Shown here: positions 1 through 46,464 of the stretch, piece by piece
Position numbering within the stretch: position 1 is the stretch's first letter
Layout of the letters: each line of letters starts with the position of its first letter
Assembly (NCBI GenBank): GCA_021735645.1
Contig: JAIPGP010000019.1
Coordinates: forward strand, 1 to 46,464
From: Candidatus Cloacimonadota bacterium
GTDB lineage: Bacteria > Cloacimonadota > Cloacimonadia > Cloacimonadales > TCS61
Reading direction: 5' to 3'
Length of the DNA stretch: 46,464 nt
Program-made: the position numbers and the translations under genes
The notes under the pieces: generated by a model
Told to the model about the DNA's origin: nothing
The model's database searches: none
Seen by the model: only the letters and a program-made list of their open reading frames with translations

Positions 1-129
1 CTTCAGTCATATCTTGATGAATTCTGCTACAGGTTGAATAGGAGATTTCATGAGAATGAGTTATTAGACAGAGTAATTACGGCTTGTACAAATTCTTGCG
101 GAATTACTTATGCGGAGCTATACGGATAG
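1..129 (+). CDS. IS1595-family (ISXO2-like) transposase, C-terminal 42 residues only
   Basis: Frame 1 is open from the first base and ends at TAG 127-129. It contains the motif YLDEFCYRLNRR followed by LLDRVITACTNSCGITYAELYG. The YLxEFCYRxNRR block close to the C-terminus is typical of IS1595/ISXO2-like DDE transposases. The catalytic core lies outside the window to the left. The identical fragment in opposite orientation is at 46336-46464. The family call rests on this one motif. The fragment may belong to an intact element cut by the contig edge rather than a broken gene. I could not recognise the element's terminal inverted repeat just beyond the stop codon. Confidence 0.75.
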   Translation, partial: LQSYLDEFCYRLNRRFHENELLDRVITACTNSCGITYAELYG

Positions 130-139
130 TCATTATAAT
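1..139. repeat. Left arm of 139-bp perfect terminal inverted repeat
   Basis: Bases 1-139 are the exact reverse complement of 46326-46464. The match ends at base 140 (t here; the other arm gives g). The arm holds the 3' end of a transposase gene plus 10 bases after its stop codon. The two arms begin at the same internal base of the element, which is what an assembler produces when a contig stops in a repeated insertion sequence. It could also be a genuine inverted pair of elements flanking the region. Confidence 0.97.
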
Positions 140-506
140 TTATCTAATTTTTAACCTTCCTCTTCTCTTGTTCAAGTGTTTCATTTCTCTGTTTTCAGTC
201 TTATTTAGCAGATTTTAGCTTAATTTACTGTTATATTGTAGTTTAGATACTTAACACCTCCACCAGTAATTACCAGTTGCCTCCCTGTGGCTTCCCTGTG
301 GGTTACAAGTGTATCATTTACTCAAATAACCCTTCTACTACTCAAATAATACCTATTAATATTTATAATACGTTTCTGTTTAATATCTACTTTTTTGCTC
401 AATTTATCACTGTTTCCTAACCCAGATTGTTCAGGAATAGGTTTACATAATCTTCCTCTTTTTTAATATGTACACCGGGTTTGCGAAAGAGGAGAAATAA
501 ATATAA

Positions 507-560
507 GTGAATAATTATAAATTGATTGACCTTGAGAGTGTGAATATTTTTTTTGTATAG
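507..560 (+). CDS. Possible 17-codon leader ORF before pyrD
   Basis: A GTG at 507 is preceded by AGAGGAG (488-494), the best Shine-Dalgarno match in this spacer, at a rather long 12-base distance. The frame reads MNNYKLIDLESVNIFFV and stops at 558-560, 39 bases before the pyrD start. Its end covers a run of eight T (547-554). Leader peptides with U-runs regulate pyrBI in enterobacteria, but no attenuator hairpin is visible here, so a regulatory role is only a suggestion. It may be fortuitous. Confidence 0.2.
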   Translation: MNNYKLIDLESVNIFFV

Positions 561-561
561 C
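532..561 (+). promoter_or_regulatory. Candidate promoter for the pyr-pur operon
   Basis: TTGAGA (532-537) and TATAGC (556-561) are separated by 18 bases, giving a start about 30 bases before the pyrD GTG. The match to the sigma-70-like consensus is moderate. A second possible -35, TTGACC at 526-531, is badly spaced. No operator was recognised. Confidence 0.3.
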
Positions 562-599
562 AATTCTGAGAGCGGAATTAATAACAGCGGGAATAGGAA

Positions 600-1541
600 G
601 TGAAGGGAAAAATTAGCTTATCGACGGAATTTTTGGGTAAGAAGACAAAGTCTCCTTTAGTACTGCCTGCCGGGATAATGGGCATGACCTGGTCAGGGAT
701 GAGATACGTAATCGAAAATGGCTGTGGCATCATAACCAGCAAGAGTTTAACTTTGGAATCACGTAGTGGACATCCCGGACCGGTGGTAGCAGAATTTGCC
801 GGTGGCTTATTAAATTGTATGGGTTTATGCAATCCCGGTATCATTGATGGACTGGCAGAGATAAACGATTTTAAGAAGCTGATGCCGGAAATTCCTGTTA
901 TCGCCAGCGTATTTGCCACTACAGCGGAAGATTTTGCTGAACTATCGCGCTATGTAAATGATTCAAAGTCAGATTTTCTGGAACTGAACTTGAGCTGTCC
1001 TAATGTGATGGACGAATTTGGCTTACCTTTGGCAGGCTCAAAAGAACAAGTGACGGATATCGTCAAATTAGTTAAAAAAGTCAGCAAAATTCCTGTGATT
1101 GCCAAATTATCTCCTAATGTTACTAATCTATCAGAAATAGCAGTTACAGCAGAAGCCGCGGGAGCAGATGCACTTTGCATGATCAATACTCTGGGGCCGG
1201 GAATGCTGGTAGATATAGATCTGGTGAAACCGGTATTAAGCAATCGTACTGGAGGAGTTTCGGGGGTATGCGTGAAACCAATCGCATTACGGGCAGTTTA
1301 TGAATCATATTCCCGGGTGACAATCCCGATAATAGGCACAGGCGGAATTGCCAGCGGGAGCGATGCCGTGGAGATGCTGATGAGTGGAGCAAGTCTGGTG
1401 GGAGTAGGCAGTGCCGTATATGCAGGTGGCATAGAAGTATTTAATATCATAAATCAGGGGATAGCAGAATATCTAAAGAAGCATAATTATACAAATATAG
1501 GTCAAATACCGCGACTGGAGAAATTGCATGAGCAGGCGTAA
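600..1541 (+). CDS. pyrD: Dihydroorotate dehydrogenase, class 1B catalytic subunit
   Basis: Oxidises dihydroorotate to orotate with FMN in the cytoplasm, the fourth step of UMP synthesis. The 313-residue protein is a full-length family-1 barrel. It shows ITSKS (45-49), the active-site motif LELNLSCPNV with catalytic Cys133 (family 1 uses Cys where family 2 uses Ser), and the FMN-phosphate loop GTGGI (246-250). The next gene encodes PyrK, the FAD/2Fe-2S partner, which makes this class 1B (NAD-linked) rather than fumarate-linked 1A. The start is GTG at 600: an in-frame TAG at 594-596 rules out anything longer, and the purine-rich AGCGGGAAT just upstream can serve as ribosome site. It is the first gene of a long operon and overlaps pyrK by 14 bases. 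Confidence 0.95.
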   Translation: MKGKISLSTEFLGKKTKSPLVLPAGIMGMTWSGMRYVIENGCGIITSKSLTLESRSGHPGPVVAEFAGGLLNCMGLCNPGIIDGLAEINDFKKLMPEIPVIASVFATTAEDFAELSRYVNDSKSDFLELNLSCPNVMDEFGLPLAGSKEQVTDIVKLVKKVSKIPVIAKLSPNVTNLSEIAVTAEAAGADALCMINTLGPGMLVDIDLVKPVLSNRTGGVSGVCVKPIALRAVYESYSRVTIPIIGTGGIASGSDAVEMLMSGASLVGVGSAVYAGGIEVFNIINQGIAEYLKKHNYTNIGQIPRLEKLHEQA

Positions 1542-2322
1542 TACCATAGCCATTGCCAGAATAGTAGAAGAGACTCCGACTATAAGAACCTTTTATTTTG
1601 ATTATGATCTGCAGGCAAAGCCGGGTCAATTTATTATGCTCACAGACCTGGCAAATGGTGAGAAGCCATTTTCTATATCCGAATGTGAATCAGATCAATT
1701 TGGCGTAACGATCAAGAAGCTGGGTAAATTTACCAGTAATCTATTTGAGAAACAGGCTGGAGATTTATTATCGTTTAGAGGTGCCTATGGCTCCTCTTTT
1801 TCGTTAAAGGGGAACAATATATTATTAACAGGTGGCGGATATGCCACTCCGCCTTTATACTATCTCTGTAAGGAATTATTGCGTAAGGGTGCTCAGGTTA
1901 CAGTGGTGAATGGAGCCAGAACGCGTGATGACCTGGTTTTCTGCGAGCGATTTGAGAATCTGGGACTGGAATATAAAAAGATAACAGATGCGGGATGTTT
2001 TGGCAGAGCGGGTACTAGTGTGGATATAGCCAGAGAGCTATTGTCAAATAATGATTATGATATGGTATATGTATCCGGGCCGGAATTAATGATGAAGGCG
2101 ATGCGGGAATTACTGCAAAGCTACCCCGGATTGAATTATGAGTTTTTATTTGAGAGATATATGAAATGTGCAATCGGAATTTGTGGTAATTGCACAATGG
2201 ATCCTTTGGGCATACGACTTTGCGTAGAAGGACCAGTGCTGGCAGGGCATCAGGTAGAAAAATTAACCGAATTTGGAGAATATCACCGCAATGCAGCGGG
2301 AAAAAAGGAATATTTTAAGTAA
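1528..2322 (+). CDS. pyrK: Dihydroorotate dehydrogenase electron-transfer subunit
   Basis: PyrK passes electrons from PyrD's FMN through a 2Fe-2S cluster and FAD to NAD+. The 264-residue protein begins with a ferredoxin-reductase-type FAD domain (KPFSI, 46-50, replacing the usual RPxSI). It continues with a nucleotide-binding domain whose glycine loop is GGGYATPPL (102-110). It ends with the 2Fe-2S motif: Cys214, Cys219, Cys222 and Cys232 in the CX4CX2CX9C pattern expected of PyrK. The ATG lies inside the end of pyrD, implying translational coupling. The cysteine set and the adjacent class 1 pyrD together make the assignment firm. Confidence 0.94.
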   Translation: MSRRNTIAIARIVEETPTIRTFYFDYDLQAKPGQFIMLTDLANGEKPFSISECESDQFGVTIKKLGKFTSNLFEKQAGDLLSFRGAYGSSFSLKGNNILLTGGGYATPPLYYLCKELLRKGAQVTVVNGARTRDDLVFCERFENLGLEYKKITDAGCFGRAGTSVDIARELLSNNDYDMVYVSGPELMMKAMRELLQSYPGLNYEFLFERYMKCAIGICGNCTMDPLGIRLCVEGPVLAGHQVEKLTEFGEYHRNAAGKKEYFK

Positions 2323-2323
2323 A

Positions 2324-3595
2324 ATGAAAAAAGCAGAAATCTTATTACAGAATGTGGAATACCAGGAAACCCGGACGAATATCATCATCAGGAATGGTTT
2401 GATCGAGAGTATTGGCAGTAAGGCGGAAGCAGCTAAAGAAGTTATTGATTGTCAAAACTTATGGGTTTTCCCGGGTGTAATTGACCCGCATGTACATATG
2501 CGTGGTTTGGAAGCAGCTTATAAGGAAGACTGGCATACCGGCAGTGCCTCAGCCATCCGGGGTGGAATAACCGGAGTGTTTGATATGCCTAATACAATAC
2601 CGGCAACAACTAATCAGAAGAATCTGGATTTGAAGCGAGCTGAAGCTAAAGACGCAAAAATCAATCACTGGTTTTATCTGGGAGCAACAAACAAGAATTA
2701 CGGGCAATTGCAGAAGATACTGGAAAACGATCCTGAAGATGTAATTGGCATTAAAGTGTTTTTATCGGCATCAAGCAGTAATGAGATATTAAGCAATGTG
2801 ACCGTTCTGCGTAAAGTATTTGAGCTGGGTGGGACACATAATAAAATAGTGACTATTCATACAGAACTGGAGAAATTTATTGTTCCAAAATACAAGTATG
2901 CTCAGAAAATAGAGAATCACAATATTATACGAACCCGGAAAGCAGCTATAACCGGACTGGAAATCTGCCTGCAATTAGCTAAATCAATCGGAAACAGTAT
3001 AAATATTGCTCATGTGACAACCACTGAAGAAGTAGAGATGATCAGGGCAGCGAAGGCAATGGGTGAGCCGGTATATTGTGAGGTGACACCTCATCATCTG
3101 CTTTTAAACGAGCAGATTTGCAATCACATGGGAAATCTGGCAAAAGTGAATCCGCCTTTGCGGACGGCAGAGGATAATGCTGCTTTATGGGAAGGGATAA
3201 GTAATTTCACAATAGATATGATTGGCAGTGATCATGCGCCTCATACCTTGCGGGAGAAGAGGCATGCCTATTCCACCGCACCGTCAGGGATACCAGGCAT
3301 GGATACTACCATGCGTCTAATGTTAACCTGTGTGCATCAGGAGCGGTTGAGCCGCTTGCGGCTGATTGATCTGGTGAGCACCAAAGCTGCCAGTATATTT
3401 GGTTTGGGGGATTATGGCAAAATAAAAGAAGGTAATAGGGCGAATTTGACTATTATAGACCCAGAGCAGGAAGGAATAATCAAGGGCAGACGTAATCGAA
3501 GCCGGGCAAGATATACCCCTTTTGAAGATTATAGATATAAAGGAGCACCGGTCTATACGATAATAAATGGAAAAATTAATGAAGTTAACAGGTAG
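2324..3595 (+). CDS. pyrC: Dihydroorotase
   Basis: Zinc amidohydrolase that closes carbamoyl-aspartate to dihydroorotate, the third pyrimidine step. In the 423-residue protein the metal ligands are all visible: DPHVHMRG (His56, His58), the bridging carboxy-lysine candidate in GIKVF (Lys144), His179 in TIHTE, His230 in IAHVT and Asp303 in GSDHAPH. This is the longer class I dihydroorotase type. I start it at ATG 2324, one base after the pyrK stop, with AAAAAGGAA about 13 bases upstream. A longer frame opening with TTG at 2273 would add 17 residues inside pyrK and has no family support. The gap to the next gene is 9 bases. Confidence 0.93.
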   Translation: MKKAEILLQNVEYQETRTNIIIRNGLIESIGSKAEAAKEVIDCQNLWVFPGVIDPHVHMRGLEAAYKEDWHTGSASAIRGGITGVFDMPNTIPATTNQKNLDLKRAEAKDAKINHWFYLGATNKNYGQLQKILENDPEDVIGIKVFLSASSSNEILSNVTVLRKVFELGGTHNKIVTIHTELEKFIVPKYKYAQKIENHNIIRTRKAAITGLEICLQLAKSIGNSINIAHVTTTEEVEMIRAAKAMGEPVYCEVTPHHLLLNEQICNHMGNLAKVNPPLRTAEDNAALWEGISNFTIDMIGSDHAPHTLREKRHAYSTAPSGIPGMDTTMRLMLTCVHQERLSRLRLIDLVSTKAASIFGLGDYGKIKEGNRANLTIIDPEQEGIIKGRRNRSRARYTPFEDYRYKGAPVYTIINGKINEVNR

Positions 3596-3604
3596 GAGAG
3601 CAGA

Positions 3605-4993
3605 ATGAGCAGGGAACAATTCATTGAAGAATTATTTAAAATTGGAGCAGTGAAATTTGGTACATTCACGTTAAAGAGTGGTAAAGTGTCACCATTTTAC
3701 TTTGATCTGCGAGATATGATATCATATCCGGAATTATTAGACGGGATCGTGGAATTATTAGTAGAGAAACTGCAGGGCATCGAATTTGATGTGATCACAG
3801 GGATACCTTATACAGCATTACCAATTGCCTCTCTTGTAGCCGACCGGTTGCAGAAACCTTTGATCTATATGCGCAAAGAAGAGAAAGCTTATGGAACAGG
3901 GAATAATGTGATTGGCAAATTTACTCCGGGAGCAGTGTGTATTGTGATAGATGATCTGATCACAACTGGTGAGAGCAAGATAGAAACGGCAGAAAGACTG
4001 GAAGCGGAAGGCGTGGTCGTGAAAGACTTTGTGGTTGTGATAGACCGCAGTAATGACGGCAGTGGCATCCTGGCAAAATCCGGTTATATACTTCATAGTC
4101 TGATAGCTCTGGATGAAATACTGGCAATTTTGCAGAAAGGAAAATATATTGATAATAAGATGGCAGACCAGGTGAAGGAATTCACTCAGGCACTGGCAGA
4201 AGAGAGCACACAGGAAGTCGAAAATCTGAATCCCTTAACTATAAAATTAAAAGAGACAATGCAAAGGAAGCAGAGCAATTTGATATTATCACTGGATGTA
4301 ACCAGTCAGTCAGAATTTTTCAGAATATTAGATAAAACGGCAGCAGAGATAGTGATGCTGAAAACGCATGTAGATATCCTGGATGATTATGATGAGCATT
4401 TTACGGGAAAACTGCAGGAATATGCCAGACGCTATGACTTTCATATATTTGAAGACCGTAAATTTGCTGATATCGGCAATACAGTACGGATGCAGTATCG
4501 GAAAGGAATATATAGAATCTCGGAGTGGTCAGAATTTATCACTGTACATCTGGTGGCTGGAGCCGGCATTCTTTCCGGGTTATTTGAGGGATTAACGGGC
4601 AGGAGCAGTTTTCTGCTGGCACGGATGTCCTCTAAAGGCAATTTGATAAATGAGTCTTACACAAGAAAGGTGATAGAAGCCGGCAGAAAGAATCCGGGAG
4701 TAGTATCAGGATTTATCGGACATGGCAAAGATCAGGAAGATATTCGCCGGTTTAAGGCGAAATTCCCTGCCGGAATGCTGCTGCTGATGCCTGGTGTTAA
4801 GCTGGAAAGTGGGACAGACAAGCTGGGACAGCAGTACATTACCATAGAAGATGCAATAGGTGGCGGAGCAGATTGCATAATAGTGGGCAGAGGCATAATC
4901 CAGTCTGAGAATCCGGGTATAACGGCTAAGATATATCGTGAGCGAGCCTGGAAAGCATATAATCAATTGAATAATAGAAAGGCGGGGAAATGA
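3605..4993 (+). CDS. pyrEF: Bifunctional UMP synthase: orotate phosphoribosyltransferase-OMP decarboxylase fusion
   Basis: Converts orotate plus PRPP to OMP and then to UMP. Residues 1-about 205 are the OPRT domain (KFGTFTLKSGKVSPFYFDLR near 17-36; PRPP loop VIDDLITTGES 114-124). Residues about 215-462 are OMP decarboxylase (LSLDV 229-233, LKTHVDIL 252-259, catalytic FEDRKFADIGNTV with Asp284, Lys286 and Asp289, phosphate-binding IIVGRGII near the end). The domain order and the exact FEDRKFADIGNTV wording match eukaryotic UMPS. Typical bacterial PyrF proteins read DxKFHDIPNTV. The start ATG 3605 has GGAGAG just upstream; the stop overlaps the pyrB ATG (ATGA). Confidence 0.94.
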   Translation: MSREQFIEELFKIGAVKFGTFTLKSGKVSPFYFDLRDMISYPELLDGIVELLVEKLQGIEFDVITGIPYTALPIASLVADRLQKPLIYMRKEEKAYGTGNNVIGKFTPGAVCIVIDDLITTGESKIETAERLEAEGVVVKDFVVVIDRSNDGSGILAKSGYILHSLIALDEILAILQKGKYIDNKMADQVKEFTQALAEESTQEVENLNPLTIKLKETMQRKQSNLILSLDVTSQSEFFRILDKTAAEIVMLKTHVDILDDYDEHFTGKLQEYARRYDFHIFEDRKFADIGNTVRMQYRKGIYRISEWSEFITVHLVAGAGILSGLFEGLTGRSSFLLARMSSKGNLINESYTRKVIEAGRKNPGVVSGFIGHGKDQEDIRRFKAKFPAGMLLLMPGVKLESGTDKLGQQYITIEDAIGGGADCIIVGRGIIQSENPGITAKIYRERAWKAYNQLNNRKAGK

Positions 4994-5892
4994 ATAATCT
5001 GATATCAATGCGAGATTTGAGCAAGGCAGAGATACTGCATATTGTAGATGTGGCAGAGCAGATTGAGAGTGGGAAGATAAAAGTTAATATTTCCGATAAA
5101 GTGGCAGCGCTGCTATTCTTTGAGCCTTCCACGCGAACTTTGTTTTCTTTTGATACCGCAGTGAAGAGGCTGGGCGGAAAAACATTGATCATGACAGGCA
5201 CCGGCAATACTTCAGTAAAAAAGGGGGAGACCTTTGCTGATACATTACAGACGATCAGCCAGTATGTTGATATTATCATTCAGCGATCACCGATAGAAGG
5301 AGCAGCACGTTATGCTTCGGAAGTAGTAAATATTCCGGTAATTAATGCCGGAGATGGGGCAAATCAGCATCCCACGCAGGCACTTCTGGATTTATATTCC
5401 ATCAAGAAAACGCAGGGTACGCTGGAAAATCTGAAGATAGGAGTAGTGGGAGACCTTAAATTTGGCAGAACTGTGCATTCTCTATGCCAGGCAATGAGTG
5501 AATTTAATCCGGAGTTTTATTTTGCTTCACCTTCACATTTGCGCATGCCGGGTTATATACTGGATGATCTGGATGAGAAGCAGATTAAATGGCATGAAGA
5601 GCGGGAAATGGACAGCTTTATCAATGACGTGGATATCATGTATGTGACCCGCATACAGAAGGAGCGGTTTGCTGATATCGAAGATTATAATAAAGTGAAA
5701 GGGTCTTATGTGATGAGGCGGGAGATACTTTCTGGCGTGAAATCAAATTTGAAGGTATTGCACCCTCTGCCTAGGGTAGATGAAATACATACAGATGTGG
5801 ATGATACGGAATATGCTTATTATTTTCCGCAGGCAAAAAATGGCGTATATACGCGACAGGCGATCATATCAATATTACTTGGTGAGGTATGA
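4990..5892 (+). CDS. pyrB: Aspartate carbamoyltransferase, catalytic subunit
   Basis: Joins carbamoyl phosphate and aspartate, the committed step of pyrimidine synthesis. At 300 residues it is standard length. Hallmarks are the carbamoyl-phosphate site FFEPSTRT (43-50), the mobile-loop lysines in SVKKGET (75-81), DGANQHPTQALLDL (122-135) and HPLPRVDEI (258-266). It is followed at once by pyrI, so the enzyme is probably the allosteric catalytic-regulatory complex. Translation is coupled to pyrEF by an ATGA overlap. Confidence 0.96.
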   Translation: MNNLISMRDLSKAEILHIVDVAEQIESGKIKVNISDKVAALLFFEPSTRTLFSFDTAVKRLGGKTLIMTGTGNTSVKKGETFADTLQTISQYVDIIIQRSPIEGAARYASEVVNIPVINAGDGANQHPTQALLDLYSIKKTQGTLENLKIGVVGDLKFGRTVHSLCQAMSEFNPEFYFASPSHLRMPGYILDDLDEKQIKWHEEREMDSFINDVDIMYVTRIQKERFADIEDYNKVKGSYVMRREILSGVKSNLKVLHPLPRVDEIHTDVDDTEYAYYFPQAKNGVYTRQAIISILLGEV

Positions 5893-5893
5893 A

Positions 5894-6346
5894 ATGAAGA
5901 TAATGAAAGTAAGACAAATTGAAAACGGCACAGTGATTGATCATATTTCCGCAGGCAAAGCGCTGTATATCGCCCAGTTATTACATTTAGTGGAATCCTC
6001 ACTATTTGTGATAGGCTCAAATCTGAGCAGTTCAAAACTGGGAAAGAAGGACTTGATCAAGATTGAGAATTATATTTTGAGTGAGGCAGAAAAGCATAGT
6101 ATAGCTTTAATTTCACCAACGGCTTCTTTTATCCAGATCCAGAATTATGAAGTAGTGAGCAAGGAGAAATCAGATATTCCTGATGTAATAGAATATCTGA
6201 TAGTGTGTCCTAATCATAATTGCATCACAAATACAGAAAATATGAGCAGCCGTTTTAATATTGATACAAAGACGATGACCGTAAGATGCGCCTATTGCGA
6301 GAAGAAATATACCGTAGATGATATAAAATTTAAGCGTCTGGTTTAG
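5894..6346 (+). CDS. pyrI: Aspartate carbamoyltransferase, regulatory subunit
   Basis: Allosteric subunit that binds nucleotides (CTP/ATP in E. coli) and bridges PyrB trimers. It has 150 residues, the normal length. The C-terminal zinc site is complete: Cys105 and Cys110 in CPNHNCITN, Cys132 and Cys135 in CAYC. I chose ATG 5894, with GGTGAGGT five bases upstream across the pyrB stop. A second in-frame ATG at 5903 is too far from that site, and a longer upstream frame would run backwards through pyrB. Its presence implies feedback control of the pathway at protein level. Confidence 0.94.
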   Translation: MKIMKVRQIENGTVIDHISAGKALYIAQLLHLVESSLFVIGSNLSSSKLGKKDLIKIENYILSEAEKHSIALISPTASFIQIQNYEVVSKEKSDIPDVIEYLIVCPNHNCITNTENMSSRFNIDTKTMTVRCAYCEKKYTVDDIKFKRLV

Positions 6347-6359
6347 GGACGGAGGTTAA

Positions 6360-7853
6360 ATGGCAAAACGAATAATCTATGAACCTTCCAGGACTCTGCT
6401 GGAGTTCAGGCTGCTGCCGGGGCTAACTACGGAGTATTCTACTATTGATAAAATAAGTTTGCAGACTCCTTTAGTTTACAGTGCAGATAATGAAAAGAAA
6501 TATAAATTGAATATACCGATAGTAGCAGCTGCGATGCAGAGTGTATCAGGCGACCGGATGGGCATTGAGCTGGCAAAGCTGGGTGGTGTGGCATTTATAT
6601 TTTGTTCTCAGTCCGTAGAAAAGCAGGCAGAGATGATCAAAAAGATAAAAAGCCACAAAGCAGGATTTGTGAATCCTAAAACAGTTGATCCCGAGATGAC
6701 GATAGCAGAGATGTATGAAATACGGGAAAAAACTGGTTATTCAACCTTTCCAGTTGTTGATGATAAAAACGTATTTATGGGTTTATTATCAAAATATGAT
6801 TATGATCTGGGACTGCATGGCAATGAGACAGTGGGTGAGAGGATGATAGTCAAGGAGAACTGTGAAGTAGGAATAAATATTGATGATCTGGAAGAAGCGA
6901 ATAATCTGCTTCTGCAGAGTCACAAGTCTGTACTGCCGATTCTGGATAAAGAAGGAAGATTGTTATCATTGGTTTTTCGCAAGGATATTAATGATCATTT
7001 AAATAATCCTGATGAAGTACATGATGACCGCAAAAGGCTGCTGGCAGTAGCTGCTGTGAATACGCATGATTACAGGGAGCGAATCAAAGCACTGGCTGCT
7101 GAGGAAGTTGATGTGATATCAGTGGATTCTTCGGATGGATTCTCGGTTTATCTGCAGGAAACAGTGGAATGGTCTTTAGCAAATTATCCGCATATTCCTT
7201 TAATTGGTGGTAATATAATTACTGCCGAGGCATTTAGATTCCTGGTGAAAATAGGCTGCTCAGCCGTAAAAATTGGTATGGGTGGAGGTTCTATCTGCAT
7301 AACACAGGAGCAGAAAGGAACCGGCAGGGGGCTGGCTTCATCTATTATTGATGTAGCTCAGGAGCGAGACCTGTATTATCAGGAATCCGGCAGATATATA
7401 CCTCTAATTGCAGATGGCGGGGTGACCAGTACAAAGGATATTACAATTGCCCTGGCACTCGGTGCGGATTATGTGATGATGGGTAGATACTTTGCCAGGA
7501 TGGAAGAATCGCCAACGAATAAGATAGTGATCAATAACCGCGTTATGAAGCCTTACTGGGGAGAAGGCAGTGCCAAAGCCCGAGAATGGGTGGAAAAACG
7601 TTATCATCAGATGAAGTTCGTAGAAGGTGTGGAAGGCTTTGTGGAATACAGTGGACGGCTGCGGGATAACCTGGATGAAACGCTGACCAAGATCAAGGCA
7701 TCTATGAGCACCTGCGGAGCAGCAGACATCATGGAATTTCACCAGAAAGCTGAACTGGAGCTGATCTCCGCACTATCTATCCGGGAAGGCAAGGCTCATG
7801 ATGTTTATATTCCGGGAGAGAATAAAGCTCCTGACAGTAATAATAATTTTTAG
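6360..7853 (+). CDS. guaB: Inosine-5'-monophosphate dehydrogenase
   Basis: Oxidises IMP to XMP with NAD+, the first GMP-specific step. The 497-residue protein has the barrel split by two CBS domains (about 108-215). The catalytic loop is GGGSICITQEQKGTGRG with Cys313, a variant of the usual GSICTTR. It resembles the second, roughly 500-residue IMPDH type rather than the E. coli form. The IMP-phosphate segment IADGGV and the flap region (YFARMEESP) are recognisable. A strong GGAGG ribosome site precedes the ATG. It is the first purine gene after pyrI, 13 bases away. Confidence 0.93.
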   Translation: MAKRIIYEPSRTLLEFRLLPGLTTEYSTIDKISLQTPLVYSADNEKKYKLNIPIVAAAMQSVSGDRMGIELAKLGGVAFIFCSQSVEKQAEMIKKIKSHKAGFVNPKTVDPEMTIAEMYEIREKTGYSTFPVVDDKNVFMGLLSKYDYDLGLHGNETVGERMIVKENCEVGINIDDLEEANNLLLQSHKSVLPILDKEGRLLSLVFRKDINDHLNNPDEVHDDRKRLLAVAAVNTHDYRERIKALAAEEVDVISVDSSDGFSVYLQETVEWSLANYPHIPLIGGNIITAEAFRFLVKIGCSAVKIGMGGGSICITQEQKGTGRGLASSIIDVAQERDLYYQESGRYIPLIADGGVTSTKDITIALALGADYVMMGRYFARMEESPTNKIVINNRVMKPYWGEGSAKAREWVEKRYHQMKFVEGVEGFVEYSGRLRDNLDETLTKIKASMSTCGAADIMEFHQKAELELISALSIREGKAHDVYIPGENKAPDSNNNF

Positions 7854-7862
7854 CAGGGAATA

Positions 7863-8966
7863 ATGAAAATTAAAGAAAGCGGAACTAATATTGATCTGGG
7901 AAACAAATGTTCCCGGATAGCTTTTAGCTGGGCAAAACAGACTTTTAAGAACAGAGTCGGCAAAGCTGGAGATTTGAAGAAGGGAATTGACGGGGCATTT
8001 GCTAATGTGATAGATTATAATGGAGTTCGCCTGGGTATCACTTCCGATGGGATAGGTACAAAAGTGGAATTGGCAGAACGAACCGGGATATATAATACTT
8101 TGGGTTATGATCTGGTGGCAATGGTAGTTGATGATCTGGCAGCAAATGGCTTTGAAGCAGCAAATCTGAGCAATATACTGGATGTTGATTATCTGGATGC
8201 TGAGATTGTGGAGCAATTGATGCAGGGTCTGGCAGCTGCTGCAGATTTTTCCGGTATCTCTGTGCCAGGTGGAGAGATAGCTGAATTAGGCAGCAGAATA
8301 GGGGGCTGGGGAAATGGAATGCACTTCAACTGGTGTTCAACAGCTACCGGGATATTACCTGATGAATTAGCTGAACCAATCGCCGGACAGGATGTGATGC
8401 CCGGAGATAAGGTGATCAGTCTGGCAGGCAGAGGATTCCGCAGCAACGGGTTCTCACTGCTGCGGAAAGTATTATCTGCCCGATTTGGAGAAAACTGGCA
8501 TGAAGAAAAATATGAAGATGAGTGCACCTGGGGAGAGAAACTGCTTACTCCCTGCCTGATATATTCTCCTTTGATAACCAGTTTGATCAAGAGCAGGAAG
8601 CAGATTAAGGGTATAGTCCATGTTACAGGTGGTGGTATAGCAGATAACTTGAATAGAGTCTTGAAACTGACAGGTACCGGGGCAATACTTGATAATCTTC
8701 AGGCTCCGCATGATTTTATGAAAAAGGTACAGGAGATGGGTGATATCAGTGAGGAACAGGCATATTTGATCTGGAATATGGGGAATGGTATGCTGCTGAT
8801 AGCTGATAATGCGGAAGCAGAAGAGCTGTGCCGCCTGATAAGAGAGTTGGGATATAAATGCTGTATTGCTGGTGAGATAACTCAGGAGCAGAAAATTGTG
8901 ATCCATTCTCTTGGCAACCAGCCCCGGATATTGAATTATAACACAAAAGATGTACAGGGAAAATAA
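7863..8966 (+). CDS. purM: Phosphoribosylformylglycinamidine cyclo-ligase (AIR synthase)
   Basis: ATP-dependent ring closure of FGAM to AIR, purine step 5. The 367-residue protein carries the PurM landmarks: ITSDGIGTK (59-67), DLVAMVVDDLAANG (83-96), SVPGGEIAELG (133-143, normally GGETAEMPG) and HVTGGGIADNLNRVL in the second half. The variant GGEIAE reading marks it as a divergent branch. The stop TAA is followed directly by the purL ATG with no spacer. Confidence 0.9.
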   Translation: MKIKESGTNIDLGNKCSRIAFSWAKQTFKNRVGKAGDLKKGIDGAFANVIDYNGVRLGITSDGIGTKVELAERTGIYNTLGYDLVAMVVDDLAANGFEAANLSNILDVDYLDAEIVEQLMQGLAAAADFSGISVPGGEIAELGSRIGGWGNGMHFNWCSTATGILPDELAEPIAGQDVMPGDKVISLAGRGFRSNGFSLLRKVLSARFGENWHEEKYEDECTWGEKLLTPCLIYSPLITSLIKSRKQIKGIVHVTGGGIADNLNRVLKLTGTGAILDNLQAPHDFMKKVQEMGDISEEQAYLIWNMGNGMLLIADNAEAEELCRLIRELGYKCCIAGEITQEQKIVIHSLGNQPRILNYNTKDVQGK

Positions 8967-11954
8967 ATGATCAATCAAATCCAATTAGTGCTTAAATCCG
9001 GTATAAAAGATAACAAAGCAGAAAGAATAATCAGGGATGCCGGTAATTATCTGGGTATTACAACCGGTAAGGTGAAGGCAACCCGATTGTTTAATATCAA
9101 TTATGATCTGCCCGAGGAGCAGGTTCTGGAATTTGCTCAAAAAGGTTTAAAGGACAGTATTCTCCACGATGTGTATATCAATTCTTTATTTCAGGATGAG
9201 ACATTCAGCAGCTTTGTGCTGGTAGCGAAACTCCCAGGTGTTACTGATGATGAAGGGATATCTGCTCAAAAGACACTTGCAGACCTTTTTGATCTTGATA
9301 TTGACGTTAAAAGACAGCATATATTTTCCCAGGACTTATATCTGATTGAGGCAGCACTATCTAAGGAAGAACTTGAAGAGCTGGCTGATAAGATACTGGG
9401 AAATAAACTGATAAACCACTTTGAATTCGGAGCAATAAAGCCTGAGATAATCTATATACCGGAAGTGAGAATTACTGAGCATTCCGCTCTTGAAATTATT
9501 GATCTGGCAGTAAGTGATGCTGAGCTTTCAGCAATTTCCAAAGAGAGACTGCTGTCCTTAAATCTGGCAGAGATGAAGGCAATACAGGAATACTTCAAAA
9601 TAGATAAAGTCTCAATCATGCGTAGTAAGCGTGGTATTTGTAAAGAGATCACGGATTGCGAACTGGAAGTGATAGCTCAAACCTGGTCAGAACACTGCAA
9701 GCACAAAGAATTCGGGGCACTGATCAATTACAGAAATGTGGCAACCGGGGAAGAAAGACAAATTGATTCACTATTTAAAACCTATATTAAAGGCTCTACA
9801 GACAAAATAATCAGCCGCTATGAGGCTTCTGGTAATAACTGGCTGAAACTGGTATTTACCGATAATGCAGGCGTAGTGCAGATAGATGAAGAGCGGGTTT
9901 TTGTCTGGAAAGTGGAAACACATAATTCGCCATCTGCTATTGACCCTTATGGCGGAGCTATTACTGGCATATTAGGCAATAACCGTGACCCATTGGGAAC
10001 AGGGATAGGTGGAGCTCAGCTTCTATTTAACACCAATGTCCTGTGTTTTGGACCTCCGGATTATGATAAGCCCTTATTGCCTGGGCAATTGCATCCCCGG
10101 CGGATTTTTGAAGGGGTGAGGAAAGGAATAGAAGACGGGGGCAATAAATCTGGTATTCCCACAATTAATGGAGCGATCATCTTTGATGAACGCTATAGCG
10201 GTAAACCTTTGGTTTATTGCGGGACAGGGGGAGTGATGCCTTTACGCTATGGTGAGAAGGTATCATGGTCAAAGGATATTGATGCCGGTGATTTAATAAT
10301 CATGGCAGGTGGAAGAGTAGGCAAGGATGGTATTCATGGTGCCACTTTCTCCTCAGCAGAGATAGATGAGAATTCACCACAATCAGCAGTTCAGATCGGC
10401 AGTCCCATCACTCAGAAGCTGCTATCGGATTATATGCAGGAAGCTGTGCTGGCAGGATTGATCAAGTGCTCAACGGATAATGGAGCTGGCGGCTTATCAT
10501 CATCAATCGGTGAATTAGCTCAAATCTCAGGTGGGGCAGAGGTGTATCTGGAACGAGTTCCCTTGAAGTATGCAAACTTAATGCCCTGGGAAATATATAT
10601 TTCTGAATCTCAGGAAAGAATGACTTTTGTTGTGGAAGAGGAAAATTATCCCGCGCTGCTCAAACTGGCAGAAGAGCGGGAAGTGGAGCTCAGCCGGGTA
10701 GGTAAATTTACCGATACCGGATACATTGATGTGCAATATGATCAAAAACCGGTAGCATATCTGAACATGGATTTTCTGCATAATGGCTATCCTCGCAAGA
10801 TCATGGAAGCTGTCTGGCAGAAACCGGAATTATCTGAGCCGGAAATAAACATAGATGATCATAATGAGATATTACTTCGATTAATGTCTGACTGGAATAT
10901 TTGTTCCCGTGAGAGTGTGATCAGGCAGTATGATCATGAAGTGAAGGGAAAAACCGTGATCAAGCCTCTGATGGGCATCTCTGGCACATCGCCTCAGGAT
11001 GCGGCTGTTATGCGGCTGGATTTTGAAAGCTGGAAAGGGATAGCTGTTTCCTGCGGGATCAGTCCCAAATATGGCGATATTGATGCTTATCAGATGTCTG
11101 CCGGAGCATTTGATGAAGCTATCAGGCAGATAATTTCGATTGGCGGGCAATTACCTGACCCTGAGAATTCTGAGATGTTGTTCTGGTCGGTTAATGATAA
11201 TTTCTGTGTTCCGGACTCGCTTTATGATCCCATATCAAATCCGGATGGCAAGATCAAGCTGGCTAAGCTGGTGCAGATGAATCAGGCATTATATGATATG
11301 GCAACGTATTACAATATCCCGATGACATCAGGAAAAGACAGCATGAAGAATGATTTCAAGTCCGGAGATATCAAAATCTCTGTACCACCCACAATCTTGT
11401 ATTCAATGACTGCTTTAATACCTGATATCAGGAAGACGGTGACAAGTGAATTTAAAGTGAAAGGTGATCTTATTTATCAGATAGGTGACACTTATAATGA
11501 GTTAGGTGCTTCAGAATTTTATAAATCTATGGGATATTTAGGGGCAAATGTACCTAAGGTAAATATTGAAAAAGCTGCTGCAGTTTATAAAAAAGTGATG
11601 GCAGCTAATCAGCAGGGGCTAATAGCTTCCAGTCATGATATTTCTGATGGAGGCCTGGCAGTCTGCATTTCAGAATGCCTGTTAGGTACCGGATTAGGGG
11701 CAGATATCATGCTCAATAATACTGAATTGAGTACGGAAGCACTTTTATACTCAGAATCACATAGTAGATTTGTAGTTTCTATCAGGTCAGAAGATAAGGC
11801 GAAATTTGAAGACCTGATGGGTAATAATGCCTTTTATATTGGTAAGATAACAGATACCGGAGAATTACAGGTGACTGTTAATGGAAAATCGGTAATTTCT
11901 TTGGAAATTAATGCGCTTCAGCAGAGTTGGTCAAAGACTTTGCAGGAAATATGA
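8967..11954 (+). CDS. purL: FGAM synthase synthetase subunit with built-in PurS-like N-terminus
   Basis: Makes FGAM from FGAR, ATP and ammonia delivered by PurQ. At 995 residues it falls between small PurL (about 740) and the large glutaminase-fused form (about 1,300). Residues 1-75 and 80-155 look like two PurS-type modules, matching the N-terminal domain of large PurL. A linker follows, then the ATP/FGAR core with SEHCKHKEFG (241-250) and KVETHNSPSAIDPYGG (315-330). A second AIR-synthase-like half contains ASSHDISDGGL. No glutaminase domain is fused; it is the next gene, purQ. No separate purS exists in the window, consistent with the fusion. Confidence 0.92.
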   Translation: MINQIQLVLKSGIKDNKAERIIRDAGNYLGITTGKVKATRLFNINYDLPEEQVLEFAQKGLKDSILHDVYINSLFQDETFSSFVLVAKLPGVTDDEGISAQKTLADLFDLDIDVKRQHIFSQDLYLIEAALSKEELEELADKILGNKLINHFEFGAIKPEIIYIPEVRITEHSALEIIDLAVSDAELSAISKERLLSLNLAEMKAIQEYFKIDKVSIMRSKRGICKEITDCELEVIAQTWSEHCKHKEFGALINYRNVATGEERQIDSLFKTYIKGSTDKIISRYEASGNNWLKLVFTDNAGVVQIDEERVFVWKVETHNSPSAIDPYGGAITGILGNNRDPLGTGIGGAQLLFNTNVLCFGPPDYDKPLLPGQLHPRRIFEGVRKGIEDGGNKSGIPTINGAIIFDERYSGKPLVYCGTGGVMPLRYGEKVSWSKDIDAGDLIIMAGGRVGKDGIHGATFSSAEIDENSPQSAVQIGSPITQKLLSDYMQEAVLAGLIKCSTDNGAGGLSSSIGELAQISGGAEVYLERVPLKYANLMPWEIYISESQERMTFVVEEENYPALLKLAEEREVELSRVGKFTDTGYIDVQYDQKPVAYLNMDFLHNGYPRKIMEAVWQKPELSEPEINIDDHNEILLRLMSDWNICSRESVIRQYDHEVKGKTVIKPLMGISGTSPQDAAVMRLDFESWKGIAVSCGISPKYGDIDAYQMSAGAFDEAIRQIISIGGQLPDPENSEMLFWSVNDNFCVPDSLYDPISNPDGKIKLAKLVQMNQALYDMATYYNIPMTSGKDSMKNDFKSGDIKISVPPTILYSMTALIPDIRKTVTSEFKVKGDLIYQIGDTYNELGASEFYKSMGYLGANVPKVNIEKAAAVYKKVMAANQQGLIASSHDISDGGLAVCISECLLGTGLGADIMLNNTELSTEALLYSESHSRFVVSIRSEDKAKFEDLMGNNAFYIGKITDTGELQVTVNGKSVISLEINALQQSWSKTLQEI

Positions 11955-11968
11955 TCAGGATGCGAAGT

Positions 11969-12793
11969 ATGAATAAAATAAAATCGTTAGTTATCACCGG
12001 ATACGGAATAAATTGTGAAAGGGAACTGGCAGCAGCCTATGAGCTTGCCGGAGCAGAAACGAAAATAGTGCATCTTAATGATGTCTTTCTAGGGAAAGTG
12101 AATATCAATGATTATGAGATATTGAATTTTCCAGGTGGATTTTCATTTGGAGACGACCTGGGCTCTGGCAAAGTGCTGGCAAACAAGATGAAGTATAAGC
12201 GGATGGCAGATGGGAAGCTGTTTTATAGTGCCATTCTGGAATTTATAGAGGCAGGTAAATTCGTACTGGGAATATGTAACGGATTCCAGTTTCTGGTGAA
12301 GATGGGGCTTTTGCCTAATGTGCAGCATGAACATTTGCAGGAAGTGACCCTAACTTTGAATGATTCCGGGAAATTTGAAGACCGTTGGGTATATTGCCGT
12401 ACTAATCCAGACTCTGTTACACCATTTTTGCAGGGAATAGATAAAATTGCCCTGCCGGTGCGCCACGGTGAAGGCAAACTGATCATCAGGGATGAGCAGA
12501 TTACGCAGAGTATTAAGACAGGTGGTTTAAATTGTCTTTCCTATTGTGATAAAGCAGGAAATCTCACAGATGAATATCCTGCTAATCCCAATGGTTCGGA
12601 TTTGAACTGTGCCGGATTATGTGATGAAACGGGACAGGTATTTGGTTTAATGCCTCATCCTGAGGCTTTTTTATCGCTGTATAATCATCCAGACTGGGCA
12701 CGCATGAAAAGGGTAGCGCCAGAAATAGCAGATACTGGAGAGGGGCTTAAAATTTTCAGGAATATTGTGGAGCATCTGGAAAGCAGGAGATAA
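11969..12793 (+). CDS. purQ: FGAM synthase glutaminase subunit
   Basis: Class I glutamine amidotransferase that feeds ammonia to PurL. The 274-residue protein shows the nucleophile elbow LGICNGFQ (Cys103) and the C-terminal catalytic His in LMPHPEA. It is longer than small-type PurQ (about 225) and resembles the glutaminase domain of large PurL. I start at ATG 11969, which has AGGA eight bases upstream. An in-frame ATG at 11951 overlapping the purL stop (ATGA) would add six residues (MIRMRS) and cannot be excluded. Confidence 0.92.
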   Translation: MNKIKSLVITGYGINCERELAAAYELAGAETKIVHLNDVFLGKVNINDYEILNFPGGFSFGDDLGSGKVLANKMKYKRMADGKLFYSAILEFIEAGKFVLGICNGFQFLVKMGLLPNVQHEHLQEVTLTLNDSGKFEDRWVYCRTNPDSVTPFLQGIDKIALPVRHGEGKLIIRDEQITQSIKTGGLNCLSYCDKAGNLTDEYPANPNGSDLNCAGLCDETGQVFGLMPHPEAFLSLYNHPDWARMKRVAPEIADTGEGLKIFRNIVEHLESRR

Positions 12794-12801
12794 GATTTTA
12801 T

Positions 12802-14553
12802 ATGGAAATCAAAGACAAAATCAAAGATCTGGACTGGTTAAGGGAAGAACTTATCGGCAGAAACAAGCTGATACCTACTCCGTATGGAGAAAAACCCCTG
12901 GTATATCTTGATTATACAGCCAGTGGTAGAAATCTGCATTTTATTGAGAAACATCTGAATAATATCAGACAGTATTATGCAAATACACATACTGAAGATG
13001 ATTATACCGGTAAAACCATGACCTCATTACTGCATGAAGCCGAGAAAAGGATAAAAAAGGCAGTCAATGCCGGCAAGCATGGCAAGATCATTTTCACGGA
13101 ATATGGAACAACAGGTGGTATTACACGCCTGCAACAGATTCTGGGAGTGTATTTATCACCGGCAACACGTGAAAGATACAATTATTTCCTGGAAAGCTGT
13201 CTATCCCGCCGGGGTGTAGAGCAATCTTCCTGTCATGATGCTTTACTGCATTATATAGACCATCACAAGCCAATAGTGTTTGTGAGTCCGTATGAGCACC
13301 ATTCGAACGAGATCATGTGGCGACGGACATTATGTGACGTTCGGGAAGTGACCCTGGGAAATGACGGTTCTATTGACCTGGAAACGCTGGAGGAAATTGT
13401 CTCTGATCCCATCTACCTTGATAGACCCAAGATCGGCTCTTTTTCTGCCGGCTCAAATGTGACCGGTTTATTATCTGATACTTATGCAATTGCCCGCATA
13501 CTGCACAAGCATAATTGCCTTGCCTGTTTTGATTTTGCAGCCTGCGGTCCATATATAAAAATTGACATGAATTATAATGAAGAGAGTTTTTATGATGCTA
13601 TCTTTTTTAGTCCTCATAAATTTCTGGGAGGACCTGGTTCCAGTGGAGTTTTGATATTTAATGAAAGGATTTACCGTAAAGACCTGCCTCCCAGTATTGC
13701 AGCAGGAGGTACAGTGGATTATGTATCCAAGACTCAGGAGCTTTTTGTGGAGGATATAGAGACCCGGGAGAAGCCTGGAACTCCGGGAATTATGCAGGCA
13801 CTAAGAGTATCACTGGTGATGGGTTTAAAAGAAAAAGTAGGATTGAAAAATATAGAAACAATAGAACGGTATTTTACCCGCAGATTTTATGAAGAATTGA
13901 GCGAAGTAGAAAACCTGGTCTTTTTAGGAGAAACAGACCCCTGTAAAAAAGTTGCTATTATCCCCTTTAATATCAAATACAAAGATACGGATATGGTAAT
14001 TCACCCCAAGTTTGCCACTAAACTGTTGAATGATCTTTTTGGTATTCAAACCAGGGCTGGCTGCTCTTGTGCGGGACCTTACGGGCATCTGATCATGCAC
14101 ATAGAGAAAGAATTATCAGAGAAATATATGAAAGTGATTAAGAATAAACATCTGGCAGGCTTAAAACCGGGCTGGATAAGGCTGAATATGCACTATATAC
14201 TTTCTGAAGAGGAGTTTGATTATACAGTAGCTGCCATAAAATTCATCTGTAAAAATGCCTGTAAATTCTTGAGCCAGTACAAATTCAATATTTACACGGG
14301 TGAATGGACACATTTAAGTGAAACAGAGTTTAAGCAGTTAGTTGACCTTGATATAGATAACGCCATAGAAAGTGAAGAGATAAGTAAAAATCCGATAAAG
14401 TCTTTTAAAGATATTTATCAGGAGAATCTGCGAGCAGCAAGGATATTAGCGGATTCTTTACCGGCAAGTGATGACCATGTGTTTGATCAGGATTTCAAAG
14501 ATCTTGTTTACTTCCCGGTAGTTAATATTATTAAAAACCCCAATAGCATATAA
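12802..14553 (+). CDS. Class V aminotransferase-fold PLP enzyme (cysteine desulfurase-like), role unknown
   Basis: A 583-residue PLP protein of the NifS/SufS fold. Visible features are YEHHSNE (164-170), SAGSNVTG (215-222), the PLP-pyridine Asp in FDFAACGP (Asp244), and the Schiff-base lysine in SPHKFLGGPGSSG (Lys273). RAGCSCAGPYGH (418-429) has cysteines at 421 and 423 where SufS has its catalytic cysteine. An extra C-terminal part of about 120 residues follows. It has AGGAGA in front of its ATG and lies between purQ and purH with gaps of 8 and 11 bases, so it is co-transcribed with purine genes. Cysteine desulfurase or selenocysteine lyase chemistry is possible, but no purine-pathway role is known to me. 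Confidence 0.75.
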   Translation: MEIKDKIKDLDWLREELIGRNKLIPTPYGEKPLVYLDYTASGRNLHFIEKHLNNIRQYYANTHTEDDYTGKTMTSLLHEAEKRIKKAVNAGKHGKIIFTEYGTTGGITRLQQILGVYLSPATRERYNYFLESCLSRRGVEQSSCHDALLHYIDHHKPIVFVSPYEHHSNEIMWRRTLCDVREVTLGNDGSIDLETLEEIVSDPIYLDRPKIGSFSAGSNVTGLLSDTYAIARILHKHNCLACFDFAACGPYIKIDMNYNEESFYDAIFFSPHKFLGGPGSSGVLIFNERIYRKDLPPSIAAGGTVDYVSKTQELFVEDIETREKPGTPGIMQALRVSLVMGLKEKVGLKNIETIERYFTRRFYEELSEVENLVFLGETDPCKKVAIIPFNIKYKDTDMVIHPKFATKLLNDLFGIQTRAGCSCAGPYGHLIMHIEKELSEKYMKVIKNKHLAGLKPGWIRLNMHYILSEEEFDYTVAAIKFICKNACKFLSQYKFNIYTGEWTHLSETEFKQLVDLDIDNAIESEEISKNPIKSFKDIYQENLRAARILADSLPASDDHVFDQDFKDLVYFPVVNIIKNPNSI

Positions 14554-14564
14554 AAGGAAAATAC

Positions 14565-16154
14565 ATGAATTTAATTAAGATAAAAAGAGCTTTAATAAGT
14601 GTCTCAGATAAAACAGGTATAGAAGCCATAGCCGGTCAACTGCATGAATGCGGATGTGAGATAATTTCCACTGGCGGTACTAAAAGTAAATTAACAGAGG
14701 CAGGTCTTCAAGTAGTTGATATACAACAAATAACTGGAAATCCTGAAGCGTTTGGCGGTAGAATGAAAACCATCTCGTTCCAGGTGGAATCCGCGTTACT
14801 TTTTGATCGTGAGAAAGATGCTGAAGAAGCTGAATCATTACATGTTCAGCCAATTGATCTGGTGATCTGCAATCTATATCCATTTGCAGAGAAAGCGAAG
14901 CTGCAGGCTCAATTAGCAGAATTGATTGAGAATATTGATATAGGCGGGCCTACCATGATCAGGTCAGCAGCAAAAAACTATAAATGGGTGACAATTATCA
15001 CTGATCCTGAAGATTATGGACAATTAAGTAAAGAGCTGGCGGAGCATAATGGCTGCGTAAGTGAGGAATTCCGCTACAGCATGATGAGAAAGGCGTTTAA
15101 TCATACAGCGGATTATGATGCCATGATTGCAACTACTATGGATGAATATGCCGGTGAGAAATCTATTCGGCTTTCCTATAACCAGGGCAAAGAATTACGT
15201 TACGGTGAAAATTCGCACCAGAAAGCAGTATTATACCGTGATCAGCATACTATTGATTCGCTGGCAGATCTGGAATATCTGCACGGCAAGCAACTTTCAT
15301 ATAATAATATTCTGGATATAGAAGCTGCCCTGCTTACTGTGAGAGCATTACCCCATTCTGCTGCAGCTATTATCAAACATCTGAATCCCTGTGGTTTTGC
15401 CTGCGGCAAAGATCAGAAAGAGGCAATTATTAACGCCTGGTTTGGTGATCCAATCTCTGCTTTTGGTTCTATTATTGCCTTTAATCGTGAACTGCAACTG
15501 GAAACAGCGGAATTTCTGCAATTAAATAATCCTGATAAGTCACAGCGTAAGTTCATTGAAGTAATAGCGGCTCCGGCATTTGCGGCAGGAGTGATAGATT
15601 ACCTGTCATTCCATGAAAACCTGAGAATTGTCAGGCTTGATCCGGACAGACTCCAGCGAGATCATGATCTCAGATTTGTGCAGGGTTCTTTGCTCTGGCA
15701 AAGCAGCGATAATAAACTGTTTGATGCTATAAAACAGGTTTCTGGTGAGAACAAAACTCTGGCAGATGATCTGGAATTGATAGAATTTGGTCTGCATACA
15801 GTTCGCAGCCTAAAATCTAATGCGATCGCAATAGTGCAACGAACTAAGGGGGGCGTATTACGATTAACCGGGATGGGAACCGGTCAGCCAAACAGGCTGA
15901 TTGCAACGCAATTAGCCTTAGATAAAACGCTTGTGAATCTGGGGAATGAGGCAAATGCAGAGAGTATCAGCGAGTGTGTTCTGGTTTCGGATGCTTATTT
16001 TCCTTTTGCTGATAACCTGGAACTGGCAGCCGAATATGGCATAAGAAATGTAATCCAGCCAGGTGGCTCCATTCGGGATAAAAAAGTGATTAAAAAAGCA
16101 AAAGAATTGAGAATTAACATGATATTTACCGGATTGAGACATTTCCGGCACTAA
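14565..16154 (+). CDS. purH: Bifunctional AICAR transformylase/IMP cyclohydrolase
   Basis: Catalyses the last two steps to IMP. At 529 residues it is the usual length. The N-terminal IMP cyclohydrolase domain (about 1-195) has ISVSDKTG (11-18), STGGT (35-39), CNLYPF (102-107) and IDIGGPTMIRSAAKN (124-138). The C-terminal transformylase has the catalytic Lys271-His272 in IIKHLNPCG. Two conserved motifs deviate. After GGRMKT the normal HPxVHxGIL is replaced by a stretch reading ISFQVESALLF, and RYGENPHQ reads RYGENSHQ. The transformylase half looks active; the cyclohydrolase half is atypical. AAGGA precedes the ATG. Confidence 0.92.
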   Translation: MNLIKIKRALISVSDKTGIEAIAGQLHECGCEIISTGGTKSKLTEAGLQVVDIQQITGNPEAFGGRMKTISFQVESALLFDREKDAEEAESLHVQPIDLVICNLYPFAEKAKLQAQLAELIENIDIGGPTMIRSAAKNYKWVTIITDPEDYGQLSKELAEHNGCVSEEFRYSMMRKAFNHTADYDAMIATTMDEYAGEKSIRLSYNQGKELRYGENSHQKAVLYRDQHTIDSLADLEYLHGKQLSYNNILDIEAALLTVRALPHSAAAIIKHLNPCGFACGKDQKEAIINAWFGDPISAFGSIIAFNRELQLETAEFLQLNNPDKSQRKFIEVIAAPAFAAGVIDYLSFHENLRIVRLDPDRLQRDHDLRFVQGSLLWQSSDNKLFDAIKQVSGENKTLADDLELIEFGLHTVRSLKSNAIAIVQRTKGGVLRLTGMGTGQPNRLIATQLALDKTLVNLGNEANAESISECVLVSDAYFPFADNLELAAEYGIRNVIQPGGSIRDKKVIKKAKELRINMIFTGLRHFRH

Positions 16155-16173
16155 AAAAAATGAGAGGACGCAA

Positions 16174-17574
16174 ATGTATGTAATTAATAAAATTAACTCA
16201 CCACAGTTAAAAAAGATCCATAGTGGAAAAGTAAGAGACAGTTTCCGTATCAGCGAGGATGTAAGGATGCTGGTTGTATCTGACCGTATATCCAGTTTTG
16301 ACAGTGTGCTAAACTCTGAGATACCCTATAAGGGAGCAGTGCTTAATGGAATTTCAGACTGGTGGTTTCAGCAGACCGATGATGTAATCGGCAATCATTT
16401 TATCAAGATGATAGACCCTAATATTGCTTTAGTCAAAGAAGCAGAACCTATTCGAATAGAAATGATAGTTCGCGGTTATCTCACTGGTTCCATGTGGAGA
16501 CGGTATCAAAGAGGAGATAGAGTATTTTCCGGTGTGAAGACTGCTGATGGACTTACTAAGAACCAGAAATTTTCTCATCCAATATTAACTCCCACAACTA
16601 AAGAGGAGCATGACAGAGAGATCACACCGGAAGATATCATTAATGAAGGCTGGACTACTCAGGAATTATATGATCAGATGGCAGAAGTTGCGCTTCAGCT
16701 TTTTCAAAGGGGAACTGATCTGCTGGCTGAGAAAGGGATCATCTTAGTGGATACCAAGTATGAATTTGGCATGTTAGATGGTAAACTGATATTGATAGAT
16801 GAAATTCATACCCCTGACAGTTCGCGATTTTGGTCAATGGAATCTTATGAAAAGAGCTCTGGTAATATAGATCAGATGGACAAGGAGTATGTAAGACAGT
16901 GGCTGTTGAACAATAAAAAAGACGATGTGCTGCCAGAGCTTTTACCACCTGAAGTGATTTCTGAGACATCAAGACGTTACTTATCTATTTATAAGATAAT
17001 AACAGGTAGAAATATTATACAGGATGAAACACTGGATATCAGGCAGAGGATAGCAAATAATCTGGTTAAAGAAGGAATCATAAAAGATGGATATGTAACA
17101 ATTTTTATGGGATCTACTTCTGACTTACCGCATTGCGAGAAAATGATCAAGGCAATGGAAAAGTATGAGATATTTACTCAGTTGAGAGTATGTTCTGCAC
17201 ATAAAAATGGAGAAAGACTGCCGCAGATATTGAGTGAGTATAATAATTCTATCGAACCTGGAGTGATAATTGCAGTAGCCGGCAGATCAAATGGCTTAGG
17301 TGGGGCACTGGCTGCAAATAGTTCATTGCCAGTAATTAGCTGTCCTCCTTTTAAAGACAAACTTGATATGCTGGTGAATATAAATTCTACGCTGATGATG
17401 CCTTCCAAAACACCAGGTTTAACCGTTTTAGACCCTGATAATGCTGCCAGGGCAGCTATTAACTGCCTGAATATCGGCAGATTACGTGAGATAGTTAATA
17501 ATGAAATTGTTGCGATCAAGCAGTCACTTATAGATGCTGATAACGAATTTAAAAATAGAAAAAACAAATCCTGA
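16174..17574 (+). CDS. purCE: SAICAR synthetase fused to class II AIR carboxylase (PurC-PurE)
   Basis: Residues 1-about 300 are SAICAR synthetase of the long type (HSGKVRDSF 16-24, PIRIEMIVRGYLTGS 92-106, LVDTKYEFG 191-199). Residues about 305-466 are PurE. The PurE part reads GSTSDLPHCEKM (313-324), RVCSAHK (338-344) and AVAGRSNGLGG (367-377). This is the class II pattern of animal PAICS, which carboxylates AIR directly with CO2. Class I enzymes instead read GSxSDW, SAHRTP and AGGAAHLPG and need PurK. Having both consecutive activities on one chain resembles animal PAICS, although this PurC half is not the animal type. GAGGA lies before the ATG. Confidence 0.92.
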   Translation: MYVINKINSPQLKKIHSGKVRDSFRISEDVRMLVVSDRISSFDSVLNSEIPYKGAVLNGISDWWFQQTDDVIGNHFIKMIDPNIALVKEAEPIRIEMIVRGYLTGSMWRRYQRGDRVFSGVKTADGLTKNQKFSHPILTPTTKEEHDREITPEDIINEGWTTQELYDQMAEVALQLFQRGTDLLAEKGIILVDTKYEFGMLDGKLILIDEIHTPDSSRFWSMESYEKSSGNIDQMDKEYVRQWLLNNKKDDVLPELLPPEVISETSRRYLSIYKIITGRNIIQDETLDIRQRIANNLVKEGIIKDGYVTIFMGSTSDLPHCEKMIKAMEKYEIFTQLRVCSAHKNGERLPQILSEYNNSIEPGVIIAVAGRSNGLGGALAANSSLPVISCPPFKDKLDMLVNINSTLMMPSKTPGLTVLDPDNAARAAINCLNIGRLREIVNNEIVAIKQSLIDADNEFKNRKNKS

Positions 17575-17583
17575 GGAAAATTT

Positions 17584-19398
17584 ATGAAGATAGCTGTGAT
17601 AGGTTCGGGTGGCAGAGAGCATGCAATCTGCTGGAAACTGGGGCAAAGTCCTTTAGTAGATAAAGTTTATGCCATCCCTGGAAATGCAGGTACTCGTAAC
17701 AATGTGAAACTTGATGTTAGTGATTTTGCCGGAATCAGGAGTTTTTGTGAAGAGAACAGAGTGAAACTGATCTTTGTCGGACCAGAGCAGCCTTTAAGTA
17801 TGGGAATAGTTGATTATTTTCAGGGAAGCAACATTATGGTGTTTGGGCCTGATAAAGCTGCATCACAACTGGAAAGCTCGAAGATATTTGCCAAAGAATT
17901 TATGAATAAACACGGCGTGAGAACTGCCGAATACCACACTTTTGACCAATTAGAAGCAGCCTCAGCATACTGCCGGGAATTAGCTGGCAAGTGTGTGATC
18001 AAGTATGATGGACTGGCTGCAGGAAAAGGCGTATTTGTCTGTAATTCTGTAGAAGAAGCTGATAATGCCCTGCAGAGCATTAAAGAAACTTATGGGACTG
18101 ATGCCAGATTCCTGATAGAGGAATTGCTTATTGGTCAGGAACTATCAATCCTGGCATTCACTGACGGGAGTGAATATCAGATATTATTACCTTCTCAGGA
18201 TCATAAACAGCTATTGGATGGAGATAAAGGACCTAATACTGGTGGTATGGGAGCTTTTTGTCCCGTAGAATTCTGTAATGATGAGATGCTGGCAGAAATC
18301 AGAAAGGAAATCATAGAACCCAGTATTGCCGGGTTGCAGGCGGAACAATTCAATTATCATGGTGTGCTTTATTTTGGCTTAATGCTCACATCTGGAGGAC
18401 CCAAAGTGCTGGAATATAATGTCAGAATGGGAGACCCTGAGACTGAGGTAGTGCTGCCGGCTCTTAAAAGCGATTTCCTGGAACTGATTCTTGCCTGTAT
18501 GCAGGGTGGTCTTGCAGAAATTAAGCCGGAATTTCATAAAGGATATTTTGTTGATGTTGTTTTAGCATCAGGCGGTTATCCGCAGCAGTATCACAAGGGT
18601 TTTAAAATAGATATACCATCAGATATTGACGGCATTATCTTCCATGCTGGCAGTAAGATAAATAATGGTGAAGTAGTAACTTCCGGTGGCAGGGTCTTAA
18701 ATGTAGTGGGTAATGGGGAAGATCTGGAATCTGCTATTAAAAATGCCTATGAAGCTGTGGCAAGAGTGAGATTTAAAGACATGTATTACCGCACAGACAT
18801 CGGCAGCAGGAACTCATCAATGAGCCAAAAGAAAAAGCTGCTGATCATGATTTCCGGTAGAGGTTCCAATCTGGAGGCTATTCTTAAAAACATTTCATCT
18901 GGTGCCTTGCAGCCTCTGGCAGAAGTAATTTACGTATTCAGTAATAATCAGGACGCTAATGGACTGGAAAAGGCTACTATGGCAGGAATCCCTGTAAAAG
19001 TTATTTCATCTAAAGATAAAAAACGCTTACATTATAATCAGGAATTAAAGGAATGGTTAGCTGAAATTAATCCTGATTTCATTATTCTGGCTGGATACAT
19101 GCTGATAGTGCCAAAGGAAATTGTAGAACTATTTCCCCAGCGTATCATTAATATCCATCCGGCTGATACTCTTCAGCATCAGGGGTTGCATGGTTATGAA
19201 TGGGCATGGCAGCAGAGATTAGCAATGACAAAGATCACGGTTCATTTTGTAGATGCAGGTTTGGATACTGGCAGGATAATAGCTCAGAAAGATGTTGATC
19301 TAAGAGGAGCTAACTCACTTGAGGAAGTAGAGATGCGAGGACTGAAAGCTGAGCATGAGTTTTACAGCAGTGTACTGGAAAGACTGCTTGGTGATTAA
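17584..19398 (+). CDS. purDN: GAR synthetase fused to GAR formyltransferase (PurD-PurN)
   Basis: Residues 1-412 are phosphoribosylamine-glycine ligase (VGPEQPL 65-71, CVIKYDGLAAGKGV 137-150, GPNTGGMGAF 216-225, EYNVRMGDPETE 277-288). Residues 413-604 are formyltransferase PurN (ISGRGSN 423-429, Asn523 and His525 in NIHP, Asp561 in VDAGLDTG). The usual SLLPxxPG loop after NIHP is replaced by ADTLQHQG. The junction keeps an in-frame ATG at 18820 with AGGAA seven bases upstream, so free PurN could also be made. PurD-PurN on one chain recalls animal GART, here without the PurM domain, which is a separate gene. GAGGA overlaps the purCE stop and serves this ATG. Confidence 0.92.
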   Translation: MKIAVIGSGGREHAICWKLGQSPLVDKVYAIPGNAGTRNNVKLDVSDFAGIRSFCEENRVKLIFVGPEQPLSMGIVDYFQGSNIMVFGPDKAASQLESSKIFAKEFMNKHGVRTAEYHTFDQLEAASAYCRELAGKCVIKYDGLAAGKGVFVCNSVEEADNALQSIKETYGTDARFLIEELLIGQELSILAFTDGSEYQILLPSQDHKQLLDGDKGPNTGGMGAFCPVEFCNDEMLAEIRKEIIEPSIAGLQAEQFNYHGVLYFGLMLTSGGPKVLEYNVRMGDPETEVVLPALKSDFLELILACMQGGLAEIKPEFHKGYFVDVVLASGGYPQQYHKGFKIDIPSDIDGIIFHAGSKINNGEVVTSGGRVLNVVGNGEDLESAIKNAYEAVARVRFKDMYYRTDIGSRNSSMSQKKKLLIMISGRGSNLEAILKNISSGALQPLAEVIYVFSNNQDANGLEKATMAGIPVKVISSKDKKRLHYNQELKEWLAEINPDFIILAGYMLIVPKEIVELFPQRIINIHPADTLQHQGLHGYEWAWQQRLAMTKITVHFVDAGLDTGRIIAQKDVDLRGANSLEEVEMRGLKAEHEFYSSVLERLLGD

Positions 19399-19421
19399 CT
19401 AAGTAAAGGGAAATATAATTA

Positions 19422-21212
19422 ATGCAGAATGAAATAGCGATCATTGATTTCGGCGGGCAATATACCCACCTTATTGCCAGAAGAATTCGAAATCTGGGTG
19501 TATTTAGCGAAATATATCAACCGGAAAACTTCGAATATATGCCACGTATCCAGGGAATCATCTTTTCAGGGGGACCACAGTCTGTTACTGCACACGATGC
19601 TCATCGGATCAAGCTTTCTCTTTTGGATTTGCCGGTTCCGCTATTGGGAATCTGTTATGGTCATCAATTGATCGCTCATCTGATAGGTGGAAAGATAGAA
19701 AGTGGCAGTAATAAAGAATATGGCTATACAGAGATCAAATGCACTGATGAGGGAGGAATATTTACCGGAACCGCTCAAGAGCAGAAGGTATGGATGAGCC
19801 ATGGCGATCATGTGGTAGAATTACCAAAAGGTTTTACAGTCACAGCATCTACAGACCACGTGCCCATAGCTGCTTATAAATCAAATAATAATCGAATATT
19901 TGGTGTGCAATTTCATCCTGAAGTATCGCATACGGAATATGGCAATCAGATTTTGGATAACTTTTTAAGTATTTGTACAAAGCAGAGAAACTGGAAAGTG
20001 GAGAACTTCAAAGAAGAACTGATCGCGGAAGTCCGCAGGCAGGCAGGAAAAAATAATTTACTGATCCTTCTATCCGGGGGTGTAGATTCACTGGTGGCAA
20101 TGGAATTGTGTCTGGCAGCTTTGGGGGCAGAGAGGATATTTGCTATTCATATCGATACAGGGTTCATGCGTCATCAGGAATCAGCAAACATTATTGACCA
20201 TCTACAGCAGTTAGGGTATAATAATCTGAAATTGATAGATGCTGAAGACCGCTACCTGTCAGAGCTTCGCGAGGTGCATGATCCTGAGAAGAAAAGACTG
20301 ATAATCGGCAGATTATTCGTTGAGATAGCAAATGAAGCGATCAGTGAATTTAATGATGACAGTATTCTGCTGGTGCAGGGAACTATCTATCCGGATACAA
20401 TCGAAAGTGGTGACTCTGATAAATCTGCCAAAATCAAAACACATCACAATCGTGTAAGTGAAATTGAAAAACTGATAGCCGACGGAAAGATTATTGAGCC
20501 GATAAAAGAATTGTATAAAGATGAAGTTCGCAAACTGGGTCTGGAATTAAATATTCCGGCAGAATTAGTGAACAGGCATCCTTTCCCGGGTCCCGGACTG
20601 GCAATCAGGATACTTACATCAGACAGTTGCGAAGACTTCATACTGTCAAATAAAGAACGGCAGAAACTGGAAAAAATATCAATAGATTGTGGTTTGAATG
20701 CCATAATATTGCCTGTTCGCAGTGTTGGAGTGATGGGTGATTGCCGCACATATGAACATCCAGTGCTCTTCTCTTACCAGAATATTGGAAAGCATAACTG
20801 GCAGGATTTAAGAATTGCTGCCCAGACAGCGATCAATCAAATGGAATCGGTAAATAGAGCTTTATTCACGGTTGACAGCAAATTAGGGAATTATACCTTA
20901 GGCAGGCATAATCTTTCAAAAGATGCCTGTAACAAGCTGAGAATGGTTGATGATCTGCTGATGGAGCGAGTGAAGTCTATCCCGGAAATCTGGCAGATGC
21001 CGGTAGTGCAGCTGCCTCTCTTTGATGATGAAGGCAGACAGGTATATGTGATGCGACCTGTAACTTCTATAGATGCCATGACAGCCGATTTTTATGAGAT
21101 GGACATACACTTCCTGAGAGCACTGGTAAAAGAGGTAAAACAATTACCTCACGTAGCCAATCTCTTCTTTGATATCACTTCCAAACCTCCAGCTACTATC
21201 GAATGGGAATAA
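19422..21212 (+). CDS. guaA: GMP synthase (glutamine-hydrolysing)
   Basis: Aminates XMP to GMP using glutamine and ATP. The 596-residue protein has the glutaminase domain with Cys78 in LGICYGHQ and the His165/Glu167 pair in FHPEVS. The ATP-pyrophosphatase loop is LLSGGVDSL (217-225), and the C-terminus is DITSKPPATIEWE. It is about 70 residues longer than common bacterial GuaA (about 525). The extra length lies in the dimerisation region after VMGDCRTYEHPV. Together with IKTHHN and GKIIEPIKELYKDEVR, this resembles the long form found in eukaryotes. It is the last gene of the operon, 23 bases after purDN. Confidence 0.93.
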   Translation: MQNEIAIIDFGGQYTHLIARRIRNLGVFSEIYQPENFEYMPRIQGIIFSGGPQSVTAHDAHRIKLSLLDLPVPLLGICYGHQLIAHLIGGKIESGSNKEYGYTEIKCTDEGGIFTGTAQEQKVWMSHGDHVVELPKGFTVTASTDHVPIAAYKSNNNRIFGVQFHPEVSHTEYGNQILDNFLSICTKQRNWKVENFKEELIAEVRRQAGKNNLLILLSGGVDSLVAMELCLAALGAERIFAIHIDTGFMRHQESANIIDHLQQLGYNNLKLIDAEDRYLSELREVHDPEKKRLIIGRLFVEIANEAISEFNDDSILLVQGTIYPDTIESGDSDKSAKIKTHHNRVSEIEKLIADGKIIEPIKELYKDEVRKLGLELNIPAELVNRHPFPGPGLAIRILTSDSCEDFILSNKERQKLEKISIDCGLNAIILPVRSVGVMGDCRTYEHPVLFSYQNIGKHNWQDLRIAAQTAINQMESVNRALFTVDSKLGNYTLGRHNLSKDACNKLRMVDDLLMERVKSIPEIWQMPVVQLPLFDDEGRQVYVMRPVTSIDAMTADFYEMDIHFLRALVKEVKQLPHVANLFFDITSKPPATIEWE

Positions 21213-21241
21213 TCACCAGAAAAATAGTAACTCCTTCTCTT

Positions 21242-21271
21242 AAAAAAAATCATAGGACCTATACGTCCTAT
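21242..21271 (-). terminator. Probable intrinsic terminator downstream of tRNA-Lys
   Basis: Read on the minus strand, a 7-bp stem ATAGGAC/GTCCTAT (21252-21258 with 21265-21271, six-base loop) is followed after two bases by eight T (21242-21249). This fits rho-independent termination of transcription coming from the tRNA gene. On the plus strand the hairpin lacks a T-run, so it does not obviously end the guaA transcript. A further GTCCTAT copy at 21274-21280 gives an alternative pairing. Confidence 0.45.
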
Positions 21272-21320
21272 AAGTCCTATAAATAATAGTCAGTTAGCAC
21301 CTAAAGCGAAAATAAGGTAC

Positions 21321-21370
21321 AACAACAAAGCACAATGTGACATTTTAATGTGAGATTGAGCTTTGTTGTT
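21321..21370. repeat. 50-bp near-perfect palindromic hairpin
   Basis: Arms AACAACAAAGC and GCTTTGTTGTT (21321-21331, 21360-21370) enclose further pairs CAAT/ATTG (21333-21336, 21355-21358) and ACATT/AATGT (21340-21344, 21347-21351). The internal loops are symmetric, of one and three bases, and the apical loop is TT. Twenty base pairs are visible. It lies between the convergent guaA and tRNA-Lys genes. Neither strand has a T-run after it, so it is not a classic terminator. It could be a structured RNA end, a processing site or a small mobile repeat. Confidence 0.7.
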
Positions 21371-21403
21371 CTGGAAGAGATTCTCCCTGGGGTAAAAAAA
21401 AAG

Positions 21404-21479
<76 letters not shown>

Positions 21480-21489
21480 ACGTGAGAGC

Positions 21490-21518
21490 AAAAGAAATTT
21501 GGCGGGTAAAGCTGTCAA
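21490..21518 (-). promoter_or_regulatory. Candidate promoter of tRNA-Lys
   Basis: On the minus strand a perfect TTGACA (21513-21518 in plus coordinates) lies 33 bases upstream of the tRNA 5' end. The hexamer 17 bases further on reads TTCTTT, a poor -10. Position suits a tRNA promoter, but only the -35 box is convincing. Confidence 0.35.
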
Positions 21519-21588
21519 ACAATTTGGGGAAAAATATGTTTCATCAGGGGAAAAGTTGTGAAGATAGCGGATAAATAAATTTTGGATA

Positions 21589-21617
21589 TTGACAAAAAGA
21601 GTGAAAGATAATAAGTA
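21589..21617 (+). promoter_or_regulatory. Candidate promoter of the glycan cluster
   Basis: A perfect TTGACA at 21589-21594 is followed 17 bases later by TAAGTA (21612-21617), a weak -10. It lies 26 bases upstream of the first glycan gene's ATG, the only upstream space available, since the tRNA points the other way. The assignment is mostly positional. Confidence 0.3.
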
Positions 21618-21642
21618 AGCCGTAAAGAAGGAGAAGCCAAAA

Positions 21643-23394
21643 ATGTTTGCAGTGATGGTAGATCATAAATTACGAGAACATCGGAGTAAAATAGAATACA
21701 GTATAGCATATCTATTTTCGGTGTTAGGTTACAGTTATCGGATATTAGCTGATGACGAATATGCGAGTGTGGAAGATATACCATTTATGTATGTGTCCAA
21801 TAAGAAGATAGTCGAGGAATATTTATCAGAACATCCGCGAGGATTTGCTATATGCGTTCTGCATGATGCGATACATTACAATTATGATAATCTTGGTAAG
21901 GGGGATATCAAGCAATTATTGAAGAGTTTTAATATTGGTTATGAGATACCTTATATATGCAGCAGGGATATAGTGGAACCGATATCATTCACATGTGATG
22001 CAAAGAAGCAGAGATTTTATGTGGGAGTATTTCACTTTGATCTGATAGGTAATATTTATTTTCATTTAACGGGTAAGGAGCAGGATACTATCAAGCATCG
22101 GGACGCTCAGAAGCGTTTCAGTTATCAGCAGTCGAATTTTGAGAAGTATATGAACTATCCATATTTAACCGGCATGATAAATCTGGTAGAGTTATTTTTG
22201 AGTGAAGGTGAGAGTTATTTGAGGTATCCCCTGTTGAAGAAGCCGTTATGGCCAGGTAATAAGCAGTATGCAATAGCGATAACGCATAGTGTGGATAAAT
22301 TAACCAAATGGAATGGTATGCGATTTTGGGAGAGCTTATTTTACTGGTTGCGGAGTTTTTGGCGGGTACAGTATCATCTCCGAAATTTTTGGGGTTTACT
22401 GCGCTATTTATTTGATAACTGGGAGCCGTACTGGAATTTTGATTTAATAGCAGGTCTAGAGAAGGATAATGGGATACAGAGCACATTTTTCTTTGGTGTG
22501 GGCGACGAGAAGCAGGCAGGAGTGGATTATGAATTAGCGGAACCAGACCTGAAAACTCAAAAGAATGAACTGGAATCATTTGGTCATGGGTTTGGTTTAT
22601 ATTTGAGTCGAGAAAGTAAGGAAGCTGCGTATCAGAAGTCTACTAAGGAGTTATCTGCATTTACAGGAACCACAATAAATGGGGCCCGAAAAGAGAATTT
22701 TATTTTACCGGAAGCGAAGGAGACGGCATTATATCAGAGTAACGGTTTGAAGTGGGACAGTTCGTGGGCAATGCCGGATTTGCAGGGATATATCCATGGC
22801 ATAGGCTATCCTTTTTATCTGAGTTTGAATGGATATAAGGAAGGTGGTATATTGGAGATACCGGTGAATTTCAGTGATCATGCCCTGCGAAGTGATAAAG
22901 CAGCGATCAGTATGGATGCTTTGGAGGAGCGGATCGAAGACATCATAGATAAAGCGCGGAAATTCCGGTCATTATTAGTATTTAATTTCAATGTATGCAC
23001 TTTTGAGGAGATATTGCTTCTTTCGGAAGTATTTCGCTGGCTGATGCAGCGTTTAAAGGGTGACCCATCGGTATGGAAAGCCCGTTTATCAGAGATTTAC
23101 AGCTGGCACGAACAGCGAGAGAGCATAAAAATAGGAAATGAGCGTGATCTTGTAGTGATAGAAGCCCGTAGGGATATAGATGATATAACTTTATATATAA
23201 AGGGATTATGGCGTGTTAATGATATAGTGGAGCGTCATATTCAGGAAAAGGAGCAGGAGGAATTAGACTTATTTACTGAAAACACCTGGTGGCAGATGAA
23301 AGATGCTGAGGTCATGGTAACAGGCAGAATGGTGAGACTGCGCAATGTGAAATCCGGTTGCAGGATCCGGTTAGAAACCGTGAAATTTGGTTAG
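21643..23394 (+). CDS. Polysaccharide deacetylase-like protein with degraded active site
   Basis: A 583-residue protein resembling the two-part proteins with an N-terminal DUF7033-like region and a C-terminal NodB-type deacetylase fold. The N-terminal part has IYFHLTGKEQDTIKHRDAQK (138-157), matching the FLxxRYEE...RD block of that family. The deacetylase motif 1, normally THDVD, reads THSVD (214-218). The motif usually reading HxxGLHxS appears as GHGFGLYLS, with Tyr320 in place of a metal-site His. It may therefore bind rather than hydrolyse glycans. It opens the glycan cluster, with an AAGGAG site before ATG 21643. The family call is moderate; loss of activity is inference. Confidence 0.65.
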   Translation: MFAVMVDHKLREHRSKIEYSIAYLFSVLGYSYRILADDEYASVEDIPFMYVSNKKIVEEYLSEHPRGFAICVLHDAIHYNYDNLGKGDIKQLLKSFNIGYEIPYICSRDIVEPISFTCDAKKQRFYVGVFHFDLIGNIYFHLTGKEQDTIKHRDAQKRFSYQQSNFEKYMNYPYLTGMINLVELFLSEGESYLRYPLLKKPLWPGNKQYAIAITHSVDKLTKWNGMRFWESLFYWLRSFWRVQYHLRNFWGLLRYLFDNWEPYWNFDLIAGLEKDNGIQSTFFFGVGDEKQAGVDYELAEPDLKTQKNELESFGHGFGLYLSRESKEAAYQKSTKELSAFTGTTINGARKENFILPEAKETALYQSNGLKWDSSWAMPDLQGYIHGIGYPFYLSLNGYKEGGILEIPVNFSDHALRSDKAAISMDALEERIEDIIDKARKFRSLLVFNFNVCTFEEILLLSEVFRWLMQRLKGDPSVWKARLSEIYSWHEQRESIKIGNERDLVVIEARRDIDDITLYIKGLWRVNDIVERHIQEKEQEELDLFTENTWWQMKDAEVMVTGRMVRLRNVKSGCRIRLETVKFG

Positions 23395-23410
23395 GAAGCA
23401 AAAAAACATA

Positions 23411-24697
23411 ATGCCCAAAGCTTTAATAATATCCTATTTTTTTCCACCCTTAAGTGGACCGGGAGTTCAGCGGTCGTATAATATTGTGCGTAATCTTGCC
23501 GAAAACGGCTGGGAACCGGTAGTATTGACAGTTAAAGACATCTGTTATGTGGGCAGAGATGAGACGCTGATCAAGAAGCTGGCAGGGATAGAGATAATAA
23601 GAACAGAGACGATAGACCCGATGCGAATTTTGTATTTATGGGAAAAGATATGGGGCAGGAGCAGGGATAAAAGTATTTATGTGCAGGCTGGAAGTGGAAT
23701 ACGGCAATTTGGCAGGGACATATTTCCTCTAGACTCCAAAATTGGCTGGCTGGCAACAGCATTCAGGCGAGCATGTAACATCTGCAGGACGCATGATATC
23801 AAGGTGATCTATGCCACAATGAGTCCTTATTCAAGTGGAATACTGGCAAATAAAGTGAGCAAAGCAATGAATATACCATATATCCTGGATTATCGTGATT
23901 TATGGTCTGGCAAGCCGGACCTGAGTTATTTCAGCAGGTGGCACCGGAAGCTTTCCGAGAAATGGGAGCAGCGGATCATTGAGGCAGCAGCAGCGATCAT
24001 TCAGGTAACTGAGTGGTCAAGAACACGTTTTCTGGAGCTGTTTCCGGAATGTAATAAAGAGAAAGTGTCGGTGATCTTTAATGGATATGATCGGGAATCA
24101 ATCCCGGTGAAGATACCGCATGTAAGCAGTAAGGGAGTGATAAGATTCACATATGCAGGGCATTTTTATGGTGAGCGGAATCCCGGGGAGTTTTTAGGGG
24201 CTTTAGCGGAGTTAATAGCAGAAAACAGTTTAGATGAGTCAGTGGAATTTGAGTTTATTGGCAATTATCCGCGTGAGATAGAAGAGCTTTTTTTTGAGCA
24301 TAAATGTCTTAAACGCGTGAAATATATGAATTATGATGAGTATCTGGAGAAATTAATTGACAGCAGCGTCCTTCTATTATTCATTTCAAGTCGCAATAGT
24401 GAGATGGTATTAACCCAGAAGCTGTTTGAATATCTGGCAGTGAGGCGACCGATATTTGCGATGATACCGGAAGTTGGAGAAGCAGCAGAGATCATCAGGA
24501 AGTATAATGCGGGAATAATAATTACTGGAGCAGATCGGGCAGGAATAAAAAGAGGAATATTGGAGATGTGTGAAATAGTCCGGCAGGGAGAAGTGAATGC
24601 GAGATTTCAGGTATCAGAAAATGATTATAGTAAATTTGAGCGTCAAGCGCAGGCAAAGCAATTGGCAAAGCTGATGGATACTGTGACAAATGGCTAG
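23411..24697 (+). CDS. GT4-family glycosyltransferase
   Basis: The 428-residue cytoplasmic protein starts KALIISYFFPPLSGPGVQR, the N-terminal nucleotide-fold opening typical of GT4 (GT-B) transferases. Its C-terminal half has FTYAGHFYGERNP and the sugar-nucleotide region ending EYLAVRRPIFAMIPEVGE. The donor and acceptor sugars cannot be read from sequence. I use ATG 23411; the longer frame begins with TTG inside the preceding gene. AGGA at 23392 is somewhat distant (15 bases). It overlaps the next glycosyltransferase by 8 bases, so the two are probably translated together. Confidence 0.85.
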   Translation: MPKALIISYFFPPLSGPGVQRSYNIVRNLAENGWEPVVLTVKDICYVGRDETLIKKLAGIEIIRTETIDPMRILYLWEKIWGRSRDKSIYVQAGSGIRQFGRDIFPLDSKIGWLATAFRRACNICRTHDIKVIYATMSPYSSGILANKVSKAMNIPYILDYRDLWSGKPDLSYFSRWHRKLSEKWEQRIIEAAAAIIQVTEWSRTRFLELFPECNKEKVSVIFNGYDRESIPVKIPHVSSKGVIRFTYAGHFYGERNPGEFLGALAELIAENSLDESVEFEFIGNYPREIEELFFEHKCLKRVKYMNYDEYLEKLIDSSVLLLFISSRNSEMVLTQKLFEYLAVRRPIFAMIPEVGEAAEIIRKYNAGIIITGADRAGIKRGILEMCEIVRQGEVNARFQVSENDYSKFERQAQAKQLAKLMDTVTNG

Positions 24698-25811
24698 GAA
24701 AAAGCTGCTTCATATCCAATTGCTGCCGCTGCTTTCCGGTGTGCAGAATATGATGTTGAGCCTGCTGGGTGGTTTGGATAAAGCTGAATTTGAGATCTAT
24801 GTAATCAGCAAGCCGGGTGGCCCTTTGGAAGAAGCAATAATAAAAGCTGGATATCATTATGTGCCGGTGAAATCGCTGGAGCGTAATTTTTCGATATTTG
24901 ATCTTATAGCTATCGTGAAACTCTACATCATAATGAGGAAATGCAAATTTGATATAGTGCATACCCATTCCAGTAAGACCGGATTTATGGGGAGAATAGC
25001 AGCCAGATTAGCAGGAGTGCCACGAATATTCCACACAGTGCATGGCTTTGCAATTCATGAGCATCAGTCGGGGATATTAAACCGGATATATATGACACTG
25101 GAGAAATTTGCCGGCAGGTTTTGTGATAAAGTGATATTTGTGAATGATCATGAGCGTGAGATGGCAGTGGCAAAAGGTATATTACCAGCCGAGAAAGTGA
25201 TGACGATCAATAATGGAATTGCTATTGAATTATATAAGGTGAAGGATGCTGAGAGCTATCTTGCTGAGCGGGATTATGAAAAGAATCCTTTTATAATAGG
25301 CAGTGTACTGAGATTCACAACCCAGAAAAATGTATTTAACACAATTGCGGCTGCTATAGAAGTATGCAAAAAAAATAGAGCAATACAATTTGTATTTATT
25401 GGAGATGGTGAGGATTTTCTGGTTTGTAAGAATCTGATAGATCAGGCAAATATGAATACACGGATTTTTTTAACCGGCTGGCAATCGCGGATAAATGAGC
25501 TATTGATGAAGCTGGATGTGTTTCTATTATTTTCTCGCTGGGAAGGCTTATCGATATCGATATTAGAAGCGATGGCTACGGGATTGCCAGTGGTGGCATC
25601 TGATATCAAAGGCAATAATGAATTAGTAGATAAAGAAAATGGAATACTGGTGGATGTGCGGGATATTGATGGATTGGTGGCGGAATTAGTGAGTCTGCCT
25701 CAGCGCACTTCAGAATTAAAATCCTGGAGTATTGCCTCACGCAGGCGGATGGAAGAAAGATTCACGCTTCAGAAATTTATTAATGAATATAAGGCACTAT
25801 ATGATGATTAG
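24690..25811 (+). CDS. GT4-family glycosyltransferase
   Basis: The 373-residue protein has the acceptor-side motif HTHSSKTGFMGRIAARLAGVP followed by IFHTVHGFA, a signature of GT4 enzymes acting on lipid-linked or surface glycans. The donor-site motif is SRWEGLSISILEAMATGLPVVAS, with the EX7E glutamates (Glu in RWEGL and in ILEA). It is a separate subfamily from the preceding gene. Substrate is unknown. Its end overlaps the WecA-like gene by 11 bases. Confidence 0.88.
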   Translation: MARKKLLHIQLLPLLSGVQNMMLSLLGGLDKAEFEIYVISKPGGPLEEAIIKAGYHYVPVKSLERNFSIFDLIAIVKLYIIMRKCKFDIVHTHSSKTGFMGRIAARLAGVPRIFHTVHGFAIHEHQSGILNRIYMTLEKFAGRFCDKVIFVNDHEREMAVAKGILPAEKVMTINNGIAIELYKVKDAESYLAERDYEKNPFIIGSVLRFTTQKNVFNTIAAAIEVCKKNRAIQFVFIGDGEDFLVCKNLIDQANMNTRIFLTGWQSRINELLMKLDVFLLFSRWEGLSISILEAMATGLPVVASDIKGNNELVDKENGILVDVRDIDGLVAELVSLPQRTSELKSWSIASRRRMEERFTLQKFINEYKALYDD

Positions 25812-26838
25812 CATTTATGTAATGAGTTTTATCATACCATTGATTTTAACTATCGGACTGGTGCCGGTGAATATTCGCCTTTCCAACAAGCTGGGGATGA
25901 TTGACCAGCCTGATGAACGTCGGATTCATAAGAAACCAATTGCTTTAGCTGGTGGATTATCTTTTGCTATTCCGATAGTGTTAATGGAATTGAGTCTGGC
26001 AATAATTATGCCGGAATATCGTAACCGGTTGTTAGAGATGGCAATCGGTGGTTCTTTGATTGGATTATTAGGCTATCTGGATGACAAGCGGGGATTTACT
26101 GCCAGGTATAAGCTGGTTTTTCAGATATTATTAGTGAGTGTGATGTATATTGCCGGTTATCGAATGAATTTACTGACGAATCCTTTTGGCAGCGAGATAC
26201 GTCTGGGAATATTTTCATTTCCTTTTACGGTGTTATGGTATCTGGCAGTGATCAATGCCTTTAACCTGATAGATGGACTGGATGGATTAGCCGCTGGGAT
26301 AGCAGCAATAGTGTCAGGTGTTATACTCACAGTGGGGATAATCAATCATGATCCCTTTGTAAGTTTACTTTCGCTAATTTTAATGGCTGGCTGTTTAGGA
26401 TTTTTAAATTATAATTTTTATCCTGCTCGGATATTTATGGGAGATACTGGAGCATTGTTTCTGGGATTTAATATAGCTTCAATCTGTATATCAGGCGTAG
26501 GTCAGTTCAAAGGCATCACAACGATGACTTTACTCATACCGATAGCAACACTGGCTCTACCACTGATAGAGACTTTTAATACAATATTTCGCAGAATGAA
26601 AGATAATCAGCATATCTTTAAAGCAGATAAAGAACATATACATCATAAACTGCTGGAGCTGGGATATTCCCAAAAAACGATAGCTCTGGCACTTTATTTC
26701 ATTACCTTTTTATTTGGTTTAATCGCCATAGGATTTTCTTTTTCCAATAAGCGGTTATTTCTATTAATATTGATAGTTATGGTATTTATTTTATTTATCC
26801 TGATCAATCTTTTATACAGCAAGGAATTTAAAAAATGA
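25801..26838 (+). CDS. WecA/TagO-type undecaprenyl-phosphate sugar-1-phosphate transferase
   Basis: A polytopic inner-membrane protein of 345 residues that loads the first sugar phosphate (GlcNAc-1-P in WecA) onto undecaprenyl phosphate. The MraY/WecA-family motifs are all present: GYLDDKRGF, NAFNLIDGLDGLAAG, the catalytic-loop FMGDTGALFLGF, and HIHHKLLELGYS. HIHH points to WecA/TagO rather than MraY. About ten hydrophobic segments are visible. ATG 25801 (or 25804) is preferred over the longer frame from 25732, which would run inside the upstream transferase. It is the likely initiating enzyme for the glycan made by this cluster. Confidence 0.9.
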   Translation: MMISIYVMSFIIPLILTIGLVPVNIRLSNKLGMIDQPDERRIHKKPIALAGGLSFAIPIVLMELSLAIIMPEYRNRLLEMAIGGSLIGLLGYLDDKRGFTARYKLVFQILLVSVMYIAGYRMNLLTNPFGSEIRLGIFSFPFTVLWYLAVINAFNLIDGLDGLAAGIAAIVSGVILTVGIINHDPFVSLLSLILMAGCLGFLNYNFYPARIFMGDTGALFLGFNIASICISGVGQFKGITTMTLLIPIATLALPLIETFNTIFRRMKDNQHIFKADKEHIHHKLLELGYSQKTIALALYFITFLFGLIAIGFSFSNKRLFLLILIVMVFILFILINLLYSKEFKK

Positions 26839-29273
26839 AGAAAACATTCATGATTTTACTGCTGGTAACCATTGTGTATGGTTACAGCGAGACAATTTTG
26901 CGTAACTGGAAAAGTTACACTAATACTACCCATATCTCTGATTTGCAAGTAGATGGCAATGTGATACTTCTGGCAACCTGGGGCGGATTACTGGAATATG
27001 ATGCTGAGAGAGGTTCCTTTGCAGGTCCGATTAAAATGGAAGATGGGCTTAGCTCCAATGAATTAAGTGCTCTGGAACTGCTGTCAGACGGAACATTACT
27101 GGTGGGTACAAAAACTGCTGGTATCAGCCGGATACAGAGTGGGGAATTTAAGATGCCACTCAATGAAGATAACGGTTTATCATCCGCAAAGATATATGCC
27201 ATTGAGTCTTATGGTGAAAAGTATGTGGCAATAACTGATGACGGGATCAGTGTATTCAGCCAATTACCAGTCTGGCCCCTGCCAGCGGTGAATAACTATG
27301 ATCAGAGTGACGGTTTGAGTTCTACAAATTACAATGCCATTGCGATAAGCAATGAGGGAATTTTATATTGTGGTTCGGAGAATGGAATTGATTATGCTGA
27401 TTTGAATGATGAAGAGCTGGAATGGCAGCAGCTAAATACGGCAAATTCGGACCTGGGTAATAATTATATTACCAGTATATCCTGCCGGGACGGCAAAGTG
27501 GCAGTAGGGACAAAATCCGGGATATATTACCTTGAAAATACACCAGCAGGTAGAGAAATTGAGAAGTACGGACTCGATGTGTCCTATTACCCAGTATATT
27601 TGGATGGATCAGGCAATATCTGGGCCAGCCGGGGATATTGGGATGAAGATGAATTGCAGGTGCTGGAAAGTGAAGATCAGATGCTTGTGATGTTTGAGAT
27701 TGGAGGTGGGCAGTCGATAATTGGTATGGATGTATTAGGAAGTGTAACCAGCATGGTGACTTCAATTAAAGAATTTCAGGGGGGATTAGTAATATCTACC
27801 TGGGGTGGAGGAATATTGATCTACGACGGGACCTGGTGGAGTGAACCGTTGATGCAGAACTGTATAGGAGCAAATTTCACAACTGCTTTGCAAATGGATA
27901 CCCGGAACCGGTTATGGGTGGGAAATGGTATACTAAATCCCCCGGATACGCGAAGGGGAAACCGCGGATTATCGCATTGGGACGGTTATGAATGGGTGAC
28001 TTTTAATTCAGAGAATTCGGGACTTACCAGCAATAATATTAATTCTATTGTTCCTTTGGCTAATGATCACTTCTGGTTTACATCTTATGCAAATATAAAT
28101 TCTTCTCTGGCAGGGATAAATGTTCTTGATTATAGTGATACAGATAATCCGGAGTGGGATTTTTATCACTCTCTGCATACAATAGATCCATTACCTTCTT
28201 CAAGTATAGGTAATTCATTTCTGGGCAAAGATGGCAATATCTGGTTATGCATGTATAATGGTGGAATAGGGCTGTATAATGAAGCAACAGAAAACCAGCA
28301 TTTTTTTATGGGACCTGATGTGATGTATAATGGGCGATCGAATGCTATTTATGTTTATCAGGGAGATAGTTATACCGTTGTAGGCGGCTGGTTGTCAGGT
28401 TTTGAGTTGTGGACAGGCGAAGGTCTGCCAGAGACTGATGACAGTGCCAACTGGGAGCAGCCAGCGGATCAGGATTTCACTAATGGTCATGTATATGCTG
28501 CCATTGAGCGTCATCAGTTCTATCATGATGAGATATGGATAGCTTCATCTAAGGCACTTTATATGTATGATGGAGATGATTGGTTTCGTTATGGTAAAGA
28601 GAGTACGAAGCGTCAATATCTAGCAGGTACAGGCACAACCTCGAACTGGCAGCCCCAGACTTTGGACATAGGAGTAAATGATTCACCGGACTGGTGGTAT
28701 TTTGAGGGACAGGAGAGGCTTTATGGCGGTGTGAGCACATATCCCACCGCATTACTGGTTGACCCATTTAATAATTTATGGATTGGCACAGCAACAAATG
28801 GTATCTGTCGCTATGATATCGAAAATAACAAGTTTAAAACCTGGAACATGGAGAACAGTCCGCTTATGTCTAACCAGATTAATGATCTGGAATATGACGG
28901 AGAAACGGGCACAATGTATATAGCTACAGCCAATGGTTTGAATTCAGTGATGATAGGTATCAGTGGAATCGATAATCAGGAAGATGAATTAAACAGCATG
29001 CTGGTGTATCCGAATCCATTTTATCCTGAGCAGGACGGGTTGGTGAAGATAGAAAACAAAGATCATCTTACTATGCCTAAGGGTGGGACAATTTGTAATA
29101 TTTATGATCTGGAAGGCTTACTGGTGCGTGAACTGGAATTGAATAATTTTCAGCAGTTTGAATGGAACGGGAATAATTCTGCTGAGAAAAAATGCTCATC
29201 CGGATTGTATTTTTATCTGGTAACCAGTGCGGAAGGCGAGAGCAACCGCGGGAAGATCATCCTGGTCAGGTAA
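26835..29273 (+). CDS. Secreted beta-propeller protein with C-terminal sorting-like domain
   Basis: The 812-residue protein starts with a signal peptide (residues 1-18). Repeated two-component-regulator-type propeller blades follow: DGLSSNELSALELLSDGTLLVGT, DGLSSTNYNAIAISNEG, SGLTSNNINSIVPL and NNLWIGTATNGICRYD. Two propellers are likely. The last 90 residues begin VYPNPFYPEQDG and end SGLYFYLVTS...GKIILVR, a FlgD-like/type IX secretion sorting-type Ig domain. This layout recalls PorZ, the propeller protein of A-LPS attachment in Porphyromonas, but homology is not shown. Its place between glycosyltransferases, overlapping the WecA gene by four bases, ties it to the surface glycan. Confidence 0.75.
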   Translation: MKKTFMILLLVTIVYGYSETILRNWKSYTNTTHISDLQVDGNVILLATWGGLLEYDAERGSFAGPIKMEDGLSSNELSALELLSDGTLLVGTKTAGISRIQSGEFKMPLNEDNGLSSAKIYAIESYGEKYVAITDDGISVFSQLPVWPLPAVNNYDQSDGLSSTNYNAIAISNEGILYCGSENGIDYADLNDEELEWQQLNTANSDLGNNYITSISCRDGKVAVGTKSGIYYLENTPAGREIEKYGLDVSYYPVYLDGSGNIWASRGYWDEDELQVLESEDQMLVMFEIGGGQSIIGMDVLGSVTSMVTSIKEFQGGLVISTWGGGILIYDGTWWSEPLMQNCIGANFTTALQMDTRNRLWVGNGILNPPDTRRGNRGLSHWDGYEWVTFNSENSGLTSNNINSIVPLANDHFWFTSYANINSSLAGINVLDYSDTDNPEWDFYHSLHTIDPLPSSSIGNSFLGKDGNIWLCMYNGGIGLYNEATENQHFFMGPDVMYNGRSNAIYVYQGDSYTVVGGWLSGFELWTGEGLPETDDSANWEQPADQDFTNGHVYAAIERHQFYHDEIWIASSKALYMYDGDDWFRYGKESTKRQYLAGTGTTSNWQPQTLDIGVNDSPDWWYFEGQERLYGGVSTYPTALLVDPFNNLWIGTATNGICRYDIENNKFKTWNMENSPLMSNQINDLEYDGETGTMYIATANGLNSVMIGISGIDNQEDELNSMLVYPNPFYPEQDGLVKIENKDHLTMPKGGTICNIYDLEGLLVRELELNNFQQFEWNGNNSAEKKCSSGLYFYLVTSAEGESNRGKIILVR

Positions 29274-30272
29274 ATGAAGCGATTATTGTTTATAAGTGCT
29301 TATAGCGCACCTTTTATAGAGGGAGATAAGGCATTTCTGAGAAAGGAATATCAAGTGGAATTGAGTACTGGCAACAGGTTTTCAAAAACTGTCTGGAATT
29401 ATCTGCTGATATTTATAATTACAGGCTGGCAGGTACTGCATAATGATATAGTTTACTGCTGGTTTGCTGATTTCCGGGCAAGAGCAGGTGTTTTTTGGGC
29501 GAGAATATTTCGCCGGAAATCGATTGTGGTAATTGGCGGATATGAAGTGAAAGATATTGTCTATGATGAAGGCAGGAAAGCCGGGCATTTCCAATACATT
29601 CTGAGTCAGGCAAATTTACTGCTGACTGTTTCTGATCATTATCAGAAGTGTCTGCAGGAGAGTTTTCCAGAATATGCCGGTAAACTGAAAATGGTCTATA
29701 ATGGTATAGAAATTACAGATCAGAACAAAGCAGTGATAAAAAAAGAAAAGCTTGTTATAACAGTATGCAGTGGAAAAACTGTCAGTCGATTTGAGGGAAA
29801 GGGCATTGATATTTTCCTGGCAGCAGCAGAAAGATTACCGGATTTTCAGTTTGCCATTATTGGTGCTGAAGGTGAGCTAAAAAAAGCAATATTAGCAAAG
29901 CAGACTTCAAATAATATCCAGATAGTGCCACCAGTGCAGCAGGCTGAATTGAGCCAGTGGTATCGTAAAGCAAAGGTATATTGCCAGTTTTCACGGCATG
30001 AATCTTTCGGACTTGCACTTGTGGAGGCAATGTCGTGGCAGTGCGTGCCGGTTGTGAATAACATAGCAAGTTTGCAGGAACGGACAGGTGGCAGCGGATT
30101 TGTAGTGGAAGATGGCAATCTGCAGCAGGCTGGAAAATTTATAGAGCATGCCATGAATGAGAGTGAAGAAACCGGTAGAAAGATTGCAGAGAGAGCAATA
30201 AGTCTCTATGACATTAGAAATAGAGAAATAGCTGTTTTAACAATATTACGGGATGCGTGGAATAATGAATAA
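29274..30272 (+). CDS. GT4-family glycosyltransferase
   Basis: At 332 residues this is a short GT-B transferase. VYNGIEI marks the domain boundary. The donor site is SRHESFGLALVEAMSWQCVPVV, with both EX7E glutamates, and it ends with an SGFVVEDG loop. The N-terminal domain is reduced and contains a hydrophobic stretch near residues 42-55, possibly for membrane association. It starts directly after the propeller gene's stop and overlaps the next gene by eight bases. Confidence 0.85.
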   Translation: MKRLLFISAYSAPFIEGDKAFLRKEYQVELSTGNRFSKTVWNYLLIFIITGWQVLHNDIVYCWFADFRARAGVFWARIFRRKSIVVIGGYEVKDIVYDEGRKAGHFQYILSQANLLLTVSDHYQKCLQESFPEYAGKLKMVYNGIEITDQNKAVIKKEKLVITVCSGKTVSRFEGKGIDIFLAAAERLPDFQFAIIGAEGELKKAILAKQTSNNIQIVPPVQQAELSQWYRKAKVYCQFSRHESFGLALVEAMSWQCVPVVNNIASLQERTGGSGFVVEDGNLQQAGKFIEHAMNESEETGRKIAERAISLYDIRNREIAVLTILRDAWNNE

Positions 30273-31653
30273 AATTGGAATATTAGGCGCTTCAGCAGTC
30301 TGGGAGAATGTATTATGCCAGTTAGGGATACCCTGCCGGGTTTTCAAAAACCAGGATGAACTGAGATTAAGTGCCCGTATTGATGCTCTAATACTTTCCA
30401 GTGAATATTGTGTAAACGATATAGCAGGATTACAGGCAATACTTGGTGAAAAGGCTATTTTTATTATAATCCCGGCAGGCAGCAGGAAGGGAAAGCAGTT
30501 AAACTCTTCTGAAAGTGTAGTCTGGAAAGAGGAAGAGTATAGATTTGAAGTAGAAATAGAACTATTTGAGAGCGAAAGAAAATGCCGGGCAAACATAGTG
30601 CATTTTCCTATAAAGCTGGATGACATTCCTAATGATATAGTGCACAGGCGCCAGTTTTATGCAAGCAGGCAGGAATTGCCCTCAGAACGGATTAATGCGT
30701 TAGCTCAATTTGAGATACTGCGTTTTGTCAGAAATTTTCTTATAGCAGCATTTCGGGCAGGTAATAGGGAGTTATGGGGCTATGCCGGTTTACCGGAAAA
30801 CAAGCCGTTGTTTATTTTCAGAATAGACACAGATTTTGCTGAAGAGGCAGAGATAAGAAAATTAGCGGAACTTTGCAGCCAATACAGCATATCAGCAACC
30901 TGGTTTGTTGATGTTCATTCCGAGCAGATATTACAGTATTATGAAACATTCGATGATCAGGAAATAGCATTACATTGTGACCGGCATTATGTGTATGAAG
31001 ATAAATTGAGGAATTATGATAACCTTGCATCAGGTTATAGCAGGCTGTTTAATCATAAGATATGTCCTTCCGGTTTTGCGGCACCATTTGGAGACTGGAA
31101 TCGCTCATTGGAAGAAGCAATATTTGAGCTTGATTTCAGTTATTCCTCCGAATTCGCTTATGCCTGGGATACTTTGCCAATTATCAGAAAGCAGAAGGGT
31201 AAAACACTTTTGCAAATACCCATTCATCCAATAAGCCCCGGCAGGTTACGCAGGTCACATTTTTCCAGTAAAGAGATGCTGGATTATTTTATAGCGCGAA
31301 TTGAGCATAATATCCGTTTAGGGATACCGGCGATTATCTATCATCATCCAGCCCATGGGTTGCTGGATTTGATAGAAGAATTGTTAAAGTATGTCAGGGA
31401 AAACAATATTAATAATCTTTCCATGCACAGTTACGCTTCCTGGTGGCTGAAAAGGTATGAAGCTCTGAGTCAGTCAAATATTTCCGAATTGATAGAGCCG
31501 ATCAGGCTGGAGGAGCAAAGTATTGATCTCCCCAAAGATTATTTAAGAATTTATAAAAAAAACTGGCGCTGGTATTTGTATGAATATGAATCATTCAGGA
31601 GCAGACGGTATTTCCAGGAGCATGGTTACCCGGCAAAGGTAATATCGAGGTAA
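30265..31653 (+). CDS. Polysaccharide deacetylase-like (NodB-fold) protein
   Basis: The 462-residue protein has an N-terminal region of unknown type (about 1-175) and a NodB-like barrel. The metal-site motifs are FRIDTDF, IALHCDRHYVYED and GFAAPFGDWN, and YHHPAHGL lies near the end. Unlike the first deacetylase-like protein of this cluster, the Asp and His pairs are retained, so hydrolytic removal of acetyl groups from the glycan is plausible. I use ATG 30265, which overlaps the preceding stop like its neighbours. An ATG at 30253 adds only four residues. Confidence 0.7.
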   Translation: MNKIGILGASAVWENVLCQLGIPCRVFKNQDELRLSARIDALILSSEYCVNDIAGLQAILGEKAIFIIIPAGSRKGKQLNSSESVVWKEEEYRFEVEIELFESERKCRANIVHFPIKLDDIPNDIVHRRQFYASRQELPSERINALAQFEILRFVRNFLIAAFRAGNRELWGYAGLPENKPLFIFRIDTDFAEEAEIRKLAELCSQYSISATWFVDVHSEQILQYYETFDDQEIALHCDRHYVYEDKLRNYDNLASGYSRLFNHKICPSGFAAPFGDWNRSLEEAIFELDFSYSSEFAYAWDTLPIIRKQKGKTLLQIPIHPISPGRLRRSHFSSKEMLDYFIARIEHNIRLGIPAIIYHHPAHGLLDLIEELLKYVRENNINNLSMHSYASWWLKRYEALSQSNISELIEPIRLEEQSIDLPKDYLRIYKKNWRWYLYEYESFRSRRYFQEHGYPAKVISR

Positions 31654-31656
31654 ATT

Positions 31657-32691
31657 TTGAGCATTTATTTATATAGTTATCCATCGCTGTACATTAATCC
31701 CGGTGGACCCACTTATAAGACAGCAATGATATATGAGCATCTCCGGCAATTAGGGATGGACGTGAAATTTTTTGATATGTGGGATAGTAGTCTGCAGCTC
31801 ACAGAAGATGATGTCTTCTATATTTTCACAGCAAATATTTCCACTTATCCCTTAACATCTAATCTGGTTCAGAAAGGCATTCGCTATCTAGTAAATCCGA
31901 TATTTTACAGCAATCATCAGGCTGGCAGGATCAGGATGTATCGCCAGCTGGAAAAACCTTTTAAAAAGCTATTTAAACGCAGCATATCTGATTATGATAT
32001 CACAGAAAGCATTTGCCGTAATGCGGAAAAGATATTACCAAATACCGAGGCAGAGAGAAATCTTTTAGTAAGTGCTTTTGATCTGGATAAAGATAAGTTT
32101 GAAGTGATTCATAATGGAGTTGAAAAGAGATTTGCTCAGGCTGATCCGGGATTATTTCAAAAGAAGTATGGGCTTAAGGATTTTGTGTTGTATAGCGGAC
32201 ATTTGGGACCGATTAGAAAAAATGGACTGAAGATAATAAAAGCGATGCAGAAAGTGAATGCTCCCTGCGTGATAATAGGTGACACTTTAAAGAATGCCGA
32301 AGGTGAAAGATGTCTGGCAGAAATTGAAAGAAGTGGTAATATTACGTATTTAGGCTGGATAGACCATTCTGATCCGCTGTTGGAATCTGCTTATGCAGCC
32401 TGCTACAGCTTTATATTGCCCACACGTTATGAAACACCGGGCAGAGCAGCATTAGAAGCCGGATTAGCTGGAGCAAATATTGTGATTACTCCTAAAGGCG
32501 GGACCCGAGAATACTTTGCGGAGTTGGCTTTGTATCCTGATCCTTTAGATGTGAGTGATGTAGTGCAATCTATAGAAAAATCTTTAAATACACCTCATAA
32601 TACCAAACTTAAAGAGCGAATACTGCAAAAATATATCTGGGAAGTGATTGCTTTACGAACCCAGAACCTGATTGAGGATTTACAAAAGTGA
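31657..32691 (+). CDS. GT4-family glycosyltransferase, TTG start
   Basis: The 344-residue protein has VIHNGVEKRF at the inter-domain linker and a donor site reading LPTRYETPGRAALEAGLAGANIVIT, a GT4 pattern with EX7E glutamates. The start is TTG 31657 with GAGGT upstream. No ATG lies near the expected N-terminus (SIYLYSYPSLYINPGGPTYK). The opening PGGPTYK matches the glycine-rich acceptor loop of GT4 enzymes. A four-base overlap couples it to the radical SAM gene. Confidence 0.82.
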   Translation: MSIYLYSYPSLYINPGGPTYKTAMIYEHLRQLGMDVKFFDMWDSSLQLTEDDVFYIFTANISTYPLTSNLVQKGIRYLVNPIFYSNHQAGRIRMYRQLEKPFKKLFKRSISDYDITESICRNAEKILPNTEAERNLLVSAFDLDKDKFEVIHNGVEKRFAQADPGLFQKKYGLKDFVLYSGHLGPIRKNGLKIIKAMQKVNAPCVIIGDTLKNAEGERCLAEIERSGNITYLGWIDHSDPLLESAYAACYSFILPTRYETPGRAALEAGLAGANIVITPKGGTREYFAELALYPDPLDVSDVVQSIEKSLNTPHNTKLKERILQKYIWEVIALRTQNLIEDLQK

Positions 32692-33557
32692 CCATATTCA
32701 CCAGAATCAGCAAAATACACCAACGCTGGCAGAAGCATAAGATTACCAGGAAAAATTTGTCCGCACCAGTCTGGGGATATCTATTTGCCATCTTGAAGTT
32801 AGAAGTTATTCGCAAAGTGAAACTGAAGCTGCAATATAGAAGGATCGGGTTGATTTCTACTAATATTGAAACAATATCAATGTGCAACCGGAAGTGTGAA
32901 TTTTGTTTTAATCATCCCCGTTTTGAGTCCAGAGAGCAGGGTGAGATGTCTGCAGAGACCTGGAAGAGTATCATGGATCAACTGGCAGGTTTGAAGTTTT
33001 GCGGTCGAATAGGGCCACATTTTTATAATGAACCGCTGCTTGATAAACGGCTGCCGGATCTGATCAATTATACCCGGCAGGTGATGCCATACTGCTGGAT
33101 CCAGATAAATTCCAATGGTGATTATCTGAATGAAGAATTATTACTGAAGCTTTATAATAAAGGTGTTAACTATTTTTTTATCACGAATTATGATGAAGAC
33201 GATAAGGCGGATTTTAACCTGCTGGCAGCAAAGTATCCCGCTTTGATCAGCGTAGTGAAAAACAGTGATATGTGGAGAACAGACCGGGGAGGCGAAATAT
33301 TCCATAAAGAAAAGCTTTTATCTTCTTCCTGCAGACGTCCAGCCACTCAATTAGTGGTAAACTGGCGGGGAGAGGTTCTGCTATGTTGCATGGATTATTA
33401 TGCTAAATATTCTTTTGGTAACCTGAATAATATGAAATTATTCACCATCTGGAATAATGATGAATTTCTGAAGATCAGAGAAAAGCTGAAATTGTCTCGA
33501 CAAAATGGTTATTCTATCTGTCAAAATTGTGATGATCCGGGTGCTATTCCCTGGTAA
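32688..33557 (+). CDS. Radical SAM protein with SPASM-like C-terminus
   Basis: The 289-residue protein carries the radical SAM 4Fe-4S motif CNRKCEFC (Cys66, Cys70, Cys73). Near the C-terminus there are extra cysteines: SSSCRRP, VLLCCMDY and ICQNCDDP. Their spacing is that of a SPASM/twitch domain holding auxiliary clusters. The NxNG-type strand (QINSNGDYL) is present. The start is GTG 32688 overlapping the previous stop. Such enzymes modify peptides or small molecules. In this cluster a sugar- or lipid-modifying role is possible, but nothing in the sequence names the substrate. Confidence 0.8.
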   Translation: MTIFTRISKIHQRWQKHKITRKNLSAPVWGYLFAILKLEVIRKVKLKLQYRRIGLISTNIETISMCNRKCEFCFNHPRFESREQGEMSAETWKSIMDQLAGLKFCGRIGPHFYNEPLLDKRLPDLINYTRQVMPYCWIQINSNGDYLNEELLLKLYNKGVNYFFITNYDEDDKADFNLLAAKYPALISVVKNSDMWRTDRGGEIFHKEKLLSSSCRRPATQLVVNWRGEVLLCCMDYYAKYSFGNLNNMKLFTIWNNDEFLKIREKLKLSRQNGYSICQNCDDPGAIPW

Positions 33558-33562
33558 ATTTT

Positions 33563-35038
33563 ATGAAAATATTTAAAATCCCGCTCATCAACCGCTTGCT
33601 GAATTATTCCTGGGGCACTTTTTTAAATAAGTTCCTGATATTTTTGCTATTACCGCTGCTCAGCCGAGTATTACAGCCGGAAGAATATGCCGTTTATTCC
33701 ATTCTGCTGCTCTTTGCTGCCCTGGTCTCGCATTTCTTTCAAATGGGTTTACATCAATCGCTAATGACTTTATACTATAAACAGCCGGATAATGGAGCTA
33801 AACTTACTCTGATATCTACTACCTGGATAGCGGTAGGGATAAACAGCGTGTTGCTAACTGCCTTAATACTATTTTTACGGCAGCCACTTGGAGCATTGTT
33901 GATCAATAGCAATCAGGATTTCAGTTTGCTGGTCAGTTTAACGGCATTAATGGTATTTCTGGATGTGTTTTACAGCTTGACACTGGTCTTATTAAATATA
34001 AGACAGCAATCAAAAGAGTATTCGATCTTGAATTTAACTAAAAATCTGGTCACGATCGCCGGAGTATTTCTGCTGAGTTTCTGCCATTACCTGGATATTA
34101 AGACATTCTTTTTTGTGATTGTTACTGCCAGTTTAGTTTCACTGCTGCATTCTTTATTTTATTTTAAAAGCATCTGGAGAGAATTAACTAATAACAATCT
34201 GCCTTACAGCCGTTTTTCATTCCCGCTGTTCAAAACAATTCTGAGATTTGGAATATTCATGGTTCCGGCAACATTTGCGGTAATATCGTTGCAAAGTGCA
34301 GACCGTTATATGCTGAATCTCTTATCAGAGCGAACTTTATATGATGCTGGCATATATGCAATTGCCTATAAGATCGGCATGATCATGTCATTATTTACAG
34401 TTGTCTTTGATCTGCTGTTTTTTCCTTATATTATGCAGGAAAATAATATGCAGCTTGCCAAAAACAGATTAAGAATGCTATTTTCTTTTTATGCTTTTTC
34501 CGGGACTTTGATTGCTGTATTGATTATCCTGTTTTCGCGTGAGATTTTTCTGGTACTGGACAGTTCATATAATGAAGGCGCTTCGCTGGTATTCTTTGGG
34601 GTCATATCCATGTTTCTGCGTGGGATGTCAAATATTCTGGTCTTGGGATTTTATCTTATAAAGCGATCAGAAGCAATTGCTCTGGCATCAGCATTAGCTG
34701 CATTATTGAATATTTTATTGAACTGGTTATGGATACCACATTATGGAATACTAGGGGCGGGATTTGCTTCGATAATCGCCTATTTATTCATAGTTATCTT
34801 TAATTATGTGAGTGTTGAACGAGTATTTAAAGCCGGATACAAAGCTGGCTGGATAGCTGCGTCACTTCTAATCATGATCATTGTTTCATTTTTAAATTAC
34901 AGTTTTACTACTGTAAACTGGCAGATGTTTGCGATAAAATTGGCTTTAAGTGCATTCTTAGGACTGCTTGGCTATCTATATATAACTAAAAGAGGTTATG
35001 TGAATTATTTAATTGGCAGAGTAAAGGATAAATTATGA
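33563..35038 (+). CDS. Wzx-type oligosaccharide flippase
   Basis: A 491-residue integral membrane protein of the MOP/PST superfamily with about 12-14 hydrophobic helices. It opens with NYSWGTFLNKFLIFLLLPLL and LLSRVLQPEEYAVYS, the start typical of polysaccharide flippases. SADRYMLNLL in the middle is the conserved helix-7 region. It moves undecaprenyl-linked repeat units across the inner membrane, completing the pathway started by the WecA-like enzyme. No Wzy polymerase or O-antigen ligase was recognised in the window. Confidence 0.87.
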   Translation: MKIFKIPLINRLLNYSWGTFLNKFLIFLLLPLLSRVLQPEEYAVYSILLLFAALVSHFFQMGLHQSLMTLYYKQPDNGAKLTLISTTWIAVGINSVLLTALILFLRQPLGALLINSNQDFSLLVSLTALMVFLDVFYSLTLVLLNIRQQSKEYSILNLTKNLVTIAGVFLLSFCHYLDIKTFFFVIVTASLVSLLHSLFYFKSIWRELTNNNLPYSRFSFPLFKTILRFGIFMVPATFAVISLQSADRYMLNLLSERTLYDAGIYAIAYKIGMIMSLFTVVFDLLFFPYIMQENNMQLAKNRLRMLFSFYAFSGTLIAVLIILFSREIFLVLDSSYNEGASLVFFGVISMFLRGMSNILVLGFYLIKRSEAIALASALAALLNILLNWLWIPHYGILGAGFASIIAYLFIVIFNYVSVERVFKAGYKAGWIAASLLIMIIVSFLNYSFTTVNWQMFAIKLALSAFLGLLGYLYITKRGYVNYLIGRVKDKL

Positions 35039-36057
35039 GATATTCACTTGGTTCTTTCCAGACAGAATTGCTGGAAACTGAGCTGAACGAGCTTATTCGG
35101 TTTCTGCCGGATAATTCATACTGGGTAATAGATAAAAAGCTTACTGAGCTTTCAACTGTTTTCAATTCTCAGGTGCCGGAGGCATTCCTGGTGAATGCTA
35201 CGGAAGAGAATAAAAATCTGAATACTGCTGCCGAAATGTTTTACTGGCTGCAGAAAAGTGGAGCAAATAGAGGTTCTACTATAATAGCTGCCGGTGGAGG
35301 TATCACTACGGATATTGCTGGCTGGGTGAGCAGCAATTATATGCGGGGTTGCCATCTGATCAATATTCCCACTACAATTATTGGCATGATAGATGCCTCT
35401 TTAGGTGGTAAGACAGGCATTAATTTTAATCAGGCAAAAAATATAATTGGCAGTTTCTATCCTGCTGAAAAAGTAATATTGAGCTATGAGTTGCTGGATA
35501 CTCTTTCAGAAAAGGAAATCAGGTCAGGTATGGCGGAGTTGCTAAAAATGGCACTGCTGCCAGGTGATCAAATTCTGCAAAAACTGATCAACTTAGAAAG
35601 GAACTGGCTGCTTGAGCGAGAATTTCTGATCAGAAGTGCCGGGGAAAAGAAATTAAATATCTGCCGGAACGATCTGCATGATCAAGGTGAGCGAAGAATC
35701 TTGAATCTGGGTCACACCTTTGCCCATGTAATAGAATCAGCATCTGATTTTAGAATTGAGCATGGTAGAGCAGTGGCAATCGGGCTGTATAAGGCGGCTG
35801 AGTTAAGTTATCAACTGAAATTGATAAGCAGCAAAAGGAAATCTTTTATCTGCAAGTTACTAAAGTTACATTTCCCGGTATCTTATCTGCAGATAGATGA
35901 AAATACCAGGACAAAGATTGAGAATACTGGAGAAAAATTCTATCAGCAGGATAAAAAGTCACGACTTGTACTCTATTCTGGTGAAAATGAAATAGTAATA
36001 ATTAATCAGGTAAAATGGAATAAATTCAAAAACATTTTATTAGAAGATATTGCCTGA
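35035..36057 (+). CDS. aroB: 3-dehydroquinate synthase
   Basis: The 340-residue enzyme converts DAHP to 3-dehydroquinate, using NAD+ and a divalent metal, in the shikimate pathway. It shows the NAD site GGGITTDIAGWV (87-98), PTTIIGMIDASLGGKTGINF (112-131), the zinc-ligand candidates Glu168 (MAELLK), His227 (LGHTFAH) and His243 (EHGRAV). No other aromatic-pathway gene is nearby. It overlaps the flippase by four bases. Sugar-phosphate cyclases for cyclitols share this fold, so a role in glycan precursor chemistry cannot be excluded, but the motifs match AroB. Confidence 0.85.
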   Translation: MRYSLGSFQTELLETELNELIRFLPDNSYWVIDKKLTELSTVFNSQVPEAFLVNATEENKNLNTAAEMFYWLQKSGANRGSTIIAAGGGITTDIAGWVSSNYMRGCHLINIPTTIIGMIDASLGGKTGINFNQAKNIIGSFYPAEKVILSYELLDTLSEKEIRSGMAELLKMALLPGDQILQKLINLERNWLLEREFLIRSAGEKKLNICRNDLHDQGERRILNLGHTFAHVIESASDFRIEHGRAVAIGLYKAAELSYQLKLISSKRKSFICKLLKLHFPVSYLQIDENTRTKIENTGEKFYQQDKKSRLVLYSGENEIVIINQVKWNKFKNILLEDIA

Positions 36058-36070
36058 CAAGGAGGAAAAA

Positions 36071-37339
36071 ATGAATGAACTGAAGAAGATTCAAAATGTA
36101 GAACTTAAAGGTAAAACAGTTCTGATAAGAGTTGATCATAATGTAGTAAAAAAAGGCAGGATCATCGATCCCTACCGTATTGATGCTTCTCTGCCAACTA
36201 TCAGTTATATAATTGAGCAGGGTGCAAAACTAGTTTTAATGTCTCATATTGGACGCCCTAAAGACAAGAAAACAGGCAAAATAGAATTAGCGGATAATAC
36301 ATCGGCAGCACCCATAGTGGAATACTTGAAAGCCAAAGGTGTCAGGATAGAAGCCGCAGTTATACCCGCAGCAGGTGAATATGGCATAGAGCATCTTGAT
36401 GTGCAAAAGATCACCAGCAGCTTAAATAATGCTGATCTGGATGCCGTTTACCTGCCTAATACCCGTTGGTTCAAGGGGGAAGAAGCAAAAGATGAGAACA
36501 AGGAAATTTTTGGCAAAGAACTGTCTATGCTGGCAGATATTTTTGTAAATGATGCTTTTGGTTCCTGGCAGCCGCATGCTTCCACGATTATTCCAGCTCA
36601 GTTACTACCAGCTTATGCCGGATTATTGATGCAGAAAGAAGTAGAACATCTGGATGCTGTATTGAATCCCCGCAGACCTTTTGTGGCAATAGTAGCCGGC
36701 TCAAAGTTTGATACAAAGATAGAACCGCTATCTGCTTTGCTGCAAAGTGCGGATCATCTCATTTTGGGAGGTGTGATCTATAATGCTTATCTGTGTGCCA
36801 GATATGGAGTGCAGATAGAAGGTGTTAGTGAACAGGATCGGCAATCTGCACAAAAATTTGTCCAATTAGCTGAAAAATATCCGGGGAAAGTGATAGAACC
36901 ACGATTTATTATTGAGTCTGATAGTCTGGAAGGCAGATTTGAAGGTAAATTTAGAACTTTAGATATTTCAACCCTGACTAAGGGTGATAAACTGAACTAT
37001 ATTCTTGATGTAGCCAAAGCATCTTTTCAGGAGAAAAGAGTTCAACAGATATTCTCAGGAGCCGGCACTTTCTTTATCAATGCGGTGATGGGACTTACTC
37101 CACATTTCACAGAGGGAACAATAGCCCTTGATAAACAGATAGCTGCTAATCAGGAGGCTGTGAAGCTATTTGGCGGGGGAGACACTCTGCAGGAATTCAA
37201 TACTTTGCTGCCGGAATTCTATCAGCAGGCACTACTTGATAATTCCTACTATTTCTTCACTGGCGGCGGTACGATCCTGAAAGCTATATCTGAAGGTTCT
37301 GCCTGGGGACTGGAACCTGTGAAAGCCCTGATGTTATAA
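36071..37339 (+). CDS. pgk: Phosphoglycerate kinase family protein, divergent
   Basis: The 422-residue protein has the full PGK outline: RVDHNVV (20-26, normally RVDFNVP), SHIGRPK (58-64), LPNTRWFKGEEAKDE (128-142), NDAFGSWQPHAST (160-172), AGSKFDTKIEPL (209-220), GGGDTLQEF and FTGGGTILKAI. Several strongly conserved places differ. AFGTAHRAHAS has lost its substrate-binding Arg and one residue, and GPMGVFE reads AVMGLTP. It is either a PGK of a remote lineage or a paralogue with altered substrate. The ATG at 36071 has an ideal AAGGAGG. The glycolytic reaction is 1,3-bisphosphoglycerate plus ADP to 3-phosphoglycerate plus ATP. Confidence 0.75.
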   Translation: MNELKKIQNVELKGKTVLIRVDHNVVKKGRIIDPYRIDASLPTISYIIEQGAKLVLMSHIGRPKDKKTGKIELADNTSAAPIVEYLKAKGVRIEAAVIPAAGEYGIEHLDVQKITSSLNNADLDAVYLPNTRWFKGEEAKDENKEIFGKELSMLADIFVNDAFGSWQPHASTIIPAQLLPAYAGLLMQKEVEHLDAVLNPRRPFVAIVAGSKFDTKIEPLSALLQSADHLILGGVIYNAYLCARYGVQIEGVSEQDRQSAQKFVQLAEKYPGKVIEPRFIIESDSLEGRFEGKFRTLDISTLTKGDKLNYILDVAKASFQEKRVQQIFSGAGTFFINAVMGLTPHFTEGTIALDKQIAANQEAVKLFGGGDTLQEFNTLLPEFYQQALLDNSYYFFTGGGTILKAISEGSAWGLEPVKALML

Positions 37340-37365
37340 TCTCAGGGAAAAAAAAGTGTAACCTG

Positions 37366-37409
37366 TTGCGCTGGTTGCGTTGTACAAAGTATAATAACCT
37401 AATTATAAT
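37366..37409 (+). promoter_or_regulatory. Candidate tandem promoters of the ABC operon
   Basis: Two exact TATAAT boxes occur at 37390-37395 and 37404-37409. Each has a half-matching -35 18 bases upstream: TTGCGC (37366-37371) and TTGTAC (37380-37385). They are in the 189-base gap between pgk and the ABC ATPase, just before a small ORF. No terminator for pgk is visible in this gap, so read-through is possible. Confidence 0.5.
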
Positions 37410-37423
37410 GTGAGGGGTAAGTT

Positions 37424-37489
37424 ATGAGAAGTTATTCGGATTTACTGCTTGACACAATTCAAGCTGAATTGGAAATGCTATGTCTTTAA
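37424..37489 (+). CDS. Possible 21-residue small ORF ahead of the ABC operon
   Basis: An ATG at 37424 is preceded by GAGGGG at a good distance. The frame encodes MRSYSDLLLDTIQAELEMLC plus Leu and stops at 37487-37489, 39 bases before the ABC ATPase start. It follows the candidate promoters directly, so it would be the first thing translated on that transcript. It may be a leader peptide or a small protein. No homologue is known to me, and chance is possible at this length. Confidence 0.3.
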   Translation: MRSYSDLLLDTIQAELEMLCL

Positions 37490-37528
37490 AGTTTCACTGT
37501 ATAAAGAATAAATGAAGGAGTTTTATTC

Positions 37529-38458
37529 ATGATCAGATTGGAAAATTTAGTAAAGGATTATGGGACTGTTAGAGCAGTTGATCATGTCAATTTTGAAATT
37601 CGGGATGGTGAAATCCTGGGATTTCTGGGCCCCAATGGAGCTGGAAAATCTACAACTTTGAAAATGATCACCTGCTATCTCTCTCCCACAGACGGGAATA
37701 TCTACGTTGATGAAGATAACGTAATTGAAAATTCCCTGGAAATCAGAAAGAAGATTGGCTATCTGCCAGAGCAAAACCCGTTATATGCTGAAATGCTGGT
37801 TTATGATTATTTGAAATTTGTCGCTGACATCAGACAGGTAAAGAATTTTAAAGCCAGGTTGAAAGAAATTCTGGATTTATGCGGTTTGCACGGAGTTGTA
37901 CAGAAGCCTATTCAGACACTTTCCAAAGGTTATAAGCAAAGAGTGGGAATTGCCCAGGCAATTATCCATGATCCCGAGATTCTCATCCTGGATGAGCCTA
38001 CCAGCGGACTTGACCCTAATCAGATTGTTGAAATCAGAGAACTTATTAAAAAACTGGGTAAAGAAAAAACCTTGATCATCTCAAGTCATATCCTGCAGGA
38101 AGTTCAGGCTGTTTGTGACCGTATTGTCATTATTCATGAAGGTAAAATTGTCGCTGACGGCTCTTCTGATGAATTGAAAGCTGATATGAATAAAAGAATG
38201 ACTGTTAAACTGACACTGAATGCTACTCCCGAAGAAGTGGACACCATGATCAGTTTCCTGGGAAACATTACTCTGAAAGATATGAAGCAGAATCATGAAC
38301 TTACTGATGTTGTACTGGAATTTGATAGTATTATTGACCGCAGGCCTGATATCTTTAATTATGTGAAGAAAAACGACTGGATTATGTATGAAATGCACCG
38401 TGACGATGTAAGTCTGGAAGCTGTATTCCGGAAACTGACTATAGAAGGGGGTAAATGA
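37529..38458 (+). CDS. ABC transporter ATP-binding protein (GldA-like)
   Basis: The 309-residue ATPase has Walker A GPNGAGKST (34-42), the Q-loop in LPEQNP, the signature LSKGYKQR (131-138), Walker B ILILDEP (151-157) and the switch His in ISSHIL. A C-terminal extension of about 80 residues is typical of ATPases serving ABC-2 type permeases. The following genes encode a GldF-like permease and a GldG-like auxiliary protein, so this is the GldA-type motor of that complex. AAGGAG precedes the ATG. Confidence 0.9.
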   Translation: MIRLENLVKDYGTVRAVDHVNFEIRDGEILGFLGPNGAGKSTTLKMITCYLSPTDGNIYVDEDNVIENSLEIRKKIGYLPEQNPLYAEMLVYDYLKFVADIRQVKNFKARLKEILDLCGLHGVVQKPIQTLSKGYKQRVGIAQAIIHDPEILILDEPTSGLDPNQIVEIRELIKKLGKEKTLIISSHILQEVQAVCDRIVIIHEGKIVADGSSDELKADMNKRMTVKLTLNATPEEVDTMISFLGNITLKDMKQNHELTDVVLEFDSIIDRRPDIFNYVKKNDWIMYEMHRDDVSLEAVFRKLTIEGGK

Positions 38459-39171
38459 TGAACTATACCAGATTATTATGCAAAAAAGAGACGGACTCAT
38501 ATTTTGGTTCCCCGGCTGCCTATATATTCCTTATAGTCTTCCTGATCTTCTCCGGCTGGTTCTTCGCCAGTCCATTATTTCTGGCTAATACTTCAGATAT
38601 GAGATCAATCTTTGATATGATCCCGCTGTTGTTCATGTTCTTTGTCCCGGTGATCACTATGGGATTACTTGCCAAAGAACGCAGTAATGGCACAATAGAA
38701 TTGCTTTCCACTTTCCCGCTGACTGATGAACAGATAGTAATGGGGAAATTCTGGGCAGCTCTAAAATTAATCGTTATTGGACTATTATTTACTTTAATTC
38801 ATTTTATCACAATCGCATTTCTGGGAACGAATATAGATTTTGGTTCGATAATTTGCGGTTATCTGGGACTGGTTCTGGTGGGTGCTGTATATGCTTCTAT
38901 CGGGATGTTCTCTTCCAGTCTATCAAACAATCAGATCGTTTCTTTTATCATCAGTTTTGCCATTATATTTGTCCTCTATATGCTGCAATATTCACTATTT
39001 TTCATTCCTGCAGCACTGGCAGGATTCTTCCAGTACATTTCTATTGGCTATCATTTCTCCAGTATTGCCCGTGGAGTCATTGACACCAGAAATATCATCT
39101 ACTTCCTGGGCTTGTGCATAATTTTCCTGCGACTTGCTATCACTGTCCTGGAATCAAGAAAGTGGAAATAG
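38455..39171 (+). CDS. ABC-2 type permease (GldF-like)
   Basis: The 238-residue membrane protein has about six helices. The conserved cytosolic segment LAKERSNGTIELLSTFPLTDEQIVMGKF is characteristic of GldF/NosY-type ABC-2 permeases. It overlaps the ATPase gene by four bases and is followed by the GldG-like gene. In Flavobacterium, GldA-GldF-GldG are needed for gliding; homologous sets occur in many non-gliding bacteria with unknown cargo. Confidence 0.87.
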   Translation: MMNYTRLLCKKETDSYFGSPAAYIFLIVFLIFSGWFFASPLFLANTSDMRSIFDMIPLLFMFFVPVITMGLLAKERSNGTIELLSTFPLTDEQIVMGKFWAALKLIVIGLLFTLIHFITIAFLGTNIDFGSIICGYLGLVLVGAVYASIGMFSSSLSNNQIVSFIISFAIIFVLYMLQYSLFFIPAALAGFFQYISIGYHFSSIARGVIDTRNIIYFLGLCIIFLRLAITVLESRKWK

Positions 39172-39180
39172 GAGAGCAAA

Positions 39181-40749
39181 ATGAATAAGAAATCAAACTG
39201 GATAAATTTTATCATACTCGTAGTGATTATTGTATTTGTTACTTTGCTTTCACAGACCTTTTTCAGTCGTCTTGACTTTTCGAGAGGGAAAATATATTCC
39301 ATTTCCAAAGCATCCAAGCAGTCAGTGAAAAATCTGGATGATAGAATGGTTGTGAAGGCTTATTTCTCTAAATCATTACCGGGTGAATATGCCGATGCAC
39401 GTAGATTCACACAAGACCTGCTTGATGAATATCAAGCCTATTCCGGCGGAAAACTTCGTTATGAATTTGTAGACCCCAAAGAAGAAGATGATCTGAAAGA
39501 AGAAGCTCAAAAATATCAGATACAGCCTATGACCATGCGTGTGAATGAACAGGATCAACTGGTTCTACGCGAGATATATATGGGACTTGCTTTTTTATAT
39601 CAGGATAAAGTGGAAGCCATTCCTTTTATCCAAAATACTCAGGGTCTGGAATATGACATCACCAAAGCCGTGAAAAAGATTTCTGCCCAGAAAATGAAAC
39701 AGATTGCCTTTTATAGCTCAGACGATGAAGAAATGTCAATGGGCAGAGGCGAACAGGTTTCCACTTATCAGACCGTCAGACAGATCATTAGTGAAAGTTA
39801 TGAACTTTCTGATAACGACCTCACTCAACCACTCACATCTGATATTGATGCCCTGATAGTTACTGGCGTGGCAGACACGCTCTCGGAAGACCAGCTTTAC
39901 AACCTGGATCAATACATCATGCAGGGTGGAAACGTAATCATTATTCAGGATAGGGTGAAGGCAGATATCCAGAGTGCTTCTGCTAATGTCTTCGAGTCTA
40001 ATTTCTTTGATCTTCTGGCTAGTTATGGTATAGTTGCCAAAAAGAACCTGATCTCTGATGCTGAGTGCGGACAGATTTCAGTTCGTAGAACGCAGGGAAT
40101 ATTCAGCTCTAATACTCCAGTGGAATATCCCTATCTGCCTATTATTTCTAATCGAAACAAGGACAATCCGATTGTGAAGAATATCGATGTTATGCAGATG
40201 GTTTTTGCCTCAGAAATTGATACCTCCAAAGTAATCAACGATTTCACTCCGCTTTTCTACAGTTCAGCTCATTCCGGTCAAACTTCCGGTCCCCGCTTTG
40301 ATATCAGTTATAACAATTTCATGCAAAAAGATTTGAGAGCAATGCTGACTGAAGGAAAAAAGGTTTTAGGCGGTATGTATTCCGGCAATTTCACCAGTTA
40401 TTTTGCCGACAATGACAATTATCCTGACCTGATCCCGAGCACCGGCAATGCCCGTATAATTTTTGTTCCCAGCGGCAGTTTCATCCGTGAAGATGCTGGA
40501 GGCAGAGCACCTGGTAATCAGGATTTTGTCTTGAATTCTGTTGATTATCTGGCTGGTGATGAAGGCTTGATCGAGATTCGTTCCCGCGAAACCGAGTATC
40601 GTCCTCTAAAACCTGTCTCAAATTCCACCCGTCAGCTTATCAAATGGTTAAATATTTTATTACCTTCACTGCTTCTTATATTATACGGCATAATCCGCTG
40701 GCGTAAAGAAGTAAATCGAAAAATCCGTATAGGAGACCTCTATGAATAA
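39181..40749 (+). CDS. GldG-like ABC transporter auxiliary protein
   Basis: The 522-residue protein has an N-terminal helix (about 9-28), a large periplasmic part and a C-terminal helix (about 488-505) followed by a basic tail. The start of the soluble part, FSRLDFSRGKIYSISKASKQSVKNL, is typical of the GldG/ABC auxiliary family. It is followed by a DxxDALIVTG fold segment (DIDALIVTGVADTLS), which resembles the GATase-1-like region of this family. Its N- and C-terminal anchors would hold it beside the permease. AGGAG lies before the ATG. Confidence 0.85.
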   Translation: MNKKSNWINFIILVVIIVFVTLLSQTFFSRLDFSRGKIYSISKASKQSVKNLDDRMVVKAYFSKSLPGEYADARRFTQDLLDEYQAYSGGKLRYEFVDPKEEDDLKEEAQKYQIQPMTMRVNEQDQLVLREIYMGLAFLYQDKVEAIPFIQNTQGLEYDITKAVKKISAQKMKQIAFYSSDDEEMSMGRGEQVSTYQTVRQIISESYELSDNDLTQPLTSDIDALIVTGVADTLSEDQLYNLDQYIMQGGNVIIIQDRVKADIQSASANVFESNFFDLLASYGIVAKKNLISDAECGQISVRRTQGIFSSNTPVEYPYLPIISNRNKDNPIVKNIDVMQMVFASEIDTSKVINDFTPLFYSSAHSGQTSGPRFDISYNNFMQKDLRAMLTEGKKVLGGMYSGNFTSYFADNDNYPDLIPSTGNARIIFVPSGSFIREDAGGRAPGNQDFVLNSVDYLAGDEGLIEIRSRETEYRPLKPVSNSTRQLIKWLNILLPSLLLILYGIIRWRKEVNRKIRIGDLYE

Positions 40750-41659
40750 AAAAACACGCCTCTATATACTGATACTGGTTGTACTGGTTGTTATCTATAT
40801 GGTATCTAAGATCGATACCAATAAAGAAAAGAAGTTCAATTTCTTCACTGCTGACTCAAATTCAGTAGCCAGATTTGAAATTACATCCATCACTGATACT
40901 TTGCATCTTGCCAAAGTTGCTGGCGAATGGAAGATCGTTGCTCCTGTCACCTGGGCTTTACAGGACGGTAAAGTTGACAAACTGCTGGATACGGTGCTGC
41001 CGGCTGAAACTTCTTCAATTCCCGTTTCGGAGAATGCTGCTTCATTGGAAAAATATGATCTCACCGACTCTATGGCTACTCACTTCAAAACTCTTGATAG
41101 CTCCGGCAATGTGCTGGATGATGTGCTGGTAGGTAAAAGCGATAATTACAATGTTACTCCAGTGCGTAAGATGGGCTCGAATAGTGTTTATCTTCTGGAA
41201 AGCAATATCAGCTACACAATCAAACCAGTGCTTGATTCCTGGCGTCGTCGTGAAATAGTGGATATCGATCCTGATCAGATAGTCAAATTCATGGTAGTTT
41301 CTGATGATGCCACTTATACTCTTACCTTGTCAGATTCGCTTTGGGAATATGCTGATGAAAAGGAAAGCTTCTCTGTTAAAGATGATAATGCTACCCTTAA
41401 ATCGTTAAAATCCACCTTCAACAGATTTGCTGCTACCGGATTCGTGGATGGTGAATTTGATCAGTATGCTGACGCTTTGGCAATTCCGGTTCTGGAACTG
41501 GGCCTGGAAATGTGGGATGGCAGCAATTACTATTTCCGTTACGCTCCTTATGAAGAAAAGAAGTATGTTGTGCAGCTGAACAGCGATACGGAAACTTTGT
41601 ATCTGCAATCTGAATCAAGTATGAAGAAGTTCCAGAAAACAAGTGCAGATTTTAAATAG
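40742..41659 (+). CDS. DUF4340 domain membrane-anchored protein
   Basis: The 305-residue protein has one N-terminal anchor (about 5-22) and a periplasmic domain. Segments such as HLAKVAGEWKIVAPVTWALQ and VDKLLDTVL, followed by SLEKYDLTD, match the DUF4340 pattern (substrate-free beta modules). DUF4340 genes commonly follow GldG-like genes, and here the two overlap by eight bases. The function is unknown; it presumably works with the ABC complex at the membrane. Confidence 0.8.
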   Translation: MNKKTRLYILILVVLVVIYMVSKIDTNKEKKFNFFTADSNSVARFEITSITDTLHLAKVAGEWKIVAPVTWALQDGKVDKLLDTVLPAETSSIPVSENAASLEKYDLTDSMATHFKTLDSSGNVLDDVLVGKSDNYNVTPVRKMGSNSVYLLESNISYTIKPVLDSWRRREIVDIDPDQIVKFMVVSDDATYTLTLSDSLWEYADEKESFSVKDDNATLKSLKSTFNRFAATGFVDGEFDQYADALAIPVLELGLEMWDGSNYYFRYAPYEEKKYVVQLNSDTETLYLQSESSMKKFQKTSADFK

Positions 41660-41680
41660 AAAATAGTCTTTGAAATAACG

Positions 41681-41710
41681 GGGGATGCTTTTTAAGTGTC
41701 CCCTTTTTTT
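41681..41710 (+). terminator. Intrinsic terminator of the ABC operon
   Basis: Stem GGGGA/TCCCC (41681-41685, 41699-41703) with an inner CTT/AAG pairing is followed by seven T (41704-41710). It lies 21 bases after the DUF4340 stop. The last three codons of the convergent uvrC gene run through the same hairpin, and the uvrC stop sits at 41692-41694. Confidence 0.85.
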
Positions 41711-43503
41711 ATGCCTGCCAGTATCTTATCTGCTAATTGATTGCCTATTCCCTTAATCTCCAGCAGGTCTTTTTTGCTTGCCTGCTTCACTCCTTCTACT
41801 GAGCCAAACTGCCGTAACAGCAAAAACCTGGTCTTGCTGCCTATACCGGCGATATCATCAAGTTCACTGCGCAGGGTGCGTTTCTGTCTGCGTTTACGGT
41901 GAAAGCCCACGGCTGCATTATGACTGGCATCACGTATCTGCACCAGCAGCCGTAAAGCCGAACTTGAGCGGGGCAGGAAAATGGATTGGGGATGATCTGG
42001 CAAAAATACTTCTTCCACCCGCTTTGCCAGAGAGATGATCTCTATATCATTCACGTCAAGCTCTGCCAGTATCTGCATAGCAGAACTAAGCTGCCCTTTA
42101 CCGCCGTCTATCACGATTAGATCAGGTTTCACTTCCGGTTCTATATTGCTGAAATAGCGTTCCATTGTCTCCTTCATGGCAGCAAAATCATTTTGCCCAG
42201 TAAAACTGCGAATGATAAAGTTACGATAATTTTTCTTTTTAGGTTTTCCATTCTCAAAATATACCAGCGAGGCTACTACATCAGTGCCTTGAATATTGGA
42301 AATATCGATACATATCATCTTGCGGGGCAGCTTTGTAAGATTCAGTTTATCTTTCAGGTCTTTCACAGGAAAGATTGTCCGGTTCTTGCTGCGCAAATGC
42401 AGCAGTTTTTCTTCTTCCACTCTGTTAAAGGCATTATCAGCCGCAATTTTTACCAGCTTCATGCTTTCACCGCGTTGCGGAATGATCAGCTTATTTAGTA
42501 ATATCCCGTTCAGATATTCATAGTCATCCGGCTCAAGCTGCAATAATATCCGCCAGGGTAATCTATCCAGTTTGCTTTCATAGTATTGTGAGAGAAAGGC
42601 GTTCATAATCTCGGCTTCACTGCTTTTCTCCACATTTTTCATTTTATAGGTCTCTTTTGCCAGCAGCTTGCCTTCCACTATCTTCAAAAGCGCTATTGCT
42701 GCCCGTGTGTCTTCCTTATATATCCCTATCACATCCCGGTTCTTCTGATCATCAAAGAACAGAGTACGCTTGCGGTTGACTCTGCGAATACTTTCAATTT
42801 TATCCCTCAGTCTGCCGGCATCTTCAAAGCGAAGGTCCTCAGAAGCTCGCAGCATTTCTGCACTCAGGTCACTGATAACTTCCTCATTTCTGCCATCTAA
42901 GAATTTCAATACACTGCTAATGATTCCGCTGTATTCCTGCTCAGAAATTTTTCCTATGCAGGGAGCCGGACATTTTCCCATCTGATAGTTTATACAGGCT
43001 TTTTTATATCTGTTTTCCCCGGCAATTATTTTTCGCTTGCAGGTTCGGTATGGAAACACCCATTCCAGTAACCGCAAAGTTCGCCTTAGTGCTCTAACAT
43101 CCGTGAAAGGTCCAAAATAATGCGATCCGTCCTTAGGAGTTACCCGCGTGACAAATATCCGTGGAAAGGCATCACTGGTAACTGCTATAAAAGGAAATTG
43201 CTTATCATCCCTGAGGGCTACATTATAACGCGGTTGATGGGCTTTTATCAGGTTATTTTCCAGTACTAAGGCTTCTTTCTCAGTATTTACTATTATATAA
43301 TCAAAGTCTCTGATGCGTTCCACCAGTTCAGTGGTTTTGATATCTTTCGCGGAATTATTGAAATAACTGCGTACTCTGTTTTTTAGCAGCTTTGCTTTAC
43401 CTACATAGATGATCTTATCATCTTTATCTTTCATCAAATAGCAGCCGGGCAGGGCAGGCAGTAATTCCAGTTTCTTTCTAAGTGCTTCCTGATATTCCGC
43501 CAT
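41692..43503 (-). CDS. uvrC: Excinuclease ABC subunit C
   Basis: UvrC makes the two incisions in nucleotide excision repair. The 603-residue protein has the full architecture: a GIY-YIG nuclease domain (about 16-95, with CYLMKD and IIYVGKA), four cysteines at 155, 170, 178 and 182 (CPAPC) in the positions of the reported Fe-S site, a UVR domain (about 205-240), an RNase H-like second nuclease (about 380-540; DISNIQG, DGGKGQL), and C-terminal helix-hairpin-helix motifs (IAGIGSKTR, IKGIGNQLA). Its ATG overlaps the murJ stop by one base. The 3' end overlaps the terminator of the opposing operon. Confidence 0.96.
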   Translation of the reverse strand: MAEYQEALRKKLELLPALPGCYLMKDKDDKIIYVGKAKLLKNRVRSYFNNSAKDIKTTELVERIRDFDYIIVNTEKEALVLENNLIKAHQPRYNVALRDDKQFPFIAVTSDAFPRIFVTRVTPKDGSHYFGPFTDVRALRRTLRLLEWVFPYRTCKRKIIAGENRYKKACINYQMGKCPAPCIGKISEQEYSGIISSVLKFLDGRNEEVISDLSAEMLRASEDLRFEDAGRLRDKIESIRRVNRKRTLFFDDQKNRDVIGIYKEDTRAAIALLKIVEGKLLAKETYKMKNVEKSSEAEIMNAFLSQYYESKLDRLPWRILLQLEPDDYEYLNGILLNKLIIPQRGESMKLVKIAADNAFNRVEEEKLLHLRSKNRTIFPVKDLKDKLNLTKLPRKMICIDISNIQGTDVVASLVYFENGKPKKKNYRNFIIRSFTGQNDFAAMKETMERYFSNIEPEVKPDLIVIDGGKGQLSSAMQILAELDVNDIEIISLAKRVEEVFLPDHPQSIFLPRSSSALRLLVQIRDASHNAAVGFHRKRRQKRTLRSELDDIAGIGSKTRFLLLRQFGSVEGVKQASKKDLLEIKGIGNQLADKILAGIKKGDT

Positions 43504-45020
43504 TATTTTATCCGCAGGATTCTCCGTCCACCCAGCATTAATGCTAAAGATAAAACCAGCAAAATTGCCAGCCGCAGAGCAGTTGTCCAGAAATTCAAGG
43601 GAATAGCTATACTTTTCAGCAGCATCAGGATAATAAAGATGATCCCGCTTAAGATAATGACCTTGGTTAATTCCAGATTGATCTCCGGAAAGTGTATATG
43701 AGGATAATGCTTTTTCAGATTATATTTTAAGATGCGATAATGAACATAAGCAGATATAGAGGTGGCAAGTGCCAGTCCGCCATGCTGTAGCCACTGCATC
43801 AATATGATGTTCAGGATAATATTCAGTATTACAATGATCGCCGATATCTTTACAGGGGTTTTAGTGTTTTTCTGGGCATAAAATAAGGGTATTATCTGAC
43901 GGTTCAGCGAATAATACACCAGACCCAGTGAATAGAAAATAAGAGCCATATAGGTAAGTGATAATGATCTCTGGTCAAATGCTCCCCGCATGAATACTAC
44001 CCTGATGATATCATCACCTAAGGCGATGATCACTGCCGTGATGGGCAGCATCAGTGAATAGATGGTCACCAGACTGAATCTGAAGCTGTGTGCCAGCATC
44101 TCCCAGTTCTTTTCAGCACTATATCTGCTGAACATGGGCAGCACGGCAACTCCTGCTGATACACCGATTATACCCAGCGGAAGCTGCATCAGGCGGTTAC
44201 CATAATTCAAAGCAGCTATACTGCCTGCCGGCAAAAAGGAGGCGATTATCAGGTCTGCTGCCAGATTTATCTGCCGGATCGCCATACCGATCATGCCCGG
44301 GAGAAATAATTTACCTGTTATTGCTACGCTTTTGTCATGCAAATTTAATACTGGTTTAAAATTAAAACCGAGTTTCATTAACCCTGGCATATTGATAACT
44401 GTTTGCAATACACCGCCGATCAATACTCCAGCCCCGGCAGAAATTACTTTTTCTTCCAGACTTGCCTGCGGATTTAAAAGGTGGAAAAGTCCAATAGCTC
44501 CTATCATTCCGATATTCAGAAATGCCGAAGATAATCCCGGAATAAAGAAGCGGTCATGCGAATTTAATATAGCAATAAAAGTTGAAGAAAGTCCGATCAG
44601 ATACAGGTATGGGAACATCATCCTCGTGAGTTGAACCGTAAGACCATAGCGTTCCGCTTCAAAGCCCGGTGCCAGTATCCGCACTATAACAGGTGCCAGA
44701 AGCATTCCGACTACACACAATAATAATAGAAAAAGACTCATCAGAGAAATGATATTAGTAGCAAAAGCGATCTGACTTTCTCTGCCTTCTTTTACTCCAA
44801 TATCATTATAAACCGGCACGAAAGCTGCAGATAAAGCACCTTCACCGAATAATTTCCGCAGCAGGTTCGGTATCTGATAACCCACCTGAAAAGCATCTGC
44901 CACCCAGCTTGTCCCAAATATCGCACTCATGATTATATCACGCAGCAAACCAAATATCCGGCTGATAAATACGGCTATGCCCATAGAGCCAATATTACGA
45001 CCCAGTATCTTATTACTCAT
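43503..45020 (-). CDS. murJ: Lipid II flippase MurJ
   Basis: The 505-residue polytopic membrane protein moves lipid II for peptidoglycan synthesis. It shows the MurJ start (GSMGIAVFISRIFGLLRDIIMSAIFG), the motif VADAFQVGYQIPNLLRKLFGEGALSAAFVPVY, GVSAGVAVLPMFSRY and about 14 helices. I start at ATG 45018-45020 with GGGAGAAT upstream. A longer frame opening at 45113 would add 31 residues through the promoter and repeat region and has no family support. Confidence 0.94.
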   Translation of the reverse strand: MSNKILGRNIGSMGIAVFISRIFGLLRDIIMSAIFGTSWVADAFQVGYQIPNLLRKLFGEGALSAAFVPVYNDIGVKEGRESQIAFATNIISLMSLFLLLLCVVGMLLAPVIVRILAPGFEAERYGLTVQLTRMMFPYLYLIGLSSTFIAILNSHDRFFIPGLSSAFLNIGMIGAIGLFHLLNPQASLEEKVISAGAGVLIGGVLQTVINMPGLMKLGFNFKPVLNLHDKSVAITGKLFLPGMIGMAIRQINLAADLIIASFLPAGSIAALNYGNRLMQLPLGIIGVSAGVAVLPMFSRYSAEKNWEMLAHSFRFSLVTIYSLMLPITAVIIALGDDIIRVVFMRGAFDQRSLSLTYMALIFYSLGLVYYSLNRQIIPLFYAQKNTKTPVKISAIIVILNIILNIILMQWLQHGGLALATSISAYVHYRILKYNLKKHYPHIHFPEINLELTKVIILSGIIFIILMLLKSIAIPLNFWTTALRLAILLVLSLALMLGGRRILRIK

Positions 45021-45049
45021 TATTCTCCCGTGTATAATTAATCCCTCCC

Positions 45050-45079
45050 TGCATACATTTTCATACTGTTTTCTGTCAA
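45050..45079 (-). promoter_or_regulatory. Candidate murJ-uvrC promoter
   Basis: On the minus strand a perfect TTGACA (45074-45079 in plus coordinates) and TATGCA (45050-45055) are separated by 18 bases. The implied start lies about 20 bases before the murJ ATG. No other promoter-like pair is visible before this operon. Confidence 0.5.
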
Positions 45080-45097
45080 CATTATTCCAGACGGAGC

Positions 45098-45138
45098 GAC
45101 TGCACGACAACAAGACTGCACGACTGAGGGACTGAGGG
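45098..45138. repeat. Short tandem-repeat spacer (GACTG units)
   Basis: GACTGCACGAC occurs at 45098-45108 and 45114-45124, and GACTGAGGG at 45122-45130 and 45130-45138. The block is GC-rich against an AT-rich spacer and has no open frame of note. It lies between the divergent-looking ends of murJ's upstream region and the hypothetical gene at 45257. Confidence 0.6.
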
Positions 45139-45256
45139 GCTGTACATTTCTTTATAGACTATTTATTACTATAGTGTAATTATTAGAATACGTAACTATT
45201 ATCCAATATAGAAGATATATCAGTTAAGATAAAGTAGTTTATGAGGTGAAGTATTA
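45139..45256. other. AT-rich spacer with no recognised feature
   Basis: About 118 bases downstream of the minus-strand hypothetical gene and upstream of the murJ promoter region. No terminator hairpin with a T-run and no open frame with a ribosome site was seen. Confidence 0.5.
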
Positions 45257-46086
45257 TTAAATATCCAGTTCTATCTGCTCACAATCCACAATTGGAGGAG
45301 TGAACATGCCGGTTATCAGGAAGGGATTTTTGGCTGTGGCATGATGCTTGAGACTTGTTCCCATAAAGAAATAACTATCTTTATTATAACCAAATTCTTC
45401 CAGATATTTCTTTTTAACTAAATTCAGTGCCTCAGCTGCTGTCCCTGTTTTTTTGAAACAATTCCAGTATAGCATACCTGTATCCCAGTCTTCGATCATC
45501 AGTTTATGTCTTTTATTGTTTTTATCCAGAAAATGATAATAAAAATTGTAAGGTAATTTTCTGAGAATAGTTATCTCCGGTTTATTCTCAAAGAAATCCA
45601 GTTCAGCAAAGTAGGCTTTTTGCTTATTTGACCAGTCCCGCTCAGTTTCTTCCCAGCTAAAATCCAGAATTTCCGCTGGTTTAAAAGTTATCATTGATAA
45701 AGCTTCTATATGACCTTGCCTCAATGGCTCACTGAATTCCTGGTAAATATCAGAATTAAAACCAGTTTCTTACGTTCCTGCCAGTTATGACTGGTATCGA
45801 TCATTTCCAGCAATTCAGGTTTTTCATTTCCCACCGGGCGGTAGCTTTCCCTGCGATGATCATTCTGGATTTTTGTTAAATTTATCTTAATCCACTGAAA
45901 TTTAGGGAATTGCTCCATCTGCTGCCAGTTTTGAAATCTTAAAGGATATATCCTCAGCCATTTGCCTTCAGGAGTGAGACCCGCAGTACAAACAAGCTCT
46001 CCATATTTCCAGGAGAGATTAGGATAGGTTTTCACTGTGATCAAAACCTTTTGATTATGAATATTAGGTGCCAGATATGTGAACAT
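45257..46086 (-). pseudogene. Conserved hypothetical protein broken by a frameshift
   Basis: Two minus-strand frames together make one protein of roughly 275 residues. The first (from ATG 46086, with GGAGG upstream) encodes KVLITVKTYPNLSWKYGELVC, then KWLRIYPLRF, and runs to ERKKLVL before drifting out of frame to a stop at 45721. The second frame continues NSDIYQEFSEPLRQGHIEAL and FKPAEILDF, then IEDWDTGMLYWNCFKK, to the end. One missing base near 45754-45761 (a TTTTAATT stretch) explains the break. Proteins of this kind often sit beside DUF488 genes, as here; no function is known to me. A sequencing error is an alternative explanation. Confidence 0.7.
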
Positions 46087-46139
46087 AAATATCCTCCCGG
46101 CTTTTAACCCATATTATACAGTAGGATTTCACAACGGGT

Positions 46140-46355
46140 TTAATTCTCTTTACTTAATTTTTTGATAATTCTGGTTCTATGACAGAAACCGGCATCTTTT
46201 TCATAGCATAATAATGCTATGCGGTTATATTTCACCTGAAGTTCTCTGATCTCGCCCAGTTCTTTTTCTGCCTGGGGAAGAAATACATTTTCATAATTAT
46301 CCAGCAATTCCAGATGCTCCTTATCATTATAATGACTATCCGTATAGCTCCGCAT
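46140..46355 (-). pseudogene. DUF488-family gene, 5' part replaced by insertion sequence
   Basis: The 71-codon frame keeps the C-terminal part of a DUF488 protein, including YNRIALLCYEKDAGFCHRTRIIKKL, the conserved CYEKDxxxCHR block. The normal N-terminus (about 80-100 residues, with the YTIGH-type start) is missing. The first ten codons lie inside the inverted repeat, out of frame with the transposase, so the native remnant begins near 46325. The function of DUF488 is unsettled. It is followed after 53 bases by the frameshifted gene, and both belong to one decayed operon. Confidence 0.7.
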
Positions 46356-46464
46356 AAGTAATTCCGCAAGAATTTGTACAAGCCGTAATTACTCTGTCTA
46401 ATAACTCATTCTCATGAAATCTCCTATTCAACCTGTAGCAGAATTCATCAAGATATGACTGAAG
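46326..46464. repeat. Right arm of 139-bp perfect terminal inverted repeat
   Basis: Exact reverse complement of 1-139. Inside this arm the sequence after the transposase stop runs only ten bases before it diverges from the left copy and becomes DUF488 coding sequence, which marks the likely element boundary at about 46326. Confidence 0.97.
46336..46464 (-). CDS. IS1595-family (ISXO2-like) transposase, C-terminal 42 residues only
   Basis: Exact inverted copy of the fragment at 1-129. It is open to the window edge and stops at 46336-46338. The catalytic part lies outside the window to the right. Its 3' end has displaced the start of the DUF488 gene. Confidence 0.75.
   Translation of the reverse strand, partial: LQSYLDEFCYRLNRRFHENELLDRVITACTNSCGITYAELYG

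Follow-up and report, generated by a model that had tools for sequence, protein, structure and literature searches.

The anchoring arm of the type IX secretion system (T9SS) is known from a few Bacteroidota, in which the genes for the anchor glycan are scattered. According to PMC8545088, PorZ of P. gingivalis binds both A-LPS and PorU, while PorZ of Tannerella fails to bind P. gingivalis A-LPS. PMC7468200, which covers the A-LPS and Wbp/Vim linking-sugar pathway of P. gingivalis and T. forsythia, describes WbaP as the enzyme that starts A-LPS. A T9SS has been named as possible in Cloacimonadota (PMC11285876), and a literature search, with most subscription papers outside its scope, found no report of PorZ in this phylum or of a link between PorZ and WecA or WbaP. 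The sequence analysed here (the window) is a stretch of 46,464 nt from a Cloacimonadota genome, the probable source genus being Ca. Stygibacter.

The ORF at 26835-29273 encodes a protein homologous to PorZ over its full length. The initial annotation had proposed the layout of PorZ, with a signal peptide, two propellers and a C-terminal sorting-type domain, and each of these elements was recovered. The signal peptide is predicted solely by eye (residues ~1-18) and from a helix at residues 2-17 of the structure model (pLDDT 84.4), which also displays propeller-like strand repeats and a strand-rich C-terminal domain. Reg_prop repeats were detected (Pfam, E 9.7e-13), and the C-terminal domain barely exceeds the NCBI cut-off for T9SS type A sorting domains (TIGR04183, 23.6 bits; cut-off 23), with PF18962, PF13585 and PF13860 all below their Pfam cut-offs. 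Given this domain, the protein may itself be exported by the T9SS with the domain retained. The suggested fold comparison returned PorZ 5m11 as the best PDB match (Foldseek, TM 0.64/0.69), superposing at an rmsd of 5.6 Å over 682 residues (VIA-align), and among the 50 structure matches listed 5m11 alone spans residues 23-812. With P. gingivalis PorZ (5m11, NF052228) the protein shares a pair of seven-bladed propellers, a sorting-type C-terminal domain and the way in which these are arranged, but identity is only 18-19% and the ORF falls short of the curated cut-off of the NCBI PorZ equivalog (NF052228, 137.4 bits, E 6.1e-40; cut-off 260), so it is filed as a variant PorZ homologue and not as an equivalog. 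Among genomes located via loci from other phyla, just 4 of 28 passed that cut-off, as did 125 of 198 sampled from Bacteroidota. Profile-profile alignment with nine Bacteroidota PorZ sequences (hhalign) gave a probability of 100 and an E-value of 7.8e-51 over 713 columns. All Cloacimonadota rows of the PorZ tree (100 of 100) fall in one clade, and a Cys754/Cys787 pair is present in 64/107 alignment rows but in 0/54 others, one genome (G082) being entered twice in both the tree and these alignment rows.

Table 1. Features of the PorZ-like protein and the surrounding glycan cluster in the window. Counts refer to 20 distant loci, some of which are cut by contig ends.
Feature	Position	Strand	Evidence
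Polysaccharide-deacetylase-like fold protein without usual His-x3-His	21643..23394	+	Model, Foldseek, motif columns; 15/20 distant loci
GT4-type glycosyltransferase	23387..24697	+	Pfam; 12/20 distant loci
GT4 glycosyltransferase	24690..25811	+	Pfam; best NCBIfam TIGR03088 168 bits, cut-off 409; 18/20 distant loci
WecA-type polyprenyl-phosphate sugar-1-phosphate transferase	25801..26838	+	PF00953 134 bits; TIGR02380 132.5 bits, cut-off 326
PorZ-like protein, 812 aa	26835..29273	+	ORF, profile matches, model, fold, profile-profile, tree
Domains of PorZ-like protein	Residues ~1-18 (putative signal peptide), ~23-708 (two beta-propellers), ~722-812 (C-terminal sorting-type beta-sandwich)		Signal peptide by eye
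C-terminal sorting-type domain of PorZ-like protein	28998..29270	+	TIGR04183 23.6 bits, cut-off 23
GT4-type glycosyltransferase	29274..30272	+	Pfam
Polysaccharide-deacetylase-like protein	30253..31653	+	PF22537 WbmS-like 23.7 bits, cut-off 27; 6/20 distant loci
GT4-type glycosyltransferase	31657..32691	+	Pfam
Radical SAM/SPASM protein within glycan cluster	32688..33557	+	Pfam
Wzx-type polysaccharide flippase	33563..35038	+	PF01943 67.9 bits
AroB-like cyclase, cluster end, membership unsure	35035..36057	+	PF01761; TIGR01357 258 bits, cut-off 305; 8/20 distant loci

The position of porZ between a WecA-type enzyme and glycosyltransferases, also pointed out at first reading, was borne out: a PF00953 transferase precedes it and glycosyltransferases lie on both sides (Table 1). 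The porZ start codon overlaps the stop codon of the WecA-type gene (ATGA), and the following glycosyltransferase gene begins with an ATG immediately after the porZ stop. The ATG codons 25801/25804 were chosen by eye as the start of the WecA-type gene, whose longest frame begins at 25732. Genes upstream of porZ recur far more often in the distant loci than those downstream, and the GT4 gene at 24690..25811 is retained upstream of porZ throughout the phylum. The protein at 21643..23394 was modelled at a pLDDT of 78.5 (best Foldseek match 3rxz, E 2.4e-9; weak match to DUF7033, 22 bits, cut-off 27); it was rejected as an equivalent of VimE, having a deacetylase fold but no His-x3-His. The second deacetylase-like protein, 30253..31653, keeps the D-T-D and His-x3-His motifs intact in 11/11 rows, yet is present in only 6/20 distant loci. 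The AroB-like cyclase scored 226 bits against TIGR04425 (cut-off 400). Scans of the window for promoters (52 sites, 52.4 in shuffles) and terminator-like sites (16, against 10.1 with sd 3.9 in shuffles) were not used.

The linkage reaches beyond the single locus in which it was first seen and is kept throughout the phylum. PorZ matches were found in 117/124 Cloacimonadota genomes, so the ORF is more than a chance reading frame; the figure is 69/70 for genomes with a completeness of 90% or more and a contamination of 5% or less, and 105 of the 117 carry a single match. The gene is also present in Ca. Syntrophosphaera thermopropionivorans strain W5 (locus L109). The neighbourhood was read in the window's genome and 106 others, four of which had too little flank; ten genomes (G012, G048, G055, G057, G066, G080, G088, G094, G095 and G106) were left out because of contig ends, fragments or weak matches. 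A WecA-type transferase lies directly upstream of porZ in 88 of the 103 genomes with a readable flank (window included) and an unrelated WbaP/WcaJ-type transferase in 11, so that a glycan-initiating enzyme occupies this position in 99/103. Three further genomes have porZ between SprA (upstream) and a convergent WecA (downstream). The WbaP-type genes were recognised by reading loci without WecA, and the HMM that counts them was trained on these very 11 genes, all of which Pfam confirmed as PF02397 (4 + 7 genes; loci L045 and L064 share one and the same gene). Nine WecA/WbaP changes are needed on the PorZ tree, a count from a quick tree with eight open branches and three rows less than half filled.

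Bacteroidota porZ differs in this respect, as a WecA- or WbaP-type gene adjoined it in 0/38 evaluable loci, from 40 hand-picked out of 129 matched genomes at intervals along the ranking, with a preference for long contigs. The two transferase HMMs derive from Cloacimonadota sequences and thus favour that phylum; they are not blind in Bacteroidota, however, since they detected a transferase somewhere in 5/40 stretches. A chance neighbourhood was set aside on these counts, with the Bacteroidota loci as contrast. In the sample from other phyla (17 genomes with a match, 14 fetched and 13 evaluable, one of them, L182, a Bacteroidetes record), a Latescibacterota genome has a WcaJ-type gene directly before the PorZ-like gene, which hints that the linkage is perhaps wider than one phylum.

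The genome was also searched for T9SS partners and for other proteins with the same C-terminal domain, and, as in P. gingivalis, PorZ is accompanied by a PorU-like protein, PorV and SprA. PorV exceeded its cut-off at four places (best 242 bits), and SprA scored 449 bits with neighbours in frame (cut-off 200). The PorU-like protein scored 384 bits in its best stretch, just below the cut-off of 420, and aligns to PorU 6za2 with the GHG and Cys stretch in place; the GHG His and the Cys are presumably the catalytic residues, as in PorU. The lipid A genes lpxD, lpxC-fabZ and lpxA lie near porU. Type A sorting domains number at least 150 among the matches listed, 150 of 246 candidates having been scored. 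Models of GldM and GldN gave no match in the genome and were equally silent in the controls. Both a lack of T9SS genes and a fold unlike PorZ had been looked for, and neither was seen.

Compared with the Wbp/Vim pathway (PMC7468200), glycosyltransferases, a starter transferase and a deacetylase-like protein are likewise present in one genome, but the starter is WecA-type in most genomes and no match was found in the genome to TIGR03019, the FemAB-like family to which VimA has been likened (the family model, not VimA itself, being the query). The cluster also recalls those of exosortases (XrtA/PEP-CTERM), where a sorting system adjoins glycosyltransferases and a deacetylase (PMC7468200), and the GT4 protein encoded at 24690..25811 is nearest to TIGR03088, below its cut-off; unlike in those clusters, the sortase here is PorU-like and encoded far from the cluster.

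The explanation that we favour, and hold to be fairly probable on this sequence evidence, is that PorZ serves the glycan of the adjacent cluster, making it available to PorU so that cargo can be anchored. The cluster would build a glycan on a polyprenyl carrier, started by WecA or WbaP, extended by GT4 enzymes and flipped by Wzx, and the finished glycan would end on a lipid of the outer membrane. Exported by the T9SS via its own sorting domain, PorZ would bind this glycan and present it to the PorU sortase, which would cleave the cargo sorting domain and join the new C terminus to the glycan. By staying beside the initiating enzyme, porZ would keep the carrier matched to the glycan. The initial annotation had suggested a glycan-linked cargo anchoring system; its linkage to glycan genes stands, whereas we infer the delivery of glycan to cargo. 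Some observations run against this explanation: the most widely kept deacetylase-fold neighbour (21643-23394) lacks His-x3-His, and to this are added the scores of the PorZ-like ORF (137 against 260 bits) and the PorU-like protein (384 against 420) and the silence of TIGR03019. Moreover, glycan delivery is known in Bacteroidota although none of their 38 loci is linked, so the function does not depend on the linkage.

The same silence would suit a different explanation, in which the PorZ homologue is needed for PorU display and sorting-domain removal, the glycan genes are mere envelope-operon neighbours, and cargo is cleaved and released or held in a non-glycan way. Bacteroidota porZ works without glycan neighbours, and co-expression alone can also keep overlapping genes together. 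However, about nine times the starter has given way to an unrelated enzyme that performs the same step, always directly upstream, a pattern that plain co-expression does not predict, and recurrence is far higher for the upstream genes than for those downstream; we therefore regard this explanation as rather unlikely. Less likely still, and improbable in our judgement, is that the protein has no role in cargo sorting: the T9SS would merely export it, and it would bind or organise a surface polysaccharide or exopolysaccharide that the cluster produces. Propeller proteins often bind sugars (BT4663; PMC5121618) and the GT4 affinity to the XrtA/PEP-CTERM exopolysaccharide family, below cut-off, points the same way, but the PorZ fold and profile match extend over the full length, the single PorZ match in 105/117 genomes is in step with the T9SS, and porZ follows SprA in three genomes. 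That the protein is instead a sugar-sensing hybrid two-component propeller with an added sorting domain is exceedingly improbable and was set aside. In its favour are the Reg_prop repeats of the ORF, the place of 3v9f as second PDB sequence match and the VIA-align Z values, on which sensor rows and PorZ are tied (within 1 Z, so that the choice rests on rmsd and coverage); BT4663-type sensors likewise have a pair of seven-bladed propellers followed by a C-terminal domain rich in beta strands. Against it, neither a kinase nor a Y_Y_Y domain was among the Pfam matches, and the sensor rows differ in domain arrangement (18-20 Å rmsd, ending near residue 708, against 5.6 Å over 23-812 for PorZ).

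Returning to PorZ as the link between cluster and cargo, Cloacimonadota probably fix secreted proteins to their surface via a glycan, because porZ is nearly always beside a glycan starter. This would explain how the numerous secreted proteins of Ca. Stygibacter could be retained, among which a cellulosome-like scaffold has been proposed (PMC8542988). Should the pairing of porZ with the glycan starter hold throughout this phylum of anaerobes, anchor glycan genes could be read straight from genomes, and the generality of glycan anchoring in T9SS beyond Bacteroidota becomes testable. A bolder view, put forward tentatively and with the chances somewhat against it, is that throughout the phylum the T9SS anchors its cargo to glycans made by pathways that are genetically locked to PorZ, the reducing-end sugar being repeatedly exchanged (WecA or WbaP starter) while the anchor is undisturbed. 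WecA-type and WbaP-type starters presumably add different kinds of first sugar. If this is true, PorZ and PorU would recognise the chain at its far end, and clusters linked to PorZ would offer a way to find the cargo-anchor glycan of uncultured phyla in their genomes.

The ORF encoding the PorZ-like protein was verified as exactly placed; its ATG and the stop codon of the preceding wecA-type gene overlap as ATGA, and the glycosyltransferase downstream starts at the base immediately after the porZ stop. Reg_prop repeats scored above the Pfam cut-off, and the C-terminal domain was matched by three Pfam models, all below their cut-offs; with NCBIfam, the type A sorting domain gave 23.6 bits (cut-off 23) and T9SS_PorZ 137 bits (cut-off 260). 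A sequence search of the PDB returned Porphyromonas gingivalis PorZ (5m11) as top match, and profile-profile comparison with nine Bacteroidota PorZ gave a probability of 100 (E 7.8e-51, 713 columns). The PorZ layout proposed in the initial annotation was borne out by fold comparison. A structure model built with 23 aligned sequences (pLDDT 84.4, pTM 0.85) retrieved 5m11 in first place with Foldseek (E 3.5e-27, TM 0.64/0.69), followed by hybrid two-component sensors of the BT4663 type at TM about 0.3. In VIA-align the sensors reached Z-scores of up to 29.5, a tie with PorZ (28.9), yet superposed at 18–20 Å and stopped near residue 708, whereas 5m11 aligned at 5.6 Å over 682 residues (span 23–812). 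Judged on sequence and predicted structure, the protein is a PorZ homologue with the two-propeller fold of P. gingivalis PorZ, filed as a variant form outside the curated family because its score is below the curated PorZ cut-off.

Features of the window and of compared loci (nt)
Sequence	Coordinates	Feature
Window	600–21212	Long series of pyrimidine and purine synthesis genes, some fused
Window	3605–4993	Fused gene, OMP decarboxylase with phosphoribosyltransferase domain
Window	12802–14553	Aminotransferase-like (by eye), amid the nucleotide synthesis genes
Window	26835–29273 (+)	porZ-like ORF, 812 aa
Window	28998–29270	Sorting-type domain with Cys754 and Cys787
Window	32688–33557	Radical SAM/SPASM protein of the glycan cluster, immediately 5' of the flippase gene
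L331 (contig C48, own genome)	8362–16052	porU divergent to lpxD, lpxC-fabZ, lpxA; one short ORF between
L333 (contig C150, own genome)	4719–10839	Second PorU-like frame, 1693 aa; PorV-like gene directly after
L194 (Latescibacterota)	5226–12749	Fused glycosyltransferase and WcaJ-type frame immediately 5' of PorZ-like gene

The host genome (3.77 Mb, 151 contigs, 95% complete) probably belongs to the FCB-group genus Ca. Stygibacter, given the PorZ identity to its closest relatives: 82% to Ca. Stygibacter frigidus, the closest named one (residues 605–812), and 81% to a genome of the same genus, G088 (residues 604–812). PorZ matches at E 1e-10 were found in 117 of 124 Cloacimonadota genomes (69/70 of those of good quality), singly in 105 of the 117, the remaining 12 being mostly split across contigs or stretches. 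Among sampled Bacteroidota, 129 of 198 genomes had a match at E 1e-30, and loci labelled Neomarinimicrobiota, KSB1 and Calditrichota carried PorZ-family matches covering nearly the whole profile. A FastTree reconstruction of 151 near full-length rows placed all 100 Cloacimonadota proteins in a single clade (support 0.996) and 39 Bacteroidota rows, with a further Bacteroidetes record (L182), in a second (0.997). On this tree the Cloacimonadota PorZ appears to be long established in the phylum, not acquired by recent transfer. Both Cys754 and Cys787 occur in 64 of 107 Cloacimonadota rows, and neither cysteine is present in 54 rows of Bacteroidota and other phyla; the two may form a lineage-specific disulfide.

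The initial annotation had also placed porZ between a WecA-type enzyme and glycosyltransferases, an arrangement whose upstream side recurs across the phylum. The window cluster runs deacetylase-fold protein, two GT4 glycosyltransferases, WecA, PorZ, GT4, deacetylase-like protein, GT4, radical SAM protein, Wzx and AroB-like protein. In 20 distant Cloacimonadota loci the upstream genes recur (wecA 18, next GT4 18, deacetylase-fold protein 15, other GT4 12); the gene downstream of porZ recurs in only four, and the radical SAM/SPASM protein in three. Excluding the window, 106 genomes were compared, 102 with sufficient flank: immediately 5' of porZ on the same strand lay a WecA-type gene in 87, a WbaP-type gene in 11, and neither in four. 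All 11 WbaP-type genes belong to PF02397 by Pfam, a family with no known relation to the PF00953 of WecA; enzymes of both families initiate a glycan on polyprenyl phosphate. The WbaP cases are spread over six genera, all within the window's own family; nine WecA/WbaP state changes are needed on a PorZ tree of 33 rows, and one WbaP-type locus (L064) otherwise matches the window in gene order around this position. In three of the four exceptions (L281, L289 and L317, one genus) porZ directly follows an SprA frame (PF14349), which links PorZ to the translocon by gene order, with wecA convergent just downstream. The fourth, L072, has no glycan-starting transferase anywhere within its 20 kb. Counting the window and either side, a starter adjoins porZ in 102 of 103 Cloacimonadota genomes, unlike the Bacteroidota, where none of 38 evaluable loci has one directly next to porZ. 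Neighbours there are mixed, the commonest being RecO downstream (11/40 loci) and lumazine synthase 5' (7/40 Bacteroidota and 9/14 other loci), with one member of each neighbour group verified by Pfam. Among 13 other evaluable loci, only L194 has a starter neighbour, with PseB-like and PseC-like enzymes downstream.

A search of the host genome for type IX secretion (T9SS) genes returned SprA (449 bits, cut-off 200), PorV-family proteins above cut-off at four places, at least 150 type A sorting domains, and a PorU-like protein (C48; 384 bits, cut-off 420) with its GHG and Cys stretches positioned as expected against PorU 6za2. The frames at L333 matched PorU (263 bits), PorU2 and PorV2 models, all below cut-offs. 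GldM and GldN models gave no match in this genome, and the controls were equally silent. The porU neighbours lpxD, lpxC-fabZ and lpxA each score above a curated cut-off, which by gene content gives the host the capacity to make lipid A. Earlier reports name a T9SS in Cloacimonadota as possible (PMC11285876) and describe a Stygibacter scaffold protein as attaching via its C-terminal domain (PMC8542988); in literature covered mostly at title level, no report of PorZ linkage to WecA/WbaP in Cloacimonadota was found.

P. gingivalis PorZ binds A-LPS, with PorU binding stronger in its presence, and is proposed to pass A-LPS on so that it can be transpeptidated onto cargo; the Tannerella protein fails to bind the A-LPS of P. 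gingivalis (PMC8545088). PorZ is therefore matched to its own species' glycan. The P. gingivalis linking sugar requires Wbp and Vim enzymes (PMC7468200). A search of the host genome with the FemAB-like family that VimA is likened to gave no match, so the linker chemistry may differ here, or VimA may be too distant for the model. Of the glycan-linked cargo anchoring suggested initially, the PorZ fold, its lineage, the T9SS partners, the linkage to a glycan starter and the exchange of that starter are established here, and delivery of glycan to cargo stays at the level of a proposal. That porZ stays joined to the starter while the starter is exchanged fits a PorZ serving the glycan of the adjacent cluster: this glycan would be the PorZ ligand, would reach the outer membrane and would be joined to cargo by PorU.
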